From Hippasteria phrygiana (Eukaryota > Echinodermata > Asteroidea > Valvatida > Goniasteridae), in contig JAZGUH010000184.1 in the NCBI GenBank assembly GCA_037893225.1, positions 2,232,001-2,296,000 on the forward strand: a stretch of 64,000 bases of DNA, read 5' to 3'. Positions 1-64,000 of this stretch are shown here, piece by piece. Made by a program: the position numbers and the translations under genes. Position 1 is the first letter of the stretch. The number at the start of each line of letters is the position of its first letter. The notes under the pieces are model-generated. The model searched no databases. It saw only the letters and a list, made by a program, of their open reading frames with translations, and was not told where the DNA came from.

Positions 1-1184
1 TAAACCTTCAAAAGCCTTTTTTTGGCCATATAATACTTTCAACACCCAGTTTGGTGAATTTTAATGCAAGGTTTCCATGCTGGTTCAACCTTAAATACGA
101 CAGCTGCGCATGCGAGGAAATCTACACATAGGCCTACCAGCTATTTAAAAGACTACTCCATTAAACTTTAAAGGGGACCTGAGAATACTAATTAAAGGTG
201 ATATGATCTCATCTAAATGAACTTGAAAATGTTTTCCAGACCTTTCTCAAATATTTTGAGCTGCTTTGGAGTTTCTTTGTTTTTTTTACATCCCACACCA
301 TGCCCGCAGAATAATTAGGGCCGGGCATGCCCCTGTTTAAAGGACCCTAACTTTACCATACTTGAATTTAGCTTGAATCTTGAGCCTAGAGCTGGAATTT
401 TCAAGCTAACTTGAATTAAGGTATAATTATAAACTTATAAATATAATTGGTACCATTTGTTTTCTTTTTGGAAGCTCTTTCCAATGATACCAAGTTTGTA
501 ATATTTGGACCAAAAAACCCCAAAACTGCCGACCACCCTAGCAAAGGTAACGATTACCGTTTATTTGATCAAAACTATTAAAGTCTGAATAAAGAGGGGC
601 CGCCTACAAATTACAATGTACACTACACAATCGCCGAACAGGTGGCGTCAAAAACAGGTGACCAAACAATACCACTTACCCAACGTATTTTGACCGCTAC
701 CACCACTGCTGGCCTTCTTTCGTTGGCCTTGTTTTTTCGTGTTTTGCTGACGCACCCCGTCACTCACTCGCTTACCGACTGTGATCTTCTGATGAGCCTG
801 GGCCATGATTTTCCAAGCTGTGGCCAGGCCGAGAGTCACCCACTTGCACTGGCATCACTTGAGATCCTCGATGGGTTTTCAGTGTCAACAAGAGCCAATT
901 TACTGTGATATTTGGCACAGCAACGACCCCATCATCCCCTTAGATTCCAATCAATATGCACCATATTGTGTAGTATTACTGGATCTTTGACCTCGAATCC
1001 ACAAATTGCCAGTTATTTTGGAGTATATTACAAACAACGCACAGTTTACGTTCCAGCAAAAATCCTGCGAAGATCGGACACTGGGTATCTTTTTGTACAG
1101 CGCCGGATGAAACGCTGTGACGTCTCTATTTTCTACTATGGGGAAGGGCGCCCCTAGCGATTGATAGGTATAAAAAAAATGCGT
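1..1184. other. Non-coding stretch, no gene seen
   Basis: This stretch has short open frames but no domain, splice pattern or codon bias that I can support. It is AT-rich in its first 600 bases and mixed after that. It may be intergenic DNA or the upstream flank of the RagC/D gene. I see no clear promoter element. Confidence 0.5.
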
Positions 1185-1475
1185 GCTTGCGGCTATGGCT
1201 AGCTGCGGCAAGGGGTTTTCGAATGCCCACGATCGACTTCTGCTTCGTCTCCGACTTCTGAATAACTGAGAAGCAAACCAAATGTAAATATTCTAATTTT
1301 TGCTTTCATAATAATGAATGTTCCTGAAGCAGAACATGCACCAAAATGTAGAATATTTCCGTTCGGTTTGCTTCTAAGTTATTCAGAAGTCGGAGACGAA
1401 GTCGAAGCTGTGCTTCGAATTGAACAACCCACATAGACTTGTATGGAATTTCAAGCCGTAGCCAAATAATTCGTT
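1185..1475. repeat. Foldback (hairpin) MITE-like element
   Basis: Bases about 1234-1281 (cttctgcttcgtctccgac and following) are the inverted copy of about 1365-1409 (gtcggagacgaagtcgaag). A weaker outer pair (gcggctatggct near 1192 and agccgtagcc near 1456) extends the fold. The result is a hairpin with a loop of about 80 bases and no coding capacity. It resembles a short non-autonomous DNA transposon; no target-site duplication was identified. Confidence 0.6.
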
Positions 1476-1742
1476 CATGACCTTTAAGCGGAAGTAGAGG
1501 TCAAATCTTTGTCCTCGTTCAAATTATATTTATTATAAGTTAACATACTGAACATAATTACAAATATATTGTTTTAGGTATATTTTTAAAAATAGTTTTT
1601 AATTTACTTTATTTTCGTCTTGCAATTGAAATTAGATAAGAATTTTAATCATCGAAATCAACATTTTGCCAATTTACTCGTGATACAGTACAAATCACAT
1701 GATTACTTCGTTTGTGTTGTTGTCGGAGAATGTGTACGCAAA

Positions 1743-1745
1743 ATG
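1743..1745 (+). CDS. RRAGC: Candidate start-codon-only coding exon of the RagC/D gene
   Basis: The first recognisable RagC/D exon (3976) begins in phase 0 with TCA and has an in-frame TAG directly upstream, so its Met must come from an upstream exon. ATG|GTAAGG here is the best consensus donor joined to an ATG that I found upstream. Splicing it to 3976 would give M-SFEDDEF, and vertebrate RagC also begins Met-Ser at a similar distance from the conserved SFPKDFGYG block. This is inference from splice consensus and length only. The true first exon could be elsewhere or outside the window. Confidence 0.25.
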
Positions 1746-2591
1746 GTAAGGAATATTGTCCAAAACTGGCGATTTGTAGCAAAACGGTTTTGTGGAACAC
1801 TATCCATGGCATGATTATGAATTAGAGGACAGAATCAAGCCAAAACACAAAGCTGTTCATGATAAATTTAGAAAAAGCAATCTTTATTTTCTCCTGTCTT
1901 GCCGGCTTAATTGGGCAGATTCAGGAAAATTTCAAGTTGCTTCAATCCTTTTAAATATTATATCACTGGAAAGAGTAAAAAATTATAAATAAAATGAGGG
2001 GTCAATGGTCATGAAAGGTTAACCCTGTGCAAAGTTATGGATTTTTGTTGATTAAAATTTTGGGTCATTTTGGAGGCCAATTTTAGTTAAAAAGTTGTGA
2101 CCATATTGCCAATTGCTACATTTTTTAATTGAAAATGTGAGCCTCATTTGTTTCATATCAATTTGTTATCAATATAAATATAATTGTAGGAGTCATTTAA
2201 AATAGTAACAATTAACAAACACCAATTATTTGCCAATAAATGATCAAAAACTAAATAAATACAAATTATAAGCCGGTCACAGTGCTGACAGAAGATTGGG
2301 TACCGCAAATAGCGCTGCCAACGCCGGTTCACGTGAATCTGCCTAGCTTAATTCTACACCGGAGCTACCCCTAGAACTATGGGGTTCCGCGTGTTAAGCT
2401 TAAACATGTTATTCGCAATTTTTAGTGGGCTCCTATGATTATTTAAAAGTATCATTAGTATTTAAAAGTATCTTAAAATGTGTGATTTTTAAGCGAAAAA
2501 GTACGACATCAACGGTGCTTTTTCCCGGCAGCAATCTTGTTTTTCTGGGACATGGTGCAATCGCACATGCGCAAAAGAGAAAAACAAAGAT
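1746..2591. other. AT-rich non-coding stretch
   Basis: AT-rich DNA with no supported gene. A weak inverted pair (tcatgaccttt near 1475 and ggtcatgaaagg near 2007) might be the ends of an old transposable element, but the match is short. If the start exon at 1743 is real, this is part of intron 1 of the RagC/D gene. Confidence 0.4.
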
Positions 2592-2695
2592 GGGAGACCG
2601 CCAACATAGGGCAAGATAGCTCAGTACGGTATTCCGGAGGTCGCAGGTTCGAATCCCGCTCCTGCCAGTTTCTTTGTTCACTTTGAAAATGTATT
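2592..2695 (+). repeat. tRNA-derived SINE, copy 1
   Basis: The copy has the family head gggagaccgcc, a partial A-box (agatagctcag), a B-box (ggttcgaatcc) and the tail cctgccagtttctttgttc. Compared with the copies at 31791 and 15583 it lacks the block ttggtagagcgccgg after the A-box, so it is internally deleted. The B-box and tRNA-like head show a tRNA origin; the shared non-tRNA tail makes it a SINE rather than a tRNA gene. Confidence 0.8.
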
Positions 2696-2837
2696 CAGAT
2701 TTACCTAGTCAGTTTCCCTTGTGGATTGTTTGACGAATTATAAGTTTAGAAAAGTCGTATCCTCATTGAGTGATCCCCACAATGTCGCTTCCCAGGTTGT
2801 ATCGTAAAATTGGCATTCTGGGTTTATGACTTCTGAC

Positions 2838-3476
2838 TAGCGCCCACCTAGCCCTAGATTCTAGAAGGACGCTATGATATAGCGTCCTAGCGCCCAAGTA
2901 TGCAAAACAGTCCTATGCTAGAAACAGAAGATCAAAAATCACACTTTACCTGCATAAATATTCTTGGCATCATTTTATTCAAACAGTTCAACAGCCCATC
3001 TTCCTGTACGGATAGAAATATTCCTCCAAGAATGTCAAGAACAGGAGATATTTGCGGCGCAAAATCGTCTCCACGCGACGCTGACTTCACAAACACGAGG
3101 AGTAATACCCACATTTAGAACGTTCATCAACAGAGGGCACAATTTACAGTCGCCGCGTGCACGGCCGAAATTGCGCCCTCTGTTGTTGATGAACATTCAA
3201 GACGTGCGGACAAGGTATTACTCCTCGTGTTTGTGAAGTCAGCGTCGCGTGGAGACGATTTTGCGCGGCAAATATCTCCTGTTCTTGACATTCTTGGAGG
3301 AATATTTCTATCCGTACAGGGAGATGGGCTGTTGAACTGTTTGAATAAAATGATGCCAAGAATATTTATGCAGGTAAAGTGTGATTTTTGATCTTCGGTT
3401 TCTAGCATAGGACTGTTTTGCATACTTGGGTGCTAGGACGCTATATCATAGCGTCTTTCTAGGGCTAGCGCCCACC
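2838..3476. mobile_element. Long foldback MITE (arms about 290 bp)
   Basis: The left arm (about 2871-3150) is repeated in inverse complement at about 3172-3462, with a short centre near 3161. The mirrored open frames starting at 2900 (+) and 3423 (-) begin with the same residues, which is just the inverted repeat read twice. Each end carries the small palindrome gacgctatgatatagcgtc. It lies between two SINE copies (2592 and 3498). No transposase is encoded. Confidence 0.85.
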
Positions 3477-3497
3477 TGAACGAAGATACTGACAATT

Positions 3498-3592
3498 TGG
3501 GAGACCGCCAAGTTGGTAGAGCGCCGGTACGGTATTCCGGAGGTCGCAGGTTCGAATCCCGCTCCTGCCAGTTTCTTTGTTCACTTTGAAAA
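3498..3592 (+). repeat. tRNA-derived SINE, copy 2
   Basis: Same head and tail as the copy at 2592 (gggagaccgcc to cctgccagtttctttgttc), with an intact B-box ggttcgaatcc. This copy lost a different internal block: the A-box part gcaagatagctc is missing while ttggtagagcgccgg is kept. It lies about 380 bp upstream of the first RagC/D exon. Confidence 0.8.
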
Positions 3593-3975
3593 CAGATATA
3601 ATATATTGTACAGTGTATATATATATATTATATTTATTATATCAACAATATGCACGTACAGATATGACTCTGATGCTATTTTAATAGAAAAGTTAGTGCG
3701 TAGTAGTGTCAAATGCCGCATTTTTGTCAATGGGAACATGTTTACAGCGGTTTAAATAGTTCAAGTAAGCTTGTATTTTACAAGGTTGACATTTTTGGTA
3801 GTTTTTTTCACCTCATTTTCTAATGGTAAAAAATATTCAAAATCTAGGTGGCCCCAAAAAGGAAGCGGCGGGGGTGCTAAACATGTTTCTTTTTTTACTT
3901 TGCCTATAAATGCACCTATCAATTGCTTGTTTGTGGTGTGTTCTAATGAATACTAATTTTTACCTCCCCCTTTAG

Positions 3976-4127
3976 TCATTTGAAGACGACGAGTTTGTTG
4001 GCGGTTACAGCGCCCTCGTGGGCTCATTTCCTAAAGACTTTGGCTATGGAGCTGACGACCATAATGGAGATGTTGGCGCGGCGGCGGCCGACACCAAGCC
4101 GAGGATATTGTTGATGGGTCTCCGAAG
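3976..4127 (+). CDS. RRAGC: RagC/D GTPase, N-terminal exon (residues 2 to about 51)
   Basis: Rag GTPases of the C/D type pair with RagA/B on the lysosome and recruit mTORC1 when amino acids are available. This exon encodes the variable N-terminus, then SFPKDFGYG, an acidic/alanine-rich stretch and KPRILLMGLRR, the first strand of the G domain leading into the P-loop. These blocks match vertebrate RagC/D as I remember them. The acceptor is a pyrimidine-rich cccccctttag at 3975 and the donor is AAG|GTATGG after 4127. An in-frame TAG sits at 3973-3975, so translation cannot start in this exon unless at the internal Met of LLMGL, which would cut into the fold. The exon ends in phase 2, splitting the Arg before the P-loop Ser. 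Confidence in the family is very high; whether the animal has a single RagC/D gene cannot be seen here. Confidence 0.95.
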
Positions 4128-4809
4128 GTATGGGAAAAACATGGTTATGACATATAGACGAATAAACCTTTTTGACATTCTCAAAGCATCATGGGAACTG
4201 CATTATCAGCCATAACTGGAATTAGAAGAGCAAGCACATTAGAACGGACGTGATTGGTCGCATTGGTCACATGTTCGTTGTCATGCTTGCAAAAATCCTC
4301 TTCTGATTTGGCTAATAATGTGACATTATTAGCTGTTCGAATCCCAGAAATTTGCATTCATCAGTAACTGGTACCCTGGGATTCCCCAATTATTTCCTTT
4401 ATTTGTATTGCCATTTAAAATTGATTTGTCTGGTTATTATTTTCTTTATGTTCCATGCAAAGATATGTGAAAAGGGTATCGCTCAACTCATGACAGATAT
4501 TTAGCATAAAATCAATTAGTATTTGGACTGGTTCACAGTGCCATAGGTTTGTGTATAAATTACATGGTTTGTTTGGCCTCCAAACCCACAATGCATTGAG
4601 AATGTCGAAAAGGTTTATTTCACATAGACGTAGGCTCCCATCTGTGCACTTCCGGGTTGAAAGGAAGGCTCTCCGTGGTAAAGAAACGAAGTCCTATTCA
4701 AACAAATCTATCCATGTATGCATAAATCATGGCAAATGACGACACGGTCAGCATGGTCAAGCGGTACCAGTTCATCACCACAAAAAATTGTCCAAATTCG
4801 TTCTTAATT

Positions 4810-5056
4810 CAGGGGTGAGTTTGTCAGGATTTTTCCTCATTTCAGGATTTGTTTGTCGGGGGGGGTTTCTGAATTTTTAAAGAATCTCTTTTGCAATCCG
4901 GAATTCCTAAGGTGTTGTCCTGAAGGTGTTTTTACCTGTAAAAGTGGATATAGACCAATAAAAATTGATATTTGAAGGGGTGCCTTTAGGCAATTATACA
5001 AACTGTAGATCTTGGGTCCTCGTGGATTTTTTATTTTTTGCCAATCTCACCCTCCT
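4810..5056 (+). mobile_element. MITE, family also at 14111-14388
   Basis: This shares long blocks with 14111-14388, including tgttgtcc, gtgtttttacctgtaaaagt, ggatatagaccaataaaaat and ggtgcctttaggcaa. The family ends are roughly inverted (caggggtgaga at the left, tctcacccctg at the right), which suggests a short-TIR DNA transposon. This copy is slightly truncated at its right end. Both copies lie inside RagC/D introns. Confidence 0.7.
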
Positions 5057-5780
5057 ATAGTTATAACTATCACAGCCTATCAAAAAATCGACCCACCAAC
5101 TCTCACAGCTTGTGTGTGTTTCAACCTGTCACTTGATCATGGGTTGAATTTCAGGTACAAATCTACTAGCTGGGCTAGTAGCACAAACATTTTACTAGAC
5201 CAGATGGTATTTCACAAGACCAATGGTAAAAATAAGAACAGTGTTTTGAATGAGTGTGTCGTTTTTGTTTTTTTTTCTTTCGGCTGACCTTGTCGGGGGA
5301 GGGGTTAGAAATGCTGCTTTGATTGAAACTCCCTGCCTCAAAACTAAAAATGGCCATTCCAGAAATTATGGGGCTTTTTCAGTTTACCAGATTTAGAAAA
5401 AAAAGGACTTTAGTGATAGCATTTCACGCAGTGTATGAAAAAAAAATCACTAGAACACCGGACTAGTTCGGTCAAGATTTCACCAGAGCAACGCTCAAAT
5501 CAGTGTACTCGGTCCAGTGGATATTTCGATCCCTGTTGATAGGTTTTGATATATAGGGTAGTTGGTTCCATTTTGGCCGTCAGAGAGGGAGGGTTAATTG
5601 ACATGTTCACCTATCCCACAGAAAAATGCATTAGATTTTGGATGACTTCATCAGCGACTTTTCCAAATTCAATTGGGTTTTTTTTAATGCAAATTTTTCC
5701 TGAACAAGACTAAAAGTCACTTGAGGTACGGAGCTAGAGAAAGAAACAAAGATACAAGAGGTAGCAAATAATATTCCTCT

Positions 5781-6143
5781 TTAACCCTAACCATCTCAAA
5801 TCCTCCAAAATCCTCTTTGCCAAATGGAGGAATTTGGAGGATTGAGGGTCTTTGGAAGTTGAAGCATCGGACGAATTTGCAGGATTGAGGGCATAAGAGG
5901 ATTTTTGCCTCTAGGGGAAAATGGAGGATCCAGGTCATCAGGCCCCAATCTGATGCTGGATGATTTCGGAGGATTGAGGTTACTGGGGTGTCTACGAAAA
6001 CCCACTGGAGGAGTTAGCAAAATCCTCTGATGCCCTCAATCCCGCAAAATCCTCCGATGCTTCAACTTCCAAAGACCCTCAACCCTCCAAATTACTCCAT
6101 TTGGCAAAGAGGATTTTGGAGGATTTGGGAAGGTTAGGGTTAA
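5781..6143. mobile_element. Foldback MITE flanked by TTAA with CCCTAACC ends
   Basis: TTAA (5781-5784) is followed by ccctaacc; the right end mirrors it as ggttaggg followed by TTAA (6140-6143). Long inverted arms made of variants of aatcctccaaaatcctc meet around 5960. TTAA target duplication with CCCTAA-like ends is the pattern of piggyBac-type elements, so this is probably a piggyBac-family MITE; the assignment is by pattern only. The mirrored open frames across it have no protein meaning. Confidence 0.8.
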
Positions 6144-6245
6144 TAAGGGGTACCTTTAAGGAAATTCAAACCAGAGACCCTACAGTGTACGTTGCTCTGG
6201 GGTCCTCGGCGACCCCCAATCACCAGAGTTGTAGTCGAGTCCCTG

Positions 6246-7719
6246 CTAGGGGAGTGCATTTACGGGTAGTAAAAGAACCGGTTAGCCGATTGAAAAAAAA
6301 TAGGGTACCCGGGTACCCGTTAAAGAAATCCAACCCAAAACTTTTAATCCCGAATGTTGCAATAATGTCTTTCTCCGAGATTCAAAAGTCTGATTTCAGA
6401 CATGATCACTACTCCGCCATTACATGTTCCGGCACGTGCATGCGCCGGCATATCAAAAAAGACAGAAGCTTTATACAGTTCAGGCATGAGAATTTCCCGC
6501 CGTTCCGCGGTTTCCCGCTTTTTGGAGGCCAAAATATGTCCTCTCCGAGTTCAATGTGAATCCGGTTTAAAATTTGGGGGGTAGAGGTGGTCTAGGGTGA
6601 TTTTTTGGGGGGGGAAATTGTGGAATCTCATTGCTGAAATGCCCCGAGATCGGCACTTTTAAAGTCGGCTTCGTAGCTCTGTTTTTAGACGCTCCCAGCT
6701 GTTTTATACACCCGTTTGTCCGATCCTATTTACACGACGTACGCAGAGCGATGAAGTGCTGTTACAGAGATGAAGTTTACTAAACGAATCAACGATCGCG
6801 TTAGGTATCAAGTATTCCATAACGTCATAAAAATTTTCCAATCAACGATCCCCTATAATGAGCGTTAGGAAATGCTGTTGTTGATTGAGCGGCCATCGTG
6901 TTAACGCTTTGGCCTTTGTGTACGTGAAAGAAGAAAAAGTTATAGTAAAATTATCGTGAAATATCGGAGGCATCCGACTTCAAAAATTGATGTCAAAAAA
7001 TAAATATGATGGAACAGCTAAATAGGTTCAGAGCTAGTTTCCGCGGGTGCTTTTCTCAAAAGCCCCCGCAGACGGCGAAGCTCTGTCCAATTTTCGGGAA
7101 AAATCTTTATTTTTAATAGCCGTATCCCAGGATGCAGTTCACATGTACATAGGGGTCTCCGTTTTCGAGTTATGAACCATCAAAGTTCAGAATAATTTTT
7201 GCAAATCACAGTACCTAAATTGTCAAAATTTTCTAAAGGGGGCGCTGACCCCTTCAACCCCCGGCCCCCTGAAACCCCCGGCATGCCTCGCCTTCAGCTC
7301 GGGCCAAGCCTACGGCTTGATTGGGTCATTAATAGTGAATCGCTATTTTCCAGTTTTTTCTAACACAACCCATTCTCATGCCTGACAGTTGTATTTATTG
7401 TGGAATGAGGCATGCTATTATGTCTTGTCGAGTCTCTTTATCCATACCCAGACTACAAAAACCACAACCGGTAAATTCCCTTTATTGTCAATTTTCGTGA
7501 GCATCATAAACATGAAATCTGTACTGATTTCCCATGTAGTCGGGTTTTAATTTTGAAAATTCCCTACAAATATCATTCGAAACCTTTCCTTTTTCATTTA
7601 CTGGGAAGTTACTATGCGATAATGTAAAGTTACACGGGTACTCAATTCCATAATCTGGAACCGATTCCTGACATGAATGGTCGGGTACCTGGGTACCCGG
7701 TTCCGATGCACACCCCTAG
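6246..7719. mobile_element. 1.47-kb element bounded by ctagggg...cccctag and ggtacccg motifs
   Basis: The left end reads ctaggggagtgcatttacgg and the right end ccgatgcacacccctag, with ggtacccgggtacccg (about 6306) and ggtacctgggtacccggt (about 7684) just inside. A shorter relative at 10645-11176 shares the same ends and the block ggaaccggttccag. The interior has no intact open frame longer than about 150 codons and no recognisable transposase, so it looks non-autonomous or decayed. Confidence 0.65.
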
Positions 7720-7724
7720 TCCTT

Positions 7725-7925
7725 TCACAAGTCCTTTCGCAAGTCCTTTTGCAAGTCCAGTCAGAAGTCCTTTCATAAAGCCAGTCACAAGTAACTGGAT
7801 GAACAATGACAAAGGAATGCCTTTGTCAAAGCTGATTTGAATAGCTTGTGATTAGAATTAGGACTGGAGGGCTTGTGATGGACATGCAGGGACTTGTGAT
7901 GGACTCGAATACATCCCTGCCGAAC
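7725..7925. repeat. Degenerate aagtcctttcacaagtc repeat
   Basis: Short imperfect iterations of caagtcctttcgcaagtcc (7725-7795) are followed by inverse forms ggacttgtgatggac (7860-7905). It is a small foldback of degenerate repeats similar in style to the CAGAGTTGTAA elements at 21394 and 32011. It ends about 55 bp before the next RagC/D exon. Confidence 0.55.
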
Positions 7926-7980
7926 ATGCCAAACACTGTAGGTTTCGTGGGTTTTTCATTTTCGGCTTGTTACTCTGCAG

Positions 7981-8075
7981 GAGTGGAAAGTCGTCCATTC
8001 AGAAAGTGGTGTTCCACAAGATGTCGCCGAATGAAACCCTCTTTCTGGAGAGCACAAACAAACTTGTCAAAGATG
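7981..8075 (+). CDS. RRAGC: RagC/D GTPase, P-loop exon
   Basis: This encodes SGKSSIQKVVFHKMSPNET and LFLESTNKLVKD. The split Arg codon (AG|G) joins it in frame to the previous exon and completes the G1 motif G-L-R-R-S-G-K-S-S, which binds the nucleotide phosphates and Mg. The acceptor is ttgttactctgcag and the donor GATG|GTAAGA, phase 1. The block matches human RagC/D almost residue for residue, as expected for this conserved loop. Confidence 0.96.
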
Positions 8076-8221
8076 GTAAGAAGCGAGACGCCCGAGTAGG
8101 TTTAGTAAAAAGTTGTGTCATAAGCTCTGTTCGCAGTGGACTTGTTATTGACAGAATTCTGCTGTTGTGACGATGGTAACATTTCCAGTGGCTAAGTCTT
8201 ACTGTTGTTCACACTTGGACT

Positions 8222-8490
8222 TTAACCCTAACCTACCTGAATCCATCAAAATCCATACCCGTTTTTTTTAAAGGATTTTGGCGGATTCAAGATACCTCCA
8301 TATTGAAAACTGGGGGATTTTGATGGATTGAGGGTTGCAAGCCTAGCGGTACTGCAGGATTTTGATAGATTCAGGATAACTCCATATTGAACAGTCACCA
8401 AAAACAGACTTTTTTGTGCATGTCAAAATAGGTGGATTTTGGCGGATTCAGGATACTTTCTAGTAAAGTTACCCAAGGGGTTAGGGTTAA
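8222..8490. mobile_element. TTAA-flanked foldback MITE, second copy type
   Basis: TTAA (8222-8225) plus ccctaacc at the left and gggttaggg plus TTAA (8487-8490) at the right. The interior is built from variants of ggattttgatggattcagg in both orientations. Same end pattern as 5781-6143 but with a different core, so it is a related family of piggyBac-like MITEs. Confidence 0.75.
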
Positions 8491-8617
8491 TGACTTGAAA
8501 ATATTTACCAAGACTAGTTAAAGTAACTGAGCTGGCAGTAAAATGTATTTGGGTTATTCCATATGAACTCAAAAAGAGGTGCTGTGGTGACCGACACAGA
8601 TTTTTTTTCTGAGAGAA

Positions 8618-9590
8618 CCTCTATATGTATAACGAACACATGCAAAATTTTAGGCTTCAATTGCCAAGGGTTTCTAAGATATGGCCCTCCAAAAATCGGG
8701 GGCCACGCCCACTTTTTGCACTCATGAATCGCGGATGTTAATTTAACCCTAACGTCCTAGGCATTACCTTGGTATAAAGAACTGAGTACTACAGAATACT
8801 ACTTAGTATTTTGTTGCACTGAGTCTCTCTGTGACTGATGAATGGGTGTGTAATGACGGCAGTCTAGATACTGGCAACTACAAAATACTACTTGTATGTA
8901 ATAGTGGTAATACAGGTACATTTGTAAGTTACTGGCTACTACCATTTACTAATAGGATGTAGTATTACCAACCCAAATTTAAAACAATGTATCATCTCTG
9001 AAAACCAGTAATTTATACTGGGTTTCCGCCTTAGATGATAAAAAAATTTCCTCTTAAACCAGCAACCGTAGTACTCCATATTACTACGTACGCTATTTGG
9101 GGTGAAGTACCAAATACTACAAATTACTACATGCATTGCACACAAGTAGGTGAGAGTACTGCATACTACATTTTACTATTAGTAGTATTTTGTAGTATTC
9201 GGTGACGTCAGAGTTAAAAGGGGTTTGAAAGGCCAATATCTTGGAAACGAATCAGAGATTTGCGCTGAAAATTGCTACCCGGGGTAATTCAGATCCAGGC
9301 TTTCAGAATCGGTCGTCAGGATTGGTCTGTCTCTTCTCATTTCAGAGTTATTGGCCCCTCTAAAATGGATCTATTCACGGACCCCGGAAAATTGAAGCCT
9401 GGGTCTAAATTACCCTTGGTAGCAATTTTCAGCCCAAAATCTCTGATTCGTTTCCAAGATATTGGCCTTTCAAACCCCTTATAAATTAACATTCGTGATT
9501 CTTGGGTGCAAAAAGTGGGGGTGGCTCCCGATATTTGGAGGGCCATGCCTCAGAAACCCTTAGGATTTGAAGCCTATGTGTTCATTATAT
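8618..9590. mobile_element. Nested foldback element
   Basis: Left arm 8618-8742 (gaacacatgcaaaatttta and following) pairs with right arm about 9488-9590 (the gtgggggtggctcccgatat region). Inside it are a TTAA-flanked insertion (8743-9217) and a second palindrome (about 9216-9482, ggccaatatcttggaaac pairing with gtttccaagatattggcc). No coding potential is credible. Confidence 0.7.
8743..9217. mobile_element. TTAA-flanked insertion rich in tactac/gtagta
   Basis: TTAA at 8743-8746 then ccctaacgtcc; the right side reads ggtgacgtcagag then TTAA at 9214-9217. The imperfect inverted ends and TTAA duplicates match the pattern at 5781 and 8222. The interior is dominated by tactac and gtagtattt motifs in both orientations. 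It sits inside the larger foldback 8618-9590. Confidence 0.6.
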
Positions 9591-9808
9591 ACTACTCAAA
9601 AAAATTGAAGGATCGGACATTTGCCTCAGGCGTGTACTGAAGTTGATTTTACTCATTGTACACTGCAGCGCATGTCCATGCTTGGTTAAGCACCACAGAA
9701 TGTGAGATGATGCAATTGCTCAGTCAGGTGTTTCAAAGTCAACTTGACTGGAGGGGTTAACAAAAAATGTATAATTAAGTTTGATCTTTCAATTTTTTTG
9801 AGTAGTAT
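9591..9808. mobile_element. Short MITE with actactcaaaaaaattga ends
   Basis: The left end actactcaaaaaaattgaag and right end cttt caattttttt gagtagt are near-perfect inverted repeats of about 20 bases, each preceded or followed by TAT/ATA. It is about 218 bp and abuts the right arm of the preceding foldback, implying insertion at its edge. Confidence 0.75.
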
Positions 9809-9891
9809 ACATGTACATGTAGACGTACTCTTGGGAAAAAATTGAACCAAATTCGAGTCTGTGACTGGAAGATTCCTGAACTTTGCGTTTT

Positions 9892-10040
9892 TAACCAAAG
9901 ATTTCACCGTCAACAGTTGATCGAAACGGAAAATGTTGTGTGCAAAGTTTGTTCCGTGAAAATTACTCTTTTATATGGGTGTAAAAATGAAAGTCATAGC
10001 TTCTAAAAAAATGGCAAAGTTACGGCTGTTTTCTCTTCTG
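9892..10040 (+). repeat. Dispersed repeat, related copy at 12749-12890
   Basis: Shared blocks with 12749-12890 include aaccaaagattt, aaaatgttgtgtg, caaagtt/taaagtt, gtgtaaaaatga and gcaaa(g/a)tta(c/t)ggc. Both copies lie in RagC/D introns in the same orientation. The family is unknown to me and the ends are not defined. Confidence 0.6.
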
Positions 10041-10273
10041 GTCCACTTTACCAAACCGGAAACTTGTTTGTACTTAACAAATGGCACTCCATACAAAAGA
10101 CTGTGGAAGAAACTATTGTAATTGTGACACATACATTTCATAGCACCATTAGAAAGATCTGAAAAAGCCTTTTCCGTTGGTATAAGGATAAAGTATGGAC
10201 AGCAAAAATAATATACAAAAACTAGAGTTTATTTAAACATGTTGAGCATATCTGTTTGGCTGCTTTGTGTGTG

Positions 10274-10348
10274 GTTTTCTTGTCGAGTAAACTCGACATT
10301 GGTAAGCAACAGGGGTGCTGTGGTTTGTCGAGTAAACTCGACATTGGT
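10274..10348 (+). repeat. Duplicated palindrome gtcgagtaaactcgac
   Basis: The block tgtcgagtaaactcgacat is present twice (about 10281 and 10328) with the same following bases tggtaag. Each copy is a 7-bp stem (gtcgagt/actcgac) with a 2-base loop. This is a small tandem duplication in the intron just before the DFPGQ exon. It has no assigned function. Confidence 0.7.
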
Positions 10349-10401
10349 AAGGAAAGGGTTAACAAAGTCGTTATTATTGAACACTGTTCTAAATGTTGCA
10401 G

Positions 10402-10535
10402 ACATCAACAACAGCTCCTTTGTGCAATTCCAAATTTGGGACTTCCCCGGCCAGATTGACTTCTTCGATCCGACTTTTGACTCGGAGACGATATTCGGTG
10501 GTTGCGGGGCTCTCGTATTTGTCATCGACGCCCAG
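10402..10535 (+). CDS. RRAGC: RagC/D GTPase, switch region exon with DFPGQ
   Basis: This encodes [18 protein letters not shown], then the [12 protein letters not shown] stretch and [15 protein letters not shown] is the G3 motif, whose Gln-containing switch II senses the gamma phosphate. The acceptor is aaatgttgcag and the donor CCCAG|GTAAAG, phase 0. The first two bases complete the Asp codon split with the P-loop exon. Small differences from vertebrates (GGCGALVF rather than RGTGALIY) are conservative. Confidence 0.96.
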
Positions 10536-10555
10536 GTAAAGTGGATAAGCTATTA

Positions 10556-10632
10556 AAGGACTCGAACCCACGACCTACTGAAGACATCTGCACCAGTCAG
10601 CAGGAGGTCGAGGGTTCGAGTCCAGCCTTGAG
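10556..10632. repeat. Inverted tRNA-like hairpin
   Basis: ggactcgaaccca at the left pairs with gggttcgagtcc at the right. The latter is a B-box-like motif and is followed by agccttgag. A similar B-box block with caccaataagctggaggtc occurs at 24485 and 28930. It looks like a SINE tail folded back on itself and not like a functional tRNA: there is no complete cloverleaf. Confidence 0.5.
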
Positions 10633-10644
10633 CCCTATTACACG

Positions 10645-11176
10645 TAGGGCTGTGCATCCGAACCGGCTACCCGACGGGTAATGTCAGGAACCGGTTCCAG
10701 ATTATGACTTCCTAATTTCTCAAACAGTGAAAAAGAAAGCTTTTAAATGTCATTTGTGGGGAATTTTCAAAATGGAAAAACAACAGATTAACGTTTGCGA
10801 CAGGTGCGAAAATTCAATTCACACCATAAAGCTATAGAGCTCACTGTACACACTTGCATCTTGCTGCATTGATGCACCGATGTGGTAGTATTAACGTACG
10901 GACCTTGACCAACAATACGAACAGCAATTTCCGAGATTTCATTTTTCGGATTGGTTTGCTGTAATGGGTACCCTTGTACCCGTGCTTTTTTCAATCGGGT
11001 ACCCGATTCCTGTACTACCTGTAAATGCACACCCATAACCCAGGTACCCGTGCTTTTTTTCAATCAGGTACCCGATTCCTGTACTACCCGTAAATGCACA
11101 CCCATAACCCAGGTACCCGTGCTTTTTTTCAATCAGGTACCCGATTCCCATATTACCCGTAAAGGCACACCCCTAA
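10645..11176. mobile_element. Short relative of the 6246-7719 element with internal 63-bp tandem repeat
   Basis: The left end tagggctgtgcatccgaacc and right end gtaaaggcacacccctaa resemble the ends of 6246-7719. The right third consists of about three tandem units of roughly 63 bp, each carrying ggtacccgtgctttttt, a tacccgattcc block and gtaaatgcacacccat. These units are copies of the element end itself. It finishes about 20 bp before the next exon. Confidence 0.65.
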
Positions 11177-11195
11177 TTACGTATTTGTATTACAG

Positions 11196-11395
11196 GATGA
11201 TTACATGGATGCTTTAGCCAAGCTTCACATGACGGTGTCTCGGGCGTACAAAGTGAACCCCAGCATCAAATTTGAAGTCTTCATTCACAAAGTGGACGGG
11301 CTGTCGGACGACCACAAGATCGAGACGCAGAGGGACATCCACCAGAGGGCAAACGACGACCTGACGGACGCCGGCCTGGACTGCATTCACCTCAG
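11196..11395 (+). CDS. RRAGC: RagC/D GTPase, HKVD exon
   Basis: This encodes [38 protein letters not shown] and [17 protein letters not shown] up to DCIHL. HKVD is the Rag version of the G4 guanine-specificity motif. The acceptor is tgtattacag and the donor CTCAG|GTAAAT, phase 2. The match to RagC/D is close throughout, while RagA/B differ in this region, which supports the C/D assignment. Confidence 0.97.
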
Positions 11396-11984
11396 GTAAA
11401 TCTGACCGGTCAAAAGGTCACAGGCTTCATCGAGGGTTACAAACCTGCTTGCCCCCTAGTCTTGCTCTGAGATGTTACGATCTGATATTGTTTAATGTTG
11501 GACATTTCTTGAGCAATTGTGCAGTGAAAGTCACAGGCATGCAACTTTTTCGCGGATCCCCGCGTTTTTAAAAAATCCGCACTTCAGCTCATTTTCCACC
11601 GTGCCGACTGCGGAATCGTCCACCGACATGACCAATATTGCCAGCCGCCATTGCTGGTATACCAATACGGGCTTGTGCAGCCAAGCGTAATGTAAACAAT
11701 AGGCAAACAATAGATTGAGTTTGCACAGGAATTTCTCTGGAATCTTGTTTAGATCTGGGCCCGTAAGGGTGGTAGGGTTTGTAATTCAAAATGTCGCCAA
11801 CCCTACCACCTCTGATCGTAACCCTTTACCCAGAGTGGCTTTTAGCCTTGAATTGGGGGATTTCAATTTAAGGAAAGGTCAGTTACAAGTGATGCTACTT
11901 GTGCTAGTGTCTGTGAGCGCAGTCCCACTGTAGAGCTTTTGTCGTGTCGTTTCATACACTGTCGTTGCTTCTTTCTGATTTCAG
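11396..11984. other. RagC/D intron, nothing specific seen
   Basis: 589-bp intron. It has short open frames in both directions but no repeat that I could match elsewhere in the window and no motif of note apart from a good pyrimidine tract before the acceptor. Confidence 0.6.
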
Positions 11985-12099
11985 TTTCTACCTGACGAGT
12001 ATTTACGATCACTCCATCTTTGAGGCTTTCAGCAAGGTCGTGCAAAAACTCATCCCGCAGCTTCCGACACTGGAGAACCTCCTCAACATACTCATATCG
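11985..12099 (+). CDS. RRAGC: RagC/D GTPase, end of G domain
   Basis: This encodes [33 protein letters not shown] and NILIS. It is the last part of the G domain leading to the C-terminal roadblock domain. The acceptor is ctttctgatttcag and the donor ATATCG|GTAAGG, phase 0. The donor is immediately followed by a MITE whose first base is intron position +5. Confidence 0.96.
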
Positions 12100-12100
12100 G

Positions 12101-12601
12101 TAAGGGAGCACTGCCTAACCCATGGTCGGGCCAGGCCGTTGAAAAGCCTGGCCAGGCCCCTGGGAACGCCCGGGCCTTCTATAATTCCCTGATTGTGCAC
12201 AATAGAGTACCGAAGTGATGACGTCAATCAATGCAATGTTTGGAACCAGAATACATTCTAAACTGCATGTGTTTGGAACCAGTTGCCGCGGCAACTGACG
12301 TCAGACTTCAGTACTCTATAAACTGCCCACTAGTGCTAGAGTCCAGCCAGCTCCGATTGTTCACCCAGACTTGATCTACGGCCCGTAAATGGAATGACAA
12401 CAAAAGCAATCACTACAGATTAGTGTAGGAGGGGGCCACAGCCCGGCCTAGCCTGGCAGAGGCTGGGCTTTATCGATTAGTAGATGCTCTATTGTTAGGT
12501 GATTTGTGGCTCACAATAGCAAGACTAAAAGCCAGAAGGCCCGGGCATGGCCAGGCTTTTCAACGGCCTAGCCCGACCATGGGTTAGGCAGCGCTCCCTA
12601 A
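12101..12601. mobile_element. PIF/Harbinger-like MITE inserted at the splice donor
   Basis: Long inverted ends: gggagcactgcctaaccc at 12104 and gggttaggcagcgctccc ending at 12598, continuing into ccatggtcgggccaggccg. TAA directly flanks both sides (12101-12103 and 12599-12601). A 3-bp TWA duplication is typical of PIF/Harbinger elements. The left duplicate is part of the exon donor GTAA|GG. Relatives are at 24133-24473 and 28576-28919. A second small element (12205-12316) is inserted inside this copy. Confidence 0.8.
12205..12316. mobile_element. Small MITE with gagtaccgaagtg ends, relative at 45437-45581
   Basis: The left end gagtaccgaagtgatgacgt mirrors the right end acgtcagacttcagtactc. 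Internal blocks tttggaaccag and the ends match 45437-45581, where ggtaccgaagt and cacttcggtac are the termini. It is nested inside the Harbinger-like MITE. Confidence 0.7.
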
Positions 12602-12975
12602 GCCTCAAATGACAGAGGCGTATTAAACCTTTCCTTACCACATTGTTTATTGGCTTATCTTTCCCCAGTACCACATTCTTTGTTCAGTCGAGCCTAAAAC
12701 CACTCGCGCAGAAAAAGCAGCTGACTGCTCGTTGAATGGTTGCATTTCCAACCAAAGATTTCCCCCCCAAGAATTGATTGAAAAGCAAAATGTTGTGTGT
12801 AAAGTTGGTTTCATGAAAATTCCTCCTATGGTGTAAAAATGAGTCATAACTGGTAGAATAGCAAAATTATGGCCGTTTTGGAAAAATTGTTATTTTCTGC
12901 TTATAACGTTGAATACAATAAAGTGAATTTCTGCTTATTTCAGTATTCTACGTCGTATTCTCTCTCTCTCTGCAG
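12602..12975. other. RagC/D intron remainder with dispersed repeat
   Basis: It contains the second copy of the repeat at 9892 (12749-12890) and a strong polypyrimidine run, (tctc)n, just before the acceptor at 12975. No gene. Confidence 0.6.
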
Positions 12976-13118
12976 AACTCTGGAATCGAGAAAGCGTTTC
13001 TCTTCGACGTCGTCAGCAAGATTTACATCGCGACAGACAGCTCCCCGGTGGATATGCAGTCCTACGAGTTATGCTGCGATATGATTGATGTGGTTATTGA
13101 TGTCTCTTGTATATATGG
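12976..13118 (+). CDS. RRAGC: RagC/D GTPase, roadblock domain start
   Basis: This encodes [36 protein letters not shown] and [12 protein letters not shown]. It is the first strand and helix of the C-terminal roadblock fold used for heterodimer formation with RagA/B. The acceptor is ctctctctgcag and the donor TATGG|GTAGGT, phase 2. The sequence is nearly identical to human RagC/D in this block. Confidence 0.97.
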
Positions 13119-13237
13119 GTAGGTTTTACCAATACCAATGGAGTCCAGGAAGTTGTTATATTCAAACAATTTGAAATAGAAATTGTAGAGAAATTTCTCG
13201 AAACATGCCGGTATTAATCCCCTGAAATTTGTCCTGT

Positions 13238-13690
13238 GCGTGCTGTGCCCTGTAAAGCTTGGTTTCCATATCGACGTAAGCAACGCAGAGAACAACATAA
13301 ACAGCACCCAAACTACAGCGCAGACATATGGAAACATTTCCTCCGTAAACGTCGCGGGCAACCCAGACGGACGTAAACTATCTCGCAGACGATCGGCAAA
13401 GTTGAACTCGGTTGGCGATCGTCTGCGTATCCCTACCGTTTGCCCGCCGATCATTTCGGTGAATGGAAACACATTGGATTGGATTGGATTGGATTGGATT
13501 GGATTGGATTGGATTGGATTGGATTGGATTGGATTGGATTGGATTGGATTGGATTGGATTGGCACTCAATATGATTACGTGGCATATCGGATCAATCGCA
13601 GCGCCCTCCAGACGTCACAGCACGTCCCGCTTACAACGGTTCTGCGTACTGTCTTGCGCAGTCTGTGAAGGCGATATGGAAACTAGGCTT
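13238..13690. mobile_element. Foldback element hosting an ATTGG microsatellite
   Basis: ggtttccatatcg (about 13260) and cgatatggaaac (about 13672) are inverted ends. A second internal pair is cgcagacgatcgg (13386) with cgatcgtctgcg (13416). The (ATTGG)n array lies in its centre-right. This is the usual design of foldback MITEs, with a microsatellite born inside. Confidence 0.6.
13473..13562 (+). repeat. (ATTGG)18 perfect pentanucleotide microsatellite
   Basis: Ninety bases with a perfect period of five. Because 5 is not a multiple of 3 the array reads as IGLDW and NPIQS repeats in overlapping frames on the two strands; these frames are not proteins. It lies inside the intron between the roadblock exons of RagC/D. 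Confidence 0.97.
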
Positions 13691-14110
13691 AACTTTAGCA
13701 ATCTGCATTATTTTTCTGCAGTTTGTTAGTCTTCCAAATCTCGAGAAATACGACCCACCCGAGTGATTTTTTTTTCTTCAAATAATCTCTCGGGACAACA
13801 CTGAGTATGCGGTGTTTTTAAAAATTTGTCGGTGAAGGACAAACCCAATATTGAATTTACATCACCCCCGACGCAAATTCCATATTATGAAATGACCCAA
13901 GATGTTGACTATTAAAATCTTGCACTTCTAACTCCATTTGTCATTCCATCACGTTAAGCAGTCATCTGCATTATAAAGCTTTACGTACGCAGGGAATTTT
14001 TTACTTTTCCTGCACGTTGAACAAAAGAAAGTGGAACCTGACACCTTGTTTTCCAAAGCAGCGGCGTGTTTGGCGGATCCTTTTTTTTCTTCAAATTTTT
14101 ACCCCTATTT

Positions 14111-14388
14111 CAGGGGAGAGATTTGTCAGGATTTTTTCCTGATTTCAGGATTTTTTGTCGGGATTTCAGAATTTTTAAAGAATCTCTTTTGCAATCAGAA
14201 ATTGCTGAGGTGTTGTCCCAAAGGTGTTTTTACCTGTAAAAGTGGATATAGACCAATAAAAATTGATATTTTAAAAAGGTGCCTTTAGGCAAATACAAAC
14301 CATATGTTGATCTGGGGTCCTCGTGGATTTGTTCGTAAATTGTTCGTGGATTTCGTAGATTTTTCATTTTTGGCCAATCTCACCCCTG
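14111..14388 (+). mobile_element. MITE, family also at 4810-5056
   Basis: Ends caggggagagatttgtcagg and ggccaatctcacccctg are imperfect inverted repeats. The interior matches 4810-5056 over most of its length (see tacctgtaaaagtggatata and gtgcctttaggcaaat). This is the more complete of the two copies. Confidence 0.75.
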
Positions 14389-14536
14389 CTACATGTATTT
14401 ATACCAAGACTGAGCCGTGTTTATTGACCCAATGGATAAATAGGAAAATCCTTTATACAGGTCAAATTGCACTAAAATGTAGATAAATACTTAAAGGTTT
14501 TGGTCACGTGAAACCCAGTGAAGTGGTGTTTTAGGG

Positions 14537-15002
14537 GTTAGTGTACACGATTGGTAATCCTCCAAACTTTTTTTCACTGAATTTTAACGAAATACCTGAC
14601 TAGACTGTAAGTTAATAGTAGTCTCAATCATCCTGTGAAATGATGGCACCAGGTGTGCTGTCGTTTTCGAGAAAAGTGGAAATTTATATTGTTTTCCAAC
14701 GATTTCCAGCTGGAAATTGTTGGGAAAACTGCCCTGTAGCCTTTAGTCGAGGCGCGCGTGGCTACCCGGACGAGTGGCGCGCCCCGGACATGCTGGCATT
14801 ATGGGCGCGTCACGCGTCCAGGTAGCCACGCGCGCCTTGACTAAAGGCTATCATCCGCCCGACGGTTGAAAACGAGCGCCGTTTTTCTCTTGTTTTTTTC
14901 CGCCATCCAACAACGCAAAACTTTGAACATAAAAATACTAACCCCCAAATTCGCCCATTTCTGAAAATTGCAACAATGACCAATCATGTACACTACGTTT
15001 AA
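14537..15002 (-). mobile_element. GC-hairpin MITE (family of 20846-21328), minus orientation
   Basis: The ends gtgtacacgattggtaa and ttgcaacaatgaccaatcat with gtacactac match the copy at 20846-21328 in reverse. The core is a strong GC-rich stem (ggcgcgcgtggctaccc about 14750 pairing with gtagccacgcgcgcc about 14822) flanked by tagcctttagtc and gactaaaggcta. It is non-coding. Confidence 0.8.
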
Positions 15003-15069
15003 AATCGAAATTTTTGACAAGTTTTTAAAATAAGAGAATGCAGGATTTTATCAATTAAACTTGACCATA

Positions 15070-15510
15070 ATCCCATTTAAACGTACTGTATAAGATTTGC
15101 TTTTGCTTGTAATTTTCAGAAATGAATGGATTTGGGGGTTAGTATTTTATACTAAATACTGTAACACAGACCCATTCAAAGTTTTGTGTGCATAGATGCT
15201 GGGAAAACAGAGAAAAATGCTGTTCTTGTAGTCTGGTTCCCTGACCTATTTTAGATAATGGAGCAATTTATTGACATCAGGAATTATCAGGTCGGGGAAC
15301 AAGACTATTTTCAACGATTGTCGGCTGACCATCGCTAGAAATTTATACAAAAAATTTTACTTGAAAATGACAGCACGCCAGGTGCCATGATTTCACAGGA
15401 TGCTTGAGACTATTATTTACTTAGTCAAGTAATGTACATGTACATTGAATTTCATAATAATTCAGTAGTTTTTTGTTTGGTGTTTGAAAATGTATATTAC
15501 CTCTAAAAAG
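15070..15510. repeat. Degenerate relative of the GC-hairpin MITE
   Basis: It shares gggggttagtattttat, the aacagagaa...tgctgttct block, gacagcacgccaggtgccat and tgatttcacaggatg with 40950-41412 and 36400-36625. It lacks the GC-rich core. Probably an older subfamily placed next to the intact copy. Confidence 0.55.
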
Positions 15511-15582
15511 AAGGCATGTCGACATGTGACTCATTTTGCTTGATCAGGCCACATATATCAATGTTTTCTACTTTTTTTTTTT

Positions 15583-15672
15583 AAGTGAACAAAGAAACTG
15601 GCAGGAGCGGGATTCGAACCTGCGACCTCCGGGTTACCGTACCGGCGCTCTACCAACTGAGCTATCTTGTTC
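15583..15672 (-). repeat. tRNA-derived SINE, copy 3 (minus strand)
   Basis: In reverse it reads ...gatagctcagttggtagagc, then the B-box ggttcgaatcccgctcctgcc and the tail agtttctttgttcac. This copy has the fullest A-box of the five. It lies about 60 bp upstream of a RagC/D splice acceptor (15731), inside the branch-point region, in antisense to the gene. Confidence 0.85.
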
Positions 15673-15731
15673 CATGTTTCCAGAGTTTAATGAAATGTTG
15701 ATTTTTCTTTCCAATTTTTGCTTTCTGCCAG

Positions 15732-15877
15732 TTTGCCGGATGACGGTGAGGTAGCGTACGATACCGACTCCAGCTCCATCATACGACTGAACAACGCAAC
15801 GATTCTGTACCTCAAGGAAGTCAACAGATACCTAGCCCTCGTCTGCATCCTAAGGGAGGACAACTTTGACAGACAAG
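15732..15877 (+). CDS. RRAGC: RagC/D GTPase, roadblock domain exon 2
   Basis: This encodes LPDDGEVAYDTDSSSIIRLN, NATILYLKEVNRYLALVCIL and REDNFDRQ. It corresponds to the vertebrate [20 protein letters not shown] block. The acceptor is tttctgccag and the donor ACAAG|GTGAGA, phase 1. Decayed copies of the 3' end of this exon plus its donor recur in the following intron. Confidence 0.95.
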
Positions 15878-15926
15878 GTGAGAGACAGGGTGGGGGAGAA
15901 GGGTGGGGGAGGTCTGTTCAGGCCCC

Positions 15927-16930
15927 GGTCTGCATTCCGAGGATAACACTGATATGCAGAGACGGGAAGGGGAAAATGGTCAGAGGAAAGTTTTCATTTC
16001 AGTGGTGGGATATAAATCCGTTTTTACATTCGGTTTAAATTCTACGATGCGGTTTCGATTTTGGAAACTGGATATTCGAAAGGAATACAGAATTCAGCCT
16101 TCCTTTTGTTCTGACGCAGGCTAAAGAAAACAACTGGAACATCCTCCAATTTGCTCCGTGGTCTCCGATTGTAACTGCATTCACTCACTAGTGGTCTTCT
16201 TGGTATATGAATAGCCTGCCCATCCATTTGTTTACATTACAGCTCTGGGGTGTTTTTGTAAAGGCACAGTGGTCACTGAATCCTGCAAACTATATCCAGT
16301 CATTGGGAGGGCTTTTCATGCAGCACCTCACTCGTCGCTTTTTGTCGGCATGACTGTGAGCTAGATGGGAACTAGATAAACCGTTATTTGGCTTGAATAA
16401 AATGAGGATTTAACTGGATTTTTGAAAGCTCCAATCTCTTCCACCGCTAAATCATTTGTGCTGAACAAAACCTGCATTCTGAGAGAGGACATTGATGGGG
16501 TGAGAGATGGGGTGGGAGATGGGGTGGGAGATGGGGTGGGAGATGGGGTGGGAGATGGGGTGGGGAGAAGATCCAGCTTGTGTCAAGACATAGCCTGCAG
16601 TCTTACCGGACATTGAGAAACTGATTGTGGGAAAGATTGGGGTAAAACAATCAGTGGTAACCTACAGTATTCTAGTGTACATTCTGCACAAGGATGACCT
16701 TGACAGACAAGGTGAGACACAGGGTGGGGGAAACGGTGAGGAAAGGAATTTGATTGAGCTCGTCTTGTCTGGTAATTAGAGAGCAAAGCTAAATATATGA
16801 CGGGGTGAGAGCCAGGTGGTCGGAATGGTGGGAAAAGGAAATAAATTTTGAACGCAGACATAGTATGCATTCTGACAGTCTTGACAAACTAGGTGAGAAA
16901 TAGGGTGAGAGAGGGGGTGGGGTTTCAGTA
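15927..16930 (+). repeat. Intronic decayed copies of the preceding exon end and donor
   Basis: Exon end tgcatcctaagggaggacaa with ttgacagacaaggtgagaga is echoed at about 15930 (gtctgcattccgaggataac), 16470 (cctgcattctgagagaggac, followed by gtgagagatggggtggg), 16677 (acattctgcacaaggatgac, followed by cttgacagacaaggtgaga) and 16865 (gcattctgacagtcttgac, followed by aaactaggtgagaaa). Each keeps the CATTCTG...GGTGAGA...GGGTGGGG order. They are not open in the RagC frame, so they look like ancient tandem duplications of an exon-intron junction. Confidence 0.65.
16497..16566 (+). repeat. 12-bp G-rich minisatellite
   Basis: Five to six units of ggggtgggagat. The unit begins as the intronic sequence after one of the decayed donor copies, so the array probably expanded from it. 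Runs of four and three G per unit could form G-quadruplexes on the sense strand of the RagC/D pre-mRNA. Confidence 0.9.
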
Positions 16931-17147
16931 TGCCAAACCCAGAAGTACCTCTACAATAAAGCCATATTTTCCAGACACCTAGACTTTTCACGCCACCAGT
17001 ATAGTATACACATATGGACTGGCAATGGAGGTCCTGTGAGTGATCATATGTGTCACATTTCCCCGAAAAAATTTGATAAAAACAAATTTAAAAACATTGA
17101 AAATTTTGGATGGCCCCCTAAGCACTTTCCTTTCGAAAATTGTCATT

Positions 17148-17408
17148 TGTGACCGGATCCTACGAAATGAGTCTTAAGGTCATTTTTTTTACTTGTTAGT
17201 TTTTTACTTGCATTGGATAGAGCATACTTGGCTCTCATTCTGATATATCACTCAGTTTGACATCCTGATGAATATGGGCATTATGTGGGTGAAAACCTTG
17301 ACAGTTCCTGTTGATGTCCGCAGTATAAGTCATGTTCAAGGACCTGTAATTTAAAAGTAGCTATGGCAACTTGTGACTCATTTTGTTGGGTTGGGTCACA
17401 TTTGCGAC
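17148..17408 (+). mobile_element. MITE with gtgacc/ggtcac ends; inverted copy at 44594-44832
   Basis: The left end ttgtgaccggatcctacgaa and right end gttgggttgggtcacattt are inverted at the termini. The interior (catcctgatgaatatgggca, aaaccttgacagttcct) matches 44594-44832 in reverse. It lies in the last RagC/D intron. Confidence 0.75.
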
Positions 17409-17474
17409 AAAGGATACCCTGTTTTTGGTGCGCGGTGAATTAATTTGAATTCTTTGATTCTATCTGGCTCGCAG

Positions 17475-17656
17475 GTCTGATCGACTACAATTTTCTCTGC
17501 TTCAAGACGGCCATCGAGGAAATTTTTGAGGTCAGACAAAAGGGCCAGGTGTCCTCCGTCTCGACTGGAGCGACGGGCATGAAGTCGTTACGCTCGCTAA
17601 GCAACGATTCCACGGACAGCCCACAGATGAATGGGCTGGTCTCGACGAAATCCTGA
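17475..17656 (+). CDS. RRAGC: RagC/D GTPase, C-terminal exon and stop
   Basis: This encodes GLIDYNFLCFKTAIEEIFEV and a divergent Ser/Thr-rich tail ending ...GLVSTKS, stop TGA at 17654-17656. GLIDYNF.CF matches the end of the roadblock domain in RagC/D. The acceptor is ctggctcgcag. With the upstream exons this gives 388 codons plus the missing Met, close to the roughly 400 aa of human RagC and RagD. The tail is not conserved with vertebrates. I saw no obvious poly(A) signal close to the stop. Confidence 0.95.
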
Positions 17657-17672
17657 GATGGTCGTGAAATGA

Positions 17673-17674
<2 letters not shown>

Positions 17675-17708
<34 letters not shown>
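17675..17708 (+). repeat. Poly-T tract (34)
   Basis: Uninterrupted T run about 20 bases after the RagC/D stop codon, in the presumed 3' UTR. It would be a U-rich tract in the mRNA or may mark a retroposed tail in antisense. Length is likely unstable. Confidence 0.95.
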
Positions 17709-17711
<3 letters not shown>

Positions 17712-18917
17712 TGAATCTGTAAAATGAACTTAACAAAAGTCGGGCTGTTGTCAGATTTTGAAGTATGTTGATGCCCGGACAATAGGCTTGGGCGATTCCG
17801 TGCATGAGTGGATTCTACCCGGCTGTAACAATCGGAATTGTGATGACATTTTTATTTTTAGGATTCGACGTCGTCAAATAGCCAAGTCTGCTTCCTTGAA
17901 GTAGATTCCAATTAACGCCCGACGATTCTGAAATTACCGACTCTCAAAAATGGATTTTTGAGACGGCGGATGCCCTGAAGAGACTGCATGTGGCGCTTCA
18001 CAGAGCAGCTGTTCGTCCAGGAAATCTACCAACGCCGCGCCGATACAAGGAGGATGCAACACTCGCGCCCATTTTGTGCATGATTTAATTATGGAGTCGA
18101 TTCTGAAAGGAATCGCGATTCTCGCTTGGAGTTGCCCCAAACCTGCTGTACAGCAAAGCGTAGTACTGCTTTTTTGTCTACGCAGTGGTAGGTGATGCAC
18201 GGTGTCGTCACTCTCAGTTGTGGAGGTTCGAATCCATGTGTGGAGTTTGGTTTTCTTGTCCTCAGTGAACCATTTTTGGATATTCCCATGACCTGGGCAA
18301 AGCTGTCAACCAAATGCGCATTTTCCGTCTTCCGTACAGAAAATCCCGAAAAATGCAGAAGTATAAATGTTTGTTTATAAATACGGATTTTGTGAAATCC
18401 GACCATAATAATGTTTTGTCATGCATGTTATGCTATTATACTGCGCGTGTACTGGCTCATGATTGCGATCCAACCCGAACGGACGCAACTTTAGCTTTGA
18501 AAATAAACAAAGAAGGAGACGGTCCATCCAGCGCTTGGGTTCGTTAAACTCATGATGCACAACGGCGTGCACGCATAGCATGAGCTCAGGAAAAAATTAA
18601 TCTGATTTTCAGGTAAAGTTTCAATTTCATGAAAAATACAGATTTTTCTGAGCAAAATACTGATTTTCTGCCATCTGAATACTGAAATGAGTTTTTAAAG
18701 GTTGGCAGCTGTGCCGGGGGGAATATTTCCAACTTGAAACTGGAAAAAAAAGAGCTTTGTTGTAATCGTTACGGAGAAAGGGTTCTCTTGTATATATATG
18801 TATATATGTATGTAAGTTATGTGCTTCCCGTGCACTTGTAATCCCTCTTTGATAAGTAGTAGTGGTAAATTTTTCTTTTGTGAGTATTACGATTACTTTA
18901 ACACTTTCAGTCCTGTA
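17709..18917. other. Downstream flank of RagC/D, no gene
   Basis: There are short open frames on both strands with no recognisable domain. A B-box-like aggttcgaatcc at 18225 hints at a SINE or tRNA relic with no complete structure. A tatatatgtatatatgtatg stretch lies near 18790. The 3' UTR of the RagC/D gene probably occupies the first part. Confidence 0.5.
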
Positions 18918-20536
18918 CCCGGGCTGTGCCACACTCCTTCAGATCCTACACCCGGGATATCCCGGGTTGTGCCACCCTCCTCCAGATCCCACACCCGGGT
19001 TGTGCCACACTCCTTCAGATCCTACTCCCGGGATATCCCGGGTTGTGCCACCCTCCTTCAAATCCTACACCCGGGATATCCCGGGTTGTGCCACACTCCT
19101 TCAGATCCCACACCCGGGATATCCTGGGTTGTGCCACCCTCCTTCAAATCCTACACCCGGGATATCCCGGGTTGTGCCACACTCCTTCAGATCCTACACC
19201 CGGGATATCCCGGGTTGTGCCACACTCCTTCAGATCCCACACCCGGGATATCCTGGGTTGTGCCACCCTCCTTCAAATCCTACACCCGGGATATCCCGGG
19301 TTGTGCCACACTCCTTCAGATCCTACACCAGGGATATCCTGGGTTGTGCCACCCTCCTTCAAATCCTACACCTGGGATATCCCGGGTTGTGCCACCCTCC
19401 TTCAAATCCTACACCCGGGATATCCCGGGTTGTGCCACCCTCCTTCAGATCCTACACCAGGGATATCCCGGGTTGTGCCACCCTCCTTCAGATCCTACAC
19501 CCGGGATATCCCGGGTTGTGCCACACTCCTTCAGATCCCACACCCGGGATATCCTGGGTTGTGCCACCCTCCTTCAGATCCTACACCCGGGATATCCTGG
19601 GTTGTGCCACCCTCCTTCAAATCCTACACCTGGGATATCCCGGGTTGTGCCACACTCCTTCAGATCCCACACCCGGGATATCCCGGGTTGTGCCACCCTC
19701 CTTCAAATCCTACACCCGGGATATCCCGGGTTGTGCCACACTCCTTCAGATCCTACACCAGGGATATCCTGGGTTGTGCCACCCTCCTTCAAATCCTACA
19801 CCTGGGATATCCCGGGTTGTGCCACCCTCCTTCAAATCCTACACCTGGGATATCCCGGGTTGTGCCACCCTCCTTCAGATCCTACACCAGGGATATCCCG
19901 GGTTGTGCCACCCTCCTTCAGATCCTACACCAGGGATATCCCGGGTTGTGCCACCCTCCTTCAGATCCTACACCCGGGATATCCCGGGTTGTGCCACCCT
20001 CCTTCAGATCCTACACCAGGGATATCCCGGGTTGTGCCACCCTCCTTCAAATCCTACACCCGGGATATCCGGGGTTGTGCCACCCTCCTTCAGATCCTAC
20101 ACCAGGGATATCCCGTGTTGTGCCACACTCCTTTAAATCCCACACCCGGGATATCCCGGGTTGTGCCACACTCCTTTAAATCCCACACCCGGGATATCCC
20201 GGGTTGTGCCACCCTCCTTCAAATTCCACACCCAGGATATCCCGGGTTGTGCCACACTCTTTCAAATCCTACACCCGGGTTGTGCCACCCTCCTTCAGAT
20301 CCTACACCAGGGATATCCCGGGTTGTGCCACCCTCCTTCAGATCCTACACCAGGGATATCCCGGGTTGTGCCACCCTCCTTTAAATCCCACACCCAGGAT
20401 ATCCCGGGTTGTGCCACCCTCCTTCAAATTCCACACCCAGGATATCCCGGGTTGTGCCAACCTCCTTCAAATCCCACACCCAGGATATCCCGGGTTGTGC
20501 CACCCTCCTTCAAATCCCACACCCAGGATATCCCGG
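18918..20536 (+). repeat. 43-bp minisatellite, about 38 units
   Basis: The unit is cccgggttgtgccaccctcc followed by ttcaaatcctacacccgggatat. Most units are 43 bp; at least two (near 18990 and 20270) lack atatcccggg and are about 33 bp. Adjacent units create the perfect 16-base palindrome CCCGGGATATCCCGGG at each junction. 43 is one more than a multiple of three, so every forward frame passes through all three phases of the unit, and since no phase has a stop all three frames stay open (up to 521 codons). The predicted peptide has a 43-residue period. I regard it as a satellite and not a gene. Confidence 0.95.
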
Positions 20537-20831
20537 CCTGTGTGGGTGTTGTCCCAAAGTATGTGGGTGCTCAACTCCAAAACAAACTTCCTTAGACTTC
20601 AATGCTAAAAACCCCAACATAAAAAAAATGGGAAATAATACAATTTTCTCAGGTTAATTGAAGGTTTTGTGTTTGTGCTTTGTAACTGTTGCACCTCGAT
20701 GAGCTTTTCCAATAAAGACATTCCATCAAAAATGCAGTAAAACTAGAATATGATCAGGTCGGCGTATCCAATTTTAGTCCGGTTTTTGACTGGCCCATCA
20801 ATGTGGGATCTGAAGACAAACTGTGGTGTGA
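20537..20831. other. Unique sequence between minisatellite and duplication
   Basis: About 295 bases with no gene. AATAAA at 20711 could serve as a poly(A) signal on the + strand but is not linked to a coding exon here. Confidence 0.5.
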
Positions 20832-20845
20832 CGTAGTATTTGGTA

Positions 20846-21328
20846 TTAAAGGTAGTGTACATGATTGGTCAGTGTTGCAATTTTCAAGAATGGGCGGATT
20901 TGGGGGTTAGTATGTTATAGGAAATATCGTTCCACTGACCTTTTTAAAGTTTTACGTTGTTGGATGGCGAAAAAACGAGATAAAAACGGCGCTCGTTTTC
21001 GACCGTCGGGCGGATGATAGCCTTTAGTCAAGGCGTACGTGGCTAACTGGGCGCGTGACGCGCCCCGAATGCTAGCATGTCCGGGGCGCGCCACTCGTCC
21101 AGGTAGCCACGCGCGCCTTGACTAAAGGCTACCGGGCAGTTTTCCCAACGATTTCCAGCTGGAAATCATTGGAAAACGATATACATTTCCACTTTTCTTA
21201 ACGACAGCTCACCTGGTGCCATAATTTCACAGGGTGATTGAGACTACTATTAACTTACAGTCTAAGGTATTTCGTAATAATTCATAAAAAAAAATTGTAG
21301 TATTACCAATCGTGTACACTACCTTTAA
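20846..21328 (+). mobile_element. GC-hairpin MITE flanked by TTAA (copy 1)
   Basis: TTAA at 20846-20849 and 21325-21328. Inverted ends aggtagtgtacatgattggt and accaatcgtgtacactacct. The core has a long GC-rich stem (caaggcgtacgtggctaact pairing with ggtagccacgcgcgccttg) with tagcctttagtc/gactaaaggcta outside it. It is repeated at 25288-25770 by the tandem duplication, with relatives at 14537 and 40672. Confidence 0.9.
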
Positions 21329-21393
21329 AAGGCCTAAGAGGTACATACCATTATTGGTCGAGATGACCAATAGATCTTATGCGTAGCTGCAAT

Positions 21394-21859
21394 CAGACTT
21401 GTAACGAGTTACTGAATTTTGTGACTCGAGTCATTTTTAATAAAGAAGTGACTTGAGTAGAGTCATTAGGTCAAGTCAGTGTGGAGTCGAGTCAAATATT
21501 TTGCTCAAGTCAATTTGAGTCATAAATATTTTAGCAGCACATAATAAATAAACAAAAGAGGGTAAGTCATTTGTAAGCAATTTTAAAAATGTATATCAGG
21601 GCAAGTACATGTACATATGTAAAACTACAATTCACTCTTGATGAAGACCTGCTACAAAGCCAGAGTCTGTGACGTGACACGGTGTATGTTTGTGTCGATA
21701 AGTGGCCAATTTATTATTGGGACTCGAGCCTCTTCTGGTGAGAGACTCAAGATGAGTCGAGTCATTTGCTCACAATGACTCGAGTCGAGTCATTTACCCG
21801 TCGGGACTTGAAGTCAAGTCGAGTCACCAAAAATTGTGACTCGAGTCATTACAACTCTG
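21394..21859 (+). mobile_element. hAT-like MITE built from GACTCGAGTCA motifs (copy 1)
   Basis: Ends cagacttgtaacgag and cattacaactctg are inverted. Eight-base flanks gctgcaat (21386-21393) and gcagcaat (21860-21867) differ at one base, an 8-bp duplication typical of hAT elements. The interior repeats gactcgagtca and gagtcgagtca in degenerate form about a dozen times. The same element is at 25836-26301. Confidence 0.85.
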
Positions 21860-21867
21860 GCAGCAAT

Positions 21868-24132
21868 CTTTGAGGTCCTTTTTGTCCTTCAAATTCTGTA
21901 ACAATGTAAGCACGAATGGTCTATGCCTGACCGTCGGTAACAAAGACATTGGCCACTATGCATAAGGTCTGTCGACATACGAAGAAATGACTTTACGCCT
22001 TGTTTATGTGTGTGTGCTTTACATAGCAAGGTGGGGACGTTGTCCAGCTGTGCTGTTTAATGTGCATGTAAACAAAGCGTGTCGTCATTCCTTCGTAGAT
22101 CTATGGCATAATAGACTTAATCCATTAAACCACACCAATTTACGTATTGACTTGGGCGGAGTCAAATTGAATATTCAAATATTCGACCTTATATTCAATC
22201 GAATATTGGGGTGTCAGGACGGCCGATTTTTAGGCAAGTCAAGTATTTAAGAGGCAGTCTAATTAACGCTCGAAACTGCTCATTATCATAACGGATTCTC
22301 ACTTTTATGATTATCGCCAGCACCAAGCAATGATTTAGTAAAGGTTTTTTAGCATGTGTGCAAAAATGCAGAAATCCTTTTTTTTTGGCTCTGGTACGGT
22401 GAGAAAATATTTGTTTCCCGACAAAAAATAGGAACAGGTACATTGAACATGTACATTCATCAATAGTGTTTGTAAAACAGATAGATAGCCTGCTGTCACA
22501 CAATTATTTAGGCAGAAACCAGTCACGAAGTCACGGATGCAGTTTTGTTAGAATTTTTGTTTTACTTTTTCCCCTTCTTATATTCCTTTGCATTTCACCT
22601 TCGAAAATAAATATTTGAATATTCAATCAAATATTGACCAAACACAGCCGGTGTAATATGAAAATCGGACCCCCCTCCCTATTACATGTACATGTATTGG
22701 TTCAGCCCTCTCACGTGACCGGCCACTCTCCGGATTATCTTCACTTACATGTAGGCATGTGCACCCATACCAATGAGCCCGTATTTCATAGCGACTGAAA
22801 TGCACGCTACACCGGGACTATGGTCCGACATGTCCGATAAGTCTGACGTGTGCATGTGCTGCGGTAATTAGTCTGTAGGTCTGGGCGGAGCTTATAGATT
22901 GGTCCGTTGTTGGTGAAGCTACTACGTGCGCTCTTGTATTGTACTACGTTAGAGGACAAGAGGAGAAAGGAAATACAAAAGAATCTTTCTTGTCCTCGAG
23001 AATCGGTCTTTTGTTAAAATCGGTCCTCGAACGTAAAGATACGTGCTTAGTCTATGCATGGAGGAAGGAGGGGTTGGGTTATATTATAGGAAACACAAAG
23101 CATTGTCCTCACGAGTATAGGAAAGTACGACTGGGTGAGTTTGTATAGTTATTTAAACCGTGGACCTTTAATAAAGAGGACAATAGGGTCCAAGATTGTG
23201 TCAAGGTCCACGTTTGAAAATCGTGTACAAAACATATGGGAGGCCTTCCGAAAAAGTTGAAGTACAAACAAAAGAGGGACAATAGGAGGTCCACGATTGA
23301 AGGTGTTTGTTTACAAACGTGGGTGTGTGTGTGTTTTACATTAGTCTCCTTACGGGGTACCGGGAAGAAAGGGTAACAATGGGGACAATGATACCCCACA
23401 AGGGAGTCTTCAGAAATCCAGGTACCCCACAAAGTTATCGCTATGGCTTTTGAGATTTCAATAGTGACAAAGGAGAATAAAAGAAGGAAAGTAAAGTCCA
23501 CAATAGAGGTAGCCCATATCTACCCATATGTGAGGATGAGTGACCTGTCTGGGTTTAAGCCTGTTAAAATTTGTGTTTTGGAAGACACTTGCTAACATTG
23601 TTGCATGTATAATAACATAAGGCCCCAAAAATGATGTTGGCCTTCGTGACCGACCCTAAGACATAAGTAGGGTCACGTTTTTTTTTTTTTTTTTTTTTTT
23701 TTTGAATTTTTTAAAATCTTACCTTTTCCCGCACAAAATAAAGAAGTTTTATTAAAATAATTGTCTTTAAATACAGCTACGACGGCGCAATCATTTATTT
23801 CGCTGTGAATCTCACATTTAAATAAGCAAATTTTTTGCCTCCCGACATGCGTACTGGTAAATAAAAAACGACTCTTTCTCCTGATTTTTCCGATTTAAGG
23901 GCAACACAATTTGTTTTTACTTGTCGCCTAATCACTGAAATCTTTTTCTTTTGTATTTAATATAATAATGTTCTGTATATGAATATTCAAGATCTCGAGA
24001 GAAAATGCCTCTTGATTAAGCCTAAGGGCAAAAATCTGTTCTATTTTACGTAATACCTGAGGCATATTCCATCTTTATTTGCTGCGACATCGGATTCGAA
24101 TCGGCAGCCGACCCTGGCAAGCGAGTGGTTAA
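21868..24132. other. Non-coding part of duplication copy 1
   Basis: No gene is supported. Landmarks: a tgtacatgtacatgta run near 22683, a block (22703-22812) shared with 41946-42057, repeated ggtccacg(a/t)ttgaa motifs at 23160-23300, a (gt)n run at 23320 and a 26-base poly-T (23678-23703) right after agggtcacg. Open frames up to 130 codons here recur unchanged in copy 2 and show no domain. Confidence 0.6.
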
Positions 24133-24473
24133 GGGAGCACTGCCTAACCCATGGTCGAGCCAGGCCGTTGAAAAGCCTTGCCAAGGCCCGGGCCTTCGGG
24201 CTTTTATAATCTGTTGGTTGTACACAATAAACTGTCCAATAATGCTGGAGTCCAGCCAGCTCCCATTGTTCACCCAGACTTGATCTCCGGCTCGTAAATG
24301 AAATGACAACAAAAGCAATCACTAGTAGGGGGGGGGGGGGGGGGGGGGGCTAGATGTTCTATTGTTAGGTGATTTGTAGCTCACAATAGCAAGACTAAAA
24401 GCCAGAAGGTCCGATCCGGGCGTGGCCAGGCTTTTCAACGGCCTGGTCCGACAATGGGTTAGGCAGTGCTCCC
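24133..24473. mobile_element. Harbinger-like MITE with poly-G core (copy 1)
   Basis: Inverted ends gggagcactgcctaaccc and gggttaggcagtgctccc, same family as 12104-12598. A run of 22 G (24328-24349) sits near the middle; in copy 2 of the duplication (28576-28919) it is 25 G. It is flanked by TAA at the left and TGA at the right. Confidence 0.8.
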
Positions 24474-25273
24474 TGAGACGTCTGCACCAATAAGCTGGAG
24501 GTCCTGGGTTCGAGTCCCACCCGAGTAAGCCTGTGTTTATTTTTTGTTTTTTTCACACAGGCTCTCGGAAAGCACTGAGCATAGAGTGGTTAAGCTGCCA
24601 AGCCCGTGTTATCTGGTTTACATCTTCAATTTAATGGATTCGGCCTACTAATGGTTTATGGAAGAAAACTAATTATTTTATCTTCCTGAAAATATATTTC
24701 TATTTTGTTTTAAGTGCGAATATTAAACCCGTATGAATTAAGAGTGTGTCGCTTCTATTTTTAATATTTGAAACTCATCGCATCCTGTTTATGTTGTAGT
24801 CGGAAGATTCTTTTGATGGAATGTTTCATTGGAAAGCTGATGATTTTTTTTTCGTCACAAGGCAAGTTCGCCCTGAACAGGGTTAAAAGCCGCTTGAGGT
24901 ACGGAGCTACAAAAAGATAAAGAATCAAAGGTACAAGAGGTAGCAATTAAGATTCCTCTTGAAGCAGGAAAGATCGTACGAAGATATATCAGGCAAACAA
25001 AATTCCAGAGATACAGAACGAGGGAAAAGGCTATTGGCATAGCTTTTTGATCCACATCTAAGTACAGCTATATAGGCCTATTTTGGTGGGAACAGGCGGA
25101 GAGCCGAGTTTCACGCTCAAACACCCTAACTGGAGGAACCACGCTGGACAAGCCGGTGGAACATTTACCACAAAATTTCTGTAGAAACGGACTATTACAT
25201 GTACATGTATAAAAGCAGCAGAACGGCGAGAGAGTGATTGTAAGGATGAAACCAACTCTTCTCCAACCAGGGG
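24474..25273. other. Last part of duplication copy 1, no gene
   Basis: It begins with a B-box fragment (gaggtcctgggttcgagtcc, about 24498-24520) of a second SINE type. The remainder has short open frames without domains and a tacatgtacatgtata run near 25195. Confidence 0.55.
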
Positions 25274-28200
25274 CGTAGTATTTGGTATTAAAGGTAGTGT
25301 ACATGATTGGTCAGTGTTGCAATTTTCAAGAATGGGCGGATTTGGGGGTTAGTATGTTATAGGAAATATCGTTCCACTGACCTTTTTAAAGTTTTACGTT
25401 GTTGGATGGCGAAAAAACGAGATAAAAACGGCGCTCGTTTTCGACCGTCGGGCGGATGATAGCCTTTAGTCAAGGCGTACGTGGCTAACTGGGCGCGTGA
25501 CGCGCCCCGAATGCTAGCATGTCCGGGGCGCGCCACTCGTCCAGGTAGCCACGCGCGCCTTGACTAAAGGCTACCGGGCAGTTTTCCCAACGATTTCCAG
25601 CTGGAAATCATTGGAAAACGATATACATTTCCACTTTTCTTAACGACAGCTCACCTGGTGCCATAATTTCACAGGGTGATTGAGACTACTATTAACTTAC
25701 AGTCTAAGGTATTTCGTAATAATTCATAAAAAAAAATTGTAGTATTACCAATCGTGTACACTACCTTTAAAAGGCCTAAGAGGTACATACCATTATTGGT
25801 CGAGATGACCAATAGATCTTATGCGTAGCTGCAATCAGACTTGTAACGAGTTACTGAATTTTGTGACTCGAGTCATTTTTAATAAAGAAGTGACTTGAGT
25901 AGAGTCATTAGGTCAAGTCAGTGTGGAGTCGAGTCAAATATTTTGCTCAAGTCAATTTGAGTCATAAATATTTTAGCAGCACATAATAAATAAACAAAAG
26001 AGGGTAAGTCATTTGTAAGCAATTTTAAAAATGTATATCAGGGCAAGTACATGTACATATGTAAAACTACAATTCACTCTTGATGAAGACCTGCTACAAA
26101 GCCAGAGTCTGTGACGTGACACGGTGTATGTTTGTGTCGATAAGTGGCCAATTTATTATTGGGACTCGAGCCTCTTCTGGTGAGAGACTCAAGATGAGTC
26201 GAGTCATTTGCTCACAATGACTCGAGTCGAGTCATTTACCCGTCGGGACTTGAAGTCAAGTCGAGTCACCAAAAATTGTGACTCGAGTCATTACAACTCT
26301 GGCAGCAATCTTTGAGGTCCTTTTTGTCCTTCAAATTCTGTAACAATGTAAGCACGAATGGTCTATGCCTGACCGTCGGTAACAAAGACATTGGCCACTA
26401 TGCATAAGGTCTGTCGACATACGAAGAAATGACTTTACGCCTTGTTTATGTGTGTGTGCTTTACATAGCAAGGTGGGGACGTTGTCCAGCTGTGCTGTTT
26501 AATGTGCATGTAAACAAAGCGTGTCGTCATTCCTTCGTAGATCTATGGCATAATAGACTTAATCCATTAAACCACACCAATTTACGTATTGACTTGGGCG
26601 GAGTCAAATTGAATATTCAAATATTCGACCTTATATTCAATCGAATATTGGGGTGTCAGGACGGCCGATTTTTAGGCAAGTCAAGTATTTAAGAGGCAGT
26701 CTAATTAACGCTCGAAACTGCTCATTATCATAACGGATTCTCACTTTTATGATTATCGCCAGCACCAAGCAATGATTTAGTAAAGGTTTTTTAGCATGTG
26801 TGCAAAAATGCAGAAATCCTTTTTTTTTGGCTCTGGTACGGTGAGAAAATATTTGTTTCCCGACAAAAAATAGGAACAGGTACATTGAACATGTACATTC
26901 ATCAATAGTGTTTGTAAAACAGATAGATAGCCTGCTGTCACACAATTATTTAGGCAGAAACCAGTCACGAAGTCACGGATGCAGTTTTGTTAGAATTTTT
27001 GTTTTACTTTTTCCCCTTCTTATATTCCTTTGCATTTCACCTTCGAAAATAAATATTTGAATATTCAATCAAATATTGACCAAACACAGCCGGTGTAATA
27101 TGAAAATCGGACCCCCCTCCCTATTACATGTACATGTATTGGTTCAGCCCTCTCACGTGACCGGCCACTCTCCGGATTATCTTCACTTACATGTAGGCAT
27201 GTGCACCCATACCAATGAGCCCGTATTTCATAGCGACTGAAATGCACGCTACACCGGGACTATGGTCCGACATGTCCGATAAGTCTGACGTGTGCATGTG
27301 CTGCGGTAATTAGTCTGTAGGTCTGGGCGGAGCTTATAGATTGGTCCGTTGTTGGTGAAGCTACTACGTGCGCTCTTGTATTGTACTACGTTAGAGGACA
27401 AGAGGAGAAAGGAAATACAAAAGAATCTTTCTTGTCCTCGAGAATCGGTCTTTTGTTAAAATCGGTCCTCGAACGTAAAGATACGTGCTTAGTCTATGCA
27501 TGGAGGAAGGAGGGGTTGGGTTATATTATAGGAAACACAAAGCATTGTCCTCACGAGTATAGGAAAGTACGACTGGGTGAGTTTGTATAGTTATTTAAAC
27601 CGTGGACCTTTAATAAAGAGGACAATAGGGTCCAAGATTGTGTCAAGGTCCACGTTTGAAAATCGTGTACAAAACATATGGGAGGCCTTCCGAAAAAGTT
27701 GAAGTACAAACAAAAGAGGGACAATAGGAGGTCCACGATTGAAGGTGTTTGTTTACAAACGTGGGTGTGTGTGTGTTTTACATTAGTCTCCTTACGGGGT
27801 ACCGGGAAGAAAGGGTAACAATGGGGACAATGATACCCCACAAGGGAGTCTTCAGAAATCCAGGTACCCCACAAAGTTATCGCTATGGCTTTTGAGATTT
27901 CAATAGTGACAAAGGAGAATAAAAGAAGGAAAGTAAAGTCCACAATAGAGGTAGCCCATATCTACCCATATGTGAGGATGAGTGACCTGTCTGGGTTTAA
28001 GCCTGTTAAAATTTGTGTTTTGGAAGACACTTGCTAACATTGTTGCATGTATAATAACATAAGGCCCCAAAAATGATGTTGGCCTTCGTGACCGACCCTA
28101 AGACATAAGTAGGGTCACGTTTTTTTTTTTTTTTTTTTTTTTTTTTGAATTTTTTAAAATCTTACCTTTTCCCGCACAAAATAAAGAAGTTTTATTAAAA

Positions 28201-29719
28201 TAATTGTCTTTAAATACAGCTACGACGGCGCAATCATTTATTTCGCTGTGAATCTCACATTTAAATAAGCAAATTTTTTGCCTCCCGACATGCGTACTGG
28301 TAAATAAAAAACGACTCTTTCTCCTGATTTTTCCGATTTAAGGGCAACACAATTTGTTTTTACTTGTCGCCTAATCACTGAAATCTTTTTCTTTTGTATT
28401 TAATATAATAATGTTCTGTATATGAATATTCAAGATCTCGAGAGAAAATGCCTCTTGATTAAGCCTAAGGGCAAAAATCTGTTCTATTTTACGTAATACC
28501 TGAGGCATATTCCATCTTTATTTGCTGCGACATCGGATTCGAATCGGCAGCCGACCCTGGCAAGCGAGTGGTTAAGGGAGCACTGCCTAACCCATGGTCG
28601 AGCCAGGCCGTTGAAAAGCCTTGCCAAGGCCCGGGCCTTCGGGCTTTTATAATCTGTTGGTTGTACACAATAAACTGTCCAATAATGCTGGAGTCCAGCC
28701 AGCTCCCATTGTTCACCCAGACTTGATCTCCGGCTCGTAAATGAAATGACAACAAAAGCAATCACTAGTAGGGGGGGGGGGGGGGGGGGGGGGGGCTAGA
28801 TGTTCTATTGTTAGGTGATTTGTAGCTCACAATAGCAAGACTAAAAGCCAGAAGGTCCGATCCGGGCGTGGCCAGGCTTTTCAACGGCCTGGTCCGACAA
28901 TGGGTTAGGCAGTGCTCCCTGAGACGTCTGCACCAATAAGCTGGAGGTCCTGGGTTCGAGTCCCACCCGAGTAAGCCTGTGTTTATTTTTTGTTTTTTTC
29001 ACACAGGCTCTCGGAAAGCACTGAGCATAGAGTGGTTAAGCTGCCAAGCCCGTGTTATCTGGTTTACATCTTCAATTTAATGGATTCGGCCTACTAATGG
29101 TTTATGGAAGAAAACTAATTATTTTATCTTCCTGAAAATATATTTCTATTTTGTTTTAAGTGCGAATATTAAACCCGTATGAATTAAGAGTGTGTCGCTT
29201 CTATTTTTAATATTTGAAACTCATCGCATCCTGTTTATGTTGTAGTCGGAAGATTCTTTTGATGGAATGTTTCATTGGAAAGCTGATGATTTTTTTTTCG
29301 TCACAAGGCAAGTTCGCCCTGAACAGGGTTAAAAGCCGCTTGAGGTACGGAGCTACAAAAAGATAAAGAATCAAAGGTACAAGAGGTAGCAATTAAGATT
29401 CCTCTTGAAGCAGGAAAGATCGTACGAAGATATATCAGGCAAACAAAATTCCAGAGATACAGAACGAGGGAAAAGGCTATTGGCATAGCTTTTTGATCCA
29501 CATCTAAGTACAGCTATATAGGCCTATTTTGGTGGGAACAGGCGGAGAGCCGAGTTTCACGCTCAAACACCCTAACTGGAGGAACCACGCTGGACAAGCC
29601 GGTGGAACATTTACCACAAAATTTCTGTAGAAACGGACTATTACATGTACATGTATAAAAGCAGCAGAACGGCGAGAGAGTGATTGTAAGGATGAAACCA
29701 ACTCTTCTCCAACCAGGGG
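25274..29719 (+). repeat. 4.44-kb direct tandem duplication, copy 2
   Basis: Near-identical to 20832-25273; see that entry. Contained elements: TTAA-flanked GC-hairpin MITE 25288-25770, hAT-like MITE 25836-26301, poly-T 28120-28146, Harbinger-like MITE 28576-28919 with G25 at 28771-28795. The sequence diverges from copy 1 after aaccaggggc (29720), where the MITE at 29716 continues. Confidence 0.95.
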
Positions 29720-29957
29720 CCAATTTCATAAAGCTGTTAAGCACAAACATTTGCTTGGCATGCAAATGCTTCCTTGATAAAAACTGGATTACCAACCAGA
29801 TGTCCATGTGTGGAATATTGCTTTTGACTGGTATTCAGCTGTTGTTTGCTTAGCATGAAAATTACATGGATTTGTGGCTGGTAACCTGTTTTTATTAAGC
29901 AAGACATTTTCATGCTAAGCAAATTTTTGTGTTTAACAGCTTTATGAAATTGGCCCC
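29716..29957. mobile_element. MITE with ggggccaatttcataaagct ends
   Basis: Left end ggggccaatttcataaagct and right end agctttatgaaattggcccc are perfect inverted repeats. The interior holds gcttagcatgaaaat and gctgttgtttgcttagc blocks. Related copies are at 31485-31692 (fragment) and 31983-32553 (nested). The duplication breakpoint lies within its first five bases. Confidence 0.9.
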
Positions 29958-30547
29958 AGATATAACTTACCGTACCGGTAACAAATGCTAATTAAGTTTG
30001 GACATTAACAGCTTTAAAACACCGGAGGGAAAAAATGTCTCAGTGAGGAGTCCCGTGTAGCCTACATGTATTTGTACTCCAAGTTAATGGTATTTACAAA
30101 CGGAATAGAGGAATTTCACATTGGCCCCCTCTGCGCTCTTCCGGGTTGAAAGCGAGAATGTCAGTGGCAAACAAAACGACGCTTTTCAGCACATTCATTC
30201 ATGCATGAATTAATCAGGCCATATAAGGCAGCGTAGGCGCACGATCAGCATAAAGTTGTTTACTGTGACATTGAGATCCTTGTTTTCAAACGCAGAAGTG
30301 CGCAGATCGGCGCTAAACTCGTCGTTGTGGGATTCCTCTATATTGACAGATATAAGAAGATAAGAAATTCCTGAGGCGGACGGTAATTTGAACTTCGCCT
30401 GCAACCAATTCAAGCTACAAATGATCGCCAAATTTAGTATCATGTCAAGCAGTCGGCCTTGTCAAAGTTAGACGTTCGAGTTGAAGGGAAATTCTTCAGC
30501 TGTTGTGGAAAATAGTCCATCAGACCATGGAGGAAGTTTTTTTTTTG
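29958..30547. other. Intergenic, no gene seen
   Basis: Open frames of up to about 77 codons with no domain. Nothing repeats elsewhere in the window that I could find. Confidence 0.5.
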
Positions 30548-31488
30548 CTTAAAGGAAACATGCTTCTCAAACTGGCCGGATCACATTGTATTTCATGAAT
30601 AAATTAATTTATATGTATTAAATGTGAATTAAAAGCCAAACTGGTTCAAGTGAAGTTTTAGTGTGATTATTTGCCGCCCAAAAATTTACCCCCCCCCCCC
30701 CCCTTTTTTGGAATTTGTTGAGACTCAAATTGAGGGCGCTGTTCGTGACGTAGACCGAGGCACCGAAATTCATGGATCGACTGGACCCGGTAAATGGACG
30801 CATGTATATCGTATACACACGTACACTAGGTCTACACGTGCAATTTCCTAAGTTGCAACAACTAACATCGAACTTACCCTGATTTTCTCCCTTTTAGCGA
30901 AGGCTCCTCGGGGAATGGGCCGTTTAACTGCTTTCGCTTGTACCTTACTCACATCTGGGAACTTTGTTGGGATGGCAGTGGACTTGAGCATATTTTTAAT
31001 GGTCATCCCATGATTTGAAAATACCAGTATCGAAACACGACGGCTCAAAGTGGTCACTACATAACGCTCTTGTCACCTTCACTTTCGCCGTCCAAATTCC
31101 CCGATATTTCGCATCAGTTGGAAATAAATGAAGGCTTACTCCAGCCTTCGTTGTTTTGCTGCACCCAGTAGTCACACACCTTGTCGGCATGGCCGAAAAA
31201 CACTATATTTTGCTTAGATTTTTGACGAAGAATGTACACTCAATGCATACGCGTGATGAATGGGGCCGGCTCGAGCAGAATCTGTAATGTGCCTCGATCT
31301 ACGTCACACACTTATGTTAATGAGGGTCCCACTCAGGGGGCTTGGACAAACATTTTCAAGAATTTTTTTCTCATATTTAATCTAGGAAATAACTGTCTCT
31401 GGACACAAAATATCATTGTCAAGATAATACTTTATTGTTTTAAGCAGGAATAATGCAATATAAATCCTAAATCATGTTTCCTTTAAGC
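30548..31488. mobile_element. Foldback element carrying a THAP-type exon
   Basis: Inverted ends gcttaaaggaaacat (30548-30562) and atgtttcctttaagc (31474-31488) include TTAA on both sides. A second inverted pair inside, gtgacgtagaccgaggcac (about 30745) and gtgcctcgatctacgtcac (about 31291), shows long imperfect arms. Between the arms lies a minus-strand THAP-like coding segment (30878-31190). A C14 run is at about 30690. The architecture is that of a foldback DNA element holding a gene fragment. Confidence 0.7.
30878..31190 (-). pseudogene. THAP zinc-finger exon, frameshifted
   Basis: The - strand frame from Met at 31190 begins MPTRCVTTGC, then LHLFPTD, a Trp and LCSDHFEPSCF. This gives the C-x4-C ... 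W ... C-x2-H pattern of the THAP DNA-binding domain, found in P-element-type transposases and host regulators. The frame closes at 30996; the expected continuation (MTIKNMLKSTAIPT, a common block after THAP domains) is in another frame, so there is a frameshift near 31010. The second frame reaches a perfect donor (AGG|GTAAGT, GT at 30877-30876). The zinc-finger segment between Trp and the last Cys is also short. Most likely a decayed first exon of a transposase or a captured host gene. Confidence 0.7.
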
Positions 31489-31692
31489 AGTTTCTGTGCT
31501 TGAGCAGCTCTTTGAAATTGACCCCAAGTTACAGCCAAAACTGCATATGATGTATATTGCTTGTGACTGGTATTTAGCTGTTGTTTGCGTTCACATGGAG
31601 TCTGGGCAGGTAATCAGTATTTTATCAGCAAGGTTTTTGTGCTTAAGCAAATAGTTGTGCTCATGCATGCAGCTCTATGAAATTGACCTGAA
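31485..31692. repeat. Fragment of the ggggccaatttcat MITE family
   Basis: It contains agctctttgaaattgacccc and agctctatgaaattgacc in the same orientation, with gctgttgtttgcgttca and tgcttaagcaaatagttgtg between. It is a broken or duplicated copy lying directly against the right end of the THAP-carrying element. Confidence 0.65.
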
Positions 31693-31790
31693 GTGACTAA
31701 AATTTACTCTACCGCCTGAGACCTACCGGAATTGAGACCCAAATACATGTATACTATAGTAGACAAACTAATTAACTAAATTAGTTAACT

Positions 31791-31927
31791 GAACAAAGAC
31801 ACTGACAATTTGGGAGACCGCCAACACGGGGCAAGATAGCTCGGTCGGTGGAGCGCCGGCACGGTGTTCCGGAGGTCGCAGGTTCGAATCCCGCTCCTGC
31901 CAAGTTTTCTTTGATCACTTTGAGAAT
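31791..31927 (+). repeat. tRNA-derived SINE, copy 4 (fullest head)
   Basis: Order: gacaatttgggagaccgcc, caagatagctcggtcggtgg (A-box), ccggaggtcgcaggttcgaa (B-box), cccgctcctgcc, then ttctttgatcactttgaga. It has both the A-box segment lost at 3498 and the segment lost at 2592, so it serves as the reference copy of this family in the window. Confidence 0.85.
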
Positions 31928-32010
31928 TTAACTAAATTAGTCTTAGATCTCTTTGAAGTGAGGTCCCACTCCCCCTTGACCAGGGGCCAGTTTCATAGTG
32001 TTGCTTAAGC

Positions 32011-32169
32011 CAGAGTTGTAATCAGATCACAAGTCAATCACAAGTCAGCTCACAAGTTACATGGGATGAACAATTACAGGAATATTTGTATAGTGTGTTT
32101 GAATAGCTTGTTACATGGCTTGAGACCAGAGTTGTAAAGTGACTTGTGATGACTCTGTTAACAACTCTG
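32011..32169. mobile_element. hAT-like MITE with CAGAGTTGTAA ends
   Basis: Ends cagagttgtaatca and gttaacaactctg are inverted. The flanking eight bases are gcttaagc (32003-32010) and gcttatgg (32170-32177), six of eight identical. The interior has acaagtca/tgacttgtgat motifs. Same termini as 21394-21859, different core. Confidence 0.75.
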
Positions 32170-32302
32170 GCTTATGGCAAAGCACAAGAAATTGCTTAAG
32201 CACAAAAAAAAACCATGCTAAATAAAATCGGGTTACCAGCTAAAACTCCATGGGGTGGTTATACAAGCAAACAACAGCTAAATACCAGTCACAAGAAATA
32301 TA

Positions 32303-32467
32303 CAGTCGAACACCTTTATAACAAGGTCCTTGGGACTTTACAATTTACCTTGTTATAACAGGTACCTTGTATTATCAGTAATGGAAAACAAAGACTTGGC
32401 ACCTATTTTTTCCTTGTTATAAGCAGTATGTTGTATTAACAGTGCTCTTATTATCAGGGTTCGACTG
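32303..32467. mobile_element. pogo/mariner-like MITE with TA duplication
   Basis: Ends cagtcgaacacc and gggttcgactg are inverted, and TA flanks both sides (32301-32302 and 32468-32469). The interior repeats cttgttataa in both orientations. TA duplication plus CAGTCGAACC-like ends is the signature of pogo/Tigger-type MITEs. Confidence 0.85.
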
Positions 32468-32553
32468 TACATCGCATGGAGTTTTGGCCGGTAACCTGAT
32501 TTTACTAACCAAGCTTTTTTGTGTGTGCTTGCTTACTCTCTGAAATTTGCCCC

Positions 32554-33164
32554 TGATCACGGATTACTGACACAAAACCAGTAAAAATAGGGTCTGGGTG
32601 AAAGTCGGACCTATAGCCGGATCCTCCAGTTAAAACGCCTAAAATTCAATTGCGATGTAACCGGATTTTATTTGAGGTAAACAAAAAGAAGCCCCGCAGG
32701 CCTATCCGTATTTAATATTTGCAAACGTGCATTGCATTCTAGTTATGCCCGTTGGGGCCAAATACCGCAATGTGAATTTTCTGAAAAATGTGTAGCCGTT
32801 TAGGATATTTGAGAGCTGCAATCAATCAACATTTCTTTTCTATTTCTACAAACATTGTTAGTCTTTCTTGTAAATTGAAACGTTTTAAAGGCAGGTCCGG
32901 GATCCGGCTTTTGACAGCTGCTGCATAAGATGTCAATGCTGTGTGGGATTGATGAGTGATGTTGACTGCTGTACGTGCACACAGGCATGTCTTCACCCAT
33001 CAACATGACTCAGTCCCACACAAACACAGACGGTTTCAATTTATTTTACGTAAAAGCCTCATCCGCGACCTATCATTTGAAAAGGAAGATCTTCAAATAC
33101 ATCATAATAACAGCTTTGATTTATATATGTGGTCATCAGATGATTTTTATTGCGCCATCTTCGT
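32554..33164. other. Intergenic, no gene seen
   Basis: There are short overlapping open frames and no domain. An inverted pair (gtgtgggattgatgagtgatg near 32941 and cacccatcaacatgactcag near 32994) could form a hairpin. Confidence 0.5.
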
Positions 33165-33310
33165 GGCACCATGCAGAGGCTGGGGCCACGAGGCTCTGGC
33201 GTAAACCCAAACTCTCTCACGACAGGTGCTATGGGTTCTTTTACGGACCTCCAGCTTAACGTCCCATCCGAAGGACGTGACCCTTTTTGCCAATGCACTG
33301 GTTATTGCCA
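33165..33310 (+). repeat. Dispersed repeat with cgtcccatccgaaggacgtg
   Basis: This shares tcacgacaggtgct(a/c)tggg, cctccagcttaa, cgtccca(t/c)ccgaaggacg with 60870-61015. It is a retroelement-like conserved segment whose exact family I cannot name. It has no protein frame conserved between the copies. Confidence 0.7.
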
Positions 33311-33795
33311 GGCACGCTTATGCAAGCATTACATTTTGTGATCGCCCCATTTAAGTACTGCCTGCAGTCAACGTTGCTTCACTTCAGTCGTGTACCACTT
33401 GCTCTTCCACCAAGCCAGCTGTCGAGGGAATAATGATACTAATTTGGCGACATTTTAAAGGAGGTCGCCCACCCCGGATTTACGCCTCTAATCAACGGCA
33501 ACAATTTTGATTTTCCAGTTAGAAAACCACCCAGTCCAAACTGCCTACAATTATTTTACATTCTTTTGAAGCCATAAAAGAATACAGATCGTGGATTTGC
33601 CATTGATTATCGCAGGAACTGCACATTCAGAGTTTGTAAATAATTTTTTTCTAAACTGTGATTTCTGCCTTGATTGTATACCCGTGAAAGAATAAAATTG
33701 TATTAAAGGTGCAGTGCACTGTAATATATTTGTGCACGTTGTCTTTTTTATGCGAGTAATTCAGGAGTCCGTTGTCAAGAAATTGAACAAAAATA
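33311..33795. other. Intergenic, no gene seen
   Basis: No domain-bearing frame. It includes AATAAA at 33691 and otherwise unremarkable AT-rich sequence. Confidence 0.5.
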
Positions 33796-33905
33796 CAACT
33801 GACAATTTTGGGAGACCGCCAACATAGGGCAAGATAGGTCAGTTGTTAGAGTATCAGTGCAGTATTCCGGAGGTTGCAGGTTCAAATCCTACTCCTGTAT
33901 CTTCC
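33796..33905 (+). repeat. tRNA-derived SINE, copy 5 (diverged)
   Basis: It contains tttgggagaccgccaacat, aagataggtcagttgttaga and ggaggttgcaggttcaaatc, with several substitutions relative to 31791. The B-box is ggttcaaatcc. It is the most decayed member here. Confidence 0.75.
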
Positions 33906-34053
33906 CTTCCTTCAATTTGAAAATTTATCAAATTACCTAGTAGGCCTAAGGTTTCCCTTGTCAAGTTTGATTTGGCTATACTTTTGAAATACACTTGGCC
34001 TAAAAAGAAAGTTCCCGCCTTGTATTTTTTTGAATAATTCAATCATTTTAATT

Positions 34054-35890
34054 AAACACTTCAATGCAGAAAAAAGGTTCTGCTTCTAATGATGCGTCAT
34101 TTATGGGACACGACGTTTGCTTAAAGGGACACATTGCCTTCAAATGTCATGAAATTTTGCTATTTGGAAATGTTCCTTATCTTCTTTAAGAGTTGTTCAT
34201 GCCAAAAAAAACACGTATAATGTGTTGTAATTAGTGAGTAGTGATTACAAAACAAAAAATTGGCCTCTGATCCCTGATCTGACCCGCGAAACATAGACTT
34301 ATTTCCAGTAGTAAATACTACCGTCTAATGCGCAAAATAAGTGTAAGAGTCTTTAGGCTGGCGCCGCAGCCAGTGGCCTTGTAAACCTATCAGATAATCG
34401 CCAGGTACCATTCACTACCTCGCGACACATATCGCCAGTGCTGCGCGCCGTGCCACAGTACATCAAAATGGATCAACAGAACGTACTTCAACCAGCTGCG
34501 ACTGGAAATACGACTGGTGAACACGGTCCGCCATTTTGTGGAGTCAAAATTGTTGTTCTACAAAATGGCGGACCGTTATCACGAAATTAAACAAATACCA
34601 CGCAATTTGAAGGGATAGTTATGTGAATCTTTATATTCTACTTTTAAAAAAGCTCCCCAACCATATCCATTTCAGTTTTATAGCCCAAATTGCAAAATCC
34701 AAAGCAATGTGTCCCTTTAAGAGGGAAGAAAAATGAGATTTGTCGAATTGGGTGCAAAAATAAAAGTGGCACTTTTATGATGCAGACTCAATATTGCATT
34801 GAAACTGTGTGTACAAACGTTTTCATTAATGTCAGCAATAAACATGTTTTATCAAAACTGCTGCTGAAATCGTGAGGTGTTACACACTAATCAATAGAAT
34901 AAAAAATTCATATTTTCTGGAAAATAATGTGATTCTTAAAATTTCTTGCAAATAAAAAAGTTGCATGTAGGCCTAATTTGTGTACTCAACTTAGGCCTAC
35001 TTACTTTTTTGCTAACATAATAATGTTTCACTTTCAAAAAGATGAAGACATTACAAGGTGAATGGTGATCAATGTGAACTTTATTTAAATACAGTACTTC
35101 ATGATCCACTGGTAAAACCACTGTTCAAATAAAGTTCTTGATGAGTAGGTCCGCCATCTTGATAGTCACTTCATTGCAGCGCTTCATCGTGCTATTAATC
35201 AAGTTGCGGATAAACTGCTGGTCCAACCATTCTTCCTCCATGGTCCAACCATGGAGGAAGGAACTTCCTTCATCCATAATCCAACCTGTTCCATGCCCGT
35301 TGCAAAATCTGCTGTAATCCCGCCTCAGCCGCTTGTTAGCATCTTGCTTCACAGCTGGTCAACCCCTTGAGCACGGTATTTTATATTACGGGAAACGTCG
35401 GGGTGTTGCAGCGGTTCTGGCAGCCAAATCGAACCGCTACAATGTGTTTGTGCAGTCAAGCATGACATACACAATAATCCAACAATGGATTGAAACTGCA
35501 CAAACAGCGGCCAGTGGCATCATCCGGCCTGGTGGCACTGTTTTTTGCGCCCTATGGCGTCATCCGTATACGCAAGGGGTTTTAACACAATTATCGATTT
35601 CAGCAGCCGACTTGATAAGCCAATACGAGATTGTTTGACATTTACGGGGGCTTTTGCTAACGGACGAAGACACAATTTCACTGTAATGTTATTGCCTGCA
35701 TTATAAAAAATGCCACTGTTATTTTTGCACCTAATTCGACAAATCTCATTATTTCTCCCCTAAACAAACGTCGTGGGCCATAAATGACGCATCATTAGAA
35801 GCAGAACCCTTTTTCTCTGCATTTATGACTTTTTGAGGTGTTTCAACTGATTACATAGTATTCTTGAGTTATTCGAAACAGTACAAGGCA
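34054..35890. mobile_element. 1.8-kb foldback element with an internal insertion
   Basis: The left arm (gttctgcttctaatgatgcg, gtcatttatggg, cgacgtttgc at 34076-34130) is mirrored at 35762-35830 (gacgcatcattagaagcaga). After the insertion 34131-34720 the arm continues (aatgagatttgtcgaattgg at 34731) and is mirrored by ttcgacaaatctcatt at 35735. The interior 35125-35640 has a 75-codon (-) and a 101-codon (+) frame that look protein-like but carry no motif I recognise. Probably a non-autonomous or decayed DNA transposon. Confidence 0.7.
34131..34720. mobile_element. MITE with ttaaagggacacattg ends
   Basis: Left ttaaagggacacattgcctt and right aaagcaatgtgtccctttaa are inverted, beginning and ending with TTAA. 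The centre (34524-34578) is a second palindrome, acggtccgccattttgtgg pairing with acaaaatggcggaccgt. It is inserted inside the left arm of the 34054-35890 element. Confidence 0.85.
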
Positions 35891-36100
35891 GGAACTTTCT
35901 TTGTTGGCCGAGTGTAGGTTTCTGGGACTCTTACACGTCTCTAGACTCAATACCAGGCAAATTTGGAAAATCCCAGCTTGGGGTGGAGCATTGCGTAGAT
36001 TTCAGTCTTGCAATTTCACGTGAAGATGGGTTTCTAGCAATCTTACATCTTACATCTTTCAGGGAAATTTGGAGGACGTCACTTTTTGTAAGTTGAAATG

Positions 36101-36320
36101 ACCCTATTTAGCTTCGTTTCTGCAATTTTCAGGACTTTTTTTTCTCGACCGAAAACGAAAAAAATGGCAAGGGTACCCCTTATATTTTTCCCACTTTTGG
36201 CCCAAAACTAGAGACATGCCAGAAAGCTGTTATTCATCCTATTTAGCTTCTTTTCTGCAATTTTCCGGAGATTTTGTTATGTTTCGACTGAAAACGAAAC
36301 AAAAAAATGGCAAAAAGTAC
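36101..36320 (+). repeat. Two tandem units of about 137 bp
   Basis: ccctatttagcttcgtttct with gcaattttcagga (36101) recurs as cctatttagcttcttttctg with caattttccgga (36238), each followed by a gaccgaaaacgaaaaaaatg-like block. It is a simple diverged duplication. Confidence 0.7.
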
Positions 36321-36339
36321 TGGCACCTGTTCACGGATG

Positions 36340-36625
36340 TGTAACGAACTGCCAACCAAAATGTGGACTAACTAAAATTGGTGGCAGTATTTTTTAAAAA
36401 GTCAATATTTTTTCCAACGATGTTCGGCCAACCACCGCTGGAAATCTATATACAAGTTATACAAAAAATCAACTTTTCTTGAAAATGACAGCACACTAAG
36501 TGCCACGATTTCACAGAATGCTTGAGACTATTATGTACTTACAGTCAAGTAAGGTATTTCATAATAATTCAGTAGTTTCTCGGTGTTTGTTTTTGGCGTT
36601 TGCAAATGTTGTATATTACCTTTAA
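36340..36625 (+). repeat. Remnant of the GC-hairpin MITE relatives
   Basis: It shares aaaatgacagcacactaagt, gccacgatttcacagaatgc and tattatgtacttacagtcaa with 15370-15510 and 41260-41412. It is one end of an old copy. Confidence 0.55.
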
Positions 36626-36904
36626 GGTCTCCGTGAAAAAGACGAAAGTTTCAGTAGGCCTAAGCGGAAAATGATTTTTTTAAACAGCGCCGTCGGATTA
36701 GTCGCTGAACTGAAATGCACTTTGATCGAGTTCACCTGCACTAAATTTATTCCTGAAATGCCTCTCTGGAGACGGGACGATCTTCGAATGATAGTTTCTT
36801 TGGAGCAGGCAGGGCGCAGTAACGACTGAAAATAGAACCAATGGAATTATGGGTTCGCCGAAGGAATCGAAGTGTTTCTGACAAAGGGGAGAGGGATGAG
36901 GAGA

Positions 36905-36955
36905 GAGAGAGGGGGAGGGGGGGGGGGGGGGGGGGGTGGGGGGGGGGGGAGATGG
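36905..36955 (+). repeat. G-rich tract
   Basis: Nearly pure G over about 40 bases, broken by single A and T bases, after a gagagagaga run. It reads as poly-Pro on the minus strand, which is not a protein. It could form G-quadruplexes. Confidence 0.9.
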
Positions 36956-39900
36956 AGGAGGGGGAGGAAGAAGGAACGAACCGATAGCATATTTTTAAAT
37001 CCGCCAGTGGGGCTATAGCAATTTTTGTAGCCCATCACTTAGGCACACTGAGAGTTCCCCGAGCAACCGCGTATCACAACGTGACAAAACTCCGAACGTG
37101 ACAAATTCTCGGCCTGCAGAGAGCTAGACGGGTCTGTGGAACACATTTGACCCTTGATTGGTAAAGATGAGCCACACAATATTTTTGTCACAATAAAAGG
37201 GGTACACGGGCGTAATTCCCGGGGGGGGGGGGGGTATATATCCCCCACTTTTTTACCAGTTAAAATGTAAACAAAAATCAACCGGAAAACAAACAGTACA
37301 AACAATTTAAACGCACCGCTGTGTTAATTGTAAGGCATAGGGAGAGCATCCCCTATGTCGGTATTGCCTTCAGCCCACCGCCCTCCCCCCGCTTTTGCCG
37401 GGATTTTTGTCACCCCTTCCCCCACTCACCATACCCCCCCCCCCCCCCACTTGTTGACACGGATTCATGCCACCGAAGGGGTATTTTATGACAAAAATAC
37501 CAAGCATACAATTCATCAACACCATTAGCACTATAGAGTAGCAATTAATCAGCGAGAGTAGCAATTAATCAAGCCCGATGATCCGATTACTGTGATTTAC
37601 TATTACATGGACACCGATTCACTCTGATGACATGCAGCATATCGGTTTCACACGAATTAATTAGCAAGATTCAGAACAGTTCACAGCCATTGGACCATGT
37701 CTTCAACCTACGGGTGTCCCAAAATAACGAAATATTTCAGTATATTTCAACAAACAAAACATGAAACATGTTGAGAAATATTATGCAAATATTCATGCGG
37801 CAATATTTTAGGTATTTTGCTATGGAAGATGCAAGACAGGAATTTGGAACCAAAAATCATTCTAACCACAATTATATAAAAAGAAAACGTTTTGTTTACT
37901 ACAGTGTGCCTTATTTGCGGGACAATTTTTTTAATTATTATTATTATTACTACATAATAATGAACACTGTGCAACTAGACCTGTCTTTAATCTGGCGCAA
38001 ATCCATATCTGGCATGGTCCCTAGGAACAATTCATGCTCGGTCATCCGTCACGTAGCTTGGATTTTATTATGTAACAGATGGTAGTTACCATTTTTTTCT
38101 TCAAAAAACTTAGCAGTGTCCCTGAAATATGCACTTTAATCTCGGTTCCTTTTTTTTTTAAGACACACTATACCTTTTTGAAGAGAAAGTGTGTCCCCAA
38201 AGAAAAGAAAATCATAAAGCAAAAACCCCCAAAGTGGTGCAAAAAATTACGAAAAGTACTGGGGAAAAAAAGGTAATATGCCGCCACTATTTTGAATTCC
38301 AAGATGGCCGCCCCGTTTTTTAAAAGATGGCCTCCGCCAACAGTGCAATCCACAAATCGATTCAAAACATGTAATAGATAGACTGTGAGGCATTTCCTCT
38401 CGCCCTTTTGAGTATGTTTGAAAATGTGATAAAACGATGCGGCCCTGGATGGAAGTGGACGCGGGCGGGGACGGTAAACATGCTTTTCCTGCGGTCGTTT
38501 TTGACCAGTCTACATACTAGGCGAGGCGAAGTTTTGGAGAGAGTGACGTGAAAAGGCTTTTGGCGTAGATGTTAAGAAACATTGTCCTCTTACCTAATTT
38601 GGGTTAAGCGCGAAAATGTATGTTACCCAGCCTTAATTTCTAGCCCTTTACATGAAACAATGATACAGATATCAGCAAGAAAAAGAGCAGACGACACCCT
38701 AACAATCGTCAAAAATAGTCGATTCCACATTGCATGGTCTGGTATCTATGCAGAGTACAATAATGGTACCCGGCTAGTCTGGTATCTGCTATCTTGTATA
38801 TACAAAATTTACAGGCAAGGTGATGTCCGACTTTTTATGATTGATTTCTAGATCAGCTTTTTTACGCCAAGGACTAAAATTTAAGCTTGGTGACATCAAT
38901 TTTCGGACTTAGCACCATCATCTTAGGGTAAGATGTTACAAGCTTCTACTCAAAACTGCCTCTTAAAGCGAGGGGGGTTTCAAAATCTCGCCTAGACTAT
39001 ACAATATTCGTCATTTCTCCCTCTCCCCCTCTCTCTCTCTGATTGCTTTTAAAAAGGCGTTTCCAACAAAAGTGTGATTTGTTTGCCCGTCCAAATATAG
39101 CAATAAAGTTACCGTGGATTGTGGTAGGCCTATTGGTTTTTGGTTGATGAACATCATTGGTTAGTTCGGGAAGAACGGGGCAAACGATCAACAACTCGGG
39201 GTATACGTTACTTGTAGTTAAGCGCCCCATTGATGTTAATATACGGTAGTCTGCTATATATACCAACAGCTTGCCCGTACAGGCATTTTTTCTAAGTGTA
39301 TCATGCATGGGTAAAAGTCAACATCAGTTAGTTAACACTAAGGTAGAGTAAATTTTTACACCGACGTTGTACAATTTAACACCCAGATTTTGCAGTGTAA
39401 ATTTCACAAACAACAACAAAGCGACTATAAATAGCAATACTATGACATTTAAATGTGACACTATAACTATTAATATAAAGGGTTCTCGGCGAGGTTTCCC
39501 ACAATCAAAGGCAACGAGTAATTCAGTACCCGGGCTATAGGTTTTAAAACTCCTTTTTTGGGGGGAGAGGCTAATCCGTACTCGGATGGTGTCCATTTTT
39601 GAGAACTTAATTTTTCGAACAGTTTGTGAACAATTTAGACATTGTCAAAATTAAATATCATCTTTTGTGAAGATGGCTAATATTCATAAACATGAATTCT
39701 ACCGCGTGGATTTCAATTAAAGCAGATCAAATTAAAGTTGATTATACATTGTGCTGCATTATACATTATATATCATATATCGTGTATCATTATCATGTAT
39801 ATAATATTATAATATATATATCATCTATCATAATGTCACACATCATTTCATTTCATTACTAGCGTTTGGTATTAAATGATTTGTTTTTGTAGGGAACCCT

Positions 39901-40187
39901 TACATTTCTTAGTAGGCCTACTACTGTGCCTATCCGTGAGGATTTTCAACACAAGCACACCAACATTTCTTAATGACAAACAAACTTTAAAATGCTCTAA
40001 AACTGTCAATTCTAAAATGGCAATCAATAATGATAATTTTGTTTACCTTAATATAGATTTTTTTAAATGTATAGTATACCATTGAATATGAATGACGCAC
40101 TTGCATTTAAATCGAGCACCGGCTATATATGAAAGCACTGAGTATTCATTTAAAAACTATTAGCCAGCGACTCTTTTATAGCATCAT
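36956..40187. other. Intergenic, mostly AT-rich, no gene seen
   Basis: Includes G/C runs at 37219-37234 and 37433-37449, a (tta)n microsatellite near 37932, a pair cccaagatggccgc/agatggcctccgcc near 38300, a ctctctctctct run at 39029 and a tatatcatatat region at 39745-39830. Open frames up to 105 codons lack any recognisable domain. Confidence 0.5.
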
Positions 40188-40410
40188 GTGTCGCCCCATT
40201 AGGCAATTGAGGAAAATTCCAATACATGCGACAAACGGGCCACACTTCCGAAAATAACCTCAACGGGGCGACACGGGTGTCGCCCCATTACAGCACTTTC
40301 CCCTAAAAAATACTCCAAAGGGGCGACTTTCACATTGGGGCGACAGTTATTTGTCGCCTTAATCGACACTGTCGCCCTAACCCATTATGTGTCGCCCTAA
40401 CCCGCAATTA
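40188..40410. repeat. Cluster of gtcgccc motifs in both orientations
   Basis: tgtcgccccatta occurs at about 40190 and 40273, tgtcgcccta(a)ccc at about 40370 and 40390, and the complement ggggcgac at about 40265, 40320 and 40338. Together they make a complex foldback of about 220 bp. It resembles the core of a foldback element without clear ends. Confidence 0.6.
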
Positions 40411-40424
40411 GGGAAAATAATACA

Positions 40425-40670
40425 GGTTCTTATATAGCGGTTTTAGCAAGATCAAAGCGCTTTACAGATATTATTACCCCTGGTCATCGGACCCATTAAT
40501 CATTCCTGCTCCCTGGGGAGTATACAGCCCCGGCTGCTATTTTAAGCGCACACGGGCTAATCAAACACATAACTATCACTGCCCTCACAGGTAGGCTATA
40601 CCCATTTACTCCTGGGTGGAGAGAAGCAACTTGTGACAAAGTGCCTTGCTCAAGGACACAAGCACCAAGG
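40425..40670 (+). repeat. SINE-like repeat with caaagcgctttacag and cttgctcaaggacac
   Basis: It begins near tatatagcggttttagcaag and ends at gtgccttgctcaaggacaca. These two blocks in this order and spacing are familiar from dispersed repeats of marine animals; that statement is from memory. It is fused directly to the truncated MITE at 40672. Confidence 0.6.
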
Positions 40671-40671
40671 C

Positions 40672-40948
40672 GCGCGTGGCTACCCGGACGAGTGGCGTGC
40701 TAGACATGCTGGCATTCAGGGCGCGTCATGTGTCCAGCTGGTAGCCACGCGCGCCTTGACTAAAGGCTATCACCCGCCCGACGGTTAAAAACGAGCGCTG
40801 TTTTTCTCTCGTTTTTTTTTTGCCATCCAACAACGCAAATATCTGAACAGGTGAGTGGAACGATATTTCCTATAACATACCAACCCACAAATCCGCCCAT
40901 TTTTGAAAATTGCAACAATGACCAATCATGTACACTGCCTTTAAATTG
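40672..40948 (-). mobile_element. Truncated GC-hairpin MITE
   Basis: The GC core (aggcgcgcgtggctacccgg pairing with gtagccacgcgcgccttgac) and one end (gaccaatcatgtacactgcc) are present; the other end is missing and replaced by the SINE-like repeat. Related to 14537 and 20846. Bases 40950-41412 form another degenerate relative. Confidence 0.75.
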
Positions 40949-41412
40949 AGTATACAACATTTGCTTTTGATGTAATTTTCAGAAATCAAAGGAATTGTGG
41001 GTTAGTATTTTTTGCGTGCGAGCAAATACTGTAACACTGACCTGTTTAAAATTGTGTGTGCATATATTGCTGGAAAAACAGAGAACGAAAAGGCTGTTCT
41101 TGTTTCCTGACCCTACTAACGACAAAAACGGAGACATTTATATACGTCAGGTAATTATCAGGTAAGGGACTTGCTGGCTTGCACCCGTTCACGGATGTGT
41201 AACTAATTGTCGAACAAAATGTGGACTACCGTGACCGACCATCGCTGGAAATTCCACTTTTCTTGACAATAACAGCATAGCAGGTGCCATGATTTCACAA
41301 GATGCTCGAGACTATGATATACTTACAGTCAAGTAAGGTACCGGGTATTTCATAATAATTCAGTACTTCTTTTTTCTTTTTTAATGTTTGCAAATGTTGA
41401 ATATTTCCTTTA

Positions 41413-42120
41413 ACGTCTAACGTCGTGAAGCTACGTGCGCGCATACTCAATTAACACAGCACTTCCGGTTCAAAATGACGCCACCCACCCATGAGGAGGA
41501 TCGTGGAACAACATGATGTCATATGGTTCCGGACGTGCAGTCCAAACGGATGAAGTACGAGCTCGTGTTGCTGTCCGTTACGTAGTTCCGGAAGTTATTC
41601 ACTACTTACTCTAAGAGCTTTCTAAACGCCAATTACAATCTAATTAGACTTTACATGATGCGACATAATAAAACATCGACGTACAATTACAGCGAAGACT
41701 CATTTAAACTAAATATAATTAAGCTATAGGCCCATGTCACACAAGCCAACTTGCAGACAATCAGTAAGATAATATCCAAGACGTGTAAACATTCAAAACT
41801 CATTTTCCGCACAGTTCTTCGTAAAATACTATCAATACACTGTCTGAAAAATTGTGCTACCGAAGTATTCCTTTAACCAGCAGTGCTGATAGTTGCCTTC
41901 ACGTTGCTTGTAAAAATAGCCTCGTGACAAGACTTTTACACAAAGAGGCCCTTTTACCTATTGGTTAAACCCTCTCACGTGACCGGCCACTCTCCTAATT
42001 GTCTTCACTTAGGCATGTGCAATGAGCCCGTATTTCCGAAATTCACGCTACACCGGCATGGCCTATACACGTACACACAGCATCGATTAAAATCGTAAGT
42101 GATGCAAGAACACATATCAA
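41413..42120. other. Intergenic with a duplicated block (41946-42057)
   Basis: Bases 41946-42057 (ccctctcacgtgaccggcca, cttaggcatgtgcaatgagc) match 22703-22812 in the tandem duplication, with small deletions. Otherwise there is no gene or clear repeat. Confidence 0.5.
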
Positions 42121-42357
42121 TGTGAATATATTTTGCTTGATGTCTGCATGAATACTTTTCTAAACAGAAATATATAATATAAACCGTACTGATCACGCAA
42201 AGTGAACATAGTTTGCGTTATATGTGCATATAAATACTTTTCTAAAGAGAAATATATGACAAACCGTATACTTATACTGAAAAGTGAACATATATATTTT
42301 GCGTCATGTGTGCATAAATACTTTTCTAAAGAGAAATATTTAATATATATACGTACT
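42121..42357 (+). repeat. Three tandem units of about 80 bp
   Basis: Each unit has gtgaa(t/c)ata...ttttgc, gtgcataaa, tacttttctaaagagaaata and an aaaccgta or acgta end. Units begin near 42121, 42201 and 42284. They are AT-rich and diverged. Confidence 0.8.
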
Positions 42358-42579
42358 TTTCATGGTGCGACAACACATACAGTAACACTGAGGAAAGAAT
42401 ATCATTCAAACAAGCGTGCACTTCATGACAATTAATCAGTTCAATATTCAATATTCACATAAAACGTTTATACAGCAAATACAACCGTTGTCATATGAAT
42501 GCCCGACTCCCCTAAATAGCAGATTCTTTACCCATGATGCACTGAAACACAATAGCCCTTTTGGCAATGGCTCAAGTTT

Positions 42580-42665
42580 TAATCTCACCGCAACCCTATA
42601 ACCCTATCCTAAATCCTAATCCGAATACTATTTCTCATCCTAATCCTCACACTCACCCTCACCTC
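42580..42665 (+). repeat. Degenerate ccctaatcct run
   Basis: Loose iterations of ccctat, cctaat and tcctcac. It resembles degenerate telomere-like sequence but is too irregular to call interstitial telomeric repeat. Confidence 0.5.
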
Positions 42666-43070
42666 ATGTTGCTCACTGTTTTGAGATATGAGCGCCTGCT
42701 GGGCATGCGCAGTATAATCAACAAGTCGAATTTTCAGGGAGTCGGATATTCACACGACACTTCCATTCATCCCAAATTCGATAGTATATTAAAAATACAT
42801 TCTGTACACAATTTATGGATATTCGATAATGGCAAACGTTTAATATAACCGTAATCCATCACATATTTATTCCATATTCGATATTAGCAATTATACAAAG
42901 CCTGAATAAATCCCCGCCATCTGATTGGTAGGTCGTAGATCACGTGCATTGAATTATTTGTTCCATCGCACGCCGCGAGAAGTTACATCACAAGGTAGGC
43001 GTGTGATGTAACTTCGCGAATTTCACGGTCATTATAGGTGGCGCTACAACACGGCGGTCGTTTATACAAA

Positions 43071-43314
43071 ATGGCGGACGATGTTCCCGAACCGCGGCTA
43101 ACAGACGACGAAATATTGGAACTCTTAGGCTAAAACAAAGAGACAAATCAAATATGCAGTCAAACGATTAGAGGAATTTGCAAGACACGCAGGAATAATA
43201 ATTGAAGCTCTAACTGATTCGGAACTTGACAACTTTTTGTCGCAGTTTTATGCGGGACTGAGAAGGGAAAACGGCACGTTGAACACAAAGAAATCCATGC
43301 ATGCAATCCGATGA
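43071..43314 (+). pseudogene. Crypton-recombinase-like fragment, frameshifted
   Basis: ATG at 43071 opens MADDVPEPRLTDDEILELLG then TAA (43131). The next frame (43132-43311, stop TGA 43312) reads KRQIKYAVKRLEEFARHAG, LTDSELDNFLSQFYAGLRRE and a KKSMHAIR end. The pattern K-LxxF ... LT..ELD.FL..FYA.LRR..G ... SM.AIR is what I recall for the N-terminal part of Crypton-type tyrosine recombinases and their domesticated relatives (KIAA1958/ZMYM-like). The two parts are in different frames and the rest of the protein is absent, so it is a broken fragment. An ATGGCGG start with a cggcggtcg upstream looks like a former promoter-first exon. Confidence 0.55.
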
Positions 43315-43327
43315 GGATTTATTCAGG

Positions 43328-43526
43328 TCAGTGGCGGATCTACGGGGGGGGGTTTGGGGTTTAACCCCCCCCCCCCCCCCCCCCCCCTTGGGCTGTACGG
43401 GTTTAATGCCCCGGACCCCCCTAGCAAGGCGTACCTTCGGCACGCTGGGGTGTGTAGGCCAATCACCTCAGGTAACCCCCCCCCCCCCCCCCCCCCCCTT
43501 AGTTAAAAACCTAGATCCGTCCCTGC
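43328..43526. mobile_element. MITE with cagtggcggatcta ends and poly-C/G cores
   Basis: Left cagtggcggatctacg and right ctagatccgtccctg are imperfect inverted ends, with caggt on both outer sides as a possible 5-bp duplication. Two long C runs (about 43363-43387 and 43477-43498) dominate the interior. It is inserted just after the Crypton-like fragment. Relatives are at 62192 and 62496. Confidence 0.7.
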
Positions 43527-44593
43527 AGGTGTTGTATCAAACAAATAATGAATGTTTCACATTCGTGCAATGGTAAGAATAATTTCATTAAAAAAAATGC
43601 AGACATAAATATACGAAGAGATAAATACATCAACAAATATATAGAGCTTGTGCAAATGACGTCACTGCCTACAAGTTGGCACGTGCATTGCCATTTTGAA
43701 AGTCAAATTTGCATGACGCGCATCGGCCGCCCCGTATTTCGAACAAATTTCAAACAGCACTATACGCGTGTTTAGAATATGCTTATACACTGCGTACACA
43801 TCAGCGCGACGGCGTATAATAACGCAGTCGTGTAATTTGAATGCATTTTGACTCCCAAAATGGCTGCATGCACAAGCTCTATAATCCATTGATCTCCATT
43901 ATATAGACTGGATAGGACACCGCGTCGTGTTTGTGCACGAATGCGCGGCCGCGCAATACCGGCGGAGCAAGAGGGTAACGCGCACTTGTGTTCACTTTAT
44001 GTAGCCTACTACTCTGGTAAGGTGGATTATCTAAAAAAAAATTCTTAGGCTAGTTTAAGCGCTCCCCAAAAAATAATTAAAACAAATAAATTGCCGTTTC
44101 AATTTTATCACACCTGTAAGTCATTACAGTTGTATATATGTATTAAATGACAACATACACGAATTTAATAATCGTATTGAATAATATTCTGAAATGACAT
44201 CGTATTTTTAATTCTAAACACCCATTGTTACATGTATTGTTGTATAAACTGAACACTCACAAAGAGAAAATGTATCGAGGTTCATTCAGATTTATGTTCA
44301 CACAAATGTATGAATTTGAAGACAAAACAAGAAGAAACAAACCCTACTTTATTAACTTTATGGACAAACAACTCACAGCAAAATAATGTAGGAGGGCTAG
44401 GAGATTTATTCCCGGCTATATTGCAGGAAAAAATACGTGTAATTTACCATCCGTTGTCATGTCAAGAAAACAGGAAGCCATCATGGTGGGTTGAGTGCAG
44501 TGCACGGTGGGTAGGCCAATGTATTGCGCCCTCTAGGGAAATTGTACTGTGGGTAGCACTACGGGTAAAGATGAGTATAGTTGACACACAAAT
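43527..44593. other. Intergenic with a foldback at 43638-43886
   Basis: tatagagcttgtgcaaatg (43638) pairs with catgcacaagctctataat (43867), with cattttgaaagtcaaat and cattttgactcccaaaat inside. The rest shows a 112-codon open frame at 44310 without any recognisable domain. It may be unrelated to the GPCR, whose 3' end faces this region. Confidence 0.5.
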
Positions 44594-44832
44594 AAATGTG
44601 ACCCAACCCAACAAAATGAGTCCCAAGTCGCCAGAGTTATACTTTTGAGTTACAGGCCCTTAAACATGACTTATACTGTGGAAATGAATAGGAACTGTCA
44701 AGGTTTTCACCCACATAATGTCCATATTCATCAGGATGTCAAGCTTTATATCAGAATGAAGAAGCCAATGCAAGCACAAACGAACAAGCCAAAACAAATT
44801 ACCTTAAGGCTCATTTTGTAGGATCCGGTCAA
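44594..44832 (-). mobile_element. MITE, inverted copy of 17148-17408
   Basis: It reads gtgacccaacccaac at the left and aggatccggtcaaaaatt at the right, with aaggttttcacccacataat inside. It lies about 30 bp beyond the GPCR stop codon, so it is probably within the GPCR 3' UTR. Confidence 0.75.
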
Positions 44833-44864
44833 AAATTGATTTCATTTTAAAGTACCGGGGTAAT

Positions 44865-45333
44865 CTAAATGTGTCCCGTTTCTTTTGTGGGTAAATTCTC
44901 CTTGGTCACAATGTCAGGGGCAGCCATATTCTTGAGAGCTAGCGAGCTGGAACTCGTGGCGGTTCCCGACCGCGAACGCAGCCCTGTGGTCTTGGTTGTC
45001 AGCGAGCGAGAGCTTTGCTGTCCCCGCCGGGCTCCGGCCCCCGAAGACAGGCAACGGCAGAGGCACCCTATCAGGCAGGACCGGTGCTTGGAACTAATCA
45101 GGAACATTATCCAGGGATCCAGACACGTGTTGACAATGGCCATGATGTAGGAGGCCTTTTGGAGCCTGGCAAGCGCTTCCCAGCTCACAGGCAACCCCAA
45201 CTGTATTACCATCAAGTGAAAGAACAACGGGAACCAACAGACGACGAAGAAGAAGGTGATGGCAAGTACGGCGGCGGCCAGACGTTTGCGCATCCTGATC
45301 TGCCTGGCCATAGCGTCGCTGACATTCTCGAAT
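44865..45333 (-). CDS. Class A GPCR, exon 2 (TM6, TM7, C-tail)
   Basis: The exon starts after the acceptor ctaacacag (AG at 45335-45334) and completes the Arg codon begun in exon 1: CAG AG|A TTC GAG AAT GTC. It continues with a basic loop (RQIRMRKRL), TM6 with the CWFP motif (FFFVVCWFPLFFH) and TM7 with NTCLDPWIMF, the position of the usual NPxxY. Cysteines follow (CLIGCLCRC), likely palmitoylation sites, then a Ser/Thr-rich tail. The spliced protein is 390 aa, typical for a peptide-type receptor. DPWIM in place of NPxxY is a departure. The ligand class cannot be fixed: galanin/allatostatin-A/kisspeptin-like and bombesin-like are both possible. Confidence 0.9.
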
Positions 45334-45436
45334 CTGTGTTAGAAAATGCATTCATCCATTGTGAAATTTTCGGGTGTGATTTTCTATTCAAAATGCACAG
45401 CAGGGTTATAGGCGGATTGGTTGTTAAAGGTAAAAA

Positions 45437-45581
45437 GGTACCGAAGTTTGACGTCAGTTGGCACGACAACTGGTTCCAGGTTTCGACTGTTCCTTTGTTA
45501 ACCATCCAGTCATGCAAACACATTGAAACAAACACAATTATTCTGGTTCTAAACATTACATTGACGTCATCACTTCGGTAC
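45437..45581. mobile_element. Small MITE with ggtaccgaagt ends
   Basis: ggtaccgaagtttgacgtca and tgacgtcatcacttcggtac are inverted; relative nested at 12205-12316. It lies in the GPCR intron about 100 bp upstream of exon 2 in gene orientation, so it is close to the branch-point region. Confidence 0.75.
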
Positions 45582-46016
45582 TTTATAGTACACAACATTT
45601 GCTTTTGCTGTAATTTATTAAGAAATGAATGGCTTTGGGGGGTTTAGTATTTTACAGCAAATACTGTAATAGTCCATGGGCCAGAGGCCAAAATTTCACT
45701 TATTGGTACCACCTGAGGTGGCAAAATCTAATAACATTTTTTGGAAAGGTCTATGTCTAAGGATGATAAATTGATGTGATAGCAATCCCAGGTTGGTAGC
45801 TTAGTGGTAGTAAATGCCCACTTTTTAAGCCCAGTCAGAATGAGGTCACTACATAAATCCTTAGCAGTTAGGTTAGGATACAGTTGATTAATTCGCAATT
45901 ACACCATTATGCTTTGTTGTATAGTTCAGCGGGAAGCACTTAAATAGTGCATATTTATAAGTTGTCAAGCCAGAGTACTGTAACATAAGTAGTGTGTTGG
46001 GTCTACAGTGGACTCA

Positions 46017-46480
46017 TTAGCATAATAACAGGAAACACAAAAGGCACCTAAGAATCTTTAGGGGACTCATTAGCATAAAATAAAATATAAAAAAACTAAA
46101 AAAAAAAAAACAGAAAAAACATAAGAAACCTAAAAATCTTGATAGGACAGCGTAGGACGTAAGAATCTTAATAGGACAGAACCTAAGAATCTTTAGCGGA
46201 CCATTAGCATAATTAAAGGAAAAACAAAAGGAACCTAAACATCTTAATAGGACAGCGTAGGACCTTGGAATCTCTATAGGACTCATTTACATGAGCCTGA
46301 TGCTAAGAATCTCTATAAGACAGTATAGGACCTAGAAATCTCTATCGGACAGCACATATGAATTGTGAGAGCCTGGAAATCTCCATAGGACTATGGGATA
46401 GGATGTGAATGGGTGAGCCTAAAAATCTTAATAGAACAGCATATGAATTGTTGGAATCTTTAAAAGAACATTAAACAAAT
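46017..46480. repeat. Degenerate aatctnnataggac array
   Basis: There are more than ten loose copies of (g/a)aatct(t/c)(t/a)ataggac, some joined to ggactcattagcataa. It begins about 100 bp outside the palindrome and runs into its left arm; a similar group occurs at 50935-51110. Mirror copies are in the right arm. The array crossing the palindrome end suggests the break occurred inside it. Confidence 0.7.
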
Positions 46481-46674
46481 ACAAAGAAAAATACACAAAA
46501 AAATGGGTCTGTTTGTAGAGCAAGTTAGATCGACCCCATTCGTGTGGGAGGGGTGTTGCGTAAGCGAATTCGACAATGATTTGCCAACAGACAATTTTAT
46601 GGAATCTTATTTAAAGAATGAGTTTTGAGGTTATTGGAATTTTAGAAATGACTTTTTAGCGTCAAAGTGAAGAA

Positions 46675-47151
46675 TCAACACAGAAATAAGATGCCACAGA
46701 GCAATGGGAACATATCAGCATGTGCAATGGAACAATTAACACGCAAGATTTGTTGGAAATGACTCACGTCACCTTCGTAGTCTATTGTGCAATCGCGCGA
46801 ATGGGTTTTACGTGTGCAGACATGTACCAGTTTGTACCGATCATAATGTCTGTGGTGGCTGAAAATATGAAAACATACGTTTTGTCTTAAAAGTTGTGGT
46901 AGTGGAACACTCACCGGTGAGCAGCATATATACAGTCCGACACTGCAGAGATATTCACGGTAAATTCCAGAGAGCAAGTAATAACCCATACGTCCTATTA
47001 TGGCCAGGACCGGAGTGATGGTCAGCCCCACAAATTGGTCGCACCGATATTCCTCATATCTTATCAGTTGCACAGAGCATATCCGGCCGGCCACACTGCC
47101 GCCAGAACAAAGCAAGTAAAACTGTAGATGCTGCGTACGCGATACAAACAC
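46675..47151 (-). CDS. Hypothetical 158-codon frame in left arm
   Basis: The longest open frame of the arm, preserved unchanged at 58932-59408 (+). It is Cys-rich and hydrophobic, with a possible membrane segment (LTITPVLAIIGRMGYYLLSG). A GT donor-like site (CACCG|GTGAGTG) lies inside. No family recognised; it could be a chance frame or part of an unknown exon. Confidence 0.25.
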   Translation of the reverse strand: MFVSRTQHLQFYLLCSGGSVAGRICSVQLIRYEEYRCDQFVGLTITPVLAIIGRMGYYLLSGIYREYLCSVGLYICCSPVSVPLPQLLRQNVCFHIFSHHRHYDRYKLVHVCTRKTHSRDCTIDYEGDVSHFQQILRVNCSIAHADMFPLLCGILFLC

Positions 47152-48419
47152 CGCGTATAGCTCACTGTTATGTATGGCCGTATTGCGTTACAATTCTGCA
47201 CCCTCCGTGTTGTACATACATGTACATGCCGAGCTGGATAGCCTTGGTGGTTCGATAAAGTTTAATCCCCAGATAAAAGCATCCGTTAAAGACGGTTTTG
47301 GGTATTCACGCATACACTTCGTTATGGGGACAATTTCTTTTGTTTGAAAATCCCCATAACGTTTTGGGTGTCCAGTACAGGGGTCTAGAGGTAAATTGGG
47401 GTTAGGGTTATATGAAAGAAAATGGAGAGAAATACATATTAGGGTGATGTTGAAAATTTTGGGTCCAAAGAATTATCAGGGTTTGAGTATAGAGAGAGTT
47501 TCCTTAAGCACACGAACCCTACGGGATGTCCCCATAACCCAATGTGGGAAAAGTATGTATAACCTTCATTGTGTATGGTTTCGTCCAAGGATCACTAGAG
47601 TCACGGTTACCTATGCTGAGCGTGCCGTACTTGTTTATAATAAGATAGCTGATGAGCTTACGTAATTCCTTAATCGGCAGCTAGGCAATTAAATTATTAC
47701 CCTGCTCGACCTAATAGACGGTGCGATTATTGTACAAACACAAATGCTAAACTATGATGATTGTCCACAAAGCAAACAGGCAGGGATAGACGGACTTAAT
47801 GATGAGGTATACATGTACCTCCATGACGGACTCTGTTAACCGTAATTTTGAAATAAAACTCAACTAAATGTATTTATTTATTTATTTATTTTCTTTTTTT
47901 TACAAACTTCATCGTCCTTTCTATATTTTTTCTTTAAAATGGAAGAACATTGTGTATAGTCCGTCAAATTTACATGATGCGTTATGGAAACATTCACCGA
48001 TTCATATCATAACATTAGTTTCTTTGTTTCGTTATAAAAAAAAACGTCCAAGGTGAGGGACAAAGTGTGAATTTTTCAGTCGACTTTCAGCTACTTCTTC
48101 TATACACGTGTTGGCTTACCTTTACACGTGTTAGCATACCTTCTCTAACGAGTAGGCCTATCCGCTATATGTACACACTTCTGTGTGTGTAAACAACATT
48201 GCGTAAGAGCTACCAGCAAAATGATCCCTTTATTTGTTATTGTGACGTGACACGACCATACAAGGCAAAAGAAAGGAAGGAATAAACTCGTATAAACACG
48301 ATGTTTTCTGTCTACGTTAAGATTGTTGCTCCTAAATTTCTTTGTTTCATCGGACTGGGAAGTACAAAGTGAGCCATGTAACGTAAAGTAACCGTGCAAA
48401 AGGTTCACGTAATAAATTA

Positions 48420-51400
48420 AAACATAAAACGCAAAACTAGAAATAAAGAAAGGAAATTACCCCCCAAAAAACAAAAAAACTAACAAAAACTAAAAGTCAA
48501 ATTAAAAAAAAGTACAAATTAAAAGTAAAATCGTAAAATATACGCTAATATGATTAACGTAAAAACTAAAACAAAATATCAAAGTAAACATACTATGAAA
48601 ACTCACGAAAACAGAATATTGAAGCGATGTAAAAGCAAACGACTAAATAATGTAAAAAACAAAAACAAAATCAAACTAAAAATAAATATTTGAATAGGGC
48701 ATGCAAAGTAAAATGTTCAAAGTAACAAAACGTTTTCGACAAAATGTGCACAAATAACATTTAAGGGTTTTTTCTTCTCTTGTTTTTTGTTACTCATATT
48801 CTGATATTTTGTGTATCTTATGGTATTGTATTTTAAAATTACTTTTCCTAAAGTAGGGTATACTGTATACTATACTTACACTTGATTGGGTTTACGTCAT
48901 CCCATAAAAGTTCAATACAAATGCAAGAACTCAAAGAATAAACTAAGAAAATATGGCTATTACGAGGAAGCAAACTACGAAAAAAAGGAATGTAGCATTA
49001 AATAAAACAAGACACGGAAACGAATAAATAGACAGAATTCATTATGAAGTATTGGAGGGCAAGAGGATTATGTTTTTAATCACCCTACTGTAATGTAGGT
49101 CTATATACTATAATAATTGGTCTGTAAATGAGTACATAGTTTATTGGTGGGAATCGTTCATGGTAACCGGTTTGCTCCGTCTATTATTTGGAGACTATGT
49201 AGGCCTATTGGGAGCGCTTGTAATAAATGTGTGGGGTCAGCTCGTCCATACACTAGCTCATGGATGGCCTATATTTTGGGATAATCTTCACTGTTAAACT
49301 ATTTCGACGACCTGTTACCCCGGAAATTCTGTGTTTTTGTAAAAGAAACATAAAAATTAACCAGGCCGTGGATGGATTCGGTCAGTTATACGGTTGTACA
49401 CGAGACTTACTTGTAAAGCGACTGCCCAGTTTAAAATGTCAGACTTGTATATTACCCAAGTAAACTGAATCTGGGGTTAAATTATTTAACATTAAACAGT
49501 TTATTAACCTTACCGAATAGGCCTAAGCCTTCAATATATTAGTGTTATCCTCACGATTTGGACGCAATTACAATATTCATGTTCTAAAGAAGTCCGTGCA
49601 GCCACATAATTATTTCATGGCAAATTGATTATAAACCTTTTATGCACAAATATCTTAGTAATAAAGACAGCCTTAAATTGAAAAAGAAAGAAACCCTGAA
49701 TTGCATTTTACCGTCTTGTTGCGTTCGTTGGATATTTTTTGGAACGATGTCTTCTTTGAAATTTAGAGAAAGATATTACACATCTTGTTTTTTAGTGAAC
49801 TATTCCTTTAATTGTGCCACCAGTTTCTTTTTCACTGTGCCCTGCAGTCAGTTTATACACGCTAAATGTCTCAAAATAATTCCCACTTGTATGACATATC
49901 AAAAGAGCACAATTTAAAGTAAACACAAAGTAAACAGTAAACATTTGCAAAAGGCAAAACATCGAAAAGTAATGCCTCACAACAATCACAAGAAGTAACG
50001 TTAACAATTCAACACATTATCTACAAGTAAAATCGCGAAAACTAAAATATTTACACGAATATATGACAGGCGTAAAAACAAACAACCGAAAACAGATTAT
50101 AAAAACCAAAGTATTAATTTATTTAACGAAACGGAAAAACAAAGAACAAAAAACAAAAATTCAATTTCCTTTTTAAAAACCAAAACAAAACAAAATAACA
50201 GAACAAAACAGAACAAAACAAAACAAAAAAGAAAAACAGAAAAAACTGAAAAAACTGAAAAAATGAAAACTAAAAACAAAAAAAACAAAAAAAGACTGAA
50301 AACTAAAAAACAGAAAAACAGAAACAAAAACAAAATAAGAAATACAAAACTAAAACAAACGTCGAAAGTAATGCGTCACAACATGTTTAAATCACAAACA
50401 AGAACGAAAATAATCTCAAGTAAAACTGTGAAAACAGTGCGCGCAATCAAACGCGCGTATAAAGCAAAAACCGAAACACACTATTCAAACAAGCATATAA
50501 TAAAACAGAAAAACGGCACACCTAAACTTTCAAAAGTGAAAACTTTCAAAACAATTTAATGTCAAAACACAAGGCATCGGAAATGTTTGCGTCACAGTAT
50601 GTTTAAATCACGAAAAAGAAGTAACGTTTGCATTTCAACACACAACCACACGAAATTAATCTCACAACTGTGAAACACTTTGCACTAATATAAAACACGT
50701 AGTGCACATCAAACACAAATACTGCAACACATTTACATAACAGATAAACCTACATACAAATACACAAAACTAAATTAATCTTAGGTAAAACTGAAAATAG
50801 TCAAGCATACACGAACGCATTTCATGCAAAAACCGTAAAACACAACTTAAAAAAGCTTTACAATTTTAATATGACGAACACGTAAATACACAAGCCTGTA
50901 CATTTTATAGAGAACATTGAGCGAGTTTGGGGAGATAGAGAACTGGGAACCTTGGAATCCCTATAGGACAGGATATGAATGGAGGGAACCTAGAAATCTC
51001 TATAGGACCGGAAATGCATGAGTTGGAAAATAAAGGGGACCTTGTCCTATTAATCTTAATAGGACGGTATATGCATGAGTTGGAACACAAAGACAACTAT
51101 GTGGACCTAGGATTACGTATGAAACAAAGGTAGACCTTGGATGGCGGACGGAATAATGCACGAGTTTGAGGGAAGAATGTAATTTGTTAGCATTACCGCG
51201 TTAACAACTACGAGTGTAATGGTGTCCCAATGCAGTCCCATTTCACCATGTGTAAACTGTTTGTGTAAGAAATATGTTCATCCGTTAAATTTCTTTGTTC
51301 AACCGCACCCTTAAAATAATTCTTCAAACGGGTTTATTGCAAAATGGAAAGCAAAAAGTAACGTTTGCAATTCAATACACAAGTTTACTGTACACGAAAA

Positions 51401-52250
51401 ATAACCTAAAGTAAAAAAAAAAAAAAAAAAAAAAAAACGCTCGTAAGAAAATGCACGTCAAACAATTGAATCGTAAAACACAGAAAATAAAAGCGTTAAC
51501 AAATCCATTACACGCAAAAGCTTTGCAAAACTAAACTTTCAAAAGTAAAAACTTACAAATTTGTTAATGTTACACAAAACTTAAACCATAATTGTAAAAA
51601 CAGTCAAGCACTTACACGAATATAACGTATGCAAAACACCCAACCGAAAACAACCCAAAGCAAAACTGTGAAAACATTGCGCGCAAGAAAACGCTAGCTA
51701 AACACATTCGTAAAACAGAAAAACAAAAGCGTACAGAAATATTAAAACAAATTTATTACACGCAACTGATAAAGCTACGTACAACTAAACTTTCAAAAGT
51801 AAAATGTACTTTAAACATCGAAACTCATCGCTACATGTTTCAATCTTGAAAAAGAAGCAACGTAGCAATTCAATACACAACTACACGAAAATTATCCAAA
51901 ATAGAAGTGTCAAAATTGTCAAGCATTAAAAAGTGATACTTTCGCAACATGAAAAAGATCTAAAGTTTGCAAACCAACACTCAGCTACAAGACAATAGCC
52001 TGAAGTAAAACCTTTAAAAATAGACAAACATCTAAACGTGTATACAATGCGTACGACACACAACTGTACTAAGACTTATTAAATACACAGATCTAAAAAC
52101 ATAATGTCCAACACATCAAACTGCATATGTCATATGTAAAACGTCAGTCATGTAAAACAAGATTGCAATACAAAACGTAAACGCACGAAAACGATGAAAA
52201 CTACAACTGAGACAACGGTTCAGGCCTTGAAAACAGCAAATAACCACTAA
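48420..52250 (+). repeat. A-rich strand-asymmetric diverged repeat zone
   Basis: The + strand is rich in A (aaaacaaaa, taaaactgaaa) and poor in G over almost 4 kb. Blocks resembling aagtaacgtt(t/a)(g/a)caattcaa(c/t)acac recur near 49993, 50631, 51358 and 51858, each followed by (a)cgaaaat(t)a. A23 lies at about 51415. The open frame at 50263 is a Lys/Thr/Asn low-complexity product of this composition. Confidence 0.7.
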
Positions 52251-52993
52251 CAACATAGTCTTGAGCCATGAATACACCCACCACAATATCCACACAATTC
52301 AAAACACCCAGTCTAATAACACCGTACATTTAAAACAACCTCGGGTACTCAATACAAACGCTACTCCAGTATTAAAACATCCCTGTACTATCGCAAGGTT
52401 TTTGGGTGATCAAGTTTGTCGCAACACTTAATTACTGGTCACTTCTTCAAGTTATACATGTTTATTACAGCGTACGTGGTTCTCCAGGTTAGTCGTTGTC
52501 CTAAAAAAGACTTCCAGCCCCTTCTTTGTCCCATAGGTAAATTTAAGTTACACTGATCCACTGTGGGCTATGAATGCAGTATCCATTGTAAACACAGCGT
52601 TGTGCTAAAAGGATTTCCAGCCCCCTTTAATTGCATAAGCAAAACTATGCTTTAATGATCTGCTTGTATGGTGTAAACTCACACGGTCTGGCTATGCAGG
52701 AGGCGCCCTTGGATTATTTACCGATTGACTAGCCATTTGCCAATAAATTGGTGTAGGCCTACATATACCATGCCACACACACAACTCTCTCAATGGCCAA
52801 TCATGCAAAATACATGTACATGTAGTTACTTATAGGGCAGGTGCTCTCACAGGAATTTGAGCCAATGTAAACAAGCACGAGTGTCATCAGTTAATTATTG
52901 GTATATCTCGAATGCAGCCCCATATCTCACCATTTATAAACTTTGTCACATGTTTGATAGTTCAGCTTCAACTTTGTGCATGCAATACTTTAA

Positions 52994-53091
52994 AGTAAAC
53001 TAATTGAAAAACAAGTTAAATTAATTTTATAACAAAAAGAAAATGATAGGACGCAATTTCCAACGTTTCATTGCACATTATCTGTTATTTA
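52994..53091. repeat. 98-bp central spacer of the giant palindrome
   Basis: Unpaired sequence between ctttaa (52993) and ttaaag (53092). It begins aagtaaactaattg and ends atctgttattta. It is AT-rich and unrelated to the arms as far as I can see. Confidence 0.9.
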
Positions 53092-56000
53092 TTAAAGTAT
53101 TGCATGCACAAAGTTGAAGCTGAACTATCAAACATGTGACAAAGTTTATAAATGGTGAGATATGGGGCTGCATTCGAGATATACCAATAATTAACTGATG
53201 ACACTCGTGCTTGTTTACATTGGCTCAAATTCCTGTGAGAGCACCTGCCCTATAAGTAACTACATGTACATGTATTTTGCATGATTGGCCATTGAGAGAG
53301 TTGTGTGTGTGGCATGGTATATGTAGGCCTACACCAATTCATTGGCAAATGGCTAGTCAATCGGTAAATAATCCAAGGGCGCCTCCTGCATAGCCAGACC
53401 GTGTGAGTTTACACCATACAAGCAGATCATTAAAGCATAGTTTTGCTTATGCAATTAAAGGGGGCTGGAAATCCTTTTAGCACAACGCTGTGTTTACAAT
53501 GGATACTGCATTCATAGCCCACAGTGGATCAGTGTAACTTAAATTTACCTATGGGACAAAGAAGGGGCTGGAAGTCTTTTTTAGGACAACGACTAACCTG
53601 GAGAACCACGTACGCTGTAATAAACATGTATAACTTGAAGAAGTGACCAGTAATTAAGTGTTGCGACAAACTTGATCACCCAAAAACCTTGCGATAGTAC
53701 AGGGATGTTTTAATACTGGAGTAGCGTTTGTATTGAGTACCCGAGGTTGTTTTAAATGTACGGTGTTATTAGACTGGGTGTTTTGAATTGTGTGGATATT
53801 GTGGTGGGTGTATTCATGGCTCAAGACTATGTTGTTAGTGGTTATTTGCTGTTTTCAAGGCCTGAACCGTTGTCTCAGTTGTAGTTTTCATCGTTTTCGT
53901 GCGTTTACGTTTTGTATTGCAATCTTGTTTTACATGACTGACGTTTTACATATGACATATGCAGTTTGATGTGTTGGACATTATGTTTTTAGATCTGTGT
54001 ATTTAATAAGTCTTAGTACAGTTGTGTGTCGTACGCATTGTATACACGTTTAGATGTTTGTCTATTTTTAAAGGTTTTACTTTAGGCTATTGTCTTGTAG
54101 CTGAGTGTTGGTTTGCAAACTTTAGATCTTTTTCATGTTGCGAAAGTATCACTTTTTAATGCTTGACAATTTTGACACTTCTATTTTGGATAATTTTCGT
54201 GTAGTTGTGTATTGAATTGCTACGTTGCTTCTTTTTCAAGATTGAAACATGTAGCGATGAGTTTCGATGTTTAAAGTACATTTTACTTTTGAAAGTTTAG
54301 TTGTACGTAGCTTTATCAGTTGCGTGTAATAAATTTGTTTTAATATTTCTGTACGCTTTTGTTTTTCTGTTTTACGAATGTGTTTAGCTAGCGTTTTCTT
54401 GCGCGCAATGTTTTCACAGTTTTGCTTTGGGTTGTTTTCGGTTGGGTGTTTTGCATACGTTATATTCGTGTAAGTGCTTGACTGTTTTTACAATTATGGT
54501 TTAAGTTTTGTGTAACATTAACAAATTTGTAAGTTTTTACTTTTGAAAGTTTAGTTTTGCAAAGCTTTTGCGTGTAATGGATTTGTTAACGCTTTTATTT
54601 TCTGTGTTTTACGATTCAATTGTTTGACGTGCATTTTCTTACGAGCGTTTTTTTTTTTTTTTTTTTTTTTTTACTTTAGGTTATTTTTCGTGTACAGTAA
54701 ACTTGTGTATTGAATTGCAAACGTTACTTTTTGCTTTCCATTTTGCAATAAACCCGTTTGAAGAATTATTTTAAGGGTGCGGTTGAACAAAGAAATTTAA
54801 CGGATGAACATATTTCTTACACAAACAGTTTACACATGGTGAAATGGGACTGCATTGGGACACCATTACACTCGTAGTTGTTAACGCGGTAATGCTAACA
54901 AATTACATTCTTCCCTCAAACTCGTGCATTATTCCGTCCGCCATCCAAGGTCTACCTTTGTTTCATACGTAATCCTAGGTCCACATAGTTGTCTTTGTGT
55001 TCCAACTCATGCATATACCGTCCTATTAAGATTAATAGGACAAGGTCCCCTTTATTTTCCAACTCATGCATTTCCGGTCCTATAGAGATTTCTAGGTTCC
55101 CTCCATTCATATCCTGTCCTATAGGGATTCCAAGGTTCCCAGTTCTCTATCTCCCCAAACTCGCTCAATGTTCTCTATAAAATGTACAGGCTTGTGTATT
55201 TACGTGTTCGTCATATTAAAATTGTAAAGCTTTTTTAAGTTGTGTTTTACGGTTTTTGCATGAAATGCGTTCGTGTATGCTTGACTATTTTCAGTTTTAC
55301 CTAAGATTAATTTAGTTTTGTGTATTTGTATGTAGGTTTATCTGTTATGTAAATGTGTTGCAGTATTTGTGTTTGATGTGCACTACGTGTTTTATATTAG
55401 TGCAAAGTGTTTCACAGTTGTGAGATTAATTTCGTGTGGTTGTGTGTTGAAATGCAAACGTTACTTCTTTTTCGTGATTTAAACATACTGTGACGCAAAC
55501 ATTTCCGATGCCTTGTGTTTTGACATTAAATTGTTTTGAAAGTTTTCACTTTTGAAAGTTTAGGTGTGCCGTTTTTCTGTTTTATTATATGCTTGTTTGA
55601 ATAGTGTGTTTCGGTTTTTGCTTTATACGCGCGTTTGATTGCGCGCACTGTTTTCACAGTTTTACTTGAGATTATTTTCGTTCTTGTTTGTGATTTAAAC
55701 ATGTTGTGACGCATTACTTTCGACGTTTGTTTTAGTTTTGTATTTCTTATTTTGTTTTTGTTTCTGTTTTTCTGTTTTTTAGTTTTCAGTCTTTTTTTTA
55801 TTTTTTTATTTTTAGTTTTCATTTTTTCAGTTTTTTCAGTTTTTTCTGTTTTTCTTTTTTGTTTTGTTTTGTTCTGTTTTGTTCTGTTATTTTGTTTTGT
55901 TTTGGTTTTTAAAAAGGAAATTGAATTTTTGTTTTTTGTTCTTTGTTTTTCCGTTTCGTTAAATAAATTAATACTTTGGTTTTTATAATCTGTTTTCGGT

Positions 56001-59000
56001 TGTTTGTTTTTACGCCTGTCATATATTCGTGTAAATATTTTAGTTTTCGCGATTTTACTTGTAGATAATGTGTTGAATTGTTAACGTTACTTCTTGTGAT
56101 TGTTGTGAGGCATTACTTTTCGATGTTTTGCCTTTTGCAAATGTTTACTGTTTACTTTGTGTTTACTTTAAATTGTGCTCTTTTGATATGTCATACAAGT
56201 GGGAATTATTTTGAGACATTTAGCGTGTATAAACTGACTGCAGGGCACAGTGAAAAAGAAACTGGTGGCACAATTAAAGGAATAGTTCACTAAAAAACAA
56301 GATGTGTAATATCTTTCTCTAAATTTCAAAGAAGACATCGTTCCAAAAAATATCCAACGAACGCAACAAGACGGTAAAATGCAATTCAGGGTTTCTTTCT
56401 TTTTCAATTTAAGGCTGTCTTTATTACTAAGATATTTGTGCATAAAAGGTTTATAATCAATTTGCCATGAAATAATTATGTGGCTGCACGGACTTCTTTA
56501 GAACATGAATATTGTAATTGCGTCCAAATCGTGAGGATAACACTAATATATTGAAGGCTTAGGCCTATTCGGTAAGGTTAATAAACTGTTTAATGTTAAA
56601 TAATTTAACCCCAGATTCAGTTTACTTGGGTAATATACAAGTCTGACATTTTAAACTGGGCAGTCGCTTTACAAGTAAGTCTCGTGTACAACCGTATAAC
56701 TGACCGAATCCATCCACGGCCTGGTTAATTTTTATGTTTCTTTTACAAAAACACAGAATTTCCGGGGTAACAGGTCGTCGAAATAGTTTAACAGTGAAGA
56801 TTATCCCAAAATATAGGCCATCCATGAGCTAGTGTATGGACGAGCTGACCCCACACATTTATTACAAGCGCTCCCAATAGGCCTACATAGTCTCCAAATA
56901 ATAGACGGAGCAAACCGGTTACCATGAACGATTCCCACCAATAAACTATGTACTCATTTACAGACCAATTATTATAGTATATAGACCTACATTACAGTAG
57001 GGTGATTAAAAACATAATCCTCTTGCCCTCCAATACTTCATAATGAATTCTGTCTATTTATTCGTTTCCGTGTCTTGTTTTATTTAATGCTACATTCCTT
57101 TTTTTCGTAGTTTGCTTCCTCGTAATAGCCATATTTTCTTAGTTTATTCTTTGAGTTCTTGCATTTGTATTGAACTTTTATGGGATGACGTAAACCCAAT
57201 CAAGTGTAAGTATAGTATACAGTATACCCTACTTTAGGAAAAGTAATTTTAAAATACAATACCATAAGATACACAAAATATCAGAATATGAGTAACAAAA
57301 AACAAGAGAAGAAAAAACCCTTAAATGTTATTTGTGCACATTTTGTCGAAAACGTTTTGTTACTTTGAACATTTTACTTTGCATGCCCTATTCAAATATT
57401 TATTTTTAGTTTGATTTTGTTTTTGTTTTTTACATTATTTAGTCGTTTGCTTTTACATCGCTTCAATATTCTGTTTTCGTGAGTTTTCATAGTATGTTTA
57501 CTTTGATATTTTGTTTTAGTTTTTACGTTAATCATATTAGCGTATATTTTACGATTTTACTTTTAATTTGTACTTTTTTTTAATTTGACTTTTAGTTTTT
57601 GTTAGTTTTTTTGTTTTTTGGGGGGTAATTTCCTTTCTTTATTTCTAGTTTTGCGTTTTATGTTTTAATTTATTACGTGAACCTTTTGCACGGTTACTTT
57701 ACGTTACATGGCTCACTTTGTACTTCCCAGTCCGATGAAACAAAGAAATTTAGGAGCAACAATCTTAACGTAGACAGAAAACATCGTGTTTATACGAGTT
57801 TATTCCTTCCTTTCTTTGGCCTTGTATGGTCGTGTCACGTCACAATAACAAATAAAGGGATCATTTTGCTGGTAGCTCTTACGCAATGTTGTTTACACAC
57901 ACAGAAGTGTGTACATATAGCGGATAGGCCTACTCGTTAGAGAAGGTATGCTAACACGTGTAAAGGTAAGCCAACACGTGTATAGAAGAAGTAGCTGAAA
58001 GTCGACTGAAAAATTCACACTTTGTCCCTCACCTTGGACGTTTTTTTTTATAACGAAACAAAGAAACTAATGTTATGATATGAATCGGTGAATGTTTCCA
58101 TAACGCATCATGTAAATTTGACGGACTATACACAATGTTCTTCCATTTTAAAGAAAAAATATAGAAAGGACGATGAAGTTTGTAAAAAAAAGAAAATAAA
58201 TAAATAAATAAATACATTTAGTTGAGTTTTATTTCAAAATTACGGTTAACAGAGTCCGTCATGGAGGTACATGTATACCTCATCATTAAGTCCGTCTATC
58301 CCTGCCTGTTTGCTTTGTGGACAATCATCATAGTTTAGCATTTGTGTTTGTACAATAATCGCACCGTCTATTAGGTCGAGCAGGGTAATAATTTAATTGC
58401 CTAGCTGCCGATTAAGGAATTACGTAAGCTCATCAGCTATCTTATTATAAACAAGTACGGCACGCTCAGCATAGGTAACCGTGACTCTAGATCCTTGGAC
58501 GAAACCATACACAATGAAGGTTATACATACTTTTCCCACATTGGGTTATGGGGACATCCCGTAGGGTTCGTGTGCTTAAGGAAACTCTCTCTATACTCAA
58601 ACCCTGATAATTCTTTGGACCCAAAATTTTCAACATCACCCTAATATGTATTTCTCTCCATTTTCTTTCATATAACCCTAACTCCAATTTACCTCTAGAC
58701 CCCTGTACTGGACACCCAAAACGTTATGGGGATTTTCAAACAAAAGAAATTGTCCCCATAACGAAGTGTATGCGTGAATACCCAAAACCGTCTTTAACGG
58801 ATGCTTTTATCTGGGGATTAAACTTTATCGAACCACCAAGGCTATCCAGCTCGGCATGTACATGTATGTACAACACGGAGGGTGCAGAATTGTAACGCAA
58901 TACGGCCATACATAACAGTGAGCTATACGCGGTGTTTGTATCGCGTACGCAGCATCTACAGTTTTACTTGCTTTGTTCTGGCGGCAGTGTGGCCGGCCGG

Positions 59001-59961
59001 ATATGCTCTGTGCAACTGATAAGATATGAGGAATATCGGTGCGACCAATTTGTGGGGCTGACCATCACTCCGGTCCTGGCCATAATAGGACGTATGGGTT
59101 ATTACTTGCTCTCTGGAATTTACCGTGAATATCTCTGCAGTGTCGGACTGTATATATGCTGCTCACCGGTGAGTGTTCCACTACCACAACTTTTAAGACA
59201 AAACGTATGTTTTCATATTTTCAGCCACCACAGACATTATGATCGGTACAAACTGGTACATGTCTGCACACGTAAAACCCATTCGCGCGATTGCACAATA
59301 GACTACGAAGGTGACGTGAGTCATTTCCAACAAATCTTGCGTGTTAATTGTTCCATTGCACATGCTGATATGTTCCCATTGCTCTGTGGCATCTTATTTC
59401 TGTGTTGATTCTTCACTTTGACGCTAAAAAGTCATTTCTAAAATTCCAATAACCTCAAAACTCATTCTTTAAATAAGATTCCATAAAATTGTCTGTTGGC
59501 AAATCATTGTCGAATTCGCTTACGCAACACCCCTCCCACACGAATGGGGTCGATCTAACTTGCTCTACAAACAGACCCATTTTTTTGTGTATTTTTCTTT
59601 GTATTTTTTTAATGTTCTTTTAAAGATTCCAACAATTCATATGCTGTTCTATTAAGATTTTTAGGCTCACCCATTCACATCCTATCCCATAGTCCTATGG
59701 AGATTTCCAGGCTCTCACAATTCATATGTGCTGTCCGATAGAGATTTCTAGGTCCTATACTGTCTTATAGAGATTCTTAGCATCAGGCTCATGTAAATGA
59801 GTCCTATAGAGATTCCAAGGTCCTACGCTGTCCTATTAAGATGTTTAGGTTCCTTTTGTTTTTCCTTTAATTATGCTAATGGTCCGCTAAAGATTCTTAG
59901 GTTCTGTCCTATTAAGATTCTTACGTCCTACGCTGTCCTATCAAGATTTTTAGGTTTCTTA
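53092..59961 (-). repeat. Giant palindrome, right arm (6.87 kb)
   Basis: Inverse complement of 46122-52993. Differences seen: one 2-bp indel near 58490 and single changes near 53338, 55795-55806, 57818 and 58682. It ends at taggtttctta (59961), 26 bp inside the GPCR intron from the exon 1 donor. The open frame at 58932-59408 mirrors 46675-47151. Confidence 0.97.
58932..59408 (+). CDS. Hypothetical 158-codon frame in right arm
   Basis: Same predicted protein as 46675-47151 on the opposite strand. Retention in both arms reflects arm identity and is not independent evidence for selection. Confidence 0.25.
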   Translation: MFVSRTQHLQFYLLCSGGSVAGRICSVQLIRYEEYRCDQFVGLTITPVLAIIGRMGYYLLSGIYREYLCSVGLYICCSPVSVPLPQLLRQNVCFHIFSHHRHYDRYKLVHVCTRKTHSRDCTIDYEGDVSHFQQILRVNCSIAHADMFPLLCGILFLC

Positions 59962-59987
59962 AGTAATCGAATACAACCGTTACAAAC

Positions 59988-60691
59988 CTCTGCGTAGTAC
60001 GGTACAGTGAAACTGCAATTCTCAGGTAATAAAACGCCACAATGACCAGTGGGATCCCATAGCCGACCAGGAACCGGAAACACTCGTTAACCTTTCGCTG
60101 TGTGTCGTCAACGGGTGACGGGCGACAATAGTCTTTGGAGCTCTTTACTACTGTGGCGAAAAAAAGGGTCGGTATGTTGGTGAGGAAAGACGCCAACCAC
60201 ACCACCGTCACGACGCACCAGTTGCTGGACGCGCACGAGCCGCTCCCCCGGTGTCGCACCTCGATTCCCCCCACGATGGCAGCGTGGCGCTCCCGGCTGA
60301 GGGCGGCGAGCGCGAAGGCGCTGGCGTACTGGGCCACGAACTGAATATATGAGGAGACTTTGCAGGCGGCCTCGGACCCATGCCACCGAGCGTTGATGAG
60401 TATCTTCACGTAGAACACCCCGGGAATGAGAATGTAGAGCAGATCGGCCACAGCAAGGTTAAAGATGAGCACGTTTGGGGCAGTCCGCATGTGCCTGTTT
60501 GCCAGGATGACGTACATCATGCAGACGTTGCCGACGAAACCGATAAAGCACAGGGTCGAAATGACCATTGGGACAGTCAGCTGACTACCATCGCCTGGGT
60601 CGTTACTCCCATCGCCTGGGTCGTTACTCCCATTATTCGTCATAGAATACCGGAAACCTCCGGATTCGTTCGCCATCGCGTCTTGTTTCAC
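59988..60691 (-). CDS. Class A GPCR, exon 1 (N-terminus to TM5)
   Basis: Predicted rhodopsin-family receptor at the plasma membrane, coupling a likely peptide signal to G proteins. From Met at 60691 (MKQDAMANESGG; a second Met at 60676 is possible) it has an N-glycosylation-type NGS, a twice-repeated GSNDPGD, TM1 (GFVGNVCMMYVIL), TM2 (NLAVADLLYIL), TM3 with Cys, TM4 (Trp) and TM5 (GYGIPLVIVAFYYL). The DRY position reads SRERHAAIV: E-R-H. A second Cys precedes TM5, giving the usual disulfide partner. The exon ends CAG AG|GTTTGT (phase 2) and splices to exon 2 at 45333. Reading on without splicing gives a stop after about 22 residues. No signal peptide is evident. Confidence 0.9.
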
Positions 60692-61260
60692 GTTCTATAT
60701 CACGGATTCTAAAGACCAATCTGAAGACTCGACTGCCAAAGTGTCTCAACCCTGCAGAGTTTGAACCACGTCGGGTTCTGAAGAAATAAGAACGCCCTAA
60801 AACCGGGCGTTTCCTAAAATCAGTTTTAATTTATAGAGAATAGTCATCTATAACATGATGTTCAATTGGCCATCTTTGTGCTGGAGAACGAGAGGCACTG
60901 CGGGCAAACCCTTACACTTTCACGACAGGTGCTCTGGGTTTTTAAGTGCACTGATCCTATAGATCCTCCAGCTTAAACGTCCCACCCGAAGGACGTGACT
61001 TTTGAGATGAATAGTGGCTTATAATGTCAAAGACCAATTCTTAGTGCGACACTCCCCCAACCAAACGCCCTGCAAAAAACAAGACAAAGCAATGTTACCA
61101 AAATAGGCAAATGTTGAAACACAAAATGAAAAGGTCAACAACGCTAACTGCAGGGTCCCTCTTATAGGTCATGAGCGTCAATGCAATGGGTGCAGTGGTG
61201 GGGCACTGATCTCCATATATAAAAATCTGGATACATGTAAATCATTGGCCAACTTTCCGT
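60692..61260. other. GPCR upstream flank with a dispersed repeat
   Basis: Bases 60870-61015 match the repeat at 33165-33310 (cacgacaggtgctctgggtt, cgtcccacccgaaggacgtg). The proximal 180 bases upstream of the GPCR ATG may hold its 5' UTR. I see no confident TATA box. Confidence 0.5.
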
Positions 61261-61353
61261 CCACTCCACGCGATGCACGAACGTAGCACGACGTATAAAG
61301 CAGGCGCTCGGCTAGGCAGCAGTCTTTATTGGTACTCCACGGCTGAGTTCGGG

Positions 61354-61385
61354 CGAGTTGTTCTTGTTTGCTCAAGAACAACTCG
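61354..61385. repeat. Perfect 13-bp-stem hairpin
   Basis: cgagttgttcttg and caagaacaactcg are separated by six bases (tttgct). It is isolated, with no T run after it. Function unknown. Confidence 0.85.
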
Positions 61386-61496
61386 TGTCTTCGTTTTATT
61401 TGTGTTCCGGCTGCTCGAACGCCAAAGAACGTCTGATAGCTATGGTGTACTATTTACGACACATCGATTTGCCTCTTCCATACGCGACGCGACTAT

Positions 61497-61935
61497 ACGA
61501 CGCGACGGCACGACGTCTGCGTTGCATCGTGCCGTCGCGTCGTGCCGTCGCTTCTTTCCCATTACTTCTGGCGTCGCGTTGTGCGTCGCGTCGTGCCGTC
61601 GTGCCGTCGCGTCGTTTTTTTCTAGCTTGCAGGTTTTCTTTCCTCAACGTCGCCCCTTCCGTCGCCCATCGCGTCGTACCGTCGTGCGTCGCGTCGTGTG
61701 TCGCGTCGTGCGTCGCGCCGTGTGTCGCGTCGTGCGTCGCGTCGTGCTCGCGTCGTGCGTCGCGTCGTGCTCGCGTCGTGCGTCGCGTCGTGCTCGCGTC
61801 GTGCGTCGCGTCGTGCTCGCGTCGTGCGTCGCGTCGTGTTTCGCGTCGTGTTTCGCGTCGTGTTTCGCGTCGTGTTTCGCGTCGTGTTTCGCGTCGTGTT
61901 TTGCTTCGTGTTTTGCGTGGAGTAGTCCGGTCATG
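61497..61935 (+). repeat. Degenerate gtcgcgtcgtgc satellite, left array
   Basis: Iterations of gtcgcgtcgtgc and cgtcgtgcgtcgcgtcgtg of about 10-12 bp, in the right third as tttcgcgtcgtg. Arg/Ser/Val-rich open frames in all directions are a product of the repeat. It ends with gcgtggagtagtccggtcat (61915), which reappears inverted at 63480. Confidence 0.9.
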
Positions 61936-62191
61936 CTATTGTGAACGCCATACCTCTAAAAGGCTAATGCAATGGGCACTTCAAACATGCGCTCATTGGT
62001 ACGGTTCGGATGCTGGCAAGGGTTTTGTGCTATACAAGGCTCGTGGCCATGTTTTTTCTTTTTAGGAGCCTACGCCTAAAGTTGCAAACCAGAAAAGCAG
62101 AAACCACATGTCTTATTTTGCCTATGCGTAAGAACAAAACAAAGTGGTTAAATGGCGCCACCAACGGTGACAAAGTGTAACTCACTGTAAA

Positions 62192-62349
62192 CAGTAGCGT
62201 ATCCAGTTTTTTGTGCCAGGAAGGGCAAACAACGTCTGAACCGTCTTAAAATCGTTTTAAAACACTATTTTTTTATTTTTTTTATGACGCTTCAAATGCC
62301 GCCAGGGGGGCAAGTCCCCCCCCCCCCCCTTCCGCTGGATACGCCACTG
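62192..62349. mobile_element. MITE with cagtagcgtatccag ends
   Basis: cagtagcgtatccag and ctggatacgccactg are imperfect inverted ends. A C13 tract (62317-62329) lies near the right end. Family of 43328-43526 and of the fragment at 62496-62660. Confidence 0.7.
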
Positions 62350-62465
62350 ACTGTAAAGGTTTATAAATGTTGAAACAAAGTTGCCGAGTGCACGGGTTTA
62401 CATAAACGGCGTAAAACAAAGTTACAATAAAACTACACGTTATGAGCGGATTCCATTTCTCGTCA

Positions 62466-62682
62466 AGGTTGGTGGGTGGGGGGGGGGGGGGGGGGGTGGA
62501 AGGGCGGATCCAGGGGGGGCCAAAGGGGGCCCATGCTCCCCCCCCCCCAAAAAAAAAACTGACGTCGCAAAAAGGCAGCCACTGCGTACACCCACCCACA
62601 AAACTCAGCAAAAAAATGTGTTGGCCCCTCCCAAAATTGTGTTCTGGATACGCCCTTGGGGGGGGGGGGGGGGGGGGGGACG
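62466..62682. repeat. G/C tracts and a related MITE fragment
   Basis: A G-run region (62470-62497), then ggcggatccagggggggcc, a C9A9 run at 62540 and ttctggatacgcccttggg followed by a G-run of about 22 (62658-62679). The element is of the cagtggcggatccag type with expanded poly-G at both ends. Confidence 0.7.
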
Positions 62683-62688
62683 GTGACA

Positions 62689-63118
62689 GCCCGATTGTCC
62701 GAAGGTTCTTTAGTCCGAAGGGTTATTAATCCGAAGGTTCGTAATGGTCCGAAGGTTCGATAGTCCGAAGGGCCCAATAGTCCGAAAAGAGAATAAGGTT
62801 AAATAATCCGAAGGTTCGATATTCGGAATAGACGATAGGGTTCGATAGTCCGGACTATCGGACCTTATTGTCAATTCGGACTATCGAACTTTGTGTGCCT
62901 TTATGAACCTTCGGACTATTGAACCTTATTTTAGTTTCTGACTTTTGAACCTTCGGACTAATTAACCTTATTCTAAGTTCGGATTACTGAACCTTCGGAT
63001 AAATGAACCTTCGGATTGTAGGCCGTTCGGACTAATGAACCTTCGGACTATTGCATCAAATGTTCCGTTAACGAACCTTATTTCATTTTCGGACAATCGA
63101 ACCTTCGGACTATCGGGC
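62689..63118. mobile_element. Foldback element made of tccgaaggttcgatagtc motifs
   Basis: Ends gcccgattgtccgaaggttc and gaaccttcggactatcgggc match at 19 of 20 inverted positions. The left half repeats tccgaaggttcg(a/t)ta and the right half gaaccttcggactat, about twenty copies in total, meeting near 62850 (ggttcgatagtccggactat). Confidence 0.85.
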
Positions 63119-63466
63119 GGACCCCGTAAAGGCGTGTATATTGTTAGGCATGTGGTTTGAACAAGGCCCATCACCATAATTCGTATATTTCTTTTATTAT
63201 CAACAACCAGATATTGCAATGGTGATGCTAAAAATGGATCAACTTATACCGGAACCTATAGTTCTTGGATTTTGATAAAAAAATTGCCAAATGCATTACG
63301 TTTAACTAATCCTTTTTAAGGGGTGGGATTCGCCCATTATTAGTTGTCCGCCAAAACTATAATTATATATGGTGGGGACATAATCTCCCGTTTCCAGGAT
63401 CGCTTTGCAGGCCAGTCATTCAGCACTATATAAAAGAAAACCAAACGGCAAATGTTATTCTGCGCA
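63119..63466. other. Spacer between the inverted satellite arrays, no gene
   Basis: No gene or repeat recognised in these 350 bases. Short open frames only. Confidence 0.5.
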
Positions 63467-64000
63467 TGTTCACAATAGCATGACCGGACTACTCCACGCG
63501 TAAAGCCCGGTTCATACTTCATGCGAATGCGTATACGAAGCGAATTCGTTATGGTAACGGAGAACGTCACAATGAAACTTCAATTGTTGACGTCATGAAA
63601 TTCGCTTCGCATTCGCATTCGCATGAAGTATGAACCGGGCTTCACACGAAGCGAAACACGAAGCAAAACACGACGCGAAACACGACGCGAAGCACGACGC
63701 GACGCACGACGCGAGCACGACGCGACGCACGACGCGAGCACGACGCGACGCACGACGCGACACACGACGCGACGCACGACGCGAGCACGACGCGACGCAC
63801 GACGCGACACACGACGCGACGCACGACGCGACACACGACGCGACGCACGACGGTACGACGCGATGGGCGACGGAAGGGGCGACGTTGAGGAAAGAAAACC
63901 TGCAAGCTAGAAAAAAACGACGCGACGGCACGACGGCACGACGCGACGCACGACGCGACGCCAGAAGTAATGGGAAAGAAGCGACGGCACGACGCGACGG
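63467..64000 (-). repeat. gtcgcgtcgtgc satellite, right (inverted) array, runs off window
   Basis: It starts with gttcacaatagcatgaccgg, the inverse of 61925-61946, then after an insertion (63503-63642) continues as acgacgcgacgcacgacgcg to the last base. The pair forms an inverted repeat of at least 400 bp per arm around about 62707. The end lies outside the window. Confidence 0.9.
63503..63642. mobile_element. MITE with aagcccggttcatacttcat ends
   Basis: Left aagcccggttcatacttcat and right atgaagtatgaaccgggctt are perfect inverted repeats of 20 bases, with gcgaatgcg and cgcattcgc continuing the fold. It interrupts the inverted satellite arm, so it is younger than that arm. Confidence 0.9.

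Follow-up and report, generated by a model that had tools for sequence, protein, structure and literature searches.

The window, by which we mean the whole 64-kb stretch of DNA that was analysed, carries on its minus strand an intact receptor gene of 385 codons, whose coding exons (60676-59988 and 45333-44865) join at GT...AG ends. Its features, in the direction of transcription, are as follows.

59988..60676, minus strand: coding exon 1, receptor TM1-TM5
45334..59987, minus strand: intron of 14,654 bp, 94.4% palindrome
59962..59987, minus strand: intron stub of 26 nt, from the splice donor to the right palindrome arm
45334..46121, minus strand: unduplicated 3' part of the intron, 788 bp
44865..45333, minus strand: coding exon 2, receptor TM6-TM7 and tail, stop included

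The joined protein matched the Pfam domain 7tm_1 (PF00001) at 2.8e-42. A search with the whole protein returned 11 proteins at an E value of 0.001. The best five carry the names of asteroids (Patiria, Acanthaster, and Asterias), are annotated as bombesin receptor subtype-3-like or neuromedin-B receptor-like, and are 46 to 49% identical to the starfish receptor studied here; a brittle-star relative at about 30% identity came eighth, after those five and two further proteins. Among solved structures, neuromedin-B and bombesin receptors were the best matches, the best PDB chain being a neuromedin-B receptor. On the domain and the best relatives, that is, on matches and not on a tree, the host gene is assigned as a bombesin/neuromedin-B-type receptor of class A GPCRs. 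Two of the relatives (P0006 and P0007) stop 2 and 7 residues past QRF, the last residues of exon 1 here, likely because each reads on into an intron at that point, and this suggests that the intron position is common to them and to the present gene. A second possible donor at 59983, four bases further downstream, would likewise preserve the reading frame if paired with a different acceptor. A preliminary description of this DNA had placed the whole palindrome in one intron and had held both exons to be needed for one receptor; the 385 open codons and the GT...AG ends bear this out.

Anatomy of the palindrome

Self-BLAST of the 64-kb window gave one inverted self-match at 46119-59964, and a MAFFT alignment of both arms with 60-bp flanks was used to set the arm limits and to count the differences between the arms. 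Both agree with the two arms and 98-bp spacer that had been described at 46122..59961. The parts are listed below.

46122..52993, plus strand: left palindrome arm, 6,872 bp; probably original intron sequence (arm alignment; repeat unit crossing the outer boundary)
46046..46280, plus strand: degenerate intron repeat in two copies, one (46046-46175) across the left boundary and one (46181-46280) within the arm
52986..52997, no strand assigned: self-complementary sequence of 12 bp across the boundary between the left arm and the spacer; possible fold-back seed
52994..53091, no strand assigned: spacer, 98 bp, read as a fold-back loop
53092..59961, minus strand: right palindrome arm, 6,870 bp; probably inverted copy

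The palindrome is near-perfect over a total of 13.8 kb, with arms that are ~99.85% identical, and its length and identity exclude a chance origin. Where the preliminary description had seen one 2-bp indel and a few substitutions, the indel stands (47593-47594) and the substitutions come to precisely eight columns, at left-arm positions 46476, 47400, 48267, 50277, 50285, 50286, 52002, and 52745. These differences are scattered along the arm length. Half of the substitutions fall in A-rich sequence: one is 46476, and the other three cluster near 50280 and may represent fewer than three events. The remaining four, like the indel, are set in ordinary sequence and have the look of genuine base changes. 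The arms contain a single A/T run of at least 12 nt, which is 25 nt long in both. Identity ends within a few bases beyond both arm ends, and the flanks are not mirrored.

The spacer is single copy within the window, its best other match there having an E value of 0.34. At an E value of 1e-3, the arm matched nothing elsewhere in the window except the adjacent left flank and A/T-rich tracts, and no third arm copy was found in the 64 kb, which holds two copies only. Twenty of the 25 listed stop-to-stop open reading frames (ORFs) of at least 60 amino acids were scanned against Pfam and gave no match above the curated cutoff; three matches below it fell in two ORFs. An ORF of 170 amino acids, the second longest of those listed and the longest outside a low-complexity tract, had no relative at an E value of ≤0.1 among 5.8 billion proteins (16 candidates). 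Rfam, run on the whole window at gathering thresholds, gave no match in the palindrome; two tRNA matches were found elsewhere in the window.

The long arms and very high identity resemble those of mammalian sex-chromosome palindromes, from which the present structure differs in its very short spacer and in arms with no recognised gene and no evidence of arm-to-arm conversion. No title among the literature matches listed concerned this locus, and in the echinoderm literature nuclear intron palindromes were absent from the titles and opening lines of the matches.

Polarity and origin of the arms

The two arms are not equivalent. The left arm continues into native intron repeats, a polarity that goes beyond the preliminary description. 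In the repeat copy that spans the left boundary (46046-46175), the first half belongs to the flank and most of the second to the arm; order and orientation are those of the in-arm copy, and an A-rich expansion parts the two halves. The two copies align with a score of 99 across the boundary. The left flank part alone scored 60 against the in-arm repeat, equaled by none of 1,000 mononucleotide shuffles (best, 35), and a longer left flank scored 64 against a longer stretch of the arm, equaled by none of 500 dinucleotide shuffles (best, 42). The right flank scored 15, reached by 106 of 1,000 mononucleotide shuffles, and 18 in the dinucleotide comparison, reached by 113 of 500, both with low power since the exon begins after only 26 nt of intron; the 26-nt stub alone scored 14, reached by 175 of 500 dinucleotide shuffles. 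At that end, the right arm breaks off abruptly in the middle of a repeat unit, 26 bp from the splice donor. The left arm is likely native because the degenerate repeat runs across its outer end in conserved order, and the right arm is likely the copy because the left boundary looks seamless while the right arm stops mid-unit. The left arm, then, is probably original intron and the right arm its inverted copy. The argument rests on the left boundary, with continuity taken from the repeat unit and not from an ancestral allele. AT skew has the same sign in the 788-bp intron remnant (0.058) and the left arm (0.183), which is weak and was not counted as evidence.

This is likely a young inverted duplication made by a known mechanism in an unusual place. 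On balance, and with real room for doubt, we favor an origin in the intron in which a broken end folded back to prime synthesis and was afterwards joined to the stub beside the splice donor. The break would have lain between the present spacer and that stub. Its 3' end, once resected, would have folded back through a loop of ~98 nt and primed on a short inverted homology, for which the 12-bp self-complementary sequence is a candidate. Extension of this primer would have copied about 6.87 kb of intron, and the copied end would then have been joined to the donor stub, presumably by end joining, leaving one extra inverted copy and undamaged coding sequence. The seed and the outer join are inferred. 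Two features expected of a fold-back inverted duplication were found, a spacer (98 bp) that is single copy within the window, and an inverted second copy adjoining a source copy that is continuous, via the repeat unit, with the old flank. The preliminary description had offered either recent origin or continuing arm-to-arm conversion for the arm identity. Recent origin is compatible with the eight differences in 6,870 bp (0.00116), which give an age of about 0.06 to 0.19 million years at assumed rates of 1e-8 and 3e-9 per site per year, and continuing conversion is not needed.

Published fold-back inversions likewise place an inverted copy beside its source, with a nonduplicated spacer and often a short inverted homology at the spacer edge (human, PMC3907307; yeast, PMC7467729 and PMC10622511). 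All 21 sequenced human junctions described had a spacer, of 766 to 70,466 bp; 13 showed 2 to 8 bp of inverted microhomology, homology of about 300 bp was seen in three and an insertion in five (PMC3907307). The 98-bp spacer here is shorter than any of these, which counts against fold-back. In yeast with a defect in Mre11 or Sae2, most fold-back loops are reported to be short (medians of 4 and 3 nt); where both work, the reported median is 36 nt and loops reach many thousands (PMC7467729). By analogy, a 98-nt loop would fall in the large-loop class. Genetic work in yeast points to Pol delta as the polymerase that fills in from the fold-back primer (PMC10622511). Unlike the inversions in these three studies, which are chromosome scale, the present palindrome is interstitial, intronic, and 6.87 kb per arm, with no visible terminal deletion, and it comes from animal sequence, whereas those cases come from patients or selected yeast strains. 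Because the palindrome is interstitial, the fold-back model needs a second-end joining.

The main rival to a young inverted duplication is that an assembly or library artefact made the second arm, from fold-back or amplification-chimera reads or from misjoined contigs. Fold-back reads mirror everything up to the read end. Mirrored flanks, the mark of such an artefact in long reads, were absent from the arm alignment; indeed, the right flank is unmirrored and carries exon 1, so an artefact would take a pair of false joins, one falling precisely at 59961. The case made in the preliminary description against a missed adapter keeps its force as far as the differing flanks and the exons on either side are concerned; an artefact that includes both false joins we regard as unlikely though hardly negligible. 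Fold-back reads are documented in nanopore genomic data, at about 0.55 to 0.6% in one study and 1 to 4%, at times 20 to 30%, in another that it cites, and they are described as virtually absent from the PacBio HiFi data of three PacBio samples (PMC12870357). Whole-genome amplification is likewise described as yielding artificial palindromes (PMC6218980). Fold-back reads and amplification chimeras share with the palindrome a sequence followed after a short gap by its reverse complement, and the 98-bp spacer lies under the 200-bp limit used for calling fold-back artefacts (PMC12870357); the palindrome differs from them in its unmirrored flanks and in arms that differ by substitutions and not by homopolymer lengths. 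Elsewhere in the window, at 20832-29720, a 4.44-kb tandem duplication has copies distinguished by nothing but one T run and one G run; it is compatible with false duplication and makes an artefact easier to entertain, as does the A-rich setting of four of the eight arm substitutions. The other four and the 2-bp indel, in ordinary sequence, argue against it, and the one long A/T homopolymer has the same length, 25 nt, in either arm, whereas the tandem duplication shows length changes only.

Replication-based template switching, by two switches of an MMBIR-like kind or as the remnant of an ODIRA inverted triplication, would give identical anatomy, with an inverted copy of a neighboring segment inserted by its source, and the ODIRA authors propose that palindromic triplications, being unstable, turn into inverted arrangements of other kinds (PMC10766186). 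The window holds two copies and no third, where an ODIRA triplication would have three with the middle one inverted, and no inverted-homology junction was recognised at 59961 in a comparison limited to the present allele; we consider this origin improbable. Foldback and MITE transposons also have inverted arms around a short center. A giant element of the foldback type, inserted in the intron, would fit with other palindromic segments in the window, such as one of 602 bp at 2861-3462 with a flanking 13-bp direct repeat, and with a 4-bp TAAG repeat at the arm ends. However, the ends of a transposon should both be foreign to the flank, and the native repeat unit runs across the left end, which is therefore not an element end. 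A search for exact direct repeats abutting the arms (lengths of 3 to 12 bp, offsets up to 4) found none longer than that 4 bp, so a target site duplication of 2 to 4 bp is the most that could be present, and no transposase or other domain appeared in the 20 ORFs scanned. Together, these observations led us to reject a transposon origin, which we hold to be very improbable. An inversion polymorphism merged by the assembler was dropped by reasoning, since a forward-sense spacer follows the right arm and a simple inversion of arm and spacer cannot give that order.

Possible consequences for transcript and chromosome

The preliminary description had pointed to a self-complementary pre-mRNA segment able to form double-stranded RNA (dsRNA), and the capacity is upheld by the predicted fold of the central 398 nt, whose energy of -281.8 kcal/mol compares with a mean of -80.3 for shuffled sequence (z, -38), as expected of any near-perfect hairpin. 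The accompanying idea of dsRNA as a possible ADAR substrate is physically plausible. The intron of the pre-mRNA could fold into a hairpin of ~6.87 kb that leaves 26 and 788 nt of intron outside, and because so little lies outside, splicing may be tolerated. Intronic pairing can bring splice sites together, according to a review (PMC7404189), and by analogy the same might apply to this intron. Any long nuclear dsRNA would arise as a side effect and not as part of a known function. A joint reading of these points, in which we have little confidence, is that a very young germline fold-back inversion, possibly polymorphic, gave the intron a ~6.87-kb hairpin with ~99.85% identical arms that starts 26 nt from the splice donor and shortens the effective distance between the splice sites, that the receptor tolerates it for this reason, and that the locus naturally supplies ADAR or Dicer with long nuclear dsRNA.

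If real, the palindrome would show a fold-back inversion, fresh and interstitial, in the genome of an animal. Since its junctions can both be read and its source copy identified, the mechanism would be testable from the sister allele; an unduplicated allele should place the spacer close to exon 1. The locus would also let one ask, in a natural setting, how splicing, editing, or dicing deals with an intron that is near-perfectly self-complementary over kilobases, and how a palindrome of 13.8 kb, its arms only 98 bp apart, persists through replication. The Mre11 complex of yeast is described as attacking hairpins only when their loops are shorter than 9 nt (PMC8053094), and by analogy the 98-bp spacer could help the palindrome to persist.

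Tandem duplication and adjoining minisatellite

Two head-to-tail copies of 4.44 kb constitute a tandem duplication at 20832-29720. No substitutions separate the copies, whose sole differences are in the lengths of two homopolymers, a T run (one base) and a G run (three bases); it is possible that the duplication was falsely created by assembly, or else that it is real and very recent. Located immediately ahead of it is a minisatellite (18918-20536) of ∼38 copies of a 43-bp unit, with three forward frames open.

Inverted and self-complementary segments

Less than 1 kb upstream of the start codon of the bombesin/neuromedin-B-type receptor, a second inverted structure is formed by 61532-61887 and 63644-64000, an inverted pair with 97.8% identity that contains an array of CG-rich 12-bp units. 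The match runs to the window end, at 64000, and therefore may continue beyond it. The imperfect 602-bp palindrome at 2861-3462 (∼91%) has a 13-bp direct repeat on both sides, at 2837 and 3465, and resembles elements of the foldback or MITE type. Five other self-complementary segments, showing 69 to 78% identity, are perhaps old palindromic elements:

1237-1407, self-complementary segment
5781-6143, self-complementary segment
9214-9484, self-complementary segment
29716-29957, self-complementary segment
62698-63015, self-complementary segment

tRNA genes and related fragments

Two tRNA-Thr genes have opposed orientations:

15599-15671, minus strand, tRNA-Thr (GGT) gene
31830-31902, plus strand, tRNA-Thr (GGT) gene

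Related tRNA-like fragments, perhaps a tRNA-derived SINE, occur near 2624-2689 and 3511-3592.
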